The notes beneath the pieces are model-generated. The model worked only from the letters and a program-made list of their open reading frames with translations, was not told where the DNA came from and ran no database searches. 64,000 nt of DNA from Rheinheimera sp. (GTDB lineage: Bacteria > Pseudomonadota > Gammaproteobacteria > Enterobacterales > Alteromonadaceae): the NCBI GenBank assembly GCA_003543135.1, contig DPJG01000006.1:1-64000 (forward strand), in the 5' to 3' direction. Positions 1 through 64,000 of this stretch are shown piece after piece. The position numbers and the translations under genes were made by a program. Every line of letters starts with the position of its first letter. Within the stretch, counting starts at the first letter, position 1.

Positions 1-93
1 TCAGCTTAACTGACTGGCATTAGCCGGCTGGCTGCTTCTTTTTTCTGTGTGAACTGCGTCAGATAACGTAGCTTACAGTGGCTGACACCAGAG

Positions 94-1119
94 TTATTCC
101 CAGTTTAAAACCACTTTACCCGACTGGCCTGAACACATAATGTCAAAACCTTGCTGGAAGTCTGCCATTGGCATCTCGTGGGTGATAATGGGGCTTAAAT
201 CCAGACCTGACTGGATTAAGCTGGCCATTTTGTACCAGGTTTCAAACATTTCGCGACCATAAATGCCTTTGATCACCAGGCCTTTAAAAATCACTTTGTT
301 CCAGTCCACCGCCATATCTGAAGGCGGGATCCCCAGCATGGCAATTTTGCCACCGTGGTTCATGGTATCCAGCATTAACCTAAACGCTGAAGGCACGCCG
401 GACATTTCCAGGCCAACGTCAAAACCTTCGGTCATGCCAAGCTCAAGCATCACGGTTTTTAAATCTTCTTTGCTGACATCCACAGCGCGGGTGGCACCCA
501 TTTTTTTAGCAAGCTCAAGCCGGAACGGGTTCACGTCTGTGATCACCACATGACGGGCACCAACATGGCGCGCTACTGCTGCCGCCATAATGCCGATAGG
601 GCCGGCGCCGCTTATCAGCACATCTTCGCCCACTAAATCAAAAGATAAAGCTGTGTGCACTGCATTACCAAATGGGTCAAAAATAGCGGCGATGCTGTCG
701 GGGATATTGTCCGGAATTTTAAACACGTTAAAAGCCGGGATCACCAGATATTCAGCAAAACTACCCTGACGGTTGACACCCACACCAATAGTGTTACGGC
801 ATAAATGCACCCGGCCAGCGCGACAGTTACGGCAATGGCCACAGACTAAATGGCCTTCACCTGACACCCGGTCACCCATGGCAAAACCACGCACTTCCGA
901 ACCCATACCAACCACTTCACCCACATATTCGTGGCCCACCACCATGCCATGCGGAATGGTATTTTGTGCCCACTCATCCCACTTGTAGATATGCACGTCG
1001 GTACCACAAATAGCGGTTTTTTTAATTTTGATCAGCACATCATTGGGGCCGACTTCCGGCATTGGCACTTCGGTTTGCCAAATGCCCGGTTCTGCTTTTA
1101 ACTTTGCTAATGCTTTCAT
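94..1119 (-). CDS. tdh: L-threonine 3-dehydrogenase
   Basis: This 341-residue zinc-dependent medium-chain dehydrogenase oxidises L-threonine with NAD+ to 2-amino-3-ketobutyrate in the cytoplasm. Visible are the catalytic zinc cysteine in CGTDVH (Cys38), the GHE motif near residue 63, the four structural-zinc cysteines in [15 protein letters not shown] (about 93-107), and a Rossmann glycine motif GAGPIG near residue 171. Length and motifs match E. coli Tdh. It lies 9 bp downstream of kbl on the same strand, so the two enzymes form the usual operon in which the unstable product passes straight to Kbl. The start is the only one that keeps the family's N-terminus. Confidence 0.97.
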
Positions 1120-1128
1120 GCTGTTACC

Positions 1129-2325
1129 TCAGGAAATCACGCCCATATCTTTACCAATACGGATAAAAGCATCGATGGCTTTATCCAGCTGTGCTTTGCT
1201 GTGTGCTGCCGAAATCTGGGTGCGAATACGCGCCTGACCTTTGGGCACCACAGGGAAAGAGAACCCCACCACATAAATGCCTTGTTCCAGCATACGGCGG
1301 GCAAACTCTGACGCCACTTTGGCATCGCCCAACATCACCGGAATAATGGCGTGGTCTTTACCGGCCAGGGTAAAACCCGCTGCCGACATTTTTTCGCGGA
1401 AATAAGCCGCGTTATCCCACAGCTTAGCGCGCAGTTCGTCACCTTGCGCCAGCATATCCAGCACTTTAATCGAAGCAGTGACAATAGAAGGCGCCAGACT
1501 GTTCGAGAATAAATACGGCCTTGAGCGCTGACGCAGCCATTCAATCACTTCTTTTTTGCCTGAAGTGTAACCACCTGAAGCGCCGCCCAAAGCTTTGCCT
1601 AAAGTACCGGTGATAATGTCAACGCGGTCTAACACGTTGCAATATTCGTGGGTGCCACGACCTTTTTTACCAACAAAACCAACGGCATGGCTGTCATCAA
1701 CCATCACAATAGCGTTGTATTTATCGGCTAAATCACAAATGGATTTTAAATCGGCAATAACACCGTCCATTGAAAATACACCGTCGGTGGCAATTAACTT
1801 ATAACGGGCACCATCGGCATCGGCTTGTTTCAGCTGCGCTTCTAATTCGGCCATATCGTTATTGGCATAACGGTATCTTTTGGCTTTACATAAACGCACA
1901 CCATCAATAATAGAAGCGTGGTTCAGCGCATCAGAAATCACCGCATCTTCAGCACCTAAAATGGTTTCAAATAAACCACCATTGGCGTCAAAGCAGCTGG
2001 AGTACAGAATGGTATCTTCGGTGCCTAAAAATTCACTGATTTTCGCTTCGAGTTGTTTGTGAATGTCCTGGGTACCGCAGATAAAACGTACTGAAGCCAC
2101 ACCAAAACCATGACTGTCGAGGCCATGCTGCGCTGCTTCAATCAGCTCTTTTGAGTTGGCTAAGCCTAAGTAGTTGTTTGCACAGAAGTTTAAAACCTGC
2201 TGGCCACCAACTGTGACGTCGGAAAATTGTTGTGAGGTAATAATACGTTCGGCTTTGTATAAACCTTCGTTTTTTACATCATCAATTTGTTGTTGGATAT
2301 GGGTAAGGAAAGAGGTCGTTCGCAT
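1129..2325 (-). CDS. kbl: Glycine C-acetyltransferase (2-amino-3-ketobutyrate CoA ligase)
   Basis: This 398-residue PLP-dependent alpha-oxoamine synthase cleaves 2-amino-3-ketobutyrate with CoA to glycine and acetyl-CoA. Seen in the sequence are the [10 protein letters not shown] motif that positions PLP and the Schiff-base lysine in [10 protein letters not shown] (about residue 245). A strong Shine-Dalgarno sequence (AGGAGGG) lies 5 bp before the ATG and fixes the start. It is the first gene of the kbl-tdh operon for threonine degradation; tdh follows after 9 bp. Family length is about 397-398, so the gene is complete. Confidence 0.97.
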
Positions 2326-2504
2326 AAGCCCTCCTGTAGGGGGTTGAGGCTGTCAGAAAAAACGCCGCCATTGTAATAGTGAAAGCATTGTTTTGCTGCC
2401 TTTATTTCAGACAATGCTGAATTTTTGTCAAAGGTCGGAGCAGCAGGCAAAGCTGCTGCAAAGAAAAGCGGAAGTCTGGATGGAAAAACGGGAAAAACAC
2501 CGAG

Positions 2505-2537
2505 CTTCAGGTTTGCCATTACCTGCCAAACCTGAAG
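2505..2537 (-). terminator. Hairpin downstream of the TetR gene
   Basis: A perfect 11-bp inverted repeat (2505-2515 with 2527-2537, arms CTTCAGGTTTG and CAAACCTGAAG) lies just after the TetR stop codon. Reading leftwards it is followed by a moderately T-rich stretch. It probably ends TetR transcription before kbl. Confidence 0.5.
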
Positions 2538-2560
2538 TGTCCCCTATCTGGCTAACACTC

Positions 2561-3232
2561 TCAGGCCAGCAAAGGTTGCCCCGCCAGCTGCTGATAATGG
2601 GCCTGCAACTTATCAATCCGCGGCATGGCCTGGGCTGTGGCATAAGGTTTAAATAACAACAAAATTTTTAATACGCCCTGATAGGCCTGTTGCTGATCAA
2701 TAGCGGCATGCGGCGCCTGGGTTTTTAAATAACTGATCCAGAACGTCACCACCAGCTTGATGGTATGGGCAAAATTGGGCACATCAGCGTCATCAATGGC
2801 AATCACATCGGCATTTTTCAGCGCTGTTAATACCGAAATCACTTTATTCAGTACGCCTTTTTGCACCAGCAAATAATCCTGCTGCAGCGCATCGTCGCGG
2901 CTTAAAATGTCCGGTAAGTTGGCGTAAAAAAAGTGAAAACGCCACATCAGTTCAAACACCACATCCAGATACTGTGCCAAAGCATCTAAAGCTTCGGAAG
3001 GCCGGCTCGGCGGTTGTAATCTGCTGTCGAGCAACTTGGCATATTCTTTAAAAATATGCCGCACTATGTCTTCTTTGTTCCTGAAATGGTAATACAAATT
3101 ACCCGGGCTGATGCCAAGATGAGCCGCAATATGATTGGTGGTGACCTGCCGTTCGCCCTGTTGATTAAACAGTTCAATACTGGCCTGCAGAATTTTATCT
3201 TTGGTGCGTAGCTTCTTGTCCATAACCGGCAT
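2561..3232 (-). CDS. TetR/AcrR family transcriptional regulator
   Basis: This is a 223-residue one-component repressor. The N-terminal helix-turn-helix (about residues 8-60) ends in the family signature GISPGNLYYHFRNKEDI; the rest is a helical ligand or dimerisation domain of unknown specificity. The reading frame stays open upstream to 3313, but a -10-like element (ACTATA, 3261-3266) lies in that extension. The ATG at 3232, or the one three codons on at 3223, is therefore the likelier start. It is transcribed away from coaD, with which it shares a 128-bp divergent region. Its targets cannot be told from the sequence; kbl-tdh downstream and coaD-wzi upstream are candidates. Confidence 0.85.
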   Translation of the reverse strand: MPVMDKKLRTKDKILQASIELFNQQGERQVTTNHIAAHLGISPGNLYYHFRNKEDIVRHIFKEYAKLLDSRLQPPSRPSEALDALAQYLDVVFELMWRFHFFYANLPDILSRDDALQQDYLLVQKGVLNKVISVLTALKNADVIAIDDADVPNFAHTIKLVVTFWISYLKTQAPHAAIDQQQAYQGVLKILLLFKPYATAQAMPRIDKLQAHYQQLAGQPLLA

Positions 3233-3345
3233 GGGCTTATTTTTTTTGGAATTATTTTGATATAGTAACGCCAAACCGATGAAAAACTCTAGTCGCAGCC
3301 TGCTGGCAATCACAGCAAGTCACAGGCAACAGCTCCCAGCCATAG

Positions 3346-5246
<1,901 letters not shown>

Positions 5247-5280
5247 TTGGTGCTGTTAACACTTGGCAAACCAAACAAAA

Positions 5281-5304
5281 AGGCGCTTAAAAGCGCCTTT
5301 TTAT
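5281..5304 (+). terminator. Rho-independent terminator after the Wzi-like gene
   Basis: The stem AGGCGCTT/AAGCGCCT (5281-5299) with a short A-rich loop is followed by a run of T residues. It ends the coaD-wzi transcript. Confidence 0.85.
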
Positions 5305-5529
5305 GTTTTAGATTTTGATAAAAATCTGCCGGCGGTACAAAACATAAGAAATCAGCCAGAAAAAACCAACATGCAATAATGCAAATAACAAAGACGCCGG
5401 TTTATCGGCAAAGCCGCTTTGCACACCGCTGTCATTTATAACCAAATTTATGGTCCCGGGCTCTGATAACAACTTTATATTCAGCCAATGATGCGGGACC
5501 AGACCAGAAATTCTGCTTAGGGTAAAGCG

Positions 5530-6558
5530 ATGAAAGTAACTATTAATGACGTTGCCAGGCTGGCCGGCGTTTCGATTAAAACAGTGTCGAGGGTGATGAA
5601 TAATGAGCCTTCAGTCAAAAAGGCCACCCAAGAGAAAGTGTCAGCGGCTATCAGCGAGCTGAACTATCAGCCCAATGCGGCCGCCCGCAATCTGGCAGGC
5701 ACCCGCTCTTATAGCATGGGTTATATCTACGACAACCCGAACGCTTATTATGTCATTGATATGCAAAAAGGTTTATTGGAAGCCTGCCGTAAACACGGTT
5801 ACGAGCTGTTGATCCACCCGACCAATGCCAAGTCGGCTCAAATAGTGCAGGAAGTGATTGATTTAGTGCAGCACGCCCGGCTGGCCGGCTTAGTGTTAAC
5901 CCCACCCTTTTCGGAAATGCCGGAAATTGCTGAAGCTTTGGAGCGGATTGGCGTGGATTTTGTGCGGATTATTTCCGGCTCCACCCCTTCGCCAAAACTG
6001 ACCAACTGTGTGCTGGTCGACGACTTTACCGCTGCCTTTAAAATTACCAACCACTTGCTGGAACTGGGCCATACCGACATTGCGTTTTTATGTGGTGACG
6101 AAGAGCACAGCTCCAGTGGTGAACGTCTGGCCGGTTTTAAAGCCGCTTTAACCAAAAGGGGCATCAACCCCAATCCAAAATATATAGTGCCGGGCAGTTA
6201 TTCTTTTGAATCCGGCGTCAAGGGTGCCAAATATCTGCTGGAACTGCCGCATAAACCTACCGCCATTTTTGCCTGTAACGACGAAATTGCCGCCGGTGCT
6301 TTATTCAGTGCACGTTTATCGCAGGTAGAAATTCCGCAGCAGCTGTCTATTGTTGGATTTGAAAACAGCCCTTTTTCGCGCCAGACCTGGCCACCACTGA
6401 CCACAGCACATCAGCCCAATAGTACCATCGCCATGCAGGCGGCCGAGTTATTGTTCCGCCGAAGTCGCCCGGGCCAGCAACAGGGCATTTCTGCCGAACA
6501 ACCGGTGTTTATTCCTGAGCTGCTGGTGCGCGAGTCTACTGCAGCCTGTCCGGCCTGA
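5530..6558 (+). CDS. LacI/GalR family transcriptional regulator
   Basis: This is a 342-residue repressor with the classic N-terminal helix-turn-helix (ATINDVARLAGVS-type, residues 2-25) and hinge helix (NYQPNAAARNLAG, about 47-60), then a periplasmic-binding-protein-like sugar domain. Motifs of the core include FACNDEIAAGAL and the SIVGFENSPFS segment near residue 280. It is flanked by terminators on both sides and stands alone, so no target operon is visible. It resembles the salicin/maltose-type regulators of alteromonads, but the effector is not predictable from sequence. Confidence 0.92.
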   Translation: MKVTINDVARLAGVSIKTVSRVMNNEPSVKKATQEKVSAAISELNYQPNAAARNLAGTRSYSMGYIYDNPNAYYVIDMQKGLLEACRKHGYELLIHPTNAKSAQIVQEVIDLVQHARLAGLVLTPPFSEMPEIAEALERIGVDFVRIISGSTPSPKLTNCVLVDDFTAAFKITNHLLELGHTDIAFLCGDEEHSSSGERLAGFKAALTKRGINPNPKYIVPGSYSFESGVKGAKYLLELPHKPTAIFACNDEIAAGALFSARLSQVEIPQQLSIVGFENSPFSRQTWPPLTTAHQPNSTIAMQAAELLFRRSRPGQQQGISAEQPVFIPELLVRESTAACPA

Positions 6559-6611
6559 GCCGCTGCCAGCACTGAATTTTACCGCTTTAAGCAACAAACA
6601 GCAGATAAAAA

Positions 6612-6640
6612 AAGCCCTGAGCACTGCTCAGGGCTTTTTT
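6612..6640. terminator. Bidirectional terminator between the LacI gene and the DUF819 gene
   Basis: The perfect stem AGCCCTGAGCA/TGCTCAGGGCT (6613-6635) has A residues on its left and T residues on its right. It can stop the rightward LacI transcript and the leftward DUF819 transcript, which converge here. Confidence 0.9.
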
Positions 6641-6662
6641 ATTCAGGTCGGGAATAGCCTGA

Positions 6663-7913
6663 TTAAGGCGAAACTGCCTGCATCATCATGGCCGCAATAT
6701 AAGCACCATAAGTGCCCAGCGCATAACCTAATACCGCCAGCAACACACCAACAGGCGCGAGCGAAGGGTGAAAGGCTGAGGCAACCACAGGAGCCGAAGC
6801 GGCACCACCAATATTGGCCTGGCTGCCCACCGCCATAAAAAATACCGGCGCTTTAATTAAACGGGTCACCAGCAATAACAAACCGGCATGGATGCTGATC
6901 CAGACAATACCGACCAGGAACATCACCGGATAATCCATCACTGCTGTCACATCCATATGCATACCAATGGTGGCCACCAGAATATAAATAAACACCGAAC
7001 CCACTTTAGAAGCGCCAACTGCTTCCATCTCACGTGCTTTGGTCATCGACAACAACAAACCTATGGTGGTGGCGATAACAACTAACCAAAAGAAGCTGCT
7101 GGTTAAGCTGTACATAGCAAGTTCTGGTGCATGGGTTTCAATCCATGGAGCAATCCAGTTAGCCAATAAATGGGACAGACCAGCAGCACCAAAACCTATA
7201 GCCACCAGGCGCATCAAATCGCTGGTGGTCGGGTTTTTGGAGTTTTCCGCCTGATACTTTTCTATTTTTGCTTTCAGAACTTCAATCCCTGAGGTGTCTG
7301 CACCACTGGCTTTGTCCAACCGCGCTGCATTGGCGGCCATCCATAACAACACCGCAGTCCAGATATTGGCGACCAACACGTCAACCGTGATCATCACAGA
7401 AAAAATATCACCACCGACGCCAAACACTTCTTTCATCGCGGCCTGGTTAGCACTGCCACCAATCCAGCTGCCGGCAACAGTCGACATGCCCCGCCAGGCG
7501 GCATTGGCGCCGTCGCCACCCAGTTGTTCCGGGAAAAACTGACCTACAGTAAAAAGTGCAATAGGAGCGCCAATCACCACACCGGCTGTGCCTGTTAAAA
7601 ACAGGATCAACGCCTTAGGGCCAAGGCCAAGAATGGCTTTAAAATCAATACTTAAAGTTAAGAGCACTAAACAAACCGGCAATAAATAACGTGATGCCAT
7701 TTTGTACAGTTCAGACTTTTCGCCATCAATAATGCCAAAGCTGTTAAATAACGCCGGAATGAAATAACACAGCAAAATAGAAGGCACATAACGGTAAAAC
7801 TTCTGCCAGCCCGGATGGCTGCTGTGACTGGTGTGAAACACAAAACCGAGGATCAGGGCGAGTAACCCCAGCACCACGGCATCGTTGGTAATTAAAGCGG
7901 TTGATTCTGACAT
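6663..7913 (-). CDS. DUF819 family integral membrane protein
   Basis: This 416-residue polytopic inner-membrane protein has roughly ten hydrophobic segments. Glycine-rich stretches such as GGSANQAAM and the C-terminal SQANIGGAASAPVVA are typical of DUF819 (YjcL-like) proteins. The family resembles transporters of the CPA/gluconate type but has no proven substrate. The ATG at 7913 (MSESTAL) is preferred because a GGGGA Shine-Dalgarno sequence precedes it; the frame is open for 17 more codons without one. It is convergent with the LacI gene and monocistronic. Confidence 0.85.
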   Translation of the reverse strand: MSESTALITNDAVVLGLLALILGFVFHTSHSSHPGWQKFYRYVPSILLCYFIPALFNSFGIIDGEKSELYKMASRYLLPVCLVLLTLSIDFKAILGLGPKALILFLTGTAGVVIGAPIALFTVGQFFPEQLGGDGANAAWRGMSTVAGSWIGGSANQAAMKEVFGVGGDIFSVMITVDVLVANIWTAVLLWMAANAARLDKASGADTSGIEVLKAKIEKYQAENSKNPTTSDLMRLVAIGFGAAGLSHLLANWIAPWIETHAPELAMYSLTSSFFWLVVIATTIGLLLSMTKAREMEAVGASKVGSVFIYILVATIGMHMDVTAVMDYPVMFLVGIVWISIHAGLLLLVTRLIKAPVFFMAVGSQANIGGAASAPVVASAFHPSLAPVGVLLAVLGYALGTYGAYIAAMMMQAVSP

Positions 7914-8288
7914 CAGAATATCCCCAGGAACTGATTGGTTGATGCAGATTTCCGGCAAGTACAACAGGAAAACTTAAGAACCTACCTCAAAAACAACAAT
8001 GAAGTGATGGTAACAGCAGTTTATTCGCGGCCGTATTGCCAGGGAAACCCAAGAACTATTTTTCTCGTTTGCCCGCAATCTAGCATAGATATTGGCGTCG
8101 GCAAAGCTGGCCTGTAGTTTTGGCAGGTCAGAGCCCATTTTTTGCCGATAAGCACCAAAACAAACAACGAACTTTGGCAAAAGCTGCCACATAGTGCAGT
8201 GAATTTATAACAGCTGCCGAAAAATAGCACAGTCAGAGAATGCGACCACAGCAGCTTGTGGCTGTGGTCGCTGTGATAAAAAGAACGA
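7914..8288. other. Intergenic region with a perfect hairpin
   Basis: This 375-bp stretch carries no convincing gene. It must hold the promoter of the DUF819 gene near its left end. At 8242-8271 it carries a perfect 11-bp inverted repeat (GCGACCACAGC/GCTGTGGTCGC, 8-nt loop) just after the stop codon of the TonB receptor. The hairpin lacks a strong T tract on either strand, so it may be a weak terminator or an mRNA 3'-end stabiliser. Confidence 0.5.
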
Positions 8289-10442
8289 TCAGAACTGGTA
8301 ACTGACGCCTAATCTGTAGTTGGCTGGCGCACCATAATAAGCCTGTGCCCAGTACAGACTGTTCAGATATTTTTCGTCAGTCAGGTTGTCGGCATTCAGC
8401 TGAATTTGCCACTGGCTGTTGATGTCATAACTGGCCATCAACCCAAGCAGACCATAAGCGTCCTGCCGGGTGACAATGTCCTGGCCGGCATTGGCATAAA
8501 TAGCAGCCACTTTACCCTGCACCCTGGAAATATCGTCCTGCCAGCGGTAGTTCAGACCCAGCCTCAAGCCCGGTAGTTGTGGTACCTGATACAAAGCCGA
8601 CAGTTTGAAAGTACGTTTTGGGGTATAAGCTTCCACCAGTTTGTCACCGTCAATATTCAGCTGCACCAGCGACGCCGACAGCTGCAATTGTTCAGTCACT
8701 GCACCGGCCAGCTCCAGCTCAACCCCTTTGCTACTGATTTCTTCGGCAGTTTTATACGCTTTAAACAAACCTGCGACAGGGTCGACGATATCTTTGTCAA
8801 ACACCGCCATGTTTTGCTGTTTAATGTCAAAAACCGCCAGCGATAACAACGCTTTATCGGCAAACAAATCTGCTTTGACGCCAAACTCCAGCGTTTTACC
8901 CTGCACCGGCTCCAGCAACTGCCGGTTGGCATCACGTTCATTTTGCGGCAGGAAAATCGCGGTATGGCTGCTATAAAGGCTGATCTGAGGTGTTAACTGG
9001 TACACAGCACCGACATAAGGCACGGCTTTGTTCTGTTCTGTTGCCTGATCAACACCATAAGACAGGCCTGTTACTTCGGCATCGATCCAACGGGTACCTG
9101 TGATCAGCTTTAAACTGTCGGCTAAGTCCCAGCGTACCACGCTGTACAAAGACTGCTGTCTGGCATCAACATCACTGCCACTTTGACCATCCTTAAACAC
9201 AGGTTTGGCCGTTTTGCCATTCCAGGTGGCCGGAGCTGGCATAGCCGGGAAACCCGCGCCAGTGCTGAAGTCATATAAGGAAATATCAGTGTAATGACGA
9301 TCGCTGATATTCAGCCCCGCCACCAGTTCATGCTGCCGGCCGGCCAGGGCAAATTTACCTTTGAGGTACAAATCACCCAGCTGGGTTTGTTCATCTTTGC
9401 CATAAAAACTGCCATACCCTGTCATCCCCAGGCCTGTTACAGGGTCTACCCCGTTGGCAGCACTGACATAGACATAAAATAAATCACCCTGCTGTTCGAT
9501 TTGCATCAGCTGATAACTGCCGATTAAAGCCCAGTTGTCATTGAGTTTGTGCTGCAGTTCGACAAAAGAGCGGTGATCTTTCACCTGCCAATAAGACCAG
9601 TCGGCCGAAGTGCTGGCAGAACGGCTGTATTCAATAGCAGCACCATTGCCATAATACAGATTTAATGCGCCCCACATGCCGCCTTTGCCTTCACTGTGCT
9701 GGCCGCTATGGCCAAACACCAGGCTGGTGCTGTCGCTAAGCTCTGCATCCACCACCAGATAACCCAGGGTTTTGTCGTGAGAATAACGGTCCAGATAAGA
9801 GTTTTTATCCTGTTTTACTGCAACTGCGCGCGCTGCTAAACCTTCGCCCAGTTCCCCCTGCATATCAGCGTCCAGCCGCTGGTCTTGCCAGGAGCCATAA
9901 CTGAATTGTGTCTGGGCAGCAAAGTCGCGTCCTGGTCTTTTGCGCACCATATTGACAGTGGCCGACGGATTGCCGACCCCTGACATTAAGCCATTAGCGC
10001 CACGCACCACTTCGACTTGCTGGTAAATGGCGGTGTCTAAGTCACCTTCAATGCCACCACCGGTAAAAGGTAAACCTAAACCGTCCACCTGAAAATTAGT
10101 GATGTCAAAACCACGGGCTTTGTAATAAGTACGGTCGGTTTCTATCCGCTCAACATTGACACCAGTGGCCTGATCCAGGGCCAGATTGATATTGGACAAG
10201 GCAAAATCGTTCAGCTGCTCTGTGCTGATAATACTGATGGCCTGGGGTGTTTCTTTCAGCGTTAAATCCAGTTTGGTGGCACTGCTGTTTTCATCCACCA
10301 GATAACCCTGACTCAGCCTGCTACCTGTAACTTCAATCCGCTCAACAGCGCTGCTGTCCACTGCGGTGTCAGCTGCGGCCAGGCTGCTGAATAATAAAGG
10401 TGACAATAAAAACAACGACGGAACTTGGTTTAGTCTGGACAT
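8289..10442 (-). CDS. TonB-dependent siderophore receptor
   Basis: This 717-residue outer-membrane receptor imports a ferric siderophore using TonB energy. A signal peptide ends near residue 24 (SLAAA-D), followed by a TonB-box-like ERIEVTG, then the plug (TPQAISIISTEQL, GLMSGVGNPSATVNMVRKRP) and a 22-strand-type barrel ending in GVSYQF with the terminal Phe needed for BAM recognition. The plug signature places it in the FhuE/FoxA/FpvA class of siderophore receptors; the ligand is unknown. A Fur-like box lies directly upstream, and the PepSY gene on the other side of the promoter region probably reduces the imported iron complex. Confidence 0.93.
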   Translation of the reverse strand: MSRLNQVPSLFLLSPLLFSSLAAADTAVDSSAVERIEVTGSRLSQGYLVDENSSATKLDLTLKETPQAISIISTEQLNDFALSNINLALDQATGVNVERIETDRTYYKARGFDITNFQVDGLGLPFTGGGIEGDLDTAIYQQVEVVRGANGLMSGVGNPSATVNMVRKRPGRDFAAQTQFSYGSWQDQRLDADMQGELGEGLAARAVAVKQDKNSYLDRYSHDKTLGYLVVDAELSDSTSLVFGHSGQHSEGKGGMWGALNLYYGNGAAIEYSRSASTSADWSYWQVKDHRSFVELQHKLNDNWALIGSYQLMQIEQQGDLFYVYVSAANGVDPVTGLGMTGYGSFYGKDEQTQLGDLYLKGKFALAGRQHELVAGLNISDRHYTDISLYDFSTGAGFPAMPAPATWNGKTAKPVFKDGQSGSDVDARQQSLYSVVRWDLADSLKLITGTRWIDAEVTGLSYGVDQATEQNKAVPYVGAVYQLTPQISLYSSHTAIFLPQNERDANRQLLEPVQGKTLEFGVKADLFADKALLSLAVFDIKQQNMAVFDKDIVDPVAGLFKAYKTAEEISSKGVELELAGAVTEQLQLSASLVQLNIDGDKLVEAYTPKRTFKLSALYQVPQLPGLRLGLNYRWQDDISRVQGKVAAIYANAGQDIVTRQDAYGLLGLMASYDINSQWQIQLNADNLTDEKYLNSLYWAQAYYGAPANYRLGVSYQF

Positions 10443-10465
10443 TTTTTAACTCTTGGCATTTTACA

Positions 10466-10484
10466 AATAAGAATCATTATCACA
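10466..10484 (-). promoter_or_regulatory. Fur box upstream of the TonB receptor
   Basis: On the minus strand TGTGATAATGATTCTTATT matches the 19-bp Fur consensus form AATGATAATNATTCTCATT at about 15 positions. It lies about 25 bp before the receptor start, where Fur would block transcription when iron is plentiful. Confidence 0.8.
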
Positions 10485-10575
10485 TGCGTTTTTAGCAAAA
10501 ATGAACCAGTTTTTTTCTTCAACAACATAAGTGGCTGATAATTAAAACAATATAATTACCCACTAAAGGTATATA

Positions 10576-10594
10576 AATGCTAATTACTCTCATA
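10576..10594 (+). promoter_or_regulatory. Fur box upstream of the PepSY gene
   Basis: AATGCTAATTACTCTCATA matches the Fur consensus form AATGATAATNATTCTCATT at about 16 of 19 positions. Its distance from the receptor box and its orientation suggest it controls the rightward PepSY operon. Confidence 0.7.
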
Positions 10595-10684
10595 TGCGTT
10601 TGAGTTTTGTTTTATTTTGCATTAAAGTGCCGCCCATTGCCCTGGCAGAAGCGGCACTGTTGCCAGATTTAGCTATGCCCGCAA

Positions 10685-10744
10685 AGCAGAAGCAGAAGCA
10701 GAAGCAGAAGCAGAAGCAGAAGCAGAAGCAGAAGCAGAAGCAGA
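10685..10744 (+). repeat. Hexanucleotide microsatellite, ten perfect AGCAGA units
   Basis: Ten uninterrupted copies of AGCAGA fill 10685-10744, about 60 bp upstream of the PepSY start codon and downstream of its Fur-like box. Such perfect arrays are prone to slipped-strand copy-number change. Here a change would alter leader length by multiples of six without touching a known reading frame. Confidence 0.95.
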
Positions 10745-10801
10745 AAAATAGCCCAGCTGGGTCGTCAGCGACAAAACAGGGTGTTTTACGGAGAACAGAA
10801 G

Positions 10802-12013
10802 ATGAAACTAAACCAGCGTTTCTGGTTTTTATTGCACGGCTGGTGCTCTTTACCTGTCTGGCTGATTTTTACCGCCGTTTGCCTGACCGGTACTATTGCC
10901 GTGGTCAGCCATGAACTCACCTGGCTAACCAACCCCAACGCCAGAGCATCTAACCCGGACAATTTACCGGCCCGCCCTATTGCCGAACTGGTGGCGGCAG
11001 TAAAGCAACAAGAACCCAAAGCCGCTGTCACTTCAGTGCTGGTGCTGGAACCTTATCTGGTGACAGCAGTGGTGTTTTCTACCGATAAACTTCCGTCCGC
11101 CATTGCTTACGTGAATCCATATACAGCACAGGTGCAGGAAATTAATCCCGGCATTAATTTTATTAGTTTTATGCGCGCTTTACATGGCTGGTTATTGTTC
11201 CCCTGGCAACAAAGTTACAGTCTTGGTTATTACCTGGTCAGCGCTATGGCGCTGTTGATGTTCGGTGCTTTAGTGACAGGCCTCGTCATTTACAAAAAAT
11301 TCTGGCTGGCATTTTTAAAGCCAAAACTGCGGTTGAATCAGGGGCGTAAAACCTTATTGGCAGATTTACACCGCCTGGCCGGTGTCTGGTCGATTTGGTT
11401 TTTGTTGCTGATGAGCCTGACCGGCCTCTGGTATTTAGTGCAAGCCACACTCTGGCATAACGACGTGGCTTTTTATTATGAAGTGGAGCCGCTTAGCACA
11501 GCCCAGGTGCCTGCTATCAGCGAGCAAAGCGAAGTTCCGGCCATGATCCCGCTTGCCAAAGCCATACAAATTGCCCAGCAGTTTTTACCTGAGCTCAAGC
11601 CTGCTTTTGTACAAATGCCGGAGCATAACCGCGATTATTACCGCATCTCAGGCTATGGCGATTCAGTGTTTTATGATCAGTATTCTTATACCGTCTGGGT
11701 GAACCCATGGAATGGTGATATCGCCGACAGCAGGGTGCCAGCACAGATGGCCGCGCTGGAAACCCTGATGTCGATAACAGACCCGCTGCATTACGGCACT
11801 ATCGGTGGTTTATGGACCAAAGTGATTTGGTTTATGTTTGGCTTGCTGGTCAGCGGCATGGCGATCACAGGTTTTATGATTTGGGGCAGCCGCACTATCA
11901 GAGCCAGCCGCACCAGCAGCTCTGCCATATCAGAGGACACCGCTGCCGCACTTACAACACCAACAGCGCCCGCTAAAACCCCAGCCACCACTTTTAATAA
12001 GGCCGTTTTATGA
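10802..12013 (+). CDS. PepSY-associated membrane protein (PiuB-like)
   Basis: This 403-residue inner-membrane protein has four main transmembrane segments: near residues 10-35 (after RFWFLLHGWCSLPVW), about 140-160, about 200-215, and about 340-365. Periplasmic PepSY-type loops lie between them. The family often accompanies siderophore receptors and is thought to act in periplasmic iron release or reduction. The ATG at 10802 is chosen for its GGAG Shine-Dalgarno; the frame extends 7 codons upstream. The stop overlaps the next gene by 4 bp, so the two are coupled. It lies behind a Fur-like box opposite the TonB receptor. Confidence 0.88.
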   Translation: MKLNQRFWFLLHGWCSLPVWLIFTAVCLTGTIAVVSHELTWLTNPNARASNPDNLPARPIAELVAAVKQQEPKAAVTSVLVLEPYLVTAVVFSTDKLPSAIAYVNPYTAQVQEINPGINFISFMRALHGWLLFPWQQSYSLGYYLVSAMALLMFGALVTGLVIYKKFWLAFLKPKLRLNQGRKTLLADLHRLAGVWSIWFLLLMSLTGLWYLVQATLWHNDVAFYYEVEPLSTAQVPAISEQSEVPAMIPLAKAIQIAQQFLPELKPAFVQMPEHNRDYYRISGYGDSVFYDQYSYTVWVNPWNGDIADSRVPAQMAALETLMSITDPLHYGTIGGLWTKVIWFMFGLLVSGMAITGFMIWGSRTIRASRTSSSAISEDTAAALTTPTAPAKTPATTFNKAVL

Positions 12014-12477
12014 GTCGTCGCAGCCATAGCTTTTGGCAAAAAAGTACCTTTTGGCAAAAAAACAAGTTTAAATTCAGTGGCCTGGTGCTTATTTTACCTT
12101 TTTGGTTTTTATACCAGTCGATGAACCCGGTGTTTCCGCCTGCTTTACCCAAAGCCACAGTAGGGCCATTTGAGGTGACTGTCAGTCCGCTGACCGAGGA
12201 CGGCGCTTATTTACATCATGGCGAGTGGGTCAAAGATTATTACCTGCAACTGTGTGTAGGTTGTGTCGAAAAAATCCGCCAGGGTTTTTTAGTGGTCAGC
12301 AAGCAAGCGCCTGATTTTCAACAGCTCAGCCAGGGCCACAGCAGTGTGCTGCACGGCACAGTACATGGCCTGCATGTGCATGCCAGTACGCCGGAAAAAC
12401 TACAGGGCGGCGAAAAACTCTGGTTATTGCTGGAAGACTGGCAAGGCAAAAGGTATCAGCACGGCTGGGATTTATAA
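12010..12477 (+). CDS. Small membrane-anchored protein of the iron locus, function unknown
   Basis: The 155-residue product has a basic N-terminus followed by one hydrophobic segment (about residues 24-38, GLVLILPFWFLY) and a periplasmic domain. That domain contains a CVGC cysteine pair (about residues 78-81) and several histidines (HGTVHGLHVHAS, about 115-126). It is translationally coupled to the PepSY gene by an ATGA overlap and is followed by a terminator, so it belongs to the same Fur-type unit. The Cys and His residues would suit metal or haem contact, but that is inference; I do not recognise a named family. Confidence 0.8.
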   Translation: MSRRSHSFWQKSTFWQKNKFKFSGLVLILPFWFLYQSMNPVFPPALPKATVGPFEVTVSPLTEDGAYLHHGEWVKDYYLQLCVGCVEKIRQGFLVVSKQAPDFQQLSQGHSSVLHGTVHGLHVHASTPEKLQGGEKLWLLLEDWQGKRYQHGWDL

Positions 12478-12502
12478 CAACAGCAGCTAAAACAGCTGTA
12501 GC

Positions 12503-12528
12503 AAGCCGCGTTTTACCGCGGCTTTTTT
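12503..12528 (+). terminator. Terminator of the PepSY operon
   Basis: The stem AAGCCGCG/CGCGGCTT (12503-12524) with a T-rich loop is followed by six T residues. Confidence 0.85.
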
Positions 12529-12620
12529 GCCAGGTTATTGCTCTTCCTGGTGCTGAGCGCTCAGAGCACAGTCGGCTTGTGCCTATACCGCTCTGCTGCT
12601 GCCCCCATAGCATTTAGCTG

Positions 12621-12670
12621 GCACTCATCTAGCACCCATCTAGCACTCATCTAGCACTCATCTAGCACTA
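12621..12670 (+). repeat. 11-bp tandem repeat
   Basis: Four and a half copies of GCACTCATCTA (one with C for T in the fifth position) run from 12621 to 12670, between the PepSY operon terminator and the 3-hydroxybutyrate dehydrogenase gene. An 11-bp period is close to one helical turn. No gene overlaps it. Confidence 0.93.
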
Positions 12671-12769
12671 AAGTACCGTTGTCCAAACAAAGCCCAGCCC
12701 CTAGCATCGCTGTATCAATTTTGAAGGTTGGGCAAAGCACAACCCCAGGCAGCTAAAGGCGGAAAACAA

Positions 12770-13522
12770 ATGAAAGTATTAGTCACAGGCGGTAGCGGTG
12801 GTATTGGTTTTGCGGTGGCAACAGAATTTGGCCGTCAGGGTTATCAGGTGGTGCTGGCCGATTTACATCAGGCACAGCTGGATGCCAAAGTGGCCGAACT
12901 GCGCGCTTTGGGTTATCAGGCCGACGCGCTGCTGCTGGATTTAAACTCCCAGCAATCCATTGAACAGGCCGCAGCACAGGCCGGTGCTGTGGATATTCTG
13001 GTCAATAATGCCGGTATTCAGCATGTGGCGCGGCTTGAAGAATTCCCCGAGCAAAAATGGCAACAACTGCTGCAGGTGATGTTAACAGGCCCGGCTATGC
13101 TGACCAAAGCGCTGCTGCCTGGCATGCGTGAACGCAATTTTGGGCGGGTGGTGAATATTGGTTCTATTCATGCGCTGGTGGCCTCCCCTTTTAAATCGGC
13201 TTATGTAGCGGCTAAACACGGGCTGTTGGGTTTTAGCAAAGTGGTGGCTTTGGAAAACGCCGACTTTAACTTCACTATCAACACAGTGTGCCCAGCTTAT
13301 GTACGCACTCCTTTGGTGGAAAGCCAGATAGCGGCGCAGTGTAAAGAACACAACCTCAGTGAGCAGCAGGTGATAGAGCAAATTATGCTGGCACCTATGC
13401 CGCAAAAAGCTTTTATTGGTGTCGATGAAATTGCCGCCACGGCACTGTTTTTATGCCAGCCGCCGGCACGGCATATCACAGCCCAAACTCTGGTGTTAGA
13501 TGGTGGCTGGACAGCCCGTTAA
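12770..13522 (+). CDS. bdhA: 3-hydroxybutyrate dehydrogenase (SDR family)
   Basis: This 250-residue short-chain dehydrogenase interconverts (R)-3-hydroxybutyrate and acetoacetate with NAD. Seen are the TGGSGGIG cofactor loop (residues 6-13), NNAG (about 85-88), the catalytic Ser-Tyr-Lys set in IGSIHALVASPFKSAYVAAK (Tyr about 146) and the family-specific ending DGGWTAR. The GIQHVARLEEFP and CPAYVRTPLVE segments are characteristic of 3-hydroxybutyrate dehydrogenases as opposed to general SDRs. The start at 12770 is set by AAGGCGG upstream. The large sensor kinase follows after 117 bp, which may link hydroxybutyrate use to its signalling. Confidence 0.88.
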   Translation: MKVLVTGGSGGIGFAVATEFGRQGYQVVLADLHQAQLDAKVAELRALGYQADALLLDLNSQQSIEQAAAQAGAVDILVNNAGIQHVARLEEFPEQKWQQLLQVMLTGPAMLTKALLPGMRERNFGRVVNIGSIHALVASPFKSAYVAAKHGLLGFSKVVALENADFNFTINTVCPAYVRTPLVESQIAAQCKEHNLSEQQVIEQIMLAPMPQKAFIGVDEIAATALFLCQPPARHITAQTLVLDGGWTAR

Positions 13523-13639
13523 AGCCTGGATGTCCAGGGTCAATAGCCTGGCCAGTGCAGCAGATCTGCGTCGGGGCAACACCTGGGCAAGCCCCCTGAC
13601 AATGGCAAAAAACTCAGGCACAATCAGGGACTTCGCTAA

Positions 13640-16600
13640 ATGACACAAGCGCCATCTATGATCCTGAGCCAGGGCTCTATCGGGCTTGGCAGCATTGCTG
13701 CTTTATCCTTGTTGTATTTGCTGGTGCTGTACAGTGTCGGCCGGCTCGGCCGTCGTATTACCGGCGGTCATAAACTGGCGCCCTGGGTGTTTAGTTTTGC
13801 CCTGGCCATTTATTGTACCTCCTGGGCTTTTTATGGTGTCACAGCCCAGGCGGCAGTGAATGGCTGGTGGATCCCACCCACTTATATCGGCTCTTTGTTA
13901 TTGTTCTGGTTTGGTTTTGGCCTGATAGCCCGTATTGCCATTGCCTGTCGCAGATACAAAATTACCTCAGTGGCCGACTTTATTGCTACCCGTTATGGCC
14001 ATTCCCGGCTTTTAGCAGTACTGACCACATTAATAGTGCTCACTGCTGTGATCCCTTATATAGCGCTGCAACTGCAGGCGGTGTCTACCAGCATCAACGC
14101 GCTGGTGCAAAGGCCTGAGCATCCACTTTGGTATCAGGACACCGGCCTTTATGTCAGCTTATGGCTGGCGGTGTTTGCCATGTTGTTTATTGGCCGCAGC
14201 GCCAAAGCGCATCAACCTAACCCAGGGTTAATGACTGCCATCGCTTTTGAATCTCTGGTGAAACTGATTGCATTGCTGGCAGTGGGTGTTTTTGTCTGCT
14301 GGGGTTTATATGACGGTATTGGCAGCATTTTTAGTCAGGCTGCCAACCACCCGGCAGTGCAGAGTCTGCAACAAAAAGCGCTGCCCACTTCAGTGTATTG
14401 GATCCATGTGCTTTTGGGTTTTGTTGCGACTTTATGTTTGCCACGGCAGTTTCATGTCAGTTTTGTCGAAATTCAGCATTTAAAACATCTGCATCTGGCG
14501 CGCTGGGTGTTTCCACTGTATTTGCTGCTGATGAGCCTGTTTACCCTGCCCATTGCCCTGGCTGGTTTAATGCTGCTGGGGCCAGAAGCCAATATAGATT
14601 TAGTGGTGCTGCAACTGCCGTTGTCGGCCAATCGCACCGATATGGCGCTGCTGGCCTATTTAGGTGGTTTTTCTGCCGCCACTTCGATGGTGATAGTCGC
14701 CACTGTGGTGCTGGGTATTATGATCAGCAACGACTTACTGACCCCACTGCTATACCGGCTGCAACAAAGACCGGTAGACGGCAAGCCACTGATTAAAATG
14801 GTAACTTTACGCCGAGCCTCGATGCTGACGGTGCTGACGCTGGGTTATTTGTATTACCTGTTGATAGGCACAGAAACAGGTTTGGCCCAGCTTGGCCTGA
14901 TGGCATTTGCGCTGATAGCGCAGTTAGCACCGGCTATTATTCTGGGCCTTACCAGTCGTAATATTAACCGTCAGGGGGCGCTGGCCGGCTTAAGTAGTGG
15001 TGCTTTTATCTGGGCTTATATTTTGTTATTGCCAGAGCTTGGCCGTGCCGGTTTAGTCAACTGGCACTGGCTGCAGCAGGGGCCTTTTGGTATTCAGTGG
15101 CTCGCGCCCTCCGGCCTTTTTGGTGGCCAGTTTGACAGTATCAGTCTGGGGGTGTTGTTAAGCCTGTCAGTTAATGTGCTGATGTTGCTGCTGGTCAGTC
15201 AGCTCAGCAGCACCCGCCTCAGTGAATGGTTGCAAAGCGGCCGTTTTTTGCGTCGCGGCAGCCCGGAGCGCAGCAGTCAGGACGTTGAACTCACAGTGCA
15301 GGACTGTTATTTGCTGGTACGGCGTTTTGCCGGTGAACGTGAAGCCAAACAACTTTTACAGCGTCATTTAAAAACCAGCAGCCCCGACTTTAATCAAAAA
15401 GCACCGCTGAATTTACAACAAGGGGTGGAGCGTACTTTATCTGCAGTGGTGGGCGGCGCTTCAATGCGGCTTCTGCTCAACGCCACCAGTAAAAACAGTC
15501 AGTTACCGCTAGAGTCTGTGGCGCGTTTTGTTGACGAAGCCAGCCAGGTGTATTTATTTAATCAGGCGCTGCTGCGCGCCACTATCGACAATATCAGTAT
15601 GGGCATCAGTGTGGTGGACGCTGACTTAAGGCTGATTGCCTGGAACCAGCGTTACCTGGAGATGTTTGCCTATCCAACCGGTTTTGTGGAGGTGGGTAAA
15701 CCTGTAGCTGAGCTTATCCGTTATAACGCCGAGCGTGGCTGGTTAAGCGCCAGCCCGGTCAGCCCGGAGCTTTTAGAGCAGGAAATTCAAAAACGGCTGA
15801 ATTATCTGCGCCAGGGCAGCAGTTATAAATTTCAGCGCCGCCAGCAGGATGGCCGGGTGTTTGAAATGCAGGGCAATCCGCTACCGGGCGGCGGTTTTGT
15901 CACCACCTACAGCGACGTCAGCTCTTTTATTGAAGTACAACAAGAACTTGAGCACAGTAACAATACGCTGGAGCTGCGTGTGACAGAGCGCACTGCTGAG
16001 CTTGAGCAACTCAACCAACAACTGGCTGACGCCAAACAACAGCTGGAAGAACAGACCATCAGCAAAAACCGCTTTTTTGCCGCCGCCAGCCATGACTTAT
16101 TACAACCTTTTAATGCGGCAGCGCTGTTTTGTGGCCTGATCCGCGAAAAAACACAGGATCCAGAGATTAAGCAACTGAGTAAAAACCTGGCCGCTTCGCT
16201 CAATTCTGCCGAAGAGCTGCTGGCCAGTATTCTGGAGCTGACCAAACTGGACTCAGGCGTAGTGCGCGCCGAACCCAGACCTTTGGCGCTGCAACAGTTG
16301 CTGGAACAAAGTGGCCGCGAAGCTCAGGTGCTGGCGGCCGAAAAAGGCCTGCAGTTCAGTTGTTGTGTAAGTTCACTGACAGTACAAAGCGACGGCAGGT
16401 TATTAAAAAGAGTCATTCAAAACTTTATCAGCAACGCCATTCGTTACACACCACAGGGCAAAATTCTGCTCGGGGTGCGCCGGATAAAAAACCAGCAGGG
16501 CGAACGTTTTGCCCGCATTGAGGTGTGGGACACAGGCCCTGGCATAGATAAAGACAACCAACGGCTGATTTTTCAGGAGTTTCAGCAAGGGCCCCAAGCC

Positions 16601-17149
16601 GACCAAAAAGGGCTGGGCATTGGTTTGGCCATCAGCCAGCGTATAAGTCAGCTGCTGAATCACCCGCTGTCTTTATTTTCGGTGCCGGGCAAAGGCAGTT
16701 GTTTTGCCGTCACTGTACCTCTGGCTAAAACAGCCGCAGTGTTGCCTGCTGCTTCTGTGCTGCCGGAATTACAGGGCAATTTTGCCGGGAAAAAGATTTT
16801 ATTGTTGGATAACGAACCACAACTTCTGGCCGCAGTGGCAGAACTGCTGCGCAGCTGGCAATGTGAAGTGATGGCGGTGGCCACGCCTTTTGCCGCTGTA
16901 AATGCGCTGCAACAAGGTTTTCAGCCGGATTTATTGTTATTTGATTATCATCTGGACCAGGGCGCGACAGGGGTGGAAGTGGCCAGTCAGCTGCAACAAC
17001 ATTTTGCGGTGCAGGCACCTGTGGTGATCCATTCGGCTGACCAGCAACAACAAACCCGCGACGACGCGCAAAATGCCGGTTTTCACTTTATGCTTAAACC
17101 ACTCAAAGCCGCCAGCCTCAAACGTTTATTGCAGCGGCTGTTAAAATAA
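13640..17149 (+). CDS. SSF-transporter hybrid sensor histidine kinase/response regulator (CbrA/NahK-like)
   Basis: This 1169-residue protein fuses a sodium:solute-symporter domain (about 13 transmembrane segments, residues 15-520) to a PAS domain (about 640-755) and a short coiled coil (about 770-805). A histidine kinase follows, with phospho-acceptor His818 in AAASHDLLQPF, N-box near 927 and DTGPGI near 963. A C-terminal receiver carries a phosphorylatable Asp near 1101 (LLLFDYHLD). The layout is that of CbrA-type kinases, which couple transport or sensing of a substrate to control of carbon use. It follows bdhA, and no cognate NtrC-type regulator is next to it. All catalytic motifs are intact. 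Confidence 0.93.
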   Translation: MTQAPSMILSQGSIGLGSIAALSLLYLLVLYSVGRLGRRITGGHKLAPWVFSFALAIYCTSWAFYGVTAQAAVNGWWIPPTYIGSLLLFWFGFGLIARIAIACRRYKITSVADFIATRYGHSRLLAVLTTLIVLTAVIPYIALQLQAVSTSINALVQRPEHPLWYQDTGLYVSLWLAVFAMLFIGRSAKAHQPNPGLMTAIAFESLVKLIALLAVGVFVCWGLYDGIGSIFSQAANHPAVQSLQQKALPTSVYWIHVLLGFVATLCLPRQFHVSFVEIQHLKHLHLARWVFPLYLLLMSLFTLPIALAGLMLLGPEANIDLVVLQLPLSANRTDMALLAYLGGFSAATSMVIVATVVLGIMISNDLLTPLLYRLQQRPVDGKPLIKMVTLRRASMLTVLTLGYLYYLLIGTETGLAQLGLMAFALIAQLAPAIILGLTSRNINRQGALAGLSSGAFIWAYILLLPELGRAGLVNWHWLQQGPFGIQWLAPSGLFGGQFDSISLGVLLSLSVNVLMLLLVSQLSSTRLSEWLQSGRFLRRGSPERSSQDVELTVQDCYLLVRRFAGEREAKQLLQRHLKTSSPDFNQKAPLNLQQGVERTLSAVVGGASMRLLLNATSKNSQLPLESVARFVDEASQVYLFNQALLRATIDNISMGISVVDADLRLIAWNQRYLEMFAYPTGFVEVGKPVAELIRYNAERGWLSASPVSPELLEQEIQKRLNYLRQGSSYKFQRRQQDGRVFEMQGNPLPGGGFVTTYSDVSSFIEVQQELEHSNNTLELRVTERTAELEQLNQQLADAKQQLEEQTISKNRFFAAASHDLLQPFNAAALFCGLIREKTQDPEIKQLSKNLAASLNSAEELLASILELTKLDSGVVRAEPRPLALQQLLEQSGREAQVLAAEKGLQFSCCVSSLTVQSDGRLLKRVIQNFISNAIRYTPQGKILLGVRRIKNQQGERFARIEVWDTGPGIDKDNQRLIFQEFQQGPQADQKGLGIGLAISQRISQLLNHPLSLFSVPGKGSCFAVTVPLAKTAAVLPAASVLPELQGNFAGKKILLLDNEPQLLAAVAELLRSWQCEVMAVATPFAAVNALQQGFQPDLLLFDYHLDQGATGVEVASQLQQHFAVQAPVVIHSADQQQQTRDDAQNAGFHFMLKPLKAASLKRLLQRLLK

Positions 17150-17261
17150 CAACATCAGGCCCGGGCAACCAGCAGCGGTTCTTGCCGCAGTGACCACAGC
17201 GCGCCACAGCAACAATCAGCCCGGCCTATTTTTTGGTGTAATTTTTTAAGCAGGAGTTTTT

Positions 17262-17759
17262 ATGCAGCATCCATTTGATGAACTGGTGATCAATCCTGGC
17301 ACCACAGCCACAGCTGCCTTGATTTTTACGCCCTGCCCCGGCAGCAAAGGGGTGGATTTAAAAACCTCGTTACAACAACTCAAAGCCGCCGGTGCCAAAG
17401 TGCTGATTAGCCTGACGCCGGATGAAGAAATGATGGAGCTGGGTATCACCGACCTGCCTTCGTTATGCCGCGAGCTGGATTTAACCTGGTTTCACTGCCC
17501 TATTGCCGACGATCAGGCGCCCGGTCTGGCTTTTGCCGAAGGCTGGGAGCAAGCCAATGCGCTGGTGCACCATATTCTGCGTCAGGGCGGTAAAGTGGCT
17601 ATTCATTGCAAAGGCGGCTCTGGCCGCACCGGTTTGGTGGCGGCAAAAATTCTGCTGGAACTGGGGCTGGATAAAATTGATGTCAAACAGCGGGTGCAGG
17701 TGCTGCGCCCTTATGCCTTAACGCTGAAAACACATCTGGATTATTTTAATAAGTTATAG
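17262..17759 (+). CDS. Dual-specificity/tyrosine phosphatase, CDKN3-like
   Basis: This 165-residue cytoplasmic protein has the CX5R phosphatase signature HCKGGSGRTG (about residues 114-123), with the nucleophilic cysteine at about 115 and the phosphate-binding arginine six residues on. A candidate general acid Asp is in the PIADDQAP loop near 83-86. The length suits the cyclin-dependent-kinase-inhibitor-3 branch of cysteine phosphatases that occurs in many marine bacteria. A Shine-Dalgarno AGGAG precedes the ATG. It stands alone between the hybrid kinase and a terminator; the substrate is unknown. Confidence 0.85.
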   Translation: MQHPFDELVINPGTTATAALIFTPCPGSKGVDLKTSLQQLKAAGAKVLISLTPDEEMMELGITDLPSLCRELDLTWFHCPIADDQAPGLAFAEGWEQANALVHHILRQGGKVAIHCKGGSGRTGLVAAKILLELGLDKIDVKQRVQVLRPYALTLKTHLDYFNKL

Positions 17760-17892
17760 GCTTTGATTTGGAACTGCCGCTGGCGCGAGCACCAACACAA
17801 ATATCGTAACGACTTTAAAACCAATCACCCAGCTAAAAAGCGGGCGATAACAGAGTAAGCAGCAGTCTTAAGACTGGCATCAACACAGGCAG

Positions 17893-17927
17893 CAACAAAA
17901 AGCGGCTCTAAAAAGCCGCTTTTTGTT
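17893..17927. terminator. Bidirectional terminator
   Basis: AACAAAAAGCGGCT and AGCCGCTTTTTGTT form a long stem flanked by A and T tracts. The rightward phosphatase gene and leftward yehS converge on it. Confidence 0.9.
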
Positions 17928-17952
17928 ATTGAAGGCAAGATAAACAGCGCTT

Positions 17953-18423
17953 TTATTCTTCGCTGTGCTGGCGCAGTTTTAACTGCACCCCTTTAATAAA
18001 ATTGCGCAGCACCTGATCCTGACAAGCGCGGTAATGATGGTGATCCGGGCGGCGGAAAAAAGCGCTGAGTTCATGTTTGCTTAAACGGAAATCAGCCAAT
18101 AACAAAATAGCCAGAATGTCGTCGTCTTTTAAATCCAGTGCAATTTTTAACTTACGAAACACTATGTTGTGGTTGAGTTTGCTCTCAGGCTCTGGTTGTG
18201 GCCCTTCTTTACGGCCGCGTTTTTCAATAATTAACCCATTTAAAAACTGCGCCAGTTCCAGATCGCTGATTTGCACAAAAGCCGGATCTTCGTCTTTTTT
18301 CAGCCAGTCACTGACCTGAGCACGGGTTGTTTCCAGGCCACCATGCGCAAAAATGCGCATCATGCTGTTGTCATTAAAATCAAAGGCGTAGCGCAAACGG
18401 CGTAAAATCTGGTTATTGGTCAC
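17953..18423 (-). CDS. yehS: DUF1456 family protein YehS
   Basis: This 156-residue soluble protein is built from two tandem copies of the DUF1456 repeat. The first starts NNQILRRLRYAFDFND at residue 3 and the second starts HNIVFRKLKIALDLKD near residue 85. Each contains a helical unit ending in a conserved aspartate-rich stretch. The length matches E. coli YehS. Its biochemical role is not established. It is convergent with the phosphatase gene and followed by a shared terminator. Confidence 0.92.
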   Translation of the reverse strand: MTNNQILRRLRYAFDFNDNSMMRIFAHGGLETTRAQVSDWLKKDEDPAFVQISDLELAQFLNGLIIEKRGRKEGPQPEPESKLNHNIVFRKLKIALDLKDDDILAILLLADFRLSKHELSAFFRRPDHHHYRACQDQVLRNFIKGVQLKLRQHSEE

Positions 18424-18591
18424 AACAATGGTCCTGATATGAAGAAGGGTGCCGGTTTTTCACCAGACACAAAAATTGCCGACACTTTAGCAGATTTTAA
18501 GCCGAAAATCCGCCGTACTGCCGTGTTATCATCCGGCCTACTTTATTTTTGCCGCCAGCTCCGATAAGTCTGGTGTGCCCCTGGTGGTTGA

Positions 18592-19077
18592 GTGGTAAAG
18601 CTTTTGAAAACTATTGCCGTATTTGCTGACGTTCAGAATATTTATTACACCTGCCGCGAGGTCTACGGCCGCTCTTTTAACTACCGTTTGTTCTGGCAAC
18701 AGCTGCAAAGCCAATACAACATTCAATACGCCACCGCCTACGCCATAGAGCGCCACGACGACCAGCAACGCAAGTTTCAGGATGCGCTCAGACATATTGG
18801 TTTTGAAGTAAAACTGAAACCTTATATTTTGCGCAGCGACGGCAGCAGCAAAGGCGACTGGGATGTTGGCATTACCATCGACCTGTTGACTCAGGCACCG
18901 GAAGTAGACGAAGTGTTATTGTTATCAGGCGACGGCGATTTTGCTTTATTACTCAATACCATACGCGAGCGGTTTGCTACAGGCTGCATAGTACAGAGTG
19001 TACCTGGCCTTACCGCCCAAGCCCTAATACAAAGCGCCGACACACACTGGCCTATTACGACAGACATGTTGCTTTAG
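18592..19077 (+). CDS. NYN domain protein (LabA/DUF88 family putative RNase)
   Basis: This 161-residue protein has the PIN-like NYN fold. The first acidic residue is in FADVQNIYY (about residue 13), the second set in KGDWDVGITID (about 85-95), and the third in LLSGDGDFALLL (about 106-117). These aspartates bind the metal ions used for RNA cleavage in characterised NYN nucleases. The annotated start is a GTG at 18592; a TTG four codons on is possible and neither has a strong Shine-Dalgarno. It is monocistronic and divergent from yehS. Confidence 0.87.
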   Translation: MVKLLKTIAVFADVQNIYYTCREVYGRSFNYRLFWQQLQSQYNIQYATAYAIERHDDQQRKFQDALRHIGFEVKLKPYILRSDGSSKGDWDVGITIDLLTQAPEVDEVLLLSGDGDFALLLNTIRERFATGCIVQSVPGLTAQALIQSADTHWPITTDMLL

Positions 19078-19387
19078 CAAAAAGCCGATGCCATGGCGCT
19101 GGCGCTACTGTAAAAATAGCTGTTGCTGGTTGTGCAAGAACCAGCACCGGCAACGACGCCAGTTTTTGCACTCTTTTAAAAAAACCTGCTGTTACTCAAC
19201 ACATTAAGTTATTGATTTAAAATAATTAATCTAGTTTTACCCGGATAAGTCCAGGCATTTCAGCTGCACAGCAAAAAAATATCACCACAGCTGTAACAGT
19301 TAGGCTGCAGGCGACGACTATAAAGATAACTCCGGCACCACAAAGGCCGGAGCACAACAAAGATTGCAGCCAACCGGAGAATAAATA
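19078..19387. other. Intergenic region with a weak hairpin
   Basis: This 310-bp stretch has no supported gene. A perfect 8-bp inverted repeat (TGCTGGTT/AACCAGCA, 19124-19146) follows the NYN gene and may help end its transcript, though no T tract follows directly. The right-hand end, rich in A and T around 19200-19240, is the likely promoter region of the small membrane protein. Confidence 0.4.
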
Positions 19388-19570
19388 ATGGATACAATAC
19401 TGACGACAGAGTGGGGCTTTTTGCTGTTTTTTATCGCCATGTGGGTGCTCGCCACCCTTGTTGATCTGGCTGGCCGCCGCTGGCTTGGCAAAGACCTGAT
19501 GAAATATCTGACCGGCGATCACAGCTGTGGCTGTACTGGCCACAGTCGCGGCACTCATAGCGGCACTTAA
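19388..19570 (+). CDS. Small single-pass membrane protein
   Basis: This 60-residue candidate has a hydrophobic helix at residues 9-27 (WGFLLFFIAMWVLATLVDLA), a short basic stretch, and a tail rich in Cys, His, Gly and Ser (DHSCGCTGHSRGTHSGT). A GGAG Shine-Dalgarno sits 9 bp before the ATG. The Cys/His tail could bind a metal. I do not recognise a family. An antisense frame covers the same region but has no ribosome-binding site. Kept with moderate confidence because start signal and membrane topology agree. Confidence 0.5.
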   Translation: MDTILTTEWGFLLFFIAMWVLATLVDLAGRRWLGKDLMKYLTGDHSCGCTGHSRGTHSGT

Positions 19571-19678
19571 TCAACACTGTGCTGACTCAAACCGCGGCGT
19601 TTACTGAGGCCAAGCCGTAGCGCCAACCAGCCAATCCGCTGGTTCGCGCCTCCCGCCCGCTTACTTTTAAATACCCAA

Positions 19679-20149
19679 CTACCCGCGCCGCGTCCAGCCT
19701 CTGAGCTTTGCTGCCATCACTGGCGCCACTGCCACAACAAGCAGCACTAAAGGCCAAATGTTGCCGTCCTTAAAAGTGTAAGCCTCAAGCATCACAGACC
19801 ATGACATACCCTGCCACCGGCCGATGGAGATCTCAAAGATAAGGGTCAGGGCAAGCCAGCCCAATCCAATGCCCCAAAGACCCGGCGTCTGCCGGGTGCC
19901 AAGCCAGGGCAAAGTGAGATAGGCGGCACTGAAAATGATTGCCGACAGCAGCGCACCACTAAGCAGCATGCCCCAAGGCGTGCCAAGCCAGGGCAGCAAT
20001 ACCGCAGCCCTAAACATACCGTTAAGAATGGCGAGCACCAGAATGAATACCCACACCACCAGCGATCTGAACGCAACTGTAACTGTCACAAAACCTGTCC
20101 TTATTTTCGAATAAAAGCGGCTATGCCCAGAGATGCCTGTCCGTAACAC
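19679..20149 (-). CDS. Integral membrane protein, function unknown
   Basis: The frame encodes up to 156 residues with four hydrophobic segments (about residues 26-45, 52-75, 85-105, 128-148) separated by short charged loops. The first possible start is GTG at 20149; a later GTG at 20089 has an ACAGG ribosome-binding candidate and removes a non-hydrophobic leader. It lies 30 bp after the ECF sigma gene on the same strand, so it is probably the last gene of the hydrolase-sigma-membrane protein operon. It could modulate the membrane-bound sigma factor, but nothing in the sequence proves this. Confidence 0.6.
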   Translation of the reverse strand: MLRTGISGHSRFYSKIRTGFVTVTVAFRSLVVWVFILVLAILNGMFRAAVLLPWLGTPWGMLLSGALLSAIIFSAAYLTLPWLGTRQTPGLWGIGLGWLALTLIFEISIGRWQGMSWSVMLEAYTFKDGNIWPLVLLVVAVAPVMAAKLRGWTRRG

Positions 20150-20179
20150 TGACTGCCATCCGCTATTTTTGCCGGCAGC

Positions 20180-21313
20180 TTATCCCCAGAACCAGCGGCC
20201 ATTGTTGATCAAACCAACAATCATGCCGCCTAAGCCGGCACTAAGGCCACCCAGCATGCCAAAACAGCACCAGAATAGCTGAACGCGATATTGCCGTTTT
20301 GCCTCTGCACTGGCGGCAGTTTTTGCCAATATGCGCGGTTTAATGGTTTGCCAGACCCGATACTGCAGATAAACCAGACCCGCGATAAACAACAAAAAGG
20401 CCAGTAACGGCGCCACAGCGCCAGCCGTTAATTCGTAAGCCGCGGTCAGCAGCAGGCCACAACCGCCGACCCAAAGCAGCGCCTGATTGCGATAACGCAT
20501 TAAACGACTGCGTTCATCCTCGCTGGCCGCATTTTTGAGCGCAGCCTTCATGCCAAGCACCACCCCCAGCATGCCGCCGAGCGCGCCAAGCAAAGCACCA
20601 CTGAACAGCCAGCCAAACTTTGCCACCCCGCTACTTTGTGCAGCCATAGCACTGGCAGTTGCTGCAGCCGCCGGTGGGCTGCCAACCAACAGGGCGCTCA
20701 GCACCAGACTGCTAAAGCCAACACCAGGGGCCGTTGTTAAAATCAGCTTGCCGTATCTGGCCAGCAGCTGTTCTTTCAGCAGCTCACGCACCCGCTGCAG
20801 TTTTTTGCGTACATTGGCTTCACTGAGGCCCAGCAGACTGGCAACCTGTTGGCTATTTTGTTCTTCACGGTAAAACAACAACACAATTTCACGGCTTTCC
20901 GCCGGCAAATCATCGAGTAAATTGCGGATCAATCTGGCCTGTTCGCTGCGTAACAGTTCCTCTGCCGGGTTGCTGTCACTGGCAAAACTTTCCAGTAAGG
21001 CCTCGGCATCACTGCCACGCTCTGTCTGCCGATCCCGTTGTTCGCGTAAAAAGCTGTAAGCGCGGTAACGGGTAATTTGTCTGAGCCAGGGTAAAAAACT
21101 GGCCGGATTTTGCAAACTGCTTAACTGCTGCCAGGCAGCAATAAATACCTGCTGGCACACTTCTTCGCTGGCATCTAAATCTTTAACAATCGCCAGCGCA
21201 ATACTGCTGATGCCATTCTGGCAGCGCTGCACCAGGCGGCTGAACGCCTGCAGGTCGCCGGCCATGGCAGCCTGCACATCGGGTTGTAGTTGTTGTTCTA
21301 TCGTCACTGACAT
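20180..21313 (-). CDS. ECF-type RNA polymerase sigma factor fused to a membrane domain
   Basis: This 377-residue protein has sigma region 2 (about residues 20-90, with QQVFIAAWQQLSSLQNPASFLPWLRQI), then region 4 (about 135-190, QQVASLLGLSEANVRKKLQRVRELL). It continues for 180 residues with about five hydrophobic segments (195-215, 230-255, 280-300, 303-320, 350-372). Ordinary ECF factors end near residue 190. The extension makes the protein likely membrane-bound, perhaps carrying its own anti-sigma-like anchor. It starts 6 bp after the stop of the hydrolase gene, which indicates an operon. Confidence 0.87.
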   Translation of the reverse strand: MSVTIEQQLQPDVQAAMAGDLQAFSRLVQRCQNGISSIALAIVKDLDASEEVCQQVFIAAWQQLSSLQNPASFLPWLRQITRYRAYSFLREQRDRQTERGSDAEALLESFASDSNPAEELLRSEQARLIRNLLDDLPAESREIVLLFYREEQNSQQVASLLGLSEANVRKKLQRVRELLKEQLLARYGKLILTTAPGVGFSSLVLSALLVGSPPAAAATASAMAAQSSGVAKFGWLFSGALLGALGGMLGVVLGMKAALKNAASEDERSRLMRYRNQALLWVGGCGLLLTAAYELTAGAVAPLLAFLLFIAGLVYLQYRVWQTIKPRILAKTAASAEAKRQYRVQLFWCCFGMLGGLSAGLGGMIVGLINNGRWFWG

Positions 21314-21319
21314 GGCGGG

Positions 21320-22285
21320 TTACTCCTGTAAAGCCTGACGCAACTGGCTGATCAACCACTCAGGTTCATCCAGCATCATAAAATGGCGGCTACCAGTATT
21401 CATCAATAAAGTGGCGTTCGCAATGCCGGAAATTTGTTGTTGATACAATGCCTTAGCTTGTTCCTGATAAGGCGCCGGCAAAGCGCCGCTGGCACCCAAC
21501 AGCCAGACTTTACTCTGAATGGCGCCCACCTTTGGGCGTAAATCTGTGGTGAGCAATTCATACATAGCCTGACCCACACTTGGGCCGTCAGAAGCCGCCG
21601 CCATTGCCAGCACCAGCTGTTGATGCCCCGCTGCCCTGGCTTGAATCTCAATGCCCTGGGTTGCAGCAGCTTTGAGTTGTTCGCCGTTTAATTGCTGATA
21701 ATAATTCTTCAGCTGTATCGCCTGGCTTTGCATGTCGGCCACCTGCGTTGCCGGATCACGGCTGAAGATGGGTGCTAAATAAGGCAAGCCATCCACAGCA
21801 ACCACAGTGCCGATACGCTCAGGTGCGGCACTGGCCAGTGCAAAGGCCATAAAGGCGCCCAGACTATGACCAACCACAGCAGGTTTTTGCAGTTGTTGTT
21901 CGTCCATATAATGCAGTAAATCCTGCTGTAGCCTTGGTAACAGCTCACCTTCAATGGCTGGCGTGCCGGCAAAACCGGCCACACTGATCAGATGCAGCTG
22001 ATAATCCTGTTTTAAAGCGGCCGCAGTGTGCTGCCACACCCGGCTATCAGACATCAGGCCCGGAATCATCAGTACAGGTTTGCCTTCGCCAATCACCTCC
22101 ACCTGAAAACTGGCGGCTGTATTCAGCTCGGCGGCTTTGAGCTGAGGCAAAATGGCCCCCGCTACAATGCTCATGGTAATGGCAAAATAAGTCCAAAAAC
22201 TAACATTGGCTTTGGCTTTGGCTTTGGCTTTGACGTTTTTATCATCGGCCGGGGTGTTGCTGCTGTGCGCTTTGTGGTTTTGCAT
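21320..22285 (-). CDS. Alpha/beta hydrolase, exported
   Basis: This 321-residue alpha/beta-fold hydrolase has a long polar N-terminus containing a Lys-Ala repeat, one hydrophobic segment (about residues 33-47) and then the catalytic domain. The oxyanion region is LMIPGLMSDSRVW (near 72) and the nucleophile elbow is VVGHSLGAF (Ser about 141). An acid candidate is in VWLLGASGALP-type loops and a catalytic His is in SRHFMMLDEP (about 302). It is probably anchored to or secreted across the inner membrane. It is first in the leftward operon with the sigma-membrane fusion. The substrate is unknown. Confidence 0.82.
   Translation of the reverse strand: MQNHKAHSSNTPADDKNVKAKAKAKANVSFWTYFAITMSIVAGAILPQLKAAELNTAASFQVEVIGEGKPVLMIPGLMSDSRVWQHTAAALKQDYQLHLISVAGFAGTPAIEGELLPRLQQDLLHYMDEQQLQKPAVVGHSLGAFMAFALASAAPERIGTVVAVDGLPYLAPIFSRDPATQVADMQSQAIQLKNYYQQLNGEQLKAAATQGIEIQARAAGHQQLVLAMAAASDGPSVGQAMYELLTTDLRPKVGAIQSKVWLLGASGALPAPYQEQAKALYQQQISGIANATLLMNTGSRHFMMLDEPEWLISQLRQALQE
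22208..22231 (-). repeat. In-frame hexanucleotide repeat (four GGCTTT units)
   Basis: Four perfect copies of GGCTTT (AAAGCC on the coding strand) encode Lys-Ala repeats near residue 20 of the hydrolase. Copy change would keep the frame and vary the length of the basic segment before the membrane helix. Confidence 0.9.
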
Positions 22286-22472
22286 AACGGTATCCTTTGT
22301 TGAATATGGGTTACCTTAACAAGTCGCAGCAGCAGCGCAGGGTGTGACAAAAAATATGATTTATTTTCGAATTATTTAATTTTACCTATAAATAACAACA
22401 ACTTAAATTATAAAATAACTTCTCAAAAACCAAAATAATCAGCAGGCTCTCAGCTGCTACACCTAAAGTGGT

Positions 22473-23021
22473 TTAATCCGATGTTGGCTCTGCCGATTCT
22501 GCGTTTTTAGTTGGATAAGTCAGCAGGTAGAGTAGCACCAGGATACCTGCCACCGGCGCTAAGCTAATCAGTTGCCACCAGGGACTGAGTCCGGCATCGC
22601 GCAGGCGGCGGGTGCTGGCAGCCAGCCAGGGGAGCAATACCACCAATGAAGCAATCTGCAGTGGCAATGGGCCGAGGGCTTCACTGAGTAACTGGGCAAA
22701 GGCCAACACCATAGCCACAGCAAGCGCAAACCACCAAAAATCGGCTCTGGGCGTGGTGCCGGTAAATTCCAGCCCAGCCAAAACCCCCTCCCGCATGGCC
22801 TTTAACGCAAGCTCGGTGGGGGTTGGCTCGCTTATCAGCAAACTTGCGGCCGGCACCTCAAGCACAGCGGCAAGTGCCCGCAGCGACTCATTCGATATCT
22901 TCGCGCCGGATTCAAGCCGCTGAATAGTGCGCAGGTTCAAACCACTGAGCGTCGCCAATTGCTCTTGCGACCATTGACGGGCCAGCCGTAACTCCCGAAC
23001 CCGGTTGCTATTTACATACAT
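22473..23021 (-). CDS. XRE helix-turn-helix regulator fused to a DUF805 membrane domain
   Basis: This 182-residue protein has a Cro/C1-type helix-turn-helix (residues 5-60, RVRELRLARQWSQEQLATLSGL). After a linker comes a DUF805-like membrane part with three hydrophobic helices (about 95-115, 120-137, 150-170) and the DUF805 signatures TTPRADFWWF and RRLRDAGLSPWW. A DNA-binding domain tethered to an inner-membrane domain suggests a membrane-bound regulator. It stands alone, upstream of the hydrolase operon on the same strand, which it may control. Confidence 0.85.
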   Translation of the reverse strand: MYVNSNRVRELRLARQWSQEQLATLSGLNLRTIQRLESGAKISNESLRALAAVLEVPAASLLISEPTPTELALKAMREGVLAGLEFTGTTPRADFWWFALAVAMVLAFAQLLSEALGPLPLQIASLVVLLPWLAASTRRLRDAGLSPWWQLISLAPVAGILVLLYLLTYPTKNAESAEPTSD

Positions 23022-23287
23022 GATTTCTGCTCCTGCAAAAGGCTTCTGCTGCCCGCTATTATCCGGCCAAATCGTACTGCGCCGTGACGAAAAAGGGACG
23101 ACAAAACCCCGACACGGACCCGACTTGAGCCCGACTTACCGGTTTTGCCCCTGTGAGGCGAAGGGGAAATGGGCTGTTTAACATTCTGCCCTTAACACTG
23201 TGCCCATGCACCCGAACTCATAAGCATGACCTGAGCCAAAAGCCCCGGATAACACGGCTTATGATGGCGGAGTGAATCGACCAGAGT

Positions 23288-23779
23288 TTAATAGCCATCG
23301 GCGACCAACTTCAAAGCCATACCACCCACTGCGCTGTCTTCACTCAGGCTGATATCAACTATTGCACCACGCTCTTGCGAACCATAATGAATGGAAAAGG
23401 AAGCACTATTTATCGTCAATTGATCATCAAGATTGCTGGCTGGCGACAAGCATAAAATTGCCTTTTTTACCGCAACGGCTGCGAACTCAGCTGAGGCATG
23501 CTCCATCAGATAGCTGCATACATTTTTAGCCGCAGGATAATCTCCATGCTCACAACGCTTCGCAAGCAATACCGCCCCCGGCGTGTCTTTAAAGTTGGCC
23601 CCCCAGGACGTTCGAAAGACCAACTGCCTGGTTTCGTCTGGTTTGACTGAACCGACAAATGCCTGAAGCACATCACAAAACTCTGTGGATTGCTCTGCAG
23701 AAGCGACCGGATAAATACAGCAGGCCGTCAAAAAACATATCGAAGTTACAGAAACTTTTATTGCCCAGCTCACTATCAT
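23288..23779 (-). CDS. Secreted protein of unknown function at the distal end of the integron
   Basis: This 163-residue protein has an N-terminal signal peptide (about residues 1-28, ending PVASA-E) and four or five cysteines in the mature part that could form disulphides (C35, C76, C88, C109 approximately). No family is recognised. It follows the eroded attC9 and begins after a tandem repeat with ribosome-binding-like units, so it may be the last gene cassette. No convincing attC follows it. The start ATG at 23779 is set by GAGGTGA upstream. Confidence 0.65.
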   Translation of the reverse strand: MIVSWAIKVSVTSICFLTACCIYPVASAEQSTEFCDVLQAFVGSVKPDETRQLVFRTSWGANFKDTPGAVLLAKRCEHGDYPAAKNVCSYLMEHASAEFAAVAVKKAILCLSPASNLDDQLTINSASFSIHYGSQERGAIVDISLSEDSAVGGMALKLVADGY

Positions 23780-23789
23780 CTTGCTGTCA

Positions 23790-23826
23790 CCTCAGTATCA
23801 CCCACCTCAGTATCACCTCAGTATCA
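23790..23826 (-). repeat. Three copies of an 11-bp repeat carrying Shine-Dalgarno-like cores
   Basis: CCTCAGTATCA occurs at 23790-23800, 23805-23815 and 23816-23826. Read on the minus strand each unit ends in TACTGAGG and is followed by TG, giving three successive GAGGTG-type ribosome-binding motifs ahead of the 163-residue secreted protein. The last unit overlaps the R' end of the eroded attC9. Confidence 0.85.
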
Positions 23827-23926
23827 ACTCAAGGGCGGGCAACTTGTTACAAGCGCAGCGGCCAAAGACCGGAAGAAGCTGGAGCCGGCTCAGACCAGAT
23901 AGCGGCCTATTGTGATTGCGTTTACC
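23822..23926 (-). repeat. attC9, eroded recombination site
   Basis: This stretch of 105 bp between the 137-aa and 163-aa genes keeps the GCAACTTGTTAC core and the CG-rich arms of its sisters. Its outer boxes (GTTGATA and GGTAAAC) no longer match the consensus GTTRRRY/RYYYAAC. It is probably inactive. Confidence 0.5.
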
Positions 23927-24335
23927 AGGTCTTTGCCGGTTGATGACTACGAACGATGACGTAATAACAAATAGCCAATAACAAAAAGCGCAGGAGCATT
24001 GAAACTATCTCGTTTAATTCTGCTGACGCTTGTAAAAGATAATAACCCTGCAATAAAACAAGCGGAGCAAGCAGGAACAGATAAAACTTATTGTCCGCGC
24101 TTTTGAAAACAAACTTAGCAGCATAAGCGAACAGCAAAAACGCCAATGCCAACGGCAGCGCGATAATAAAAAAGTCGACCACAATAAAGGCCATAAAAGC
24201 GGAAATGGGCATAAGCATGTTAAGAAGATCTGCAGACACTGATATTGCTGCGCCATAACCAACAATCACAATAGAAGCAAACGCCAGTGCAATACCTAAA
24301 ATTAGTGCCATTAAATAACTTTTAAACTTAACCAT
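23922..24335 (-). CDS. Cassette 9: four-helix membrane protein
   Basis: This 137-residue protein has four hydrophobic helices (about residues 7-30, 43-70, 84-100, 107-127) and a short charged C-terminus. There is no recognisable family. AAGGA lies 9 bp before the ATG. A GTTATAC box (24353-24359) marks the cassette start, but no complete attC separates it from cassette 8, so the two genes may now move as one unit. Confidence 0.7.
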   Translation of the reverse strand: MVKFKSYLMALILGIALAFASIVIVGYGAAISVSADLLNMLMPISAFMAFIVVDFFIIALPLALAFLLFAYAAKFVFKSADNKFYLFLLAPLVLLQGYYLLQASAELNEIVSMLLRFLLLAICYYVIVRSHQPAKTW

Positions 24336-24352
24336 CTACTTATTCCTTGTAT

Positions 24353-24359
24353 GTATAAC
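24353..24359 (-). repeat. Remnant attC8 (R' box only)
   Basis: GTTATAC on the minus strand fits the GTTRRRY box. The 61 bp between the cassette 8 stop and the cassette 9 start are too short and lack an R'' partner (ACCTAAC was expected). The site appears deleted. Confidence 0.45.
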
Positions 24360-24396
24360 ACTATGCTCAGCGGCAGTTTGTAATGTGCTTTTCTCT

Positions 24397-24720
24397 TTAT
24401 GAAACTGCACTATTGTATTTAAACCAGATTTTTAAAGTAGCGTTTATTGCGTATAAAGAAACCTTGTCTGACAACACAGCTGAAGGTTCTGGTACTTGAT
24501 TGTTTCCCTTAAAAAACGCAACCGGATTATTTTTTATCACGGCTTCCCAACTATGGTTTTTTCCAGCCACAGATGCCAGATATCGTTTTCGCGCCAAATG
24601 CTCAAACACATCACTTAAGGTGCTATTGATTGAAACTTTAAAGCTATATGCATGAGGAGCAGCACAATCATCTCCCATACAAACGCTATCCCTTTCTACT
24701 TCTACCAAAAATTCAGTCAT
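24397..24720 (-). CDS. Cassette 8: protein of unknown function
   Basis: This 107-residue soluble protein has no recognised family. It has a central MGDDCAAPHAY segment with two cysteines nearby (about residues 14-19) and alternating hydrophobic/polar strands. The start at 24720 (MTEFLVEV) lies 10 bp inside the cassette. The AGG of the crossover box GTTAGGT itself serves as the ribosome-binding site. An upstream extension to 24759 would lie in the preceding attC and is not used here. Confidence 0.7.
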   Translation of the reverse strand: MTEFLVEVERDSVCMGDDCAAPHAYSFKVSINSTLSDVFEHLARKRYLASVAGKNHSWEAVIKNNPVAFFKGNNQVPEPSAVLSDKVSLYAINATLKIWFKYNSAVS

Positions 24721-24729
24721 AGTCGATTC

Positions 24730-24789
24730 ACCTAACGCTTGAATTAAGCCGAGCCGCAAATCGGCTTCGGCCTGAATGAATTGTCAGGC
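24730..24789 (-). repeat. attC7, 60-bp class-1-like site
   Basis: This is a short attC with outer boxes GCCTGAC and GTTAGGT and an imperfect inner stem (AGCCGA/CGGCT arms). Its left arm AATTCATTC and right arm TTCAAGCGTTAG resemble the 60-bp aadA-type attC sites of class 1 integrons as I remember them. The R'' box differs from the GTCTAAC expected from the cassette start by two bases. Confidence 0.8.
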
Positions 24790-25089
24790 ACCATCGACCG
24801 GCTGCCAAAACGAAATGTCCGGCGGCCCGGCGAGAAACTTGCCAGCGGCCTGTATAAAGGACTGGATGTGTGGCTGTTGCATGTGCGGACCAAGAAAGAC
24901 CTCTTGGCTTGGCCAGGTTTCAATCAAAGTAAATGCTGTCGGGTCCGATGAGTCCTGCAGCATGGTGATACCTCCACAATCCGGCTCCGAGGCCCGGACT
25001 GTTGCAACCAAAGCAGCGATCTCTCGCCGTACAGTGTCAACCTGGGCTGGCAATGCACGGTACCTGACGATAACGATTGAGTTATTCAT
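24784..25089 (-). CDS. Cassette 7: ABM-domain putative monooxygenase
   Basis: This 101-residue ferredoxin-like alpha/beta protein belongs to the antibiotic-biosynthesis-monooxygenase family (YgiN-like). It has the N-terminal strand IVIVRYRALPAQ, the central GGITMLQDSSDPTAFTLIETWPS and the His-containing GPHMQQPHIQSFIQAA helix. Family members oxidise quinols or aromatic rings without cofactors, usually as dimers; the substrate here is unknown. GGAGAG precedes the ATG. The stop codon TGA lies inside the R'' box of attC7. Confidence 0.85.
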   Translation of the reverse strand: MNNSIVIVRYRALPAQVDTVRREIAALVATVRASEPDCGGITMLQDSSDPTAFTLIETWPSQEVFLGPHMQQPHIQSFIQAAGKFLAGPPDISFWQPVDGA

Positions 25090-25114
25090 GGGCTCTCCGG
25101 ACGTCTATTGTGGC

Positions 25115-25192
25115 GTCTAATGCCCGCCACACACCCGAGTAACTTGTTGCGGGTTCAGCGTCAAAGGCGCGTTGTGCTGGCGTTTGTTATAT
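25115..25192 (-). repeat. attC6, 78 bp
   Basis: R'' ATATAAC is at 25186-25192 and R' ATTAGAC at 25115-25121, with a GCAACAAGTTACTCGG-type central core. The R' box has A instead of the G that normally precedes the cleavage point, so recombination here may be reduced. Confidence 0.82.
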
Positions 25193-25501
25193 GCCGGTTT
25201 CAATTTTTAAGTACCGATTTTTCCCTAACGAAATGTAATAGAGCGGCAGAAATATAGATTTAAAAAAGTTAGATCCAAAAGAATTTTTCAGCACAATTTT
25301 TCCAGAACGAATATCACAAACATTAAATTCTGGGCTTGAACACCAATCAATAACAGCCTTCAGCGTTTTGCTACCTTCAGGCAAGGTTATTTTTTGTGTT
25401 GTGCCACGTTTTATAACAGCTATTTCTTTACCGTCCACCAATAAATGATAGTCGCGAGCCATATCTGCAAATTGTTTTGGTCTTGTGACTTCGATTTCCA
25501 T
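25187..25501 (-). CDS. Cassette 6: protein of unknown function
   Basis: This 104-residue protein has a beta-rich N-terminal half (HLLVDGKEIAVIKRGTTQ) resembling small PEGA-like beta-sandwich proteins. A WCSSPEFNVCD segment carries two cysteines (about 53 and 62), and the C-terminus is more hydrophobic and aromatic (SIFLPLYYISLG), perhaps membrane associated. The function is unknown. AAGG precedes the ATG. The TAA stop is supplied by the R'' box of attC6. Confidence 0.75.
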   Translation of the reverse strand: MEIEVTRPKQFADMARDYHLLVDGKEIAVIKRGTTQKITLPEGSKTLKAVIDWCSSPEFNVCDIRSGKIVLKNSFGSNFFKSIFLPLYYISLGKNRYLKIETGI

Positions 25502-25516
25502 TACAACCTTGTAGGC

Positions 25517-25609
25517 ATATAACTACCAAATTTAGCGCGGGAAAACGCGCATGCGTTTTCCCGTCGCAGCCCATGCGCAGCGTGGGCGATTAACATTTGC
25601 TTGTTAGGC
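25517..25609 (-). repeat. attC5, 93 bp with an internal hairpin
   Basis: R'' GCCTAAC is at 25603-25609 and R' GTTATAT at 25517-25523. Off-centre lies a perfect 11-bp inverted repeat (CGGGAAAACGC/GCGTTTTCCCG, 25538-25563) not seen in the other attC sites. Confidence 0.82.
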
Positions 25610-26047
25610 ATTAGTTGATGCACTGCCGCCCCTCGCTGACCTTAACAATTTTCGTTGCTTGAGACTTATTCCGGCCTTGATACCTGCGAATAGAACTCCA
25701 AGCAAAGAAATGTATTCGGATACCAGAAATGGAAGCGGTTGAATAGGCTCCGGTTCAGCTCCTAAATACGATACAAAAAACGCCAATAGTGCAGATGCGA
25801 CTTCATCGCTAAGCAAAAAAGCAAGAAGCGTATGAGCGACAGGATACTGATCTGTTCTGTACGTGATGTGAGCAAAGATAGCCATGTACACGAGCAGCAT
25901 GATGCAATGATTCAGAAAGTAATTGAACAACACCACATCGGGAGAAAATGATGATGGATGCAATTCAAAGATGCCAGAAGCGATACCGGCCATCAGTAAC
26001 AAAAGAGCGTGGATAACAATAATCTTCCAGTTCAAAAATGGCTCCAT
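25604..26047 (-). CDS. Cassette 5: small integral membrane protein
   Basis: This 147-residue protein has four hydrophobic helices (about residues 8-28, 38-60, 72-92, 105-125) and a basic tail. No family is recognised. The start at 26047 (MEPFLNW) lies only ten bases after the crossover point; upstream codons would belong to attC4. The GTTAGG of the crossover box acts as ribosome-binding sequence. The TAA stop lies in the R'' box of attC5. Confidence 0.75.
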   Translation of the reverse strand: MEPFLNWKIIVIHALLLLMAGIASGIFELHPSSFSPDVVLFNYFLNHCIMLLVYMAIFAHITYRTDQYPVAHTLLAFLLSDEVASALLAFFVSYLGAEPEPIQPLPFLVSEYISLLGVLFAGIKAGISLKQRKLLRSARGGSASTNA

Positions 26048-26050
26048 ACT

Positions 26051-26128
26051 GCCTAACGCCCCGCGCATGCGCGCGAACTTGTGAGCGTCGCTGGGGCCAC
26101 AGGCCCCGAATGACGCGGATTGTTATGT
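26051..26128 (-). repeat. attC4, 78 bp
   Basis: R'' ACATAAC is at 26122-26128 and R' GTTAGGC at 26051-26057. It is a close relative of attC1, with the same GCGCGCATGCGCGGG arm and CACAAGTTCG core. Confidence 0.88.
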
Positions 26129-26680
26129 TGTACTGAACTCTGAACGGAGCAAGCCGAAGCATTTGAGATCATGAAACCTATTCTTCCAATATCCACATTC
26201 ACGCCGAAGCCCCTCCTCTTTAAACCCAAGCCGACGGAGCAATGATTCAGATGCGCTATTGCCGGGAATTGTATCTGCCTGAACACGGTGCAATTCACCA
26301 CAAGGCAAATAACCCGAAAACCCAGCAGCAATAATAGCGCGCACAGCTTCTGAGGAATAACCTTGTCGCCAAAACTCAGGATGCAGGTCATAACCGATAA
26401 CGGCATTACGCATTATACTGTTCCACGAGTTAAACCCGCAGGTGCCTATCAATCGACCAGATGACTTTAACCGGATCGCCCATCTGATGCCCTGTTGTTC
26501 TTCATATCTTGACTTAAAAAGACTAATCAAATTGGCAGCTTGACTATGTTCCCGAAACACATCTAAATCGTAGTATTCGACCACAGATGGATTGGAAAAC
26601 AAATTGAACAGACCAGCTTCATCATCAACACGAAGTTCTGTAAGTAATAGACGCTCAGTTTCTAGTGATGGAAATACCAT
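26123..26680 (-). CDS. Cassette 4: GNAT-family N-acetyltransferase (RimJ/RimL-like)
   Basis: This 185-residue acetyltransferase begins with the family-typical LETERLLLTELRVDD. The acetyl-CoA pyrophosphate loop is in PEFWRQGYSSEAVRAI (about residues 98-114), and NSASESLLRRLGFKEEGLRR (about 145-164) is the C-terminal signature. It probably acetylates an amine on a small molecule or protein N-terminus; such enzymes are common integron cargo, some giving resistance, but the substrate is unknown here. AAGGA precedes the start. The stop is shared with attC4. Confidence 0.88.
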   Translation of the reverse strand: MVFPSLETERLLLTELRVDDEAGLFNLFSNPSVVEYYDLDVFREHSQAANLISLFKSRYEEQQGIRWAIRLKSSGRLIGTCGFNSWNSIMRNAVIGYDLHPEFWRQGYSSEAVRAIIAAGFSGYLPCGELHRVQADTIPGNSASESLLRRLGFKEEGLRRECGYWKNRFHDLKCFGLLRSEFSTT

Positions 26681-26696
26681 CTAAATTCCTTTTTCA

Positions 26697-26777
26697 ACAT
26701 AACTATCGCCTAAACGGCGAGCAACTTGTTGCGAGTCCTGCGGACGAAGGCCGCCATGTTTAAGGCGCTTGTTATAA
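26697..26777 (-). repeat. attC3, 81 bp
   Basis: R'' TTATAAC is at 26771-26777 and R' GTTATGT at 26697-26703, with the CGCAACAAGTTGCTCG core shared with attC2 and attC6. Confidence 0.87.
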
Positions 26778-26780
26778 GCA

Positions 26781-27044
26781 TCACTTAACAACTCTTTTCG
26801 GCCCCTCTAAAAACCACATAATAAATGTACATTTTTTACAAATAAGAACTGATGCACTTCTATTTGCCCAATCCAAATTTATAAATGTGAGGCCCGCGGT
26901 ATTTAACTGCGCTTCTCCAGTTTCAAAATGCTGATGTCCGCAATGGATGCACTTTGCGTTTACATCATTGACTGTATATTGATCAACATTTAAAGCCGCC
27001 GCAGCTCCTTTTAAACCTTTGCCTAGAGTCTTCAAAAATGACAT
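26781..27044 (-). CDS. Cassette 3: zinc-ribbon protein of unknown function
   Basis: This 87-residue protein has two CxxC knuckles (CIHCGH at about residues 32-37 and CKKC at about 69-72) that would bind one zinc ion. Between them lies a beta-rich stretch, and a basic-amphipathic N-terminal segment (SFLKTLGKGLKG) precedes them. The pattern fits a small zinc-ribbon domain that may contact nucleic acid or protein. AGAGGAG precedes the ATG. No closer relative is recognised. Confidence 0.78.
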   Translation of the reverse strand: MSFLKTLGKGLKGAAAALNVDQYTVNDVNAKCIHCGHQHFETGEAQLNTAGLTFINLDWANRSASVLICKKCTFIMWFLEGPKRVVK

Positions 27045-27059
27045 CGGTACTCCTCTAGC

Positions 27060-27140
27060 TTATAACGCTCGCCACAAACGCGAGCAACGTGTTGCGAGTC
27101 GAGAGCCCAACGGGCGCGCTTTTGATGGCGTTTGTTAGCG
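27060..27140 (-). repeat. attC2, 81 bp
   Basis: R'' CGCTAAC is at 27134-27140 and R' GTTATAA at 27060-27066, with the core GCAACACGTTGC. Confidence 0.88.
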
Positions 27141-27160
27141 CATCTGAACTCGAGCACATA

Positions 27161-28294
27161 CTAGGTAAACAAAGCCTCAAGCTCGGCTTTTTGTTCAGAG
27201 CTAAGCTCCGTTAACGTTTTCAATGCATCTTTAAGTGCAGCTTTGGCATCTTCTGCCATTTTGAAATATAAGTAAGCTTTAATTAAGGCTGTATGCGCAC
27301 CTAAAGAATGAGGATAATTTGCTCGATTCCATATAAGTAATGCCAACGCATCTTCTTGCCGGTTTAAATATTGTAACCACGCAGCGTAACCGTTAGCTTT
27401 ATCTTGCGGGATTATGAGCTCTGTTTTGAGAAGTTTCGAGCGACTAGCAAATTTTGCCTGCAAATCAGCCAAGGTTTTTGGCTCACCCTCTGGAATAGGC
27501 CATTCGGAAAACAGATATTTTAATGCGGCATACTGCCCTTGTAGTACGGTCGTATTGTGCGTTTCATGGCTAAAAGTCTGTGATGCGACAGTCAACTTGT
27601 CAGATGGATAACGTGCTAACAAATCAACAAACCCTTGATACGGCTGTGTCATGGTTGTTTCTTCATTAGCTATCGATACATACAAGCGCCCTTGTAACTG
27701 ATCGCTTTTTAAAGCCTGCTCAGCTAATCCAAGCAATTGCTGGTTATTCCAATATAAAGATGGGCTGATGGCGATAACATCATTAAACAAGCCGGGTCGT
27801 TTCACCAATGCATTAATAGCAAACTGACCACCATGAGACGTGCCGGACAGCATTTGATAGTCCAAAGTACGGTAATTCTGTTTCACAAAAGGGATAACTT
27901 CTTTCTCGACAAAAGCTAGAAATCTATCTGCATTTTCCAGTTGATTAGGGTTTTGCTTCTCAAAAGGGGTTACAGTCAGGTCTCTGGCACGTGTTTCAGG
28001 CGGGTTAACAATGCCGACAACAATCATTGCCGGCATCTGCTCAAATTTTGCTAAATAATCTATTGTGCCAGCGGTATGTGGCCCCTGAATATCGCCATCG
28101 GTCAGGTATAGTACTGGGTAACGGTCCTGACTATTTTGATAGCCAGCGGGCAGGTAAATCACCATGTTACGCTTTTCGCCAAGTACATCACTATCAATCA
28201 TCTGCTCTTTCAATACAGGCAGGCTCGCGGCAGCCCAGCTATTCCAGTGGCTTCCGATGACAAGTAGCAGTAATCCATAAACTATTTTTTTCAC
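27161..28294 (-). CDS. Cassette 2: secreted esterase with C-terminal helical repeats
   Basis: This 377-residue protein has a signal peptide (about residues 1-22) and a putative-esterase (PF00756-type) alpha/beta domain. It has the YPVLYLTDGD strand (about 58-67), nucleophile GTSHGGQ (Ser about 152), an acid candidate in ANEET and a His in FSHETHNT (about 244-249). The last 90 residues form TPR-like helices. Relatives include siderophore esterases of the IroE/BesA type, so ferric-siderophore hydrolysis is possible but unproven. It is the longest cassette gene here. It starts at GTG 28294 with AAGGAAG upstream; the N-terminus fits export to the periplasm. Confidence 0.85.
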   Translation of the reverse strand: MKKIVYGLLLLVIGSHWNSWAAASLPVLKEQMIDSDVLGEKRNMVIYLPAGYQNSQDRYPVLYLTDGDIQGPHTAGTIDYLAKFEQMPAMIVVGIVNPPETRARDLTVTPFEKQNPNQLENADRFLAFVEKEVIPFVKQNYRTLDYQMLSGTSHGGQFAINALVKRPGLFNDVIAISPSLYWNNQQLLGLAEQALKSDQLQGRLYVSIANEETTMTQPYQGFVDLLARYPSDKLTVASQTFSHETHNTTVLQGQYAALKYLFSEWPIPEGEPKTLADLQAKFASRSKLLKTELIIPQDKANGYAAWLQYLNRQEDALALLIWNRANYPHSLGAHTALIKAYLYFKMAEDAKAALKDALKTLTELSSEQKAELEALFT

Positions 28295-28347
28295 TGTTCT
28301 TCCTTAAATTTGAGAATACTAACCTTCACTAAGGTGGACATTTTTAA

Positions 28348-28425
28348 CGCTAACGTCCCGCGCATGCGCGCGAACATGTGAGCGTCGCAGCAGCCGCAGG
28401 CTGCATATGACGCGGCTTGTTATGT
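28348..28425 (-). repeat. attC1, 78 bp
   Basis: R'' ACATAAC (28419-28425) begins right after the stop codon of cassette 1, and R' GTTAGCG lies at 28348-28354. The arms GCCGCGTC/GACGCTC and the inner GCAGCC/GGCTGC stems give the bulged hairpin recognised by the integrase. Confidence 0.88.
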
Positions 28426-28761
28426 TTAACTAAACAACTTTGAATAACTGGCACGTTCGATATCCATAACTTCAACGGTTAAAGAGCAATTTTTAAGCTC
28501 AAGCTTCTGAAGTTGAGCTAATACTGATTTTGATAGTACTTGCTTTTGTTCAACAGTTCGGCCCGACAGTATTTTCAAAGTTACATGGATAAAATCTGTT
28601 TTTTCCGGCCCGGTTAAATAACTGTGGTAAATAATTGCTCTTACTTTGATATCACTACCATCAATTTCGAATAGCTCTGATTCCATAGCACCTGAAAATA
28701 CGAGCGGTAATATCAATTCACTGTTCAGTGATTCCGAATGTTCAACTATGCAATGTGGCAC
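28426..28761 (-). CDS. Cassette 1: 5-carboxymethyl-2-hydroxymuconate isomerase-like tautomerase
   Basis: This 111-residue protein begins Met-Pro-His-Cys-Ile-Val-Glu, the start typical of the CHMI (HpaF/HpcD) branch of the tautomerase superfamily, in which Pro1 is the catalytic base after Met removal. The central FIHVTLKILSGRTVEQKQ also matches CHMI. The E. coli enzyme acts in homoprotocatechuate breakdown; no such pathway genes are near, so the substrate is uncertain. It starts with GTG at 28761 (GGAG upstream). As the first cassette it is the most likely to be expressed. Confidence 0.83.
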   Translation of the reverse strand: MPHCIVEHSESLNSELILPLVFSGAMESELFEIDGSDIKVRAIIYHSYLTGPEKTDFIHVTLKILSGRTVEQKQVLSKSVLAQLQKLELKNCSLTVEVMDIERASYSKLFS

Positions 28762-29003
28762 GTACTACTCCAAAACATAACAATTTAATAGAAGGCGAAG
28801 CGCCCGCAAGACGAACATTTTTCTGCCTTTTTTCATGATTTTTACTCATGCCAAACTAGCGCTTATGTAACTCTATTTCAACATTTTTTTCTTAAATCAC
28901 TAAAATTATGGCCGACAAAATCTATACAGAAGCTATGCAAGTTGGTGGATTTTTTACTCATACCGAACCACTGTTTATTTAAACAGCTATTCGGGTGCAA
29001 AAA
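28762..29003. promoter_or_regulatory. attI region and divergent promoter of intI and the cassette array
   Basis: The 242 bp between cassette 1 and intI hold the attI-cassette junction (minus-strand G^TTATGT, 28775-28781), a direct repeat of GATTTTTACTCATGCC (28837-28852) and GATTTTTTACTCATACC (28948-28964), and a LexA box next to intI. I could not identify a convincing cassette promoter (Pc) with both elements. Confidence 0.75.
28971..28986 (+). promoter_or_regulatory. LexA (SOS) box in the intI promoter
   Basis: CTGTTTATTTAAACAG is a perfect CTGT-N8-ACAG palindrome with an AT-rich centre, 17 bp before the intI ATG. LexA binding here would hold the integrase silent until DNA damage, as known for intI1 and Vibrio intIA. 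Confidence 0.9.
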
Positions 29004-29975
29004 ATGGCCTCACCTTTTTTAGATTACGTCAGGGAGTTTATGGTGTCGCGGCGTTATGCCAAACGCACTGTTGACACCTATGTGTATTGGATCAGGTTTT
29101 ATATTTTGTTTCACCATAAACGCCATCCGAATCAGTTGTCTGATGCCGAGGTAGAGCAATTTTTGTCTTACCTTGCCAATCAACGGACTGTAGCCGTCAA
29201 AACTCAGGCCACCGCTTTGAATGCACTGAGTTTTTTATATCGCCATATTATTTTACGTCCGCTGTCGCTAAACCTTAATTTTAATAAGGCGCGCGTGCCA
29301 CAAAAACTCCCTGTGGTTCTTACCCGCATTGAGGTTCAGCAGCTGCTGGCTTTAATTGATCCCAAATACAAACTACTGGCACAGCTAATGTATGGCAGTG
29401 GTTTGCGCCTGATGGAGGCTGTAAGGCTGCGGGTGAAAGATATAGATTTTGATTATTTATCTGTGATGGTCTGGCAAGGCAAAGGCAATAAAAACCGTAG
29501 GGTTACGCTGGCTCCGGAGCTGGTCCCCGCTTTAAATTTACAGATCGAGCATGTACAACAATATTTTCAGGTAGATTTGCATAACCCGGCATATGCCGGT
29601 GTCTGGTTACCTTTTGCGTTAGCGCGCAAATATCCGGCCGCGCCAAAAGAAATCGGTTGGCACTATTTATTTCCGTCTGGTGTTCTTAGCCAGGATCCTG
29701 AATCAAAGTTGATACGCCGGCATCATTTAGACGAAACCACAGTTCGCCGGGCGATAAAAATGGCAGCTCAAAGGGCAAAAATTCAGAAGAATGTGACCTG
29801 CCATACGTTACGACATTCTTTCGCTACACATCTGTTGGAAGCAGGAGTAGACATCCGCACAGTGCAGGAACAACTGGGACATAGTGATGTAAAAACCACC
29901 CAAATTTATACCCATGTGCTGCAACGTGGTGGCAATGCAGTCAAAAGCCCTTTGTCGTTATTGTTGCAGTCTTAA
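29004..29975 (+). CDS. intI: Integron integrase IntI (tyrosine recombinase)
   Basis: This 323-residue tyrosine recombinase inserts and excises gene cassettes at attI and attC. An N-terminal SAM-like domain (residues 1-85) is followed by the catalytic domain with Arg in YGSGLRLMEA (about 134), the His-x-x-Arg of CHTLRHSFATH (about 267-270), LGHS and the nucleophilic Tyr in TTQIYTHV (about 302). The insert LARKYPAAPKEIGWHYLFPS before the HxxR box is diagnostic of IntI and absent from phage integrases. ATG 29004 is taken; GTG 28995 is possible. The gene is intact and runs opposite to the cassettes. Confidence 0.96.
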   Translation: MASPFLDYVREFMVSRRYAKRTVDTYVYWIRFYILFHHKRHPNQLSDAEVEQFLSYLANQRTVAVKTQATALNALSFLYRHIILRPLSLNLNFNKARVPQKLPVVLTRIEVQQLLALIDPKYKLLAQLMYGSGLRLMEAVRLRVKDIDFDYLSVMVWQGKGNKNRRVTLAPELVPALNLQIEHVQQYFQVDLHNPAYAGVWLPFALARKYPAAPKEIGWHYLFPSGVLSQDPESKLIRRHHLDETTVRRAIKMAAQRAKIQKNVTCHTLRHSFATHLLEAGVDIRTVQEQLGHSDVKTTQIYTHVLQRGGNAVKSPLSLLLQS

Positions 29976-30384
29976 ACTTTATCTATCCAAGCTTTCAGAG
30001 CGCCATCAGCTGCCAAAAAATCCCCCCCCGTTTAGCGAGCAGTTGTTTTGGCCGGTTTTGAGGTTTTAAGACGCCAACTGTTTGAGACGACTGACGCTAG
30101 CAGCCGTCGAGTTTTGGCGGCGCCTCAAAAGCGAGTCAAAACAACGGGCTTTCGAGCGATCTCGGGGTCGTTTTTTGCGTCACTTTTTGTCGATACAAAA
30201 GTGACTCGCCCGCGGAGGCGAGTCTCCGCTGCTACAGCCCCTCAGCTGCAAGCTGAAATTAAAAGATGCTGCATCGACTTGATCAGCTGCAATAATGCAG
30301 TCGCATGCACGTTACCACAGTTACAAGTTATTCTTCAGCAACAGAGGTTAGTTGCAGCATTAACAACAGATGCTGAGCTGCCGC
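29976..30384. other. Intergenic region after intI
   Basis: This 409-bp stretch between intI and the cyclase has no supported gene. It contains a run of eight C residues (30022-30029) and two adjacent hairpins (30179-30224). A rightward open frame crosses it and the end of the cyclase gene but shows no domain, is rich in low-complexity residues, and lacks a ribosome-binding site. Confidence 0.55.
30179..30224. repeat. Twin adjacent palindromes (REP-like element)
   Basis: GTCACTTTT/AAAAGTGAC (30179-30205) is followed at once by GACTCGCC/GGCGAGTC (30203-30224); the two stems share bases. Elements with this layout recur between genes in many gammaproteobacteria. Confidence 0.75.
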
Positions 30385-31875
30385 TCAAGCAGAAGCCCCT
30401 GCCGCCAGCACTGCAACCTGATCCCGCCCCTGCACTTTCGCCTGATATAACGCCTTATCAGCACGGTGGAATACAGTGGCGTAATCTTCGCCGGCTTGCC
30501 ATTCAGTCACCCCAAAACTGGCGGTGAGGTGTTGATCCTGAGTAAAAGCGGCCTGGCGTAATTGCCGGGCAATACGTTCGGCAATCAGCTGACTCAACGC
30601 CAGTGGCGTGTCGGGCAACACCACCACAAATTCGTCGCCACCATAACGGGCCAGCAAATCAGACGGCCTTAAACACTGTTGTGCGGTTTGACACACCAAT
30701 AACAGCGCCTGATCGCCCAGCTGATGGCCGTATACATCGTTAATATTTTTAAAATGGTCTACATCAAAAACCATCAGCGACAAAGGCTGTTGCACCCTTT
30801 GTGCCCTTGCAATGCTAATACTGGCTTGTTGTTCTAACCATTCACGGTTGGCCACCCGGGTCACTTTGTCGGTAAAGGCCATGCGGCGCAGTCTGGTATT
30901 GTCTTCAATTAAAGTGGGCAGTGCCATGGCAAATAAGGTGTTGGCAGCAATCACGTTAATGGCAAACTGATACACCATTACAAACTCAAATAAATCAAAT
31001 ACATGCACCCAAAACGCGATTAAAAAGCTAGAGAGCGCCAGATTCAGCACATTGAGCCGGGCACTTTCGGTGCAGGCCAGCCACATTTGTGGGATCACCA
31101 GGAAAAAGATGGCAAAAGCGCTGTTGTCGGTATGGAATAACTGCGCCAGCATCATAGCGCAGGTGAGCAGCAGCAGGTTCAGCAGCAATTTGGCAAATAA
31201 CGGCCGGCTCCACTGAATTTTTTGCAGGTCCAGCATGTCGTGCAACCGGCGCAGTGCACTGCGGTGAAACATACTGAGCAGCATAATAAAAAATGGCGCC
31301 AGCACTATCACACCGGCCATATCGCCTATCCAGAATGGCAGCCAGGTGCTCAGCACAGCATCGGCAGGCAACATCTGACACCACACCAGCTGTGTGATCA
31401 CAGCAGCAGCGGCAGCTAAAGAACTCAGTGCCGCAATCAGCAGAAAAATAATAATAAGCTTAGGTAAGTGACGCTGCCCCTGCTGCAACAACAGCCGCAG
31501 CAGCCAGGCCCCCAGGCCATAAGGTAACAAGTGCGCCACGGCAAATAAAATGCCGGCGCGGATGGTTTCGGCGCCATCAAGCGGCAATTGATAATGCTGC
31601 ACCGTCCACAGCGTCATCAGCACAGCACCAATGCCGAGCGCCGGTACAGCGGCCAGACCAAACAACAATAAAGCAGCAAAACTTAAGCCTGAAGCCGGAA
31701 ACCAGACACTGGCATGTTCGGTATATTCCACCAGCCGGCCAAGCTGCCACACCAATAACCACAACAACAGCAATAACAGCTGCAGGCAGCATTTTGCCAG
31801 CCAGTGATCCTGCCTGAGCCAGTCAAGCCAGGGCGCCGTGCTGCTTTGATGTGATAACAGTGGAAAATTGCTCAT
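30385..31875 (-). CDS. MASE1-GGDEF diguanylate cyclase
   Basis: This 496-residue inner-membrane enzyme makes cyclic di-GMP from two GTP. The N-terminal MASE1 sensor has about eight hydrophobic helices (residues 25-310, with ASVWFPASGLSFA and WIGDMAGVIVLAPF). The GGDEF domain follows (about 325-490) with the active site RYGGDEFVVVLP. The inhibitory I-site RPSD lies exactly five residues before GGDEF, so product feedback is expected. No EAL domain is present. It follows the response regulator gene on the same strand, after 158 bp. Confidence 0.93.
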   Translation of the reverse strand: MSNFPLLSHQSSTAPWLDWLRQDHWLAKCCLQLLLLLLWLLVWQLGRLVEYTEHASVWFPASGLSFAALLLFGLAAVPALGIGAVLMTLWTVQHYQLPLDGAETIRAGILFAVAHLLPYGLGAWLLRLLLQQGQRHLPKLIIIFLLIAALSSLAAAAAVITQLVWCQMLPADAVLSTWLPFWIGDMAGVIVLAPFFIMLLSMFHRSALRRLHDMLDLQKIQWSRPLFAKLLLNLLLLTCAMMLAQLFHTDNSAFAIFFLVIPQMWLACTESARLNVLNLALSSFLIAFWVHVFDLFEFVMVYQFAINVIAANTLFAMALPTLIEDNTRLRRMAFTDKVTRVANREWLEQQASISIARAQRVQQPLSLMVFDVDHFKNINDVYGHQLGDQALLLVCQTAQQCLRPSDLLARYGGDEFVVVLPDTPLALSQLIAERIARQLRQAAFTQDQHLTASFGVTEWQAGEDYATVFHRADKALYQAKVQGRDQVAVLAAGASA

Positions 31876-32033
31876 GGGGCGGTACTACCTGCAATCCTGG
31901 GTTAAATAGCCAGACTTTAACCCTTATCTGCTGCCTGAAACTGATTTCACCAGCATATCAGCTCAAATGCCGTTGGCGAGTACTTTTTATTGCCCGTACA
32001 TCAAGGCAGCAGACAGGCCTGCAAGCGGCAGGC

Positions 32034-32681
32034 TTAAAGATTATCCGGCAGTTTGAGTTTTTCAAACATAATGCCGGCCAGGGTGCGGTTATTCACCTCC
32101 AGCTTGCGCAAAATGGCGGAAACATGTTGTTTGACTGTGGTTTCCTGCACATTCATTTCATAGGCAATTTGTTTATTCAGCAAGCCATCGGCAATCATTT
32201 TTAATACCCGAAATTGCTGTGGTGTCAGTTGTTCCAGCGCACTGGCAAATTGCTGGTCAATTAAATCGGGTGCTTGCGAAACTGATGCACCAAGCTCAGC
32301 CGGCAACCAACGCTCGCCTGCCAGCACAGCGCTCACGGCTTCAGACAACACTTCCAAAGGCGCCGATTTAGGCAAATAAGCGGCAGCGCCTAATTGCAGC
32401 GCCTGTTTAATCACTGCCGGCTCTTCAATGGCCGACACCATCAACACGCTGATATCGGGGTATTCGGTGCGAAGCGCAGTTAAAGCGGCAAAACCTTCAG
32501 CGTCTGGCAGCTTTAAATCCAGTAAAATCAGTTGGGTATCGGGGTAAGAACGAAGTAAAGGCCAAAGCTGCGCCATGCTGTGCGCCTGAAACAGCTCCGC
32601 CTGCGGGCCTAAAATAGCCTGCAGCGCCTGCGACAGCGCAACACGAAATAACGGGTGGTCATCGGCAATAATGGCAATCAT
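32034..32681 (-). CDS. NarL/FixJ family response regulator
   Basis: This 215-residue two-domain regulator has an N-terminal receiver with the acidic pair near residue 8 (IADDHPLFR), phospho-Asp in LILLDLKLPD (about residue 55) and Lys in YLPKSAP (about 105). A LuxR-type DNA-binding helix-turn-helix occupies residues 145-205 (LTPQQFRVLKMIADGLLNKQIA). No histidine kinase is adjacent. It lies between a TonB receptor and the cyclase gene, all transcribed leftward, and could control either. Confidence 0.92.
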   Translation of the reverse strand: MIAIIADDHPLFRVALSQALQAILGPQAELFQAHSMAQLWPLLRSYPDTQLILLDLKLPDAEGFAALTALRTEYPDISVLMVSAIEEPAVIKQALQLGAAAYLPKSAPLEVLSEAVSAVLAGERWLPAELGASVSQAPDLIDQQFASALEQLTPQQFRVLKMIADGLLNKQIAYEMNVQETTVKQHVSAILRKLEVNNRTLAGIMFEKLKLPDNL

Positions 32682-32753
32682 ACAAAACCGTAGTTAACAC
32701 AAGCAGAAGTCGATGATGAACCGGGGCGAACGCCCCGGCAACATCTTTTCGCA

Positions 32754-34985
32754 TCAGAACCGGTAACCAACAGTCAGACTGACAGTTCTCGGGTCGTTGT
32801 AATAAGCGGTAATGGTTTGTTCACCGGCCAGCAGCGGGAAGTTATAACCGGCAATACGCACCTGTTTATTGCCTAAGTTACGGCCCTGCAACGACAGATC
32901 CCAATGACCGTCCGGTGCATACCAGGTGGCTCCGGCGTTCAGCAGGGTATAACCGCCGCTGTCCAGCACTGAAGGCAGTTCAAAAATCTGCGTTTCACTG
33001 CGATGCGCCAGGTTAGCGTTAAGCACCAGCTCCCCCCCCATCATAGCTACCGTATATTTTGTGCCTAAAGTTGCGGTCAGCTCTGGTGTATTGGCAAAAG
33101 ACCACAGATTTGACACGTCGGTGCTGGTTTTACTGGCCGCGTCATAAAAAATCACTTCATTAAATTTGGCGTCGGTATAACCCACAATCAGGTTAAATTG
33201 CAGTGCATCAGTGGCAACAGCAGTGGCTTCCAGTTCAATACCGTTAATGTCGGCACTGGCGGCATTTAATACCTGAGAGGCCACGTTATTGCCTACAGCA
33301 CGTTGCACCGTGACCTGCATATCGTCATAAGCGGCAGCAAATACCGCAGCATTTAAACGCAGCCGGCGCTCCAGCCACTCACTTTTAATACCAAGCTCAA
33401 AGGTATCCACAGTTTCAGGCTGATAAGGCTCGTCAGCACTTGGGTTTAACGACTTCACAGCGCGCATATCAAAACCGCCGGATTTAAAACCGTCGGTGTA
33501 ACTGCCGTAGACCATCAGGTCGTCATTGGCCTGATATTCAAAGCCAACACGGGGTGAAAAATGGTTAAAGCTGGCGCTTTTATCAAAGTCGGTTTGTACC
33601 TGCAGTGGTGTCCCCCCCTGTACCCGCGGCAGTTTGTAACCCAGATACATATAACGGTATACCTGAGCGTCTTTGTCATCTTCGGTATAACGGCCACCTA
33701 AGGTGAATGACCATTTTTCATCATACTGATAAGTGCCCTGGGCATAAGCGGCCATTGAGTCGGTGTCCACACAACCACCGTTTTCCACTGTCACACCTGC
33801 GCCTGCCACTATCACAGTGCCAAAAGCACCACAGGCTTCACCGTTAAATTTATACAGGCCAGAGGCAAACTTCAGATTGCCGCTGTTATATAAAAACTGC
33901 AGCTCGTGTGATGTTTGTTCGTCTTCATAAAAGGCCGGTACGTCCAAAGATGGCAAACGGGTGGAGTCAAAGTCGATATTGGTATCGGTCACCCCTTCAC
34001 GGCGCGCAGACACAGCTTTGATGGTCCAGTCATTATTGACATCCCAGGCCATAGTCAGCGACTGACCACTGGTTTCTACCGAGTTATCCACCGGCATACT
34101 GGTGTTAGAGTCGTACACATTATCCGGTGGTGTTTCTTTGGTCAGCAGGCTTGGGGTTAAACGATGGCCGCCTTTGCTGTTGGAATCATCCCGGGTTTCA
34201 TCAGCGGCAAAACTAAAACGTAAGTTGTCAGTGGCCTGATATTGCAGGCTTAAGCGGCCTGTTGTGATGTCTTTGTTGTAGTTTTCATCACCGGTGTTGA
34301 GGTAAGTACCAAAACCGTCACGGTTGAGCACGGCACCTGCTGCACCAATAAATAACTTGTCGGTTAAAGCAGTTTGGCCCGACAGTTTCAGGTCTTTCTG
34401 GCCGTAGTTGCCAACGGTGCCACGCACGGCAAATTCGTTGTCACCCGACAGCGCTTTGGTCACGTATTTTACCGCGCCACCTATGGTATTACGGCCATAT
34501 AAAGTGCCTTGTGGGCCGCGTAATACTTCAATACGTTCCACATCATAAATATCTAAAGCCGCACCCTGTGGCCGCGCCATATACACGTCATCAATGTAAA
34601 TACCCACACCAGGTTCAAAACCCCAAAGTGGGTCCTGCTGGCCAATACCGCGGATATAAGCCGTTAAAGTGCTGTTGGTACCACGCGACACCTGCATTGT
34701 GGTGTTGGGCGAATATTGCTGCACTGTGGTGATGTTTTCGATACCCCGTTGTTTTAAATCTTCAGCACCAATAGAAGTTACAGCGACCGGCACCGACTGC
34801 AGGTTTTCTGCAGTACGCCGTGCCGTAACCTGAATCACCTCTAACGCTGCTTCTTCTTTTTTGGCAGCGTCATCGGTTTGTTGTTGAGCTGTGGCGGGTA
34901 ATACAGCACCAAACAAAACACTACTGACGGCCAGCGCCAGCATATTAGGTTGGAAAAGACGGGTTGTTTTATTGTTGTGAGCCAT
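32754..34985 (-). CDS. TonB-dependent receptor
   Basis: This 743-residue outer-membrane receptor starts after an AGGAGAA ribosome-binding site at 34985; a longer frame has none. A signal peptide (cleavage about residue 34, ATA-Q) is followed by a TonB box (EVIQVTARR), a plug with PVAVTSIGAEDL and IYIDDVYMARPQGAAL, the RGPQGTLYGRNTIGGAV region, and a barrel ending in VSLTVGYRF. The sequence is of the broad FecA/CirA-like group that handles carbohydrates, vitamins or metal complexes; the substrate is not predictable. It is divergent from the GntP permease. No Fur-like box was seen. Confidence 0.92.
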   Translation of the reverse strand: MAHNNKTTRLFQPNMLALAVSSVLFGAVLPATAQQQTDDAAKKEEAALEVIQVTARRTAENLQSVPVAVTSIGAEDLKQRGIENITTVQQYSPNTTMQVSRGTNSTLTAYIRGIGQQDPLWGFEPGVGIYIDDVYMARPQGAALDIYDVERIEVLRGPQGTLYGRNTIGGAVKYVTKALSGDNEFAVRGTVGNYGQKDLKLSGQTALTDKLFIGAAGAVLNRDGFGTYLNTGDENYNKDITTGRLSLQYQATDNLRFSFAADETRDDSNSKGGHRLTPSLLTKETPPDNVYDSNTSMPVDNSVETSGQSLTMAWDVNNDWTIKAVSARREGVTDTNIDFDSTRLPSLDVPAFYEDEQTSHELQFLYNSGNLKFASGLYKFNGEACGAFGTVIVAGAGVTVENGGCVDTDSMAAYAQGTYQYDEKWSFTLGGRYTEDDKDAQVYRYMYLGYKLPRVQGGTPLQVQTDFDKSASFNHFSPRVGFEYQANDDLMVYGSYTDGFKSGGFDMRAVKSLNPSADEPYQPETVDTFELGIKSEWLERRLRLNAAVFAAAYDDMQVTVQRAVGNNVASQVLNAASADINGIELEATAVATDALQFNLIVGYTDAKFNEVIFYDAASKTSTDVSNLWSFANTPELTATLGTKYTVAMMGGELVLNANLAHRSETQIFELPSVLDSGGYTLLNAGATWYAPDGHWDLSLQGRNLGNKQVRIAGYNFPLLAGEQTITAYYNDPRTVSLTVGYRF

Positions 34986-35134
34986 CTGGCTTCTCCTGCT
35001 GATCAATCGGTTATCTGTGTTTTAGTTTTTTCTACTCTAGGCCGATTTGACCAAATGTTAATCTGTACCTTAGTACTATAGAGATGTGATAACGGATAGA
35101 TCAGACTGCAAAAAAAACCGATAAGGATTTGTTT

Positions 35135-36436
35135 ATGCTAAGTCTCCTGGGCTTGCTGACCGGCTTGCTGCTACTGATAGTGCTGACCATGCGTGGGGTG
35201 AACCTGTTTATTCTGGCGCCTTTGTGTGCCTTGCTGGTGGCTGTCACCAACGGCATTCCATTCTGGCAGGTGGCAGGACAAAGCGACTTTGTGCACGGTT
35301 ATATGAATGGTTTTGCATCTTTTGTCAGCAGCTGGTTTTTAATGTTTTTATTGGGTTCTTTGTTTGGCAAATTAATGGAACACACAGGCGCGGCCGATGC
35401 TGTGGCTTTGGCCATTATTAACAAACTTGGCAAAGGCCATGCGGTGGCCGCTGTGGTATTGGCTTGCGCCGTGCTGACTTACGGTGGTGTCAGCGTCTTT
35501 GTGGTGGCATTTTCCGCTTACCCTATGGCGGTGAGTTTATTTAAAGACGCCAATCTGCCGAGGCGTTTTATTCCGGCCGCTTTGGGATTGGGTTCAGTCA
35601 CTTTTACCATGACCTCAGCCGGCTCACCGGAAATTCAAAACTGGATCCCGATTCAATATTTAAAAACCTCCCCTTACGCCGGCTGGGAAGTCAGTGTGGT
35701 GGTGGCGATTTTTATGGCGGCTTTGGGTTATGGCCTGCTGAAAAAAATGATCAATAAAGCTGTTGATCAGGGTGAACATTTTATTGGCCGCGACAGCGAC
35801 CCTGTGGTCGGCGAACGGGCTTTGCCGCACCCGCTACTGGGCATTATTCCGCTGATTGTGGTGCTGCTGTTGTCGAACCTGCTGCACCACAGTCTGCAAC
35901 AGGCGGCGCTGATTGTGGCGCTGGCCGCAGGTGTGCTTTGTTTATACCTGTTAAACCGCCGTTTTGTGCAAAATCTGGATAAAGCCTTAAACGACGGTGT
36001 CACCGGCGCTTTATTGGCCATTGGTAACACAGCGGCTGTGGTGGGTTTTGGCAGTGTGGCCAAATTAACACCGGCTTTTGACCAAATCGTGCATGCCGTC
36101 GTGGCGCTGCCTGGGCCTGAGCTGCTGGGTGCTGCGGTGGCGGTGAGTGTGATAGCAGGTGTCACAGGTTCAGCATCAGGTGGTCAGGTGATCGCGCTGC
36201 CGGAAATAGCCCCCACTTATTTAGAGCGTGGTGTGGATGCAGAGCAGCTGCACCGGGTGGTGGCCATTTCATCAGGTGCACTCGATTCTCTGCCGCATAA
36301 CGGTTATGTGGTGACCACCATCCGTGCTATCTGTGGTGAAAGCCATCATAACGCTTATTGGCCTGTGGCAGTTGTGACCGTACTGGTGCCTTTATTCGGC
36401 ACATTACTGGCCATTGTATTGTTTCAGTGGATTTAA
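35135..36436 (+). CDS. GntP family permease
   Basis: This 433-residue inner-membrane transporter has about 12 hydrophobic segments and the family motif GGVSVFVVAFSAYPMA near residue 115. An internal repeat continues with the conserved GVTGSASGGQVIALPEIAP near residue 345. GntP members carry gluconate or hydroxy acids such as 3-hydroxybutyrate with H+. The ATG at 35135 is preferred over the TTG six bases upstream because AAGGA precedes it by 7 bp. It precedes the MetX-like hydrolase by 58 bp on the same strand, so the two may be cotranscribed. Confidence 0.88.
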   Translation: MLSLLGLLTGLLLLIVLTMRGVNLFILAPLCALLVAVTNGIPFWQVAGQSDFVHGYMNGFASFVSSWFLMFLLGSLFGKLMEHTGAADAVALAIINKLGKGHAVAAVVLACAVLTYGGVSVFVVAFSAYPMAVSLFKDANLPRRFIPAALGLGSVTFTMTSAGSPEIQNWIPIQYLKTSPYAGWEVSVVVAIFMAALGYGLLKKMINKAVDQGEHFIGRDSDPVVGERALPHPLLGIIPLIVVLLLSNLLHHSLQQAALIVALAAGVLCLYLLNRRFVQNLDKALNDGVTGALLAIGNTAAVVGFGSVAKLTPAFDQIVHAVVALPGPELLGAAVAVSVIAGVTGSASGGQVIALPEIAPTYLERGVDAEQLHRVVAISSGALDSLPHNGYVVTTIRAICGESHHNAYWPVAVVTVLVPLFGTLLAIVLFQWI

Positions 36437-36494
36437 TTTTTAACGCTGGCATTGGCCCAGGTTTTAGCCTGGGCCTGAGCTAAAGGAGTTGCAG

Positions 36495-37664
36495 ATGCGT
36501 CTTTGGTTGGTTGTGGTCTACTGTTGTTTTTTCTGGCTGCCGCTTTTGGCGCATGCCGAGTTATTAGTGAAAAAACAACAGTTTGAAATAAAAGAGTTTC
36601 AAACCCAAAGTGGCAAAACGATTCAGGATGTGAAAGTAGGCTGGGAAGCTTATGGCCAACTCAACGCCGATAAATCCAATGTTATTTTAATTACCCATTA
36701 TTTTTCCGGCACCTCCCACGCCGCCGGCAAATACCAGAGTACAGACACAGCCCCTGGTTATTGGGATGCCATTATTGGCCCAGGCAAAGCCATCGACACC
36801 AATAAATTTTATGTGGTCAGTATGGATACCCTGGTCAACGCCAATGTCAAAGACCCCAATGTCATTACCACAGGTCCCGCCAGCATCAACCCGGCCACGG
36901 GCCAACCTTATGGCCTGAGTTTTCCGGTGGTCACCATCACCGATTTTGTCGAAGTACAAAAAGCCTTTTTAGAAAGCAAAGGCATCAACAACCTGTATGC
37001 GGTGATCGGCCCTTCGATGGGATCTTTTCAGGCCATTGAATGGGCCAGCCGTTATCCGGACAAAGTGCAGCGTTTGATTGCCGCCATAGGCACAGCTTAT
37101 ATCGACAGCTGGAGTGCGGTGCGCCTTGAGCGCTGGGCCGAACCTATTAAGGCCGACCCCAACTGGCAACAAGGCAATTATTACGGCAAAGCCGCCCAAC
37201 CCACTGCAGGTTTAGTTACCGCACTGGCTTATATCACCCAGGATGCCTCGAACCCTGAGGGTTTTAACCAAAAATACCAGGCGCCAGCCCTTGATCAAAA
37301 GGCGCATCTGGATATCCGGACTGATTTAACGGCCTGGCAACAGCTGCGCCAAACAGCAGCGGCGCGCGCCGCGTTGCAGGATGCCAATCATATTTTGTAT
37401 CTGGTGCGGGCTTCGCAGTTATGGCGGGTCGGCATGTCTGACAACTGGCCGCAGGCACTGGCAAAAATCAGTGCCAAAACCTTGTTTTTACCAGCCAGTG
37501 GCGATTTGTTATTAACACCAGAGATGTCCAGGAACAGCCAGCAACAGCTGCAACAGGCCGGCAACCAGGCACAACTGACTGAAATTCCGGGTCAGTGGGG
37601 GCATTTGGATGGGCTGCTGAATATTGCCAGTGTTGGCGAGCAGATCCGCACCTTTTTAAATTAG
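36495..37664 (+). CDS. Secreted alpha/beta hydrolase related to homoserine O-acetyltransferase (MetX fold)
   Basis: This 389-residue protein has a signal peptide (about residues 1-21, ending AHA-E) followed by a MetX-like domain. It has the VGWEAYGQLNADKSNVILITHYFSG opening, nucleophile GPSMGSFQ (Ser about 172), acid in LPASGDLLL and catalytic His in WGHLDG near the C-terminus. MetX enzymes are cytoplasmic acetyltransferases; the export signal argues for a periplasmic hydrolase or acyltransferase instead. AAGGAG fixes the start at 36495. It follows the GntP permease and may prepare its substrate. Confidence 0.82.
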   Translation: MRLWLVVVYCCFFWLPLLAHAELLVKKQQFEIKEFQTQSGKTIQDVKVGWEAYGQLNADKSNVILITHYFSGTSHAAGKYQSTDTAPGYWDAIIGPGKAIDTNKFYVVSMDTLVNANVKDPNVITTGPASINPATGQPYGLSFPVVTITDFVEVQKAFLESKGINNLYAVIGPSMGSFQAIEWASRYPDKVQRLIAAIGTAYIDSWSAVRLERWAEPIKADPNWQQGNYYGKAAQPTAGLVTALAYITQDASNPEGFNQKYQAPALDQKAHLDIRTDLTAWQQLRQTAAARAALQDANHILYLVRASQLWRVGMSDNWPQALAKISAKTLFLPASGDLLLTPEMSRNSQQQLQQAGNQAQLTEIPGQWGHLDGLLNIASVGEQIRTFLN

Positions 37665-37800
37665 CCGCCGGACACTGACCGGGGCAACCGGGCTTTGCCT
37701 GCTACAACCCGAGAAAGCCGGATAAAAGCCAGCAAAAGCTAGGGGAATTTGCGCCACACGGCGCTATACTGTGGCCATGTTTGTTCACCCGGAACCGGTT

Positions 37801-38571
37801 ATGGGCAGGATCCTGCTGCTGTGTAGTATGACTGTCGCCTGGTCGGCTCAGGCCGCAGTCCCTCTGCAGTTTTGCTATGAAGACAAAGAGTTAGCTCCCT
37901 ACTATTACGGCAATAGCGCTGAAGTGCGTCAACAAAACCCGGGCGCGACCATTGAACATGTGCAGCAACTGGTGGCGGCAGTGCCGGCGCTTGAGCTGAA
38001 ACTCATCCGCTTACCGTGGAAACGTTGTCTGGCATCTCTTGCCACAGGGGACGTTGATGCTGTGGTGGGCAGTTACAGCACAGAACGCGCCGAATTTGCC
38101 GTATTCCCTTACCGCGATGGCCAACCAGATCCAACACGGGCTTTTAATTTGCATCACACTTGTCTGGTCAGCCGGCAGGATGCACCCTGGCAATGGACAG
38201 GTGAAGGTTTTAGCGGTATTGACCAGCTGGTGGTGGCGCGGCCTTTGGGTTATGCGCCATTAAAAAGCAAATTCCCGCAAAAATTCACCATGCACTACAC
38301 CAGCTCCAGCGACATGGATTTGGATCTGCTGGAAAAAGGCCGTATCAATGCCATTACGCGGCTTTGTCAGATTGGCGATTTAAAAGTGAGCCCGGCACAA
38401 ATCAGTTTGCGCGGCCTGAAAATTTTATATCCGCCTTTGTACGACAGCAGAGGGTATTTAATTTTCAGTCAGAAGTTTTATAAGCAACATCAAAAGCTGG
38501 CAGAACTGCTGTGGCAACAGCAAACTCAAAATAAAGGCACTGAAATTTACCGGCGTTATCTGGAAGAATAA
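37801..38571 (+). CDS. Periplasmic solute-binding protein (SBP_bac_3-like)
   Basis: This 256-residue protein has a signal peptide (about residues 1-18, MGRILLLCSMTVAWSAQA) and a type II periplasmic binding fold of the polar amino-acid family. It has FCYEDKELAPYYYGNS at the N-terminus, then VDAVVGSYSTERAEF and an LDLLEKGRINAITR region typical of the second lobe. No permease or ATPase is next to it, so it is an orphan receptor or sensor. ATG 37801 is chosen because a TATACT -10-like element at 37765-37770 would put the transcript start after the earlier in-frame starts. Confidence 0.78.
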   Translation: MGRILLLCSMTVAWSAQAAVPLQFCYEDKELAPYYYGNSAEVRQQNPGATIEHVQQLVAAVPALELKLIRLPWKRCLASLATGDVDAVVGSYSTERAEFAVFPYRDGQPDPTRAFNLHHTCLVSRQDAPWQWTGEGFSGIDQLVVARPLGYAPLKSKFPQKFTMHYTSSSDMDLDLLEKGRINAITRLCQIGDLKVSPAQISLRGLKILYPPLYDSRGYLIFSQKFYKQHQKLAELLWQQQTQNKGTEIYRRYLEE

Positions 38572-38589
38572 CAAGCGTTTAGCGCAGAT

Positions 38590-39639
38590 TTACCCTATTG
38601 ACGCCCTGGCAAAACAAACCAAATCATCAATTTCCGGCCTGATGCCAATATACTCACCTATGGCGTGCTGGTGGTGGCTGGGTGCCAGGCAGCTTATCTT
38701 TTCACCGTTTCCCACTTCCAGCTGATACAACATATGAGCACCACGAAAAGCGCGGCTGAGCACTTTGGCGCGAAGCGGACTTTGATCGTCATGCAAAATA
38801 TCGTCGGGGCGCACCAGCAAATCTACTGTGGTTCCGGCCGTCAGCTTTGTTGGCTCCGCCTGGCGAAACACCCCGAGGCAGGTTTGTACACTGCAGGAGT
38901 CCAGCATCTGGCCTGTCAGTAAATCCCCCTGACCGATAAAATCGGCAACAAATCTGTTGGCCGGCTGATGGTACAGCTGATAAGGCGTGCCCCACTGCTG
39001 CAACATGCCGTGTGCCATCACACCAATCCAGTCGGCCATGGCAAAAGCTTCGTGTTGGTCGTGCGTGACCATCACAGCGGTAATACCCAGCTGATTTAAA
39101 ATGGTGCGGATATCTTTGGCCAGTGAATCGCGTAAATCGGCGTCCAGGCCGGAAAAAGGCTCATCCAGCAATAACAGCCTTGGCTCAGGCGCCAAAGCAC
39201 GGGCCAGCGCCACCCGCTGCTGCTGGCCACCGGATAACTGATGAATAAAACGGTTGCCCATACCTTCGAGCCCCACCAGCTGCAACAACTGCATCACCTT
39301 AGCCTGCTGCTGCGCTTTATTCTGCCGGTGCAAGCCAAAACTGATGTTTTCCGCCACTGTTAAATGCGGGAACAAAGCATAATCCTGAAACACCACGCCT
39401 ATCTGACGTTTTTCCGCGGGCAGCATCTGACTGGAACTACTGACCAGCTCTGCATCCAGCAGGATCTCCCCCTGATGCACAGCTTCAAAACCGGCAATGG
39501 CTCTTAATAAACTGGTTTTACCTGAACCGGACGGGCCAACCAAACAGCCAATTTCACCGGCCGCCAGCTGAAATGACACATCTTTCACCACGGTAAAAGA
39601 CTGATAAGCTACAGCAATTTGACGAAGTTCCAGCATCAA
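38590..39639 (-). CDS. fbpC: Ferric iron ABC transporter ATP-binding protein
   Basis: This 349-residue ATPase has Walker A GPSGSGKTSLL (about residues 35-45), Q-loop, signature LSGGQQQRVALARAL (about 138-152), Walker B LLLLDEPFSGLD and a switch His in VTHDQHEAF. A TOBE-type C-terminal domain follows. It energises import of Fe3+ released to the periplasm. The start overlaps the permease stop by 4 bp. It is last in the operon fbpA-fbpB-fbpC. Confidence 0.9.
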   Translation of the reverse strand: MMLELRQIAVAYQSFTVVKDVSFQLAAGEIGCLVGPSGSGKTSLLRAIAGFEAVHQGEILLDAELVSSSSQMLPAEKRQIGVVFQDYALFPHLTVAENISFGLHRQNKAQQQAKVMQLLQLVGLEGMGNRFIHQLSGGQQQRVALARALAPEPRLLLLDEPFSGLDADLRDSLAKDIRTILNQLGITAVMVTHDQHEAFAMADWIGVMAHGMLQQWGTPYQLYHQPANRFVADFIGQGDLLTGQMLDSCSVQTCLGVFRQAEPTKLTAGTTVDLLVRPDDILHDDQSPLRAKVLSRAFRGAHMLYQLEVGNGEKISCLAPSHHQHAIGEYIGIRPEIDDLVCFARASIG

Positions 39640-41273
39640 TGCCCCACAGAAGATTTTTTATCCAGCGCCCTGGTCAATAGCAGCACGGGCCCAAGCCCAA
39701 CCAGCACTATGGTCAGCGCCGGCAGCGCAGCGTCGGCAAGCCGCTCATCAGACGCCAGTTCGTAACTTTTCACCGCCAGCGTATTAAAGTTAAAAGGCCT
39801 TAATAACAAAGTGGCCGGCAGCTCTTTCAGTACATCAACAAATACCAGCAATAAGGCCGTCAGCACTGTAGGACGCAATAAAGGCACATGCACCCGCCAC
39901 AGCACCTGCAAGGGCGTGAGACCTAGCGAACGGGCGGCCTGATCCATACTGGGTTTAATTTGTCCAAGCCCTGCTTCAATGCCCTGCAAAGCCACTGCCA
40001 GAAAACGCACTGCATAGGCCAGCAACAACGCCACTACAGTGCCGGAAAACAATAAACCGGTGCGCACACCAAAATATTGTTCGGCAAATAAATCGAGCTC
40101 GTTATCAACAAAAGCCAGCGGCAACATCACGCCAATGGCAATCACAGTACCTGGAATGGCATAACCCATAGCGCTTAAACGGATCAGCAGCTGCACCAGC
40201 CAGTGCCGGTTTAACCTCAGGCCGTAACAAAGCCAGGTCGCAAGCGCCACCACCAACAGGGCAGCGGCAAAAGCCAGACTAAAACTGTGCCACAACAGCA
40301 GTACATAATCGTTGCTTAAAAGTGCTGCCCAATCCGCCAGCATCGCCAGCTGCAGCGCAGGGATCACAAAACCCAGCAGCAAAGGCAGTAGCGCCAGCAG
40401 TAACAACAGATAACCCCGGATGCCCCGCACCTGATGGGTTTTAATGTCATTATGGCTTTGACCTGTATAATAAAAATGCAGCTGACGGCGCGATGCCAGT
40501 TCCAGATAAATCAGCGCCAGCACTAAGGTACAAAGTAACGCCGACAACTGCGCTGCGCCCTGTTGTTGTCCCATACCAAACCAGGTGCGGAAAATACCAG
40601 TGGTTAAAGTGGGCACACCAAAATATTGCACTGTGCCATAGTCGGCAAAAGCTTCCATCATCGCAAGGGCTGTGCCTGTAATAAGCGCTGGCCTTGCCAT
40701 AGGTAAAGTCACACGGAAAAAATGCTGCCGCCTGGTAAAACCCAGGCTTAAGCTGGCTTCAGCGAGGCGCTCTGACTGACTGGCAAAAGCGCTGCGTGCC
40801 AGCAAATAGACATAAGGGTAAAGTACCAGTGATAACAACAAGATAGCGCCGCCTAAAGAGCGCACCTGCGGAAAATAATAATCGCCATAACGCCAGCCAA
40901 AGAAATCACGCAGCAGGCTTTGCACAGGCCCTGCAAAATCCAGCAAACCTGTGTAGCTGTAGGCAATAATGTAAGCCGGCATCGCCATTGGCAATAACAA
41001 TAGCCATTGCAGCAGATTACGACCAGGGAAACGGAAAAATACAATCAACCAGGCCAGACTGGTACCCAGCAGCAAAGCACCGGCACCAACGCCGGCGGCC
41101 AGCAACAACGAATTTTGCAGATAATCCGGCAGTACAGTGGCCAGCAGATGTTGCCACAGCGCCAGGTCTGGGCTAAGCAGGCTGCGAAAGACCACCAGCA
41201 ACGGCATCAGCAGCAGCCCCACCACCAGCAACAACGGCAGCTGCCGCCAATGCAATTTAGTGAATTGCATCAA
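39636..41273 (-). CDS. fbpB: Ferric iron ABC transporter permease
   Basis: This 545-residue fused permease has about 12 transmembrane segments and two binding-protein-dependent transport domains, each with an EAA-type loop (EASLSLGFTRRQHFFRVTLPMARP near 190-210 and QAARSLGLTPLQVLWRVHVPLLRP near 440-465). It is the double-domain form typical of FbpB/SfuB iron permeases. It is cotranscribed with fbpA (51-bp gap) and fbpC (4-bp overlap). Confidence 0.9.
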   Translation of the reverse strand: MMQFTKLHWRQLPLLLVVGLLLMPLLVVFRSLLSPDLALWQHLLATVLPDYLQNSLLLAAGVGAGALLLGTSLAWLIVFFRFPGRNLLQWLLLLPMAMPAYIIAYSYTGLLDFAGPVQSLLRDFFGWRYGDYYFPQVRSLGGAILLLSLVLYPYVYLLARSAFASQSERLAEASLSLGFTRRQHFFRVTLPMARPALITGTALAMMEAFADYGTVQYFGVPTLTTGIFRTWFGMGQQQGAAQLSALLCTLVLALIYLELASRRQLHFYYTGQSHNDIKTHQVRGIRGYLLLLLALLPLLLGFVIPALQLAMLADWAALLSNDYVLLLWHSFSLAFAAALLVVALATWLCYGLRLNRHWLVQLLIRLSAMGYAIPGTVIAIGVMLPLAFVDNELDLFAEQYFGVRTGLLFSGTVVALLLAYAVRFLAVALQGIEAGLGQIKPSMDQAARSLGLTPLQVLWRVHVPLLRPTVLTALLLVFVDVLKELPATLLLRPFNFNTLAVKSYELASDERLADAALPALTIVLVGLGPVLLLTRALDKKSSVGH

Positions 41274-41324
41274 GGGCAGCCCGAAGATAACAGCAGAAGA
41301 AACAACAAGTTATTTTCAACCGGC

Positions 41325-42326
41325 TTATTTCCAACCGGCCTGATCCATCAGCTGCAAAGCTTTGGCATTCAGCTCACCCAGTTTCACCAGCGGCAACTGT
41401 TCAGCTTTAAAGGTACCAAAACCCTGGAGTACCGGGCTCCAGGCAACGTCTGCCAGCACCGGATATTCGTGGTTTTTGCTGGCGTACCAGTTTTGTGCTT
41501 CAGGCAACACCATATATTCAATCAGTTGCTGGGCAGCGGCTTTGTTCGGCGCATATTTGGCAACACCGGCGCCAGAGATATTGATATGGGCACCCCGGTC
41601 TTGCTGATTTGGCCATAACACTTTGACGGCTTTAGCAGCTGCTGCGTCTTTGGCATCATCAAACATACCGGCCAGGTAATAAGTGTTGGCGATGGCGATA
41701 TCACAAACACCGGCAGCGGCTGCTTTGATCTGGTCACGGTCACCGCCAGTTGGCGGCTGGGCAAAATTAGCTACCAGACCTTTGGCAAATTCCAGTGTTT
41801 TGGCTTCGCCGACACTTGCAATCATCGCCGCCAGCATCGACTGGTTATAAATATTGTCGGAGGAGCGGATACAAATCCGGCCTTTAAATTCAGGCTTGGT
41901 CAGATCTTCAATGGTATTAATGCGGGTCGGATCCACTTTACCCGGCACATAAATCACCGGACGGGCGCGCAAGGTTAAACCAAACCAGTGTTGCTGTGGG
42001 TCGCGCAGATGCGCCGGAATGGCTTTTGTTAACAGCTCAGACTGCACCGGCTGTAACAAACCCTGGGTCTGGGCGCGGTATAAACGGCCCACATCAGTGC
42101 TAATCAGTACATCAGCCGGGCTGTTGCGGCCTTCGCTCGCCATCCGGCTAATCAGCTCATCAGGTTTGCCGGTAATCAGGTTCACTTTAATGCCGGTGTC
42201 GGCGCTGAATTTATCCAGCACGGGTTTAATCAGCTCTTCTTGTCTCGCTGAATACACATTCACTTCGGCCGCTTGTACAAAAGCTGCCACGCTGGAAAAC
42301 AATAACACCATGAACTGACGCTTCAT
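41325..42326 (-). CDS. fbpA: Ferric iron-binding periplasmic protein
   Basis: This 333-residue substrate-binding protein has a signal peptide (about residues 1-18, AFVQA-A). The VNVYSARQEELIKPVLDKF opening and ADVLISTDVGRLYRA are typical of FutA/FbpA proteins; a tyrosine pair in AIANTYYLAGMFDD supplies iron ligands. It binds Fe3+ in the periplasm and hands it to FbpB. The start at 42326 is fixed by AAGGAAC; a longer frame to 42344 lacks a site. A Fur-like palindrome overlaps its promoter. Confidence 0.92.
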   Translation of the reverse strand: MKRQFMVLLFSSVAAFVQAAEVNVYSARQEELIKPVLDKFSADTGIKVNLITGKPDELISRMASEGRNSPADVLISTDVGRLYRAQTQGLLQPVQSELLTKAIPAHLRDPQQHWFGLTLRARPVIYVPGKVDPTRINTIEDLTKPEFKGRICIRSSDNIYNQSMLAAMIASVGEAKTLEFAKGLVANFAQPPTGGDRDQIKAAAAGVCDIAIANTYYLAGMFDDAKDAAAAKAVKVLWPNQQDRGAHINISGAGVAKYAPNKAAAQQLIEYMVLPEAQNWYASKNHEYPVLADVAWSPVLQGFGTFKAEQLPLVKLGELNAKALQLMDQAGWK

Positions 42327-42414
42327 CCGTTGTTCCTTCTGCAATTGACTGGTGAAAACACCTGACAGCTGCTGCAGTTGCCCAAAGGCTGCAGCGGCGT
42401 GTTAAACGAGCGCT

Positions 42415-42444
42415 AGTATAAACAAAAACGAGAACAGTTCTCAA
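42415..42444 (-). promoter_or_regulatory. Promoter of fbpABC with a Fur-like operator
   Basis: On the minus strand a -35 TTGAGA (42439-42444) and -10 TATACT (42415-42420) are 18 bp apart. A perfect 6-1-6 palindrome GAGAAC-T-GTTCTC (42430-42442) overlaps the -35. It fits the GATAAT-N-ATTATC core of Fur sites with two changed positions per half, so iron repression is likely. Confidence 0.72.
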
Positions 42445-42556
42445 AAACTTCGTCGCAACAGGCTGGTGATTAAACCCCGGCCCTGAACAGCCTGGTTGCC
42501 AGTTGTACAAGCCATGCCCTATGCTTAGGGCCATCTTCAGTACTGGAAGCAATTTT

Positions 42557-44593
42557 ATGAAATTAGCCTTTTCAATCAGTTTGTTAGCACTTTTTTCCGG
42601 TTTTGCGCTGGCCGAAGCACAGCCGCTGAGTGCCGAAGCTGTCTGGCAGGTAGCGCGGCCGGCCGGTTTAACAGTGTCGCCGGATGGCCGCCGCGCTGTA
42701 TTTAGCCTGACGAGGTACAACTTAAAATCTGACAAAGGCAATGCCGATTTGCAGCTGATTGAGCTGCCCGGCGGTAAAACCACGGCTTTAACCCAGCATC
42801 CGGATAACGACACTCAGCCCGCCTGGAGCCCGGATGGTCGCAGTATTGCATTTGTCTCAAAACGTGGTCATGCGCAGAATCAACTTTTTGTGATGCCGGT
42901 GTTTGGTGGTGAAGCCAAAAATATCACTGAACTGCCGGTGGCAGTATCGTCCCCGGTCTGGCTGCCGGATGGCAAAGAAATTTTGTTTGTTGCTGAGGTG
43001 CCGGCCGGTTTTGACGGGGATTTTCAGAAATTAGCGGCCGCCAAAAAAGCAGAAAAAGACAATAAAGTCAGCGCCAAGGTGACTGAAAACCGCGTCTACC
43101 GCTTTTGGGATCACTGGCTGACCGATGACAGTTACCCGCACTTTTTTGCCGTGGATGTGGACAGTGGCAAAATCCGCCATTTAACGCCGGGCTGGAAAAA
43201 GCTGATGAATTTAAACGGCGCGCCTGAGTTTGATCTGTCGCCGGATGGCAAAACCATTGCTGTCAGCGCCATTACCAGCGAACCGCCCTACAACGAGCTG
43301 AACCACGATATTCTGCTGCTTGCTACCGACGGTAGCGGCAAATTTATTAATATCACCGAGGCCAATAAAGCCAGCGACAGCAACCCGGTCTTTAGCCCGG
43401 ACGGTAAAACCCTGGTGTATGGCGCACAAAGCCGGCTGGATTTTACCGAAGACAATGTCAAACTGATGAACTTTAATCTGGCCAGTAAAACAGCCACCGC
43501 TATGGCCGCCAATGTCGATTTGTCCCCGTCCAGCTGGTATTTTTCTAAAGACAGCACCATGTTGTATTTTATCGCCGCTGACAAAGCGCGTGAGTCGGTG
43601 TTTTCGATTCCGGTGCAGGGCGGCGCTGTTAAACAGGTGTTACGCCAGGCCAGCAATGAGCAGTTCCAGGTGGCAGGGCCACAACAGTTTGTACTGGTAC
43701 AACATGGCATCAGCCAGCTGCCGGAAATTTTTTATCTGGACAATAAAAACCGCACCTTAAAACAAATCAGTCAGTTTAATCATCAGCAACAACAAAACAC
43801 CCAGTTTGGCAAAGTAGAAGAAATGTCTTTTGCAGGCAGCGACGGCAAAGCCATTCAGATGTTTGTGGTGTTTCCGCCCAACTTTGACCCGAAAAAACGC
43901 TGGCCATTGCTGAGTTTATTGCATGGTGGGCCACACAGTTATTTCGGTGACAACTTTAATTACCGCTGGAACCCGCAGGTATTTGCCGCTGCAGGTTATG
44001 TCACCATCATGCCGAACTTCCATGGTTCCACCAGTTTTGGTCAGGCTTTTGCCGAGGCCATTCATGGTGACCATGCGACTAAACCATTTTTTGACTCCGA
44101 AGCCGCCATTGATCACCTGGTGTCACGCGGTTATATCGATGAAAGCCGTATTGCCGCGGCTGGTGGCAGCTACGGCGGTTATCTGGTGAGCTGGATTGCC
44201 GGCCATAGCAGCAAATACAAAGCGCTGGTGAATCACGCCGGTGTCTACGATCTCATGGCGCAGTTTGCCTCTGACAGCACTATTCACCGGGTGCATGCTT
44301 ACGCCGGTTCGCCCTGGGATAAAAAAGAAAATGTGTTAAAAGCAAGCCCGGCCATGTACGCCGAAAACTTTAAAACGCCCATGCTGGTGATCCACGGTGA
44401 GCAGGATTACCGCGTGCCGGTGAATCAGGGGCTGGAAGTTTATGGTGTCCTCAAAGGCAAAGGGGTGGATGCTCGGCTGGTGTATTTCCCCAATGAAAAC
44501 CACTGGATTTTAAAACCCAATAACTCTGTATTCTGGTACGGCGAAGTGCTGAACTGGCTGGAGCGTTATATCGGCAAAGGCCCCAGCGCCTAG
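42557..44593 (+). CDS. Secreted S9 family peptidase (prolyl oligopeptidase type)
   Basis: This 678-residue protein has a signal peptide (about residues 1-19, ALA-E) and an N-terminal beta-propeller with WD40-like repeats of SPDG motifs (positions near 35, 95, 235, 300). A C-terminal alpha/beta domain carries nucleophile GGSYGGY (Ser about 538), Asp in HGEQDYRVP and His in NENHWIL. It cleaves peptides in the periplasm or outside, probably dipeptides or short oligopeptides as in DPP/AAP subfamilies. The start at 42557 follows GGAAG; the frame upstream to 42503 lacks an RBS. A terminator follows. Confidence 0.92.
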   Translation: MKLAFSISLLALFSGFALAEAQPLSAEAVWQVARPAGLTVSPDGRRAVFSLTRYNLKSDKGNADLQLIELPGGKTTALTQHPDNDTQPAWSPDGRSIAFVSKRGHAQNQLFVMPVFGGEAKNITELPVAVSSPVWLPDGKEILFVAEVPAGFDGDFQKLAAAKKAEKDNKVSAKVTENRVYRFWDHWLTDDSYPHFFAVDVDSGKIRHLTPGWKKLMNLNGAPEFDLSPDGKTIAVSAITSEPPYNELNHDILLLATDGSGKFINITEANKASDSNPVFSPDGKTLVYGAQSRLDFTEDNVKLMNFNLASKTATAMAANVDLSPSSWYFSKDSTMLYFIAADKARESVFSIPVQGGAVKQVLRQASNEQFQVAGPQQFVLVQHGISQLPEIFYLDNKNRTLKQISQFNHQQQQNTQFGKVEEMSFAGSDGKAIQMFVVFPPNFDPKKRWPLLSLLHGGPHSYFGDNFNYRWNPQVFAAAGYVTIMPNFHGSTSFGQAFAEAIHGDHATKPFFDSEAAIDHLVSRGYIDESRIAAAGGSYGGYLVSWIAGHSSKYKALVNHAGVYDLMAQFASDSTIHRVHAYAGSPWDKKENVLKASPAMYAENFKTPMLVIHGEQDYRVPVNQGLEVYGVLKGKGVDARLVYFPNENHWILKPNNSVFWYGEVLNWLERYIGKGPSA

Positions 44594-44657
44594 CAGTTGT
44601 CGCTCAGGCTGCTAGTTCAGCTGAGCACTTATTAACCGGCAACTTGCCGCATCCTGC

Positions 44658-44686
44658 AAAGGCCGCTATCGTAGCGGCCTTTTTTG
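44658..44686 (+). terminator. Terminator of the S9 peptidase gene
   Basis: The stem AAAGGCCGCTA/TAGCGGCCTTT with loop TCG is followed by T residues. Confidence 0.9.
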
Positions 44687-44747
44687 TCAGACGAATGCCA
44701 GAACACAGGGCCAGCACCATTGATCCCTCAGGCCAGAACAGGTGAAC

Positions 44748-45827
44748 ATGCTTAAGCAGTATCAACAGCAGGTAGAACAGGGCCAGCTGCAGTTTGATGA
44801 AGCACAGTGGCGCTGCCTGCAACAGCTGCAGCAACTGGCCAATCAGCTCAGTACCGGTGCCCCCACAACAGGCCTGTATATTTACGGCCCGGTCGGACGT
44901 GGCAAAACCATGCTGATGGACAGCTTTTTTGCGTCTTTGCCGATCAAACGCAAGATCCGGCTGCATTTTCATCACTTTATGGCGCGGGTGCATCAGGAAT
45001 TACATGCACTGAGTGGCAGCGCCAATCCGCTGCGGCAGATAGCCGGGCGCTGGGCCCATCAATATCAACTTTTGTGTTTTGATGAATTTTTTGTCAGCGA
45101 CATTGGCGATGCCATGTTGCTTGGCACCTTGTGGCAAGAGCTGTTTCAGCTGGGTGTGGTGCTGGTGACCACCTCAAATTGTGCGCCGCAGCAACTTTAT
45201 GCCAATGGCCTGCAACGCAGCAGGTTTTTACCAACCATTGCTTTACTGGAGCAACATTGTCATCTATTTGCGCTGGATAACGGGCTGGATTATCGCAGGC
45301 TTGGCCAGGCTGATTTTTGTTATTACGGCGTGGGCAAGAACGCTGACTGGCTGCAAAATACTGCAACACAGCTGACAGGACCGCTGCAGCCCTGTTCACA
45401 GCTTGAAGTGCTGCAACGGCAGATCCCAACACTTTGGCGCAACCAGCATGCTATTGGTTTTGATTTTATGGCGTTATGCTCAGGGCCACGCAGTCAGCTC
45501 GATTATATGGCGCTGGCAGCACAATTTCGCCTCATTGCGGTGGCAGATATTCCGCAGTTTCATCAGGTATCAGACACCGCCATTTTGCATGGGGTGGAAG
45601 AAAATTATCAGCGTGAGCACAGCAGCGTCTTTGTCAGCAAACTCGACAATGAAGCCCGGCGATTTATTGCGTTAGTTGATGAATGTTACGAAAAAGGTTG
45701 TTTGTTGCTGCTGACCAGCGAAGTTACTGTGACTGAGTTATATCAGGCCAGTCAGCTGAAGTTTGCTTTCGAACGTTGTATTTCAAGGATTTACGAAATG
45801 CAAAGCTGGCCCATCAGCCAGCAGTAA
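44748..45827 (+). CDS. ZapE-like AFG1-family ATPase (second copy)
   Basis: This 359-residue ATPase has Walker A YGPVGRGKTMLMD (about residues 46-57) and Walker B LLCFDEFFVSD (about 109-119). An arginine finger region is in YANGLQRSRFLP and the C-terminal NEARRFIALVDECYEKG completes the AFG1 domain. E. coli ZapE links the divisome to the inner membrane. A fuller ZapE lies at 56552-57664, so this copy is a diverged paralogue: it has a shorter N-terminus and different region after the P-loop. Starts are ATG 44748 (AGG upstream) or GTG 44742. Confidence 0.88.
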   Translation: MLKQYQQQVEQGQLQFDEAQWRCLQQLQQLANQLSTGAPTTGLYIYGPVGRGKTMLMDSFFASLPIKRKIRLHFHHFMARVHQELHALSGSANPLRQIAGRWAHQYQLLCFDEFFVSDIGDAMLLGTLWQELFQLGVVLVTTSNCAPQQLYANGLQRSRFLPTIALLEQHCHLFALDNGLDYRRLGQADFCYYGVGKNADWLQNTATQLTGPLQPCSQLEVLQRQIPTLWRNQHAIGFDFMALCSGPRSQLDYMALAAQFRLIAVADIPQFHQVSDTAILHGVEENYQREHSSVFVSKLDNEARRFIALVDECYEKGCLLLLTSEVTVTELYQASQLKFAFERCISRIYEMQSWPISQQ

Positions 45828-45926
45828 ACACCTCCCCTCGTCATAATCTGAAGCTCGACAAAATGACGTCGCCAGCGATACACTATTTCGTTACTTTTGG
45901 ACATAACTATTAACAAGGAAAGTGCT

Positions 45927-46988
45927 ATGGAAACTTCAGTTTCTTCTCAACCCATGCCGCAACCAGCGGCTCGTCGCAGCAGAGTCAGCTTTAGCGGTCA
46001 GGCCGGTGAATATTTTGGCATCTGGATAGTGAATGTGCTGCTGACTATTGTCACCCTCGGTATCTACAGCGCCTGGGCCAAGGTGCGTAATAAACAGTAT
46101 TTTTACGGCCACACCAAAGTGGATGGCCATAACTTCCGTTACCTCGCCACCCCAATACAAATTTTAAAAGGCCGTTTGCTGGCGGTTGCGGTTTTTATCG
46201 CTATTTCTTTTATCACCACAGTGGTGCCTTTTCTGGCGGTGCTCTTTAGTTTTGCCCTGTTATTTATTTTGCCCTGGCTGATGGTGCAGGGTATTCGTTT
46301 TAACCTGCGCATGACCAGTTACCGCAATGTGCGTTTTGGCTTTCATGGCAGTTATGGCGACGCTTTTATCTATTTTTTGTTATTACCTTTTGTGTCGGTA
46401 TTTACCCTGTATCTGGCCATGCCATGGGCCATTAAAAAGCTTGATCAGTTTGTGTACCAAAACATCAGTTATGGCGGTAAGCAGCTGCAGGTGCAGACCG
46501 AAACTTCGGCTTATTACAAAGCCACGCTGGGTGCAGTTATTGTTGCTATCAGCCTGCTGCTGGTGGGTGTAGGTGTGATTGCCGCAGTTGGCCCACTGTT
46601 TAACACTGCTGAACCTTCACCTTTATTGATGGCACCGGTATTTTTTGGTTATTTTGTGATACTGACTTTGGCTGGCGCTGTATATAAAGCGCTGATCCGT
46701 AATCATTTATTCAACAACACCACATTACCTGAGCTGGTTAGTTTTAAGTCAGATTTACCAGTCCTCACTTTATTTGTGGTGCAACTGAGCAATATGCTGG
46801 CCATTATCTGCAGCCTGGGTTTGGCACTGCCATGGGCCATGGTACGGATGAGCCGGTTATTGGCAGAACATACCGAGGTCACAGTACAACCTGGGCTTGA
46901 GCTAATGCGCGACAAGCTGGCCAAAGAGTCTTCTGCTTTCGCCGAAGATGCCGCTGACTTATACGACGCTGATTTTTCATTAACCTGA
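45927..46988 (+). CDS. yjgN: YjgN/DUF898 family membrane protein
   Basis: This 353-residue inner-membrane protein has an N-terminal FSGQAGEYFGIWIVNVLLT helix and the repeated DUF898 signature LGIYSAWAKVRNKQYFYGHT (about residues 45-64). A further five or six hydrophobic segments follow. The function of the family is not established. AAGGAA places the start at 45927. Its stop TGA overlaps the ATG of the M48 peptidase gene by one base, so the two form a unit. Confidence 0.9.
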   Translation: METSVSSQPMPQPAARRSRVSFSGQAGEYFGIWIVNVLLTIVTLGIYSAWAKVRNKQYFYGHTKVDGHNFRYLATPIQILKGRLLAVAVFIAISFITTVVPFLAVLFSFALLFILPWLMVQGIRFNLRMTSYRNVRFGFHGSYGDAFIYFLLLPFVSVFTLYLAMPWAIKKLDQFVYQNISYGGKQLQVQTETSAYYKATLGAVIVAISLLLVGVGVIAAVGPLFNTAEPSPLLMAPVFFGYFVILTLAGAVYKALIRNHLFNNTTLPELVSFKSDLPVLTLFVVQLSNMLAIICSLGLALPWAMVRMSRLLAEHTEVTVQPGLELMRDKLAKESSAFAEDAADLYDADFSLT

Positions 46989-48022
46989 TGCAAAGTTACA
47001 GCGGCACCTATTATTTTGCCGGGCGCAGCAATTGCTGCGCCGCGCTGTTACAACGGCAGCATCAGCAGCTGATTGTTCGCAGCTCTGAAGGTGAAGTGCT
47101 ATGGCAAGGCAGCAACTTTAGCACCGGCCTGGATTTGCCGGGCCTTGCCACTGAGCTGCACTTTGACGATGGCAGTTATTTTGTGCCCGATGATGTGAGC
47201 TTACGCCTGAGTGTGGATGGAAAAGCCAGTCTTGCCACCCGGCTGGAGCAACATAAAGTGGCGATTGGCTTGTCGGTGCTGCTGGTGCCTTTGTTGTTAT
47301 GGTGGCTGGCAACCCGTGGTCTGCCCGGTTTTGCCACAGCAGTTGTGCCTTATTTGCCCAAATCCGTCAGTCTCACCATAGACCGGCAAAGTATGCAAAT
47401 TCTGGATAACACCCTACTGGGTAATTCAGCCTTACCAGAGGCGCAGCAACAGCAGTGGCGGCAACAATGGCTCTTGGCAATAGCGCAGTTACCAGAACCT
47501 CTGCTGTTTCAACCCGATATCCAGTTTCGTCAGGCCAAAGGGATGGGCGCCAACGCTTTTGCCTTACCGGGCGGCACTATAGTGGTGACCGACGAGCTGG
47601 TGACTTTGCTGGCCGATAAACCTGATGCACTGCTCGCTGTGCTGCTACACGAAGCAGGTCATGTGCAACATCAGCATGGCTTAAAGCTGCTGGCACAATC
47701 AACAGCCACCACTATGCTGCTGGCACTGATTTTCAGCGATCTGGAAGTGTTAAGCGAAGTATTGCTCGGCAGTGGCAGTAGTTTAATGCAGGCCGCTTTT
47801 TCCCGTGATATGGAATCTGAAGCCGACTTGTTTGCCACCAGTGCTTTGCTGGTACTCGGCAAAAACAGCAGTGCTTTTGCCGATGCCATTGAGGCCATTA
47901 GTCAGCAACAGGACTCCGGCAGCATGGAACAATGGACCCGTTATTTCAGCTCGCATCCGTCCAGCCGTGAGCGGATTGAACAAGCAAAAAATCAGCCCGC
48001 TGCCAGTACAACCCCGAGATAA
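46988..48022 (+). CDS. M48 family membrane metallopeptidase
   Basis: This 344-residue protein has an N-terminal soluble domain of about 95 residues, one transmembrane helix (about 92-115, AIGLSVLLVPLLLWWLATRG), and a peptidase domain with the zinc motif HEAGH (about residues 222-226). The third ligand is the glutamate in MESEADLFAT. It is like HtpX/BepA relatives in the catalytic part. It is coupled to yjgN by a one-base overlap, so it may process or guard that membrane protein. It is convergent with mgsA. Confidence 0.88.
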   Translation: MQSYSGTYYFAGRSNCCAALLQRQHQQLIVRSSEGEVLWQGSNFSTGLDLPGLATELHFDDGSYFVPDDVSLRLSVDGKASLATRLEQHKVAIGLSVLLVPLLLWWLATRGLPGFATAVVPYLPKSVSLTIDRQSMQILDNTLLGNSALPEAQQQQWRQQWLLAIAQLPEPLLFQPDIQFRQAKGMGANAFALPGGTIVVTDELVTLLADKPDALLAVLLHEAGHVQHQHGLKLLAQSTATTMLLALIFSDLEVLSEVLLGSGSSLMQAAFSRDMESEADLFATSALLVLGKNSSAFADAIEAISQQQDSGSMEQWTRYFSSHPSSRERIEQAKNQPAASTTPR

Positions 48023-48032
48023 CATCAGGTTT

Positions 48033-48464
48033 TCAGCTTTGGCTGAATCTGTTCAGGTGTGAAGAAAAATCCGGTTTTGCCGCCTGATAGTCCTGACTGA
48101 ACAAGCTGGAACTGACAATATAATCTGCGGTGGCGCTGTTGCAGGCCACCGGGATATTCCACACCACCGCCAGCCGGATCAGCGCTTTGACATCAGGGTC
48201 GTGCGGTTGTGAACTGAGCGGATCCCAGAAAAACACCAGCCAGTCGATTTTTTGCTCTGCGATTAATGCGCCTATTTGTTGATCACCACCTAAAGGACCA
48301 CTGGCCAGACAATGCACCGGCAGTTTAAGTGTTGATGCAAGCTGCTGTCCTGTAGTGCCTGTGGCATACAGCTGTTTATCCTGAAAAAAAGCCGCATGCT
48401 GTTGCACCCAGGCCAAAAGCTCGGCTTTTTTACCATCGTGTGCCACCAAAGCAATAGATTTCAT
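48033..48464 (-). CDS. mgsA: Methylglyoxal synthase
   Basis: This 143-residue enzyme converts dihydroxyacetone phosphate to methylglyoxal and phosphate, a bypass used when phosphate is scarce or sugar phosphates pile up. It has IALVAHDGKK (residues 4-13), the TGTTGQ phosphate loop (about 35-40), SGPLGGDQQIG (about 56-66) and catalytic Asp in VFFWDPLS. The start 48464 is fixed by GGAGATC; length is within the 150-residue family range. Confidence 0.93.
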   Translation of the reverse strand: MKSIALVAHDGKKAELLAWVQQHAAFFQDKQLYATGTTGQQLASTLKLPVHCLASGPLGGDQQIGALIAEQKIDWLVFFWDPLSSQPHDPDVKALIRLAVVWNIPVACNSATADYIVSSSLFSQDYQAAKPDFSSHLNRFSQS

Positions 48465-48571
48465 GCTGATCTCCTGCAAACAAAAGCTGTGTTATCGGGT
48501 AAGGCGAAAAAATGCCTTGTGTGTCATGTTGTTATTGCAGTCATTATGGAACTAAGCCCGGGATCAAGGCA

Positions 48572-48597
48572 AAAAAAAGCCCGGCAAAAAGCCGGGC
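48572..48597 (-). terminator. Terminator of ilvC
   Basis: GCCCGGC/GCCGGGC with a five-base loop is followed on the minus strand by eight T residues. Confidence 0.92.
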
Positions 48598-48625
48598 AAA
48601 CAACCAAGGTCCACGTAAAACTCAG

Positions 48626-50107
48626 TTATTGGCTCACCACAATGCGTTTCATCGCTGTCATGTAACCACGTAATTTTTTACCCACAATTTCCACCGGATG
48701 CTGACGAATGGCTTCGTTCACTTCAATCAGGCGGATATTGTCCACGCCGTTATTGGCCGGGTTCACGCCTTTGCCCAGCAATTCAGGGCTGATGTTATTT
48801 ACCAGCTCGCGCAACATAGGCACAGCCGCATTGGCGAACAGGTAGTTGCCGTATTCAGCGGTGTCGCTGATCACCACGTTCATTTCATACAAACGTTTAC
48901 GCGCTATGGTATTGGCGATGAGCGGCGTTTCATGCAACGACTCGTAATAAGCAGACTCTGCCACGATACCGGCTTCCACCATGGTATCAAAGGCCAGTTC
49001 AACCCCTGCTTTGACCATAGCCACTAACAAAATGGCACGGTCAAAATAATCCTGTTCGTTAATATGCTCTGCGCTCACAGGCGCATTTTCAAAACCACTC
49101 TGACGGGTTTCTTCACGCCAGCCCAGCAATTGTTTGTCGTCATTGGCCCAGTCGGCCATCATGGTTTCAGAAAACTTACCGGAAATAATATCGTCCATAT
49201 GTTTGGCAAACAGCGGCTGTAAAATGCCTTTTAATTGCTCTGCCAAATCATAAGCTTTAATTTTGGCCGGGTTCGACAGCCGATCCATCATGTTGGTGAT
49301 ACCACCATGCTTCAGCGCTTCGGTAATAGTTTCCCAGCCGTACTGAATCAGCTTGGCGGCAAAACCGGCGTCATAACCATCAGCCACCAGCTTGTCGTAG
49401 GCCAGAATGGCGCCGGTTTGTAACATGCCACATAAAATGGTTTGTTCACCCATCAAATCGGACTTCACCTCAGCGACAAAGCTAGACTCTAATACGCCGG
49501 CACGGTCGCCACCTGTGGCAGAAGCATAAGCTTTGGCAATCGCCAGGCCCTGGCCTTTTGGATCGTTTTCCGGATGCACCGCTATTAAGGTCGGTACACC
49601 AAAACCACGTTTGTATTCTTCCCGCACTTCAGTACCCGGGCATTTTGGCGCCACCATAATGACGGTAATGTCTTTACGGATCTGATTGCCTTCTTCGACG
49701 ATATTAAAACCATGTGAGTAGGCAAGTGTGGCACCCTGTTTCATCAGCGGCATCACAGCCTTAACCACTGAAGTGTGTTGTTTATCCGGCGTCAGGTTTA
49801 ATACTAAATCTGCCGTTGGAATTAATTCTTCGTAAGTGCCTACCACAAAACCGTTTTCACTGGCCTGCACAAAAGATTTACGTTTTTGTGTAATGGCATC
49901 AGCACGCAGGGCATAAGAAATATCCAGGCCAGAGTCACGCATGTTTAACCCCTGGTTTAAACCCTGGGCGCCGCAACCGACAATGACAATCTTCCATCCT
50001 TTGAGTAAGTTACAACCGTCGGCAAATTCTTCTTTTTGCATAAAACGGCATTTGCCCAGCTGCTTTAACTGCGCTCTTAAGTTCAGCGTGTTGAAATAAT
50101 TAGCCAT
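48626..50107 (-). CDS. ilvC: Ketol-acid reductoisomerase, class II
   Basis: This 493-residue NADPH and Mg2+ enzyme catalyses the second step of valine and isoleucine synthesis (acetolactate to dihydroxyisovalerate). The cofactor loop is [13 protein letters not shown] (about residues 43-55), catalytic [19 protein letters not shown] follows, and the duplicated C-terminal knotted domain gives the long form of enteric type. It is divergent from its activator ilvY. A terminator follows. Confidence 0.97.
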
Positions 50108-50228
50108 AATCTTTGTACCTGAATTTGCTTATTTGCCAAACATGAGCCTGAGCCCCTGCACTTTGTGGCAGAACAACACAACCCTTTGTTGTGCCGTTTT
50201 GATAAAGCCACAATAATGCAGCCAAATC

Positions 50229-50276
50229 ATTGCGTGAAGTGATATATTCTCAATACAATATTTCACTTTTTGCAAT
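50229..50276. promoter_or_regulatory. Putative IlvY operator, 20-bp inverted repeat
   Basis: ATTGCGTGAAGTGATATATT (50229-50248) and the complement of 50257-50276 agree at 16 of 20 positions, separated by 8 bp. The repeat lies directly before ilvY and upstream of ilvC, as expected for the LysR-type activator that responds to acetolactate. Confidence 0.78.
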
Positions 50277-50291
50277 ACAGGTGTTTTTGGC

Positions 50292-51176
50292 ATGGACCTT
50301 CGCAGCGCCCAACTTTTTCAGCATCTGGCCAGCAGCCTGAATTTCAGCAAAACCAGCGAGCAGCTGTATGTCAGCCCCTCTACCCTGACCCGCATTATTC
50401 AACGGCTGGAAGATGATTTAGGCGTGCAGCTGTTTAGCCGCGACAACAGATCGGTGCGGCTCACGCCAGCTGGTGTACGTTTTCAGCAGTTTGTGAAAAA
50501 GTATCTGGAAGACTGGCATCAGCTTCAGGTGGATTTATCTTTAACCAGCAATGAGTTACAAGGGCAACTGCGGTTGTTTTGTACTGTGACCGCAAGCTAC
50601 AGCCATTTGCCCGATATTCTGGATAAATTCCGGCTGTTATGCCCAAGGGCAGAAATTCAACTGACCACAGGCGATGCTGCTGTTGCGCTGGACAAAGTAA
50701 AAAACGACGAAGCAGATGTCGCACTGGCGGTGTATCCGCCCAATTTGCCGCTGAATATGGCTTTTACCAGCATTGCCAAACTGCCGTTGCAGCTGATTGC
50801 CCCAGTGGTGCCATGCAAAGTGAATGATTTACTCAACGAAATGCCCATTCGCTGGCAGGACATTCCGATGATAGTGCCCGAGCATGGCCCGGCGCGCAGC
50901 CGGTTGGATCAATGGTTAAAAGCGGAAAACTTCAGCCCCAATATGGTAGCCAAAGTAGAAGGGCATGAAGCTATGGTGAGCATGGTAGCGCTTGGTACCG
51001 GCGTGGCTGTGGTGCCAGAACCCGTAGTGCAGCATAGCCCGGTACGGGAGCGGGTACGCACTGTGGCTTTGGATTATCAGTTTGAACCTTTTGATCTGGG
51101 TATTTGTATGCAATCAAAAAGACTACATGAGCCTCTGATGCGGGCTTTCTGGCAAATTGCTGCTGAACGCAAATAA
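50292..51176 (+). CDS. ilvY: LysR-type activator IlvY
   Basis: This 294-residue LysR-family regulator has an N-terminal winged helix-turn-helix (residues 1-60, SAQLFQHLASSLNFSKTSEQL) and a periplasmic-binding-like effector domain. The divergent position and inverted-repeat operator match the E. coli ilvY-ilvC arrangement, in which IlvY activates ilvC when bound by acetolactate or acetohydroxybutyrate. It is followed by a terminator. Confidence 0.94.
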   Translation: MDLRSAQLFQHLASSLNFSKTSEQLYVSPSTLTRIIQRLEDDLGVQLFSRDNRSVRLTPAGVRFQQFVKKYLEDWHQLQVDLSLTSNELQGQLRLFCTVTASYSHLPDILDKFRLLCPRAEIQLTTGDAAVALDKVKNDEADVALAVYPPNLPLNMAFTSIAKLPLQLIAPVVPCKVNDLLNEMPIRWQDIPMIVPEHGPARSRLDQWLKAENFSPNMVAKVEGHEAMVSMVALGTGVAVVPEPVVQHSPVRERVRTVALDYQFEPFDLGICMQSKRLHEPLMRAFWQIAAERK

Positions 51177-51193
51177 TGCCCACGCCTGAATAG

Positions 51194-51221
51194 AAAAAAC
51201 CGGCTGATGGCCGGATTTTTC
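51194..51221. terminator. Terminator between ilvY and sspB
   Basis: Arms around CCGGC and GCCGG are flanked by A and T runs. It serves the converging ilvY and sspAB transcripts. Confidence 0.82.
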
Positions 51222-51241
51222 TATAGCTGCAAAACTCTGCT

Positions 51242-51691
51242 TTATTTAATCACCCTTAAATGGGAAGGGCGTTTTGGTTTATCGTCCGGATCATCAGGCT
51301 CCGGCGTCTCACTTTGACTGCCGGCCAACTCAACTTCGTCATCCAGCAGCTCTTCGGTCAGTACATCCTCGTCATCTTCTTCCGGCGTAAACATAGTGCC
51401 GGCGCCATTCTCACGGGCATAAATGGCCAATACTGAGCGCTGCGGAATATAAAGTGCAAAAGGGCTACCGCCAAAACGGGCGTTAAAAGTGACAGCATCG
51501 TTGCCAAGCAACAAATTACCCACAGCCGACGGATTAATATTCAGCACTATCTGGCCATTTTGCACGTGCTGCAACGGCACTTTCACCCCAGGCACTGTAG
51601 CGTCAACCACCAGATAAGGGGTCAGATTGTTGTCCACTATCCACTCGTAAAAAGCACGCAGTAAATAAGGACGGTTTGGGGTCATTTTCAT
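51242..51691 (-). CDS. sspB: ClpXP adaptor, stringent starvation protein B
   Basis: This 149-residue adaptor brings ssrA-tagged proteins to ClpXP. It has the diagnostic NRPYLLRAFYEWIVDNNLTPYL at the N-terminus, an SspB substrate-binding fold and a C-terminal acidic tail ending in the ClpX-binding segment (PSHLRVIK). The start at 51691 (MKMTPNRP) matches the family's beginning; a longer frame reaches into sspA. It lies directly after sspA in an operon. Confidence 0.94.
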   Translation of the reverse strand: MKMTPNRPYLLRAFYEWIVDNNLTPYLVVDATVPGVKVPLQHVQNGQIVLNINPSAVGNLLLGNDAVTFNARFGGSPFALYIPQRSVLAIYARENGAGTMFTPEEDDEDVLTEELLDDEVELAGSQSETPEPDDPDDKPKRPSHLRVIK

Positions 51692-51704
51692 CACTATCGG
51701 GTTC

Positions 51705-52343
51705 TCAATATTGGCTGTTACGGCGGATCTCACGCTCAGCTTCGGTCAGAGACTGCTGGAAAGCGTCACGCTCAAACAAACGGATCATATAGTTTTTTAA
51801 TGCTTTGGCGCCGTTGCCTGACAACTCAATACCCAACAATGGCAAACGCCACAACAAAGCCGACATATAACAGTCGAGCAAACTGTATTCTTCACTCATA
51901 AAATAAGGGGTTTCCTGAAACAACGGCGCTATCGACAACAGACTTTCCCGTAAATCACGCCTTGCTTCAGCTGCATCTTCGCTGTCTTGCAGAATTTTTT
52001 CCGCCATGCCGTACCAGTCGTGTTTGATACGATACATCATCAGCCGGGTTTTCCCACGCTCTACCGGATACACCGGCAATAAAGGTGGATGTGGAAAACG
52101 TTCATCAAGGTATTCCATGATGATATCGGCCTGATACAACGCCAAATCACGGTCCAGCAAAGTTGGCAGCGAACCGTAAGGATTCACTTCATACACATCT
52201 TCCGGCAGGTTCTCGCGGCTGACCAGCAAAATATCAGCGCTGACGCCTTTTTCGGCCAGTACCATTCTGACCTGATGGCTGTACATGTCGTTGGCCGATG
52301 CAAACAACGTCATCGCCGCGCGCCTGTTGGCAGGTATCGCCAT
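51705..52343 (-). CDS. sspA: Stringent starvation protein A
   Basis: This 212-residue protein has a glutathione-transferase fold and in enteric bacteria binds RNA polymerase to alter transcription in starvation and acid stress. It has VRMVLAEKGVSADILLVSRENLP (about residues 25-47), NPYGSLPTLLDRDLALY (about 52-68) and PPLLPVYPVERGKTRLM. It precedes sspB with a 13-bp gap and follows the pet operon after a terminator. Confidence 0.94.
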   Translation of the reverse strand: MAIPANRRAAMTLFASANDMYSHQVRMVLAEKGVSADILLVSRENLPEDVYEVNPYGSLPTLLDRDLALYQADIIMEYLDERFPHPPLLPVYPVERGKTRLMMYRIKHDWYGMAEKILQDSEDAAEARRDLRESLLSIAPLFQETPYFMSEEYSLLDCYMSALLWRLPLLGIELSGNGAKALKNYMIRLFERDAFQQSLTEAEREIRRNSQY

Positions 52344-52371
52344 GAATTCCTCCGGTAAATTTAAAACGGCA

Positions 52372-52391
52372 AAGGGGCCACCAGGCCCCTT
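52372..52391 (-). terminator. Hairpin between petC and sspA
   Basis: The perfect stem AAGGGGCC/GGCCCCTT has a four-base loop. It ends the petABC transcript, though the following T run is short. Confidence 0.6.
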
Positions 52392-52410
52392 ATTTGTCAG
52401 TGTGACTGAC

Positions 52411-53151
52411 TCAGTGAACGTCTTTCCAGTACTCTTTCTTCAGCAGGAACGCCAGCACAAAGAAAATCAGTAAGAAGATCATCACTTTAATACCGAGGCT
52501 ATGAGATTCCAGCTTGGAAGGTTCACCTGTGTATTCCAGATAGTTCACCAGATCTGCCACAGCACGGTCGTATTCTTCTGTGCTCAGCTCACCGGAACCG
52601 TCGGTCACAATACCAACATAAACTTCCTGAGATACACCATCCACCAGACGGGTTTCATGTTTTTTATAAGGCACACCCTGCAGCTCCTGCAGTACGTGCG
52701 GCATACCCACCAACGGGAACACGTCATTGTTCACGCCGAATGGACGTGTTGGATCGGCATAAAACGACCGTAAATAGGTGTACAACCAGTCCGGGCCACG
52801 CACACGGGCTACGTTGGTTAAATCCGGCGGTGGAGCACCAAACCATTTGGCCAGATCAGCTTTTGGCGCCGCGTTTTTAATGTAGTCACCTACTTTGTTC
52901 GCGGTAAAAGCCAGCTCCTGCATACCCACTTCGTCCGGAATACCCAGATCGCGGAAAGTACGGGAGTAACGCTGATATTCCATCTGGTGGCAACCCAGAC
53001 AGTAGTTCTGGAACATCTTGGCACCACGCTGCAACGACTCTTTGTCATGCAGATCGATAGGTGCTTTATCCAGATGAACAGCAGGACCACCTGCTGCTAA
53101 TGCTGCAGACGATGCAACCAGTGCCAGTACTGACAATAACTGTTTCAGCAT
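52411..53151 (-). CDS. petC: Ubiquinol-cytochrome c reductase, cytochrome c1
   Basis: This 246-residue haem protein of complex III has a signal peptide (about 1-19) and the c-type haem motif CLGCH (about residues 52-56). The Met ligand region LVGMPHVLQELQG follows, and a C-terminal transmembrane anchor (about 220-240) ends it. It passes electrons from the Rieske centre to cytochrome c. The start overlaps the petB stop (TAATG), showing coupling. Confidence 0.96.
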   Translation of the reverse strand: MLKQLLSVLALVASSAALAAGGPAVHLDKAPIDLHDKESLQRGAKMFQNYCLGCHQMEYQRYSRTFRDLGIPDEVGMQELAFTANKVGDYIKNAAPKADLAKWFGAPPPDLTNVARVRGPDWLYTYLRSFYADPTRPFGVNNDVFPLVGMPHVLQELQGVPYKKHETRLVDGVSQEVYVGIVTDGSGELSTEEYDRAVADLVNYLEYTGEPSKLESHSLGIKVMIFLLIFFVLAFLLKKEYWKDVH

Positions 53152-54425
53152 TATGATAACCTCACAGGCAGTGGCTTGGTTTTTTCGTTTTTACTGTATA
53201 ACCACAGCAAACCGAAGAACGCAAAATAAGTAAAAGAAGCAATTTGTGCTATCAGCGTATAGGTTGGAGTTGCTGGCAGTACACCTAACACACCTAATAC
53301 AACAAAGCTGACGCAGAAATTCACCAGATTCCATTTATGGAAGGTGCTGCGGTAGCGCACTGAACGCACAGGGCAACGATCTAACCAAGGCAGCAGCGCC
53401 AGGAAGATAATGGCAAGGAACATAAAAATGGCACCAAACAGCTGATCAGGAACTGCACGCAGGATGGCGTAAAACGGTGTGAAGTACCATACAGGTGCAA
53501 TGTGATCCGGGGTTTTCATTGGGTTTGCCGGTTCAAAGTTTGGCGGTTCCAGGAAAAAGCCACCACCCTCAGGGGCAAAGAAAATAACCGCACAGAACAC
53601 TAACAGGAAACCCACCACACCAACGATATCTTTCACCGTGTAATACGGGTGGAAAGGAATAGCGTCAACGATGATTTTTTTGCCACCTTTGGTGAAATAT
53701 TCGTGGAAAGTAAATTTGTCTGACACGTTGTTATCGATTTTAGTGCCGTCATTTGGACGTTTTACATCGATACCATCAGGGTTGTTTGAACCTACTTCAT
53801 GCAGCGCAATAATGTGCAGGAACACCAGAATCACTAATACCAGTGGCAGTGCAATAACATGCAACGCAAAGAAACGGTTTAAGGTAGCGCCTGAAATCAC
53901 GTAGTCACCACGGATCCACAGTGTTAAATCATCACCAATGCCCGGGATAACACCGAAGATAGAAATAATTACCTGAGCACCCCAGAACGACATCTGACCC
54001 CATGGCAGCAAATAACCCATAAAGGCTTCAGCCATTAACACCAGGAAAATCAGCATACCGAAGATCCACAGCAATTCCCGTGGTTTCTGATAAGAGCCGT
54101 ACATCATGCCACGCAGCATGTGCAGGTAAACCACCACAAAGAATGCCGAGGCGCCGGTGGAGTGCATATAACGCAACAGCCAACCGTAGTCGACGTCACG
54201 CATAATGTATTCAACTGAAGCAAAAGCACGTTCAGCTGAAGGTTCGAAGTTCATTGTTAACCAGATACCGGTCAAGATCTGGTTGACCAGCACTAACATG
54301 GCCAGTGAGCCAAAGAAGTACCAGAAGTTAAAGTTTTTTGGTGCCGGATACTGCATTACATGGAGATTCATTTTCTCCATAAATGGCATACGGTATTCGA
54401 TCCAGTTCATGAAATTTTTAAACAT
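53151..54425 (-). CDS. petB: Ubiquinol-cytochrome c reductase, cytochrome b
   Basis: This 424-residue integral membrane subunit has about eight or nine helices and the haem-ligand histidines spaced as LLRYMHSTGASAFFVVVYLH and HVIALPLVLVILVFLHIIALHEVG. The PEWYF-type quinol-oxidation motif appears as the variant PVWYF (IAPVWYFTPFYAILR). Its ends overlap petA (TGATG) and petC (TAATG), so the three subunits are made together. Confidence 0.96.
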   Translation of the reverse strand: MFKNFMNWIEYRMPFMEKMNLHVMQYPAPKNFNFWYFFGSLAMLVLVNQILTGIWLTMNFEPSAERAFASVEYIMRDVDYGWLLRYMHSTGASAFFVVVYLHMLRGMMYGSYQKPRELLWIFGMLIFLVLMAEAFMGYLLPWGQMSFWGAQVIISIFGVIPGIGDDLTLWIRGDYVISGATLNRFFALHVIALPLVLVILVFLHIIALHEVGSNNPDGIDVKRPNDGTKIDNNVSDKFTFHEYFTKGGKKIIVDAIPFHPYYTVKDIVGVVGFLLVFCAVIFFAPEGGGFFLEPPNFEPANPMKTPDHIAPVWYFTPFYAILRAVPDQLFGAIFMFLAIIFLALLPWLDRCPVRSVRYRSTFHKWNLVNFCVSFVVLGVLGVLPATPTYTLIAQIASFTYFAFFGLLWLYSKNEKTKPLPVRLS

Positions 54426-55015
54426 CAGGCAGTCCCCTCGTCAGCACCGATGATCACTGTCGTGTCATCAATGAACATATATGGTGGGATCATCAGGTTT
54501 TTTGGTGCCGGAACGCCGGAGAACACCCGACCTGCCATATCGTAGGTAGAACCATGGCAAGGACAGAAGAAACCAGATGCGATACCTTCAACATGAGCGT
54601 CGAAGTCACTCATTTTATAAGTTGGAGAACAACCTAAGTGGGTACAGATACCAACAGCCACAAAAATTTCAGGCTTTTTCGAGCGATGCTGGTTTTTGGC
54701 ATAAGCCGGTTGTTGTTCTTCTTCTGAAGCAGGGTCTCTTAACTGGCCTTCAACCTTGGTCAAGGTTTCCAGCATTTCCGGGGTACGTTTTACAACCCAA
54801 ACCGGTTTACCGCGCCATTCCACCCGAATTAACTGACCTGGCTCGAGTTTGCCGATGTTTGCTGTGACAGCAGCACCAGCTTGTTTGGCTTTTTCACTCG
54901 GGTTCCAGGACGCAATAAAGGGAACGGCTGCTCCAACTGCACCAACGCCACCTACAACTGAGGTTGCGATAGTGAGGAAGCGACGGCGACCATGATCGAC
55001 TGGCGCATTGCTCAT
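54425..55015 (-). CDS. petA: Ubiquinol-cytochrome c reductase, Rieske iron-sulfur subunit
   Basis: This 196-residue subunit has a twin-arginine-type N-terminus ([15 protein letters not shown]) with an uncleaved transmembrane helix. The 2Fe-2S ligands are in CTHLGC (about residues 129-134) and CPCHGS (about 152-157). It takes electrons from quinol in complex III. It is first in the operon petABC; the start follows a GGAGATGAG ribosome-binding site. Confidence 0.96.
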
Positions 55016-55506
55016 CCACTCATCTCCACGTTAACGCTTAAATTTTGTACGATTTAAGCGGCTGAATTTCAGCGATTATTATAAGTTGAAAAATACGGCG
55101 GATCATAATGAAAAGCCCTGCCTGATACAAGGATTTAGGCTGAATCTATTGGCTCCACCAGGACTATTTTTTTTGCTTTTGTTTGATCCGGCACAAGGTT
55201 GGCAACCAGCATCGGCATTTTTACAAAAAAGTAACGCCCAAACCCAGTGTTGCTTCTGGCATAACTGCAAACTATAGCAGCAGCTTGTGAAAAATGAGCA
55301 AAGACTTTGGTGGGAAATCAATCAGATGCGGCGAATGTTATTCACAATCAGCAAATGGGCATTGCAAAAGAACCAGCTGCATTAAAACTGAGTGAATTGA
55401 TTGGTAAAAACAGGGCCGGCAGCAACTGGCTTTCCAGTCAGAACTGTAGCAACACCCCATAAAAAAACCCGGCACAGGCCGGGTTTTTTGCAACAGTAAA
55501 AACGAA
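55016..55506. other. Leader region of petABC and intergenic stretch
   Basis: This 491-bp stretch has no supported gene. Towards petA it holds a TATAAT -10 (55078-55083, minus strand), a 6-1-6 palindrome GCTGAATTTCAGC (55061-55073) and a perfect 9-bp inverted repeat (CGCTTAAAT/ATTTAAGCG, 55035-55060) ahead of the petA start. Short open frames on both strands (55086-55321) lack ribosome-binding sites. The right end holds the rpsI terminator. Confidence 0.6.
55461..55490 (-). terminator. Terminator of rplM-rpsI
   Basis: CCCGGC/GCCGGG with a four-base loop is flanked by A and T runs. On the minus strand it ends in seven T residues. Confidence 0.92.
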
Positions 55507-55899
55507 TTAACGTTTTGAGTACTGTGGACGTTTACGGGCTTTATGCAGACCGACTTTCTTACGTTCAACCTGACGCGCATCGCGGGTTACGAAACCGGCT
55601 TTACGCAGTGCTGGACGCAGAGTTTCGTCGAACTCCATTAATGCACGGGTGATACCGTGACGGATAGCGCCGGCCTGACCAGAAATACCACCACCTTTAA
55701 CAGTGATGTACATGTCAAACTTGCCAACCATTTCAACTAACTCTAATGGTTGCATCACAACCATACGAGCAGTTTCACGACCGAAGTATTCAGTGATAGT
55801 GCGTTGGTTGATAACGATGTTACCAGCGCCCGCTTTCAGGAATACACGTGCTGTAGAGGTCTTACGACGACCAGTACCGTAATATTGATTCTGTGCCAT
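55507..55899 (-). CDS. rpsI: 30S ribosomal protein S9
   Basis: This 130-residue ribosomal protein begins [20 protein letters not shown] and ends in the [17 protein letters not shown] tail that reaches the decoding site. It is cotranscribed with rplM after 15 bp, the universal bacterial order. Confidence 0.98.
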
Positions 55900-55914
55900 A
55901 TCGATATGCTCCGC

Positions 55915-56343
55915 TTAGATGTCTAAAACTTGTGGTTGCTGGGCAGCGTGCTGATGCTCGGCGCCTGCATACACTTTCAACTTACGGAACATAGCGCGAC
56001 CCAGTGGACCTTTTGGCAGCATGCCTTTGATCGCAGTCTCAAGTACCATCTCAGGTTTCTTTTCCAGCAGCTTCTCGAAAGTGATTTCTTTGATGCCACC
56101 TGGGAAACCAGAGTGAGAGTAGTACTTTTTGTTTTTCGCTTTGTTGCCAGTTACAGTCACTTTGTCAGCGTTAACTACGATGATGTAGTCGCCGGTGTCA
56201 ACGTGTGGCGTGTATTCTGGCTTGTGCTTTCCGCGTAAACGAAGAGCGATTTCAGTTGCGATACGACCCAGGGTTTTACCTGCAGCATCAACAACATACC
56301 AGTCGCGAGTTACGCTTTCTGGTTTAGCAGTAAAAGTTTTCAT
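55915..56343 (-). CDS. rplM: 50S ribosomal protein L13
   Basis: This 142-residue ribosomal protein begins [20 protein letters not shown] and keeps [19 protein letters not shown] and the ending [14 protein letters not shown]. The start at 56343 gives the exact E. coli length; four upstream codons are open but unneeded. It is first in rplM-rpsI. Confidence 0.98.
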
Positions 56344-56476
56344 CAAACTATCCAAAAATTATCAGTTACACCTCACATAACCTTCGGGCAAAGATTATGT
56401 CGTTTATCGAACCCCTTCGAGTTCATCAAACTGCCAGGCTACGGCAGATTCAGGCTGTAACGTGGGCCGGCCGCGG

Positions 56477-56505
56477 ATTATATATTAACCAATGGCAAAT
56501 AACAG
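56477..56505 (-). promoter_or_regulatory. Promoter of rplM-rpsI
   Basis: A perfect TATAAT -10 (56477-56482) is followed by a GC-rich discriminator (CCGCGG), with a weak -35 CTGTTA 17 bp upstream. A GC-rich discriminator is usual for ribosomal operons under stringent control. About 130 bp of leader separate it from the start. Confidence 0.75.
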
Positions 56506-56551
56506 CTTTTTTTCGAAAAAAATCAGCTTGCGGCGCACGTCAGAAAAAGCG

Positions 56552-57664
56552 TTACGGCAAATGCGCCAACGCCAGATAATCGTGCGACTGCATCTCCTGC
56601 AACCGGCTTAAGCAGCGTTTAAATTCAAAGGATAAAATCCCCTGGCTGTAGAGTTGCTCCATCGGCACTTCGGCGGAGATAATCAGTTTGACTTTGCGCT
56701 CGTAAAACTCATCTACCAGCGCAATAAAACGCCGCGCTACATCATCGTTGCTTTGCCCCATCACCCGGACATTGGCCAGCAGCACGGTGTGATAAATTTT
56801 ACTCAGTTCCATATAATCGTACTGACTGCGAGCTGATTCACAGAGCTCGCTGAATTCAAACCACACCACACCTTCTGCTTCCCAACAGGTTTGCAATTTG
56901 CGATGCGCAATCTCAATCACTGCATGCTGCTGGCGTGGCTCCAGCGATAATGCATTAAAATAACTCAGCAAATTGTCTTGCGCCGCCTGATCAAGTGGCG
57001 AATGGTAAATTTCGGCCTGGGTTAAAGTACGCAGCCGGTAGTCGATACCGCTGTCGACATTGACGATTTCCGTGTGCTGTTTAATGAGTGCTATGGCCGG
57101 TAAAAAACGCGCCCGTTGCAAACCGTTTTTATAAAGGCCATCAGGTTCAATATTAGACGTTGCCACCAGGGTAATACCCCGGGCAAACAGTGCCTGCATC
57201 AGGGTTCCCAGAATCATCGCGTCGGTAATGTCGGAGACAAAAAACTCGTCAAAACACAAAATATCGGTTTGTGTTTTAAATCTGTCAGCTACCAGTTCAA
57301 GCGGATTAGGCTGGCCGGCCAGTTCAGACAGATCTTCATGCACTTTGTGCATAAAACGGTGAAAGTGAATACGCAACTTACGCTCTGTTGGCAGGCAATC
57401 AAAAAAAGTGTCCACCAGATAGGTTTTGCCACGGCCAACCCCACCCCAGAAATACAAACCACGCAGCGGCTGTTGCTGCGGTTGTTTGCCGGTTAGCTTT
57501 TGCCAGAAAGTGGCTTTGACCGGTTGTTGCTGACAAAAGTCGTCGTACAACCTTTGCAATTGAATCACGGCATGTTGCTGAGCCGCATCAAAATGAAAAT
57601 CCGGGCGCTGTAAATCAAGCTGATACTTTTGCTGTGGTGTCATGATGTGAACTGCAGACGGCAT
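56552..57664 (-). CDS. zapE: Cell division protein ZapE (AFG1-family ATPase)
   Basis: This ATPase of up to 370 residues has Walker A WGGVGRGKTYLVD (about 74-86), Walker B ILCFDEFFVSDITD (about 137-150), and NIEPDGLYKNGLQRARFLP and the C-terminal VARRFIALVDEFYERKVKL box. E. coli ZapE promotes Z-ring constriction and is membrane linked. Its place beside zapG, degQ and rplM is the conserved one, so this is the orthologue; the copy at 44748 is the extra. The start is ATG 57664 or 57643. Confidence 0.94.
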   Translation of the reverse strand: MPSAVHIMTPQQKYQLDLQRPDFHFDAAQQHAVIQLQRLYDDFCQQQPVKATFWQKLTGKQPQQQPLRGLYFWGGVGRGKTYLVDTFFDCLPTERKLRIHFHRFMHKVHEDLSELAGQPNPLELVADRFKTQTDILCFDEFFVSDITDAMILGTLMQALFARGITLVATSNIEPDGLYKNGLQRARFLPAIALIKQHTEIVNVDSGIDYRLRTLTQAEIYHSPLDQAAQDNLLSYFNALSLEPRQQHAVIEIAHRKLQTCWEAEGVVWFEFSELCESARSQYDYMELSKIYHTVLLANVRVMGQSNDDVARRFIALVDEFYERKVKLIISAEVPMEQLYSQGILSFEFKRCLSRLQEMQSHDYLALAHLP

Positions 57665-57771
57665 TGGCCATTCAGACGATTAAAATTAGCTGGTATAGTA
57701 ACACGCCTTACCACTGTGTTTAACAAGTTAGGTTACACTAGAAAAGATTTGAGCAGTTTTCAGGAGTTTTT

Positions 57772-58227
57772 ATGAGTTTATCTATGGCATTGATCTGGTT
57801 TGCCGCAGGTTTGGTGGCAGGTGCAGTAGCCGCCCGTCTTTTCAGTTTACGCCAGTTTAATCAGCATAAATTACAGCTGGAGCTGGATGAAAGCCGCCAG
57901 CAATTACAGAAATATCGCAATGACGTGTCACACCATCTGGATACCACCCATCAGTTAATGGCGCAGTTGCAGGACAACTATGAAAAAATTGCCCGCCACA
58001 TGGCCAGAACCAAGATGCAGCTGATTGAGCGCCCTGGTTATAGTGAAAACACCGAGCTGAACTATTTATCGACAGATACTGCTGAACAGATCCGGTTATC
58101 TATTGACCAAATCGACGAGAAACGCCGCAGAAAAGCTGAAGTTCGCACTGAACAACCACTTGATTATGCAGGGCATTCCAGCGGTATCTTAAAAACTTTC
58201 CCAACAGAAAAAAAATCTGAAATCTGA
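57772..58227 (+). CDS. zapG: Z-ring associated protein ZapG (YhcB, DUF1043)
   Basis: This 151-residue protein has an N-terminal transmembrane helix (about residues 4-24, ALIWFAAGLVAGAVAARLF) followed by a long coiled coil (about 30-90) and a charged tail. It matches the DUF1043/YhcB family that links cell-wall synthesis and division. It lies between zapE (divergent) and degQ, the usual place. A Shine-Dalgarno AGGAG precedes the ATG. Confidence 0.92.
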   Translation: MSLSMALIWFAAGLVAGAVAARLFSLRQFNQHKLQLELDESRQQLQKYRNDVSHHLDTTHQLMAQLQDNYEKIARHMARTKMQLIERPGYSENTELNYLSTDTAEQIRLSIDQIDEKRRRKAEVRTEQPLDYAGHSSGILKTFPTEKKSEI

Positions 58228-58285
58228 AACTTTTTTTATTGGGGTGAGTCTCTAGAGGCAGTGTTCCCATGGAGACAAACCCCAA

Positions 58286-59647
58286 ATGAAAATGAAGTTA
58301 TCTATTGTCACCGCCAGCGTGCTGGCTGCCTTCCTGTTGACAAATCCTCTGCCGGTCTCTGCTAAATTACCATTTTTTGGCGCCGAATCCGGTGAACAAA
58401 TGCCAAGCCTGGCGCCCATGCTGGAAAAAGTGACTCCTGCAGTGGTGAATATTAACGTGGCCGGTAACCGTGAAGTTCGGCAACGCCTGCCGGATGCCTT
58501 CCAGCAGTTTTTTGGTCAGAACGAACTGCGCCGGGAACAACCTTTCCGTGGTCTGGGCTCTGGTGTGATTATTGACGCTGCCAAAGGTTATGTTGTCACC
58601 AACTCCCACGTGATTAATCAGGCCAGTGAAATTCAGGTCACTCTGACCGATGGCCGTACCTTTGAAGCCAAAAAAATTGGTGAAGATCCGGACAGTGATA
58701 TTGCCTTGCTGCAGATTAAAGCCGACAACCTGACCGCGATTAAAATTGCCGACTCAGACAATCTGCGTGTTGGTGACTTTACCGTCGCCATAGGCAACCC
58801 CTTTGGTTTAGGCCAGACAGTCACTTCAGGCATTGTCAGCGCTCTGGGCCGCGGTGGTTTAAACATTGAAAAATATGAAGATTTTATTCAAACCGACGCT
58901 GCTATTAACAGTGGTAACTCAGGTGGCGCTTTGGTCAACCTCAGAGGCGAGCTGATAGGTATTAACACCGCAATTCTGGGACCCAACGGCGGCAATATCG
59001 GCATAGGTTTTGCCATTCCATCTACCATGATGAATAACCTGGTCAGTCAAATTATTGAATACGGTGAAGTGAAGCGGGGTGTGCTGGGTATTGAAGGCAA
59101 TGATCTGAATGCCGAGCTTGCCAAAGCGATGAAAGTAAAATCATCCAAAGGGGTTTTTGTTGGCCGGGTTACCCCAGACAGTGGTGCCGAAAAAGCCGGC
59201 ATCAAGTCCGGTGACGTTATTGTCAGCCTCAATGGTAAAACCATTTCGTCGATGTCTGAACTGCGCGCCAAAGTGGGTACTTTAGGTGTGGGTAAATCGG
59301 TAAAACTTGGCCTTCTGCGTGAAGACAAGCAGCTGGATGTCAGCGTGAAACTGTCGGCGGCCGATCAGGCCAATGTCACTGCGGGTAATTTGCATGAAAT
59401 GCTGGCTGGTGCCAACTTTGCCAACGGCAAAACTACGGATGGCACCCCGGGAGTGATGATTTCCGAGGTAGCCAATGGCTCGCCTGCTGCACGGCTTGGT
59501 CTGCAAAAAGGTGATGTGATTATTGGCGTAGCCCGCACCAAAGTGGACACTGTTGCTGAACTCAGAGAAGTACTGAGTAAAGCTCAGGGCGTGATTGCCC
59601 TGCAGGTACAGCGCGAAGACAGCGTTTATTATGTGCTGATCCGCTAA
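58286..59647 (+). CDS. degQ: Periplasmic serine protease DegQ
   Basis: This 453-residue HtrA-type protease has a signal peptide (about 1-26). The catalytic triad is His107 in VTNSHVI, Asp138 in SDIALLQI and Ser211 in GNSGGALV. Two PDZ domains (about 265-350 and 375-450) follow. It clears misfolded envelope proteins. Two PDZ domains separate it from DegS, which follows in the same direction. Confidence 0.95.
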   Translation: MKMKLSIVTASVLAAFLLTNPLPVSAKLPFFGAESGEQMPSLAPMLEKVTPAVVNINVAGNREVRQRLPDAFQQFFGQNELRREQPFRGLGSGVIIDAAKGYVVTNSHVINQASEIQVTLTDGRTFEAKKIGEDPDSDIALLQIKADNLTAIKIADSDNLRVGDFTVAIGNPFGLGQTVTSGIVSALGRGGLNIEKYEDFIQTDAAINSGNSGGALVNLRGELIGINTAILGPNGGNIGIGFAIPSTMMNNLVSQIIEYGEVKRGVLGIEGNDLNAELAKAMKVKSSKGVFVGRVTPDSGAEKAGIKSGDVIVSLNGKTISSMSELRAKVGTLGVGKSVKLGLLREDKQLDVSVKLSAADQANVTAGNLHEMLAGANFANGKTTDGTPGVMISEVANGSPAARLGLQKGDVIIGVARTKVDTVAELREVLSKAQGVIALQVQREDSVYYVLIR

Positions 59648-59666
59648 GTCGTTTTATCTGCTCTGC

Positions 59667-59710
59667 AGGCCGCAGTCTTTCAGGGCTGCGGCCTTGTTGT
59701 TTGTTTTTCG
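59667..59710 (+). terminator. Terminator after degQ
   Basis: AGGCCGCAG/CTGCGGCCT (59667-59694) is followed by a T-rich run. Confidence 0.88.
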
Positions 59711-59784
59711 TTACTTTTTTCTGCTACAGCTTGCCCCTGAACAATGTTATGCTGATACCACTTTGGCTGGCATTGATATAAACC

Positions 59785-60873
59785 GTGGCTAAACAATTGA
59801 TTTTTATTATAAAAAGCATAGCGTATGGCCTGGCGCTCGCGCTGTTATGGCTGTTGTTTTTCCAACAAAACGGTCAGTTTCAACTCAGCCAGCTATTCAG
59901 TAATCACGAAGCTGAACCTGCGGCTATCTCCTATGCCAGAGCGGTCAGGGCGGCGGCCCCATCTGTGGTGAATGTATACACCGTCAGTACCCAACAAGAC
60001 CCCCGCTCTTATCAGCGCCGGATTATTCAGAATCAGTCTCTGGGCTCAGGCGTCATTATGCGCTCCGACGGTTATATTCTGACCAACTATCATGTGGTCA
60101 ATGGTGCCGACCAAATTGTGGTTGCACTGCAGGATGGACGCCAACTTGAAGCTATTCTGATTGGGCAGGACCGCATGACCGACCTCGCCGTGTTGTATGT
60201 GCAGGCCACAGATCTGCCGGTGATCCCACAACAACCTAATCTGGAAGCCCAGGTGGGTGATTTAGTTCTTGCCATAGGTAACCCGCTGAATTTAGGCCAG
60301 TCTATTACTCAGGGCATTATCAGTGCCACAGGCCGCGCTGGCCTCAGCACCAACACTTATACCGATTTTATGCAAATGGATGCCGCTATTAATGCCGGCA
60401 ACTCTGGTGGCGCGCTGGTCAACAGCAATGGGGTGCTCGTTGGTATTAACACTGCCGCTTTTCAGCGGCAGCGCAATCTGGAAGTTCAGGGCATCTTTTT
60501 TGCCGTGCCTTATAAACTGGCGCATACCGTCATGGAAAAACTGATTAAACATGGCCGGGTGGTGCGCGGTTATCTAGGGTTAAGTGGCGAACCTGTGATC
60601 AATTCAGCCGGCGAACGGCAAGTCTCCACAGCCCAGCATTTTTATGGCATGAAAATTACCGAAGTAGACGCTTTTGGTCCTGCTGCTGTTTCAGGTTTAC
60701 AAGCTGATGATATTTTGCTGGAAATGGCTGGTGTAACCTTAACCAGCGTAGGTCAGGCGCTTGATTTAGTTGCAGAAGCAGCACCTGACACCCAAGTACA
60801 AATTCTGATTGAACGCCGCGGCGAACGGATGTTGATCCCAACCCGTATTGGTGTAAGAAGCGATACCGACTAA
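59785..60873 (+). CDS. degS: Membrane-anchored serine protease DegS
   Basis: This 362-residue protease has a single N-terminal transmembrane helix (about 6-27). The triad is His102 in LTNYHVVNG, Asp132 in MTDLAVLYV and Ser206 in GNSGGALV, with one PDZ domain (about 260-350). It senses unfolded outer-membrane proteins and starts the cleavage cascade that frees sigma-E. It begins with GTG. It has its own promoter region after the degQ terminator. Confidence 0.94.
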   Translation: MAKQLIFIIKSIAYGLALALLWLLFFQQNGQFQLSQLFSNHEAEPAAISYARAVRAAAPSVVNVYTVSTQQDPRSYQRRIIQNQSLGSGVIMRSDGYILTNYHVVNGADQIVVALQDGRQLEAILIGQDRMTDLAVLYVQATDLPVIPQQPNLEAQVGDLVLAIGNPLNLGQSITQGIISATGRAGLSTNTYTDFMQMDAAINAGNSGGALVNSNGVLVGINTAAFQRQRNLEVQGIFFAVPYKLAHTVMEKLIKHGRVVRGYLGLSGEPVINSAGERQVSTAQHFYGMKITEVDAFGPAAVSGLQADDILLEMAGVTLTSVGQALDLVAEAAPDTQVQILIERRGERMLIPTRIGVRSDTD

Positions 60874-60997
60874 CACAGCTTGTGCAGGCATACTGAAACC
60901 GAATTGTACTACTCAGCTGCGCACACCTTAGTGTGAATGGAGCGACAGCAGCACGATGCAAAACTTGTAACCATCAGAAAACCTGAGTTCATTTTAT

Positions 60998-61025
60998 AAA
61001 AAAACCCGCCAAATGGCGGGTTTAT
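60998..61025. terminator. Terminator between degS and murA
   Basis: AACCCGCC/GGCGGGTT with loop AAAT is bordered by A and T runs. It serves the converging degS and murA transcripts. Confidence 0.9.
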
Positions 61026-61040
61026 CTATACAGCGACAGC

Positions 61041-62309
<1,269 letters not shown>

Positions 62310-62567
62310 TTACACCGGAGGATTAAGAAGTTTTTCACGACGCCATTGAGTTGGCGTAAAGGCTTTGATTGATAAGGCATGAATAGAGCCATCGGCAATT
62401 TCAGCCATCAGTGGTCCGTACACCAGTTGTTGTTGTTTAACCCGGCTTAAGCCGTCAAAACATTCACCCACTGCGGTCACTGCATAATGACTGCCATCAG
62501 CACTGACATACACCTCAACCAGGTTTAGTTGTTCGGTTAAGCGTTGTTCAATTTGTTTAATGTCCAT
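62310..62567 (-). CDS. ibaG: BolA family protein IbaG
   Basis: This 85-residue BolA-type protein carries the family helix-turn-helix-like fold with LVEVYVSADGSHYAVTAVGECF and the conserved His in IHALSIKAFTP. It cooperates with monothiol glutaredoxin to carry iron-sulfur clusters. The start at 62567 follows GGTGGGTG; an upstream extension is unneeded. It is next to murA in the conserved order. Confidence 0.92.
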   Translation of the reverse strand: MDIKQIEQRLTEQLNLVEVYVSADGSHYAVTAVGECFDGLSRVKQQQLVYGPLMAEIADGSIHALSIKAFTPTQWRREKLLNPPV

Positions 62568-62644
62568 CAGGCACCCACCAATCGGCAAAAGTCATCCGGC
62601 CATCCGCATTTGCATATCACAACGAGCTGGCCGCATAGAGAACA

Positions 62645-62667
62645 ACAACCCGGCAATGCCGGGTTGT
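62645..62667 (-). terminator. Terminator of the mla operon
   Basis: ACAACCCGGC/GCCGGGTTGT with a three-base loop follows mlaB on the minus strand. A moderately T-rich tail comes next. Confidence 0.8.
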
Positions 62668-62742
62668 CAGAATTTATCAGAGAAGCATATCTTCAGTGAC
62701 TGCTAAGAGCGGCATTATAGCCTGACTCAGCGGCGATTTCAG

Positions 62743-63030
62743 CTAGTCTGTTGGCAAAAGTGGCAACACATCACTGACCGCCGCCAGATTACGCAGCTGG
62801 GTTGGCATTTGTGTAAAACGCAGCACTATGCCTTTTTTGTTGGCCTGCGCCAGTTGCTGTAACAACCAGGCTAAACCAGCAGTGTCGACATGACGCAGCT
62901 TACCAAGATTAAATTCTGCCTGTTTAGGCAAGGTGTCCAACAGTTTAAAGGGCCAGTGTTTCACCACAGTGTTGCAGTTTAGCTCACCACTGAACTCGAC
63001 TGTTGCACCTTGCTGCTTAATCTCAAGCAT
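62743..63030 (-). CDS. mlaB: STAS-domain phospholipid transport protein MlaB
   Basis: This 95-residue STAS-domain protein, cytoplasmic subunit of the MlaFEDB ABC complex that moves phospholipids between membranes, has the conserved DTAGLAWLLQQLA motif (about residues 49-61). The ATG at 63030 overlaps the end of mlaC by 8 bp; upstream in-frame codons lie inside mlaC. Confidence 0.9.
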   Translation of the reverse strand: MLEIKQQGATVEFSGELNCNTVVKHWPFKLLDTLPKQAEFNLGKLRHVDTAGLAWLLQQLAQANKKGIVLRFTQMPTQLRNLAAVSDVLPLLPTD

Positions 63031-63691
63031 TGTTTTTCTTCTCTGGCGCTTTGATAGGTGCTTTGGCTTTTTCTTCCAAAAGCGCTGCCACACTTAATAA
63101 ACCCTGCTGACGAATCAGGCTACCCAGCTCAGAGCGTTTGCTGTCGAGTAAAGAAATACCTTCGGCCACCATGTCATATACCAGCCAGTTATTGGCATCT
63201 TTCACACGGCGCAGCTTAAACTCAATTTTGATATCAGGTTTGCCAGGGTCAATCACGCGCGTTTTGATGGTGATAATTTTGCGTTGTTTATCAACTGGCT
63301 GGCCAGGCTCAATAATCACTTTCTGGTCGCGGTATTGGGTAAATACACCAGCATAGGTACCCACCATATAATTCTGGAAGGCACCGACAAAAGTATTAAA
63401 GTCCTGTTTTGGTACTGTGTTGAGCTTCACACTCTGACCAATCACATAACCTGCGGCGTAACGGCTGTCGATATAAGGCACTAACTCTTCGTTGACGATA
63501 GTGCGCAGCACTTCAGCATCCGCTTTGATTTTTGGCTGATCAGCGGCGATACGGCGGAAAGTTTTATCTGCCAGCACTTCCATCATTTTATATGGATCAT
63601 CATAGGTAGGCACAGCAGCAGAATTTGCCTGTGCCGGCACAGTGCTGATAGCCAGCAGCAGCGCTGCGGCAATTTTAAAGATTCTGTTCAT
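63023..63691 (-). CDS. mlaC: Periplasmic phospholipid-binding protein MlaC
   Basis: This 222-residue protein has a signal peptide (about 1-22) and a mature domain typical of the Tol-Tol/Ttg2 family that shuttles lipids across the periplasm. It has IVNEELVPYIDSRYAAGYVIG and WLVYDMVAEGISLL near the C-terminus. It lies between mlaD and mlaB with overlapping ends, so translation is coupled. Confidence 0.94.
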   Translation of the reverse strand: MNRIFKIAAALLLAISTVPAQANSAAVPTYDDPYKMMEVLADKTFRRIAADQPKIKADAEVLRTIVNEELVPYIDSRYAAGYVIGQSVKLNTVPKQDFNTFVGAFQNYMVGTYAGVFTQYRDQKVIIEPGQPVDKQRKIITIKTRVIDPGKPDIKIEFKLRRVKDANNWLVYDMVAEGISLLDSKRSELGSLIRQQGLLSVAALLEEKAKAPIKAPEKKNNA

Positions 63692-64000
63692 TATTGATTC
63701 CCACGGTTAAATAAGAACTGACCGATCAGCTCTTCCAGTACAATGGCCGCCTTGGTGTCTTCGATATAATCACCATCAGCCAGAATTTCTACGTTTTCGT
63801 CGACAAAACCTGGTTGTAAACCAATATATTGTTCGCCGAGCAAACCTGAGGTCAGAATGGACAAAGAGCTGGTCTCAGGGAAATTGCTGTAGCTGCTGTT
63901 AATTTCCAGCGTAACTACCGGCTGGAAAGCCTCAGGATCCAGCTGAATGCTGGCAACACGGCCAACCACAACCCCACCTACTTTCACCGGCGAACGTACT
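63691..64000 (-). CDS. mlaD: MlaD lipid-transport protein, N-terminal part cut off by the window
   Basis: The last 103 codons of an MCE-domain protein are visible. The frame runs off the right edge without a start: the codons before GTG 63987 continue as Val-Arg-Ser-Pro-Val-Lys, the usual MCE motif before GGVVVGRVASI. A conserved GLLGEQYIGL loop follows. MlaD forms the hexameric periplasmic pore ring of the Mla complex. Confidence 0.93.
   Translation of the reverse strand, partial: VRSPVKVGGVVVGRVASIQLDPEAFQPVVTLEINSSYSNFPETSSLSILTSGLLGEQYIGLQPGFVDENVEILADGDYIEDTKAAIVLEELIGQFLFNRGNQ

Follow-up and report, generated by a model that had tools for sequence, protein, structure and literature searches.

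The window analysed in this study (a 64-kb stretch of DNA) belongs to a genome (G000) of 3.99 Mb in 34 contigs, and carries an integron integrase gene, intI, on its plus strand (positions 28995 to 29975, with an alternative start at 29004). The 326-aa product of this gene matched the NCBIfam model TIGR02249 with 470.9 bits (cut-off 265), which places it in the IntI family. In an alignment of 82 rows, comprising the window IntI, a second IntI of the same genome and the integrases of 80 loci, residues R138, H270 and R273 were identical in all 82 rows, and H296 and Y305 were each identical in all 81 rows without a gap; we take these five to be the catalytic residues. The IntI-specific patch is present around residues 206-228, and the preliminary description of this DNA, in which the integrase was held to be intact and to carry the IntI-specific insert, was therefore borne out. 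The closest solved structure by sequence is IntI4 of V. cholerae (2a3v, E 2.7e-131), and the closest named genome, judged by IntI, is that of Rheinheimera sp. 4Y26 (98%; the same as G015).

Upstream of intI lies a LexA-type box, CTGTTTATTTAAACAG (28971 to 28986, plus strand); its motif, CTGT-N8-ACAG, occurs at two places in the 64 kb. The box is unchanged in seven related loci (L008-L014) and differs by one base in an eighth (L015); LexA control has been reported for many integrons (PMC3108266). The integrase gene points away from the cassette array, which occupies the minus strand. A scan for the cassette promoter Pc yielded two promoter-like sites, compared with 2.9 expected in shuffled sequences, and none of them rose above chance.

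The attI junction is located on the minus strand at 28710 to 28781, an interval that marks the junction side only, with the crossover at 28781/28780. DNA homology with the eight relatives L008-L015 starts at 28775-28779, i.e. at this crossover, and on the intI side it is followed by a core of 71 bases (28778 to 28848), which is conserved in intI-linked copies as well as in orphan copies described below. Both observations identify an attI site beside intI. Seven attC sites, all on the minus strand, were delimited by hand: attC1 (28348-28425), attC2 (27060-27140), attC3 (26697-26777), attC4 (26051-26128), attC5 (25517-25609), attC6 (25115-25192) and the short attC7 (24730-24789). Their alignment contains 12 consensus pairs; in eight of them, at least one sequence has both partners changed, i.e. 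in a compensatory manner.

Rfam at gathering thresholds gave zero matches in the window, and attC sites were scored with a covariance model of our own, used instead of IntegronFinder and built from the seven window sites. When applied to both strands of the window (E≤5), this model produced eight matches (seven by construction, and one eroded site at 23815-23895 on the minus strand, with 25.1 bits), all situated inside the array and in its orientation. Applied to 22 other loci, the model yielded 86 matches (E≤0.1), and all but one of these (85) had the strand of the array and lay on its side of intI. In the complete genome, where 150 of the 548 first-look candidates were scored, at least 17 attC sites were found in six places (E≤0.05). 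An absence of model matches would have spoken against the array as first described; in the window none was found outside it.

The R'' boxes, said in the preliminary description to mirror the first bases of their own cassettes, do so at seven of seven positions in six sites, and the statement fails for the ABM cassette, in which only four of seven bases are mirrored. Likewise, the seven sites described as clear attC are supported by their fold and by the covariance model, with the reservation that the R' box of attC6 (ATTAGAC) lacks the invariant G. Two eroded ends were also seen, as had been noted. Judged from these motifs, the attC6 junction and the distal ends look dead.

The cassettes follow one another on the minus strand from attI outwards. 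C1 (28354 to 28780; ORF 28426-28761, with attC1) encodes a CHMI-like tautomerase, C2 (27066 to 28353; ORF 27161-28294, with attC2) a putative exported esterase, C3 (26703 to 27065; ORF 26781-27044, with attC3) a zinc ribbon protein, and C4 (26057 to 26702; ORF 26123-26680, with attC4) a GNAT acetyltransferase. They are followed by C5 (25523 to 26056; ORF 25604-26068, with attC5), encoding a small membrane-type protein, C6 (25121 to 25522; ORF 25187-25501, with attC6), encoding an orphan of 104 aa, C7 (24736 to 25120; ORF 24784-25089, with attC7), encoding an ABM-fold protein, C8 (24359 to 24735; ORF 24397-24720, attC eroded), encoding an orphan of 107 aa, and C9 (23828 to 24358; ORF 23922-24335, with an eroded attC at 23815-23945), encoding another small membrane-type protein. 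Past the last eroded attC, a gene for an exported-type protein (C10, 23288 to 23779, minus strand; 90% protein identity with 4Y26) is possibly an old cassette. The G+C content per kb is 41-45% in the array (24-29 kb) and 47-54% outside it.

The nine cassette proteins C1-C9 were compared, together with IntI, with Pfam and NCBIfam, and all ten cargo proteins, C10 included, with PADLOC. The tautomerase, the esterase, the GNAT enzyme and the ABM-fold protein scored above their Pfam cut-offs and the zinc ribbon slightly below (22.7, cut-off 23), in agreement with the families first proposed for the cargo; it had also been remarked that several of the proteins belong to no recognised family, and indeed C5, C6, C8 and C9 have none above cut-off. 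None of the nine reached an NCBIfam cut-off. In a search of 295 genomes of the order per query, counting the window genome, relatives were found in 16 genomes for C6, four for C8, five for C3 and one for C5. Some of them also reside in integrons: a relative of C1 in Vibrio campbellii (56%) has an attC match directly behind it, which indicates another integron, a relative of C4 (58%) lies beside the intI of Pseudoalteromonas ostreae, and relatives of C6 are flanked by attC matches in three, and less clearly in a fourth, of the 15 other loci tested. Of the loci tested for C8 (three) and C3 (four), none had an attC match, and the same was true of the C3 relative in L203. Sequence profiles of C6 (15 of 17 aligned rows, excluding L189, which has an internal stop, and L190, in which no ORF was found) and of C8 (excluding L195 and L196) retrieved no solved relative better than E 0.09.

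The cargo is a mixture of small accessory genes, for which as a set we claim no one role. The suggestion that some of these genes constitute new anti-phage systems draws on the four proteins without a family, and on the precedent of V. cholerae, in which at least 16 of 179 cassettes (about 10%) were reported to be phage-active (Darracq et al. 2025, as cited in PMC12409362). However, nine of the ten proteins had no PADLOC match at E≤1 and the zinc ribbon protein had weak matches only (best 16.5 bits, E 0.0013), so that the similarity of the cargo to known defence systems does not exceed chance level, and the folds that can be named belong to enzyme families. A comparison of C8 with 50,697 phage records gave no match at E≤0.01, which says little either way. 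On this evidence, an anti-phage role for part of the cargo is unlikely.

The integron was compared with that of 4Y26. The flanks, attI, intI and the distal cassettes are common to both genomes, with a DNA identity of 88-94%. The left flank reaches 88-91%, the stretch 28778 to 36000 has 93%, and the distal array (23178 to 25525), which in 4Y26 includes one single cassette more than in the window, has 91-94%. Cassettes C1-C5 have no match in the integron of 4Y26. There, seven different cassettes, all with an attC match of their own, lie between attI and an attC5-like site, and another single cassette comes next; the break between the two arrays coincides with the attI crossover. The attC5-like site is 97.8% identical to attC5, but it follows a different gene, and sites like it also occur in L018, L020 and L021; we therefore regard it as a common type of the genus and not as a mark of position. 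The gain and loss of cassettes expected in a sister genome was thus seen. That the region might consist of ordinary chromosomal genes, conserved in the same order in all relatives, is ruled out by the difference between the sisters in the attI-proximal half; gene order is not conserved in this half, while the distal half is common to 4Y26.

The DNA of C1-C5 was also searched in 22 genomes of the genus, and the following observations are among the matches listed. C3 and C4 recur together in another array of 4Y26, an orphan one, over 1013 bases from crossover to crossover (96%). C2 with attC2 has matches of 87% in G013 and 85% in G007, and in G004 the match stops inside attC2. C5 and a cassette in the integron of another species (G003) share 95.6% identity, against only 80.3% between the platforms of the two integrons, a contrast that favours transfer later than the divergence of the platforms. 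Several arrays of the genus thus contain copies of the same cassettes, and the comparison of genomes points to exchange of cassettes at the crossovers. We also considered whether C2 might be a cassette in the process of being born from a chromosomal esterase gene, a possibility rejected in view of the array context of its relatives. The latter (in G013, G007 and G004) lie in same-strand arrays of small genes with attC matches and without an intI match, and exchange is the simpler reading.

The chromosomal site is shared by few genomes. Ten genomes of the genus contain a close relative of ggdef, the gene next to the integron, and intI is found beside it in two of these (G000 and 4Y26); no intI occurs in the examined stretch of seven others, and in one the contig ends inside ggdef. 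The genes to the right of intI in related rows represent at least six contexts, including gcvP in R. riviphila, and five related intI rows have no flank in common with the others. On the IntI tree, seven changes were counted for seven labelled groups (minimum possible six), with eight of the 31 rows unlabelled. The left-flank hydrolase has relatives of only 48-57% identity in other genomes of the genus, and these are located elsewhere, so that no clean empty site could be read. The term "sedentary", which had been applied to the integron, fits in part: the site has been kept between the window genome and 4Y26, but the same IntI type is present in other contexts in related clades, and the number of attC sites (7-9) is small.

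Taken together, the integrase, the attI site, the attC model and the comparison with the sister genome indicate that the window contains a complete chromosomal integron with gain and loss of cassettes, as originally proposed; we assign this interpretation a probability of about 95%. Judged from its sequence, the integron is probably a working one. According to the known mechanism, DNA damage would lift LexA from the intI promoter, IntI would cut attC at R', on its folded bottom strand, and circular cassettes would leave the array or enter it at attI. Since entry takes place at attI, recent cassettes would adjoin this site, and the distal ones would stay and erode.

Two other interpretations of the element were weighed against a complete chromosomal integron. 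A former integron, whose integrase has gone out of use and whose array is only decaying, would be in keeping with the eroded distal sites, the dead-looking R' of attC6 and the broken copies of intI in relatives L013-L015 and L026; against it, intI, the LexA box and the five proximal attC sites are intact in the window, and the proximal half has been replaced since the split from 4Y26, which makes this interpretation very improbable. Still less credit can be given to a mobile, class 1-like integron residing on a transposon or plasmid. The same IntI type does occur in different gene contexts of related species, and a dispersed repeat is present 48 bases behind intI, but the flanking genes are collinear with those of 4Y26 on both sides, so that, judged on the flanks, no carrier is apparent, and no known resistance gene was detected among the cargo by Pfam or NCBIfam cut-offs.

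The complete chromosomal integron thus favoured resembles the sedentary chromosomal integron (SCI) of V. cholerae in the family of its IntI, in its attI, in the arrangement of the attC array and in the LexA box at intI. It differs from SCIs of this type in that its array is small (seven clear and two eroded attC sites, below the usual SCI size of more than 20 cassettes; PMC12409362), its attC sites are less uniform (60-93 bases), and its site is not common across the genus. The platform is accordingly of a known kind, one more environmental integron of an aquatic bacterium. Two features make it more than routine, namely its clear record of cassette traffic and the orphan attI arrays. The two sister genomes provide a well-resolved natural experiment, showing the cassettes that differ, the arrays among which they moved, and breaks that fall at the expected bases.

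Five genomes, including our own, each contain a cassette array headed by a copy of attI that has no intI match next to it: L225 (own genome), L210 (4Y26), L212 (G007), L213 (G004) and L221 (G017). At E≤10, no intI match better than 0.6 was found within 6 kb of any of them, and the LexA box is missing from all five loci. The contig of L221 ends 967 bases past attI, and an intI could lie beyond that end; its genome, G017, has a separate intI-linked attI (L238). Side arrays in the window genome and in 4Y26, with attC sites and without an intI match, are like CALINs, whose mobilisation in trans is stated knowledge (PMC12444791); unlike CALINs, the five arrays have an attI copy at their head. Arrays of this kind are easily missed, because attI sites outside class 1 are not searched for (IntegronFinder 2 does not detect them; PMC9024848). 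Within the portions of the open-licence literature covered, we found nothing on the window integron or on attI sites heading integrase-less arrays.

These arrays suggest an extension of the above interpretation, namely that several attI sites share a single SOS-controlled integrase, and that the window IntI inserts and removes cassettes in trans at the orphan copies. We put this forward tentatively, as a possibility to which we give somewhat less than even odds. In its favour, L225 and L210 represent one chromosomal locus (flanks 92.7% identical) with different cassette contents: between attI and the common distal stretch, L225 has one cassette and L210 about 9.6 kb with 15 attC matches (E≤0.5), among them those of C3-C4, a pair that the sister thus carries in its orphan array and the window in its intI-linked one. 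The R'' of the first cassette mirrors the attI junction at seven of seven bases in both, although the own cassette attC of L225 scores only 17.3 bits (E 0.19). Moreover, within the 71-base core, whose limit was set where the matches to L018 and L038 end, the orphan copies differ from the window at 8-9 positions, much like the eight intI-linked relatives (9-11), while in the next 119 bases the orphans have diverged far more (46-48 differences, as against 19-22). The same contrast between core and adjoining bases was observed in three of five same-genome pairs (p 4e-5, 2.8e-4 and 3.3e-4).

Other observations weaken the case for activity in trans. The two orphans L225 and L210, when compared with each other, are alike in the core (6/71) and in the rest (12/119; p 0.8), and so give no sign of constraint on the core since the loss of intI, and the divergence beside the core could predate that loss. 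Of the two remaining same-genome pairs, one shows a weak contrast (12/71 against 33/119, p 0.11), and the other, L221 with L011, none (5/71 against 2/119). The proximity of L221 to its contig end counts here too, and the differences in cassette content could stem from excision or homologous recombination alone. Weighing both sides, a distributed integron of Rheinheimera, in which the SOS-controlled integrase of the window writes cassettes in trans and the orphan arrays are live branches rather than fossils, may exist, and we consider it plausible, though somewhat less likely than not. Should the orphan attI sites prove to be in use, a single integrase would maintain several arrays, and the numbers of integrons and CALINs counted in genomes would have to be reread.

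Two minor observations concern the remainder of the genome. In a test devised after the pattern had been seen, on contigs that break at the repeat and with an attC list drawn from the 150 scored candidates out of 548, five of the six attC places were found no more than 2 kb from a copy of the dispersed repeat, a number reached in none of 100,000 random placements; given these limits of the placement test, a transposon-like unit made of the repeat was not adopted. IntI proteins over the cut-off were detected in 18 of the 22 genomes of the genus, with only one in 4Y26, which has no IntI at the gcvP place. The window genome is like other genomes with two intI genes, and nothing distinctive was found; several intI genes are reported to occur in more than one-fifth of integron bearers (PMC2426708). 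The second IntI of the window genome, 45% identical to that of the window, is located at gcvP and is accompanied by its own array of five attC matches.

The source assembly of the window (GCA_003543135.1) contains an additional complete integron, which adjoins gcvP (L088:17812-18771 and L089:1-2112, two compared loci corresponding to C34:309811-313612). Its IntI is 45% identical to that encoded in the window, and five attC matches accompany it. The type of IntI residing at the gcvP site varies by species (L088 versus L038 and L162): the 45%-identical type occupies this position in the source genome (L088), and the window's type is found there in R. riviphila. The region upstream of the second intI (L088:18772-19060) contains the palindrome TTACTGAGA-NN-TCTCAGTAA twice in full and a third time in part, and inspection by eye revealed no LexA-type box in this region. 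These palindromes may constitute the operator of a regulator other than LexA. The 64-kb window itself holds a second CTGT-N8-ACAG site at position 14858, a candidate LexA box for another gene.

A hairpin-rich dispersed repeat of approximately 240 bases has 26 matches across the source genome. The copy in the window (30023-30265) starts 48 bases behind intI, and five of the six attC places of the source genome (this number of places being a lower bound) lie within 2 kb of a copy. Other copies were located in the gcvP integron (L089:2202-3762), in the arrays headed by an orphan attI in the sister genome 4Y26 (L210:3631-3794 and 14324-14497) and in the source genome (L225:3424-3628), as well as at loci L222, L223 and L218. 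The copy of the gcvP integron is interrupted by a gene that resembles one for an IS110-type transposase.

Disrupted forms of intI were found among the relatives. In three species (L013, L014 and L015) the gene shares an insertion with an in-frame stop, placed at the identical point after the RHSF motif, and the intI of L026 is disrupted by a different insertion.

With respect to cassette contents, the orphan protein of the window cassette C6 (25187-25501) belongs to a small family without a Pfam name, in which R7, R16, Y18, W53, C54 and S56 are invariant (15 aligned rows) and whose members, as judged by the attC model, reside mostly outside integrons. The distal end of the 4Y26 orphan array contains a 579-aa gene (L210:4535-6274), which we take to be gamma-glutamyltransferase-like; its counterpart (88% DNA identity) is present in another array of the source genome (L218:2541-4280). 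Finally, NZ_CP030790.1, a linear Vibrio campbellii sequence of 77 kb deposited as a plasmid, includes a stretch (L204; 62961-69281) that resembles an integron array, with small genes on one strand and attC matches.
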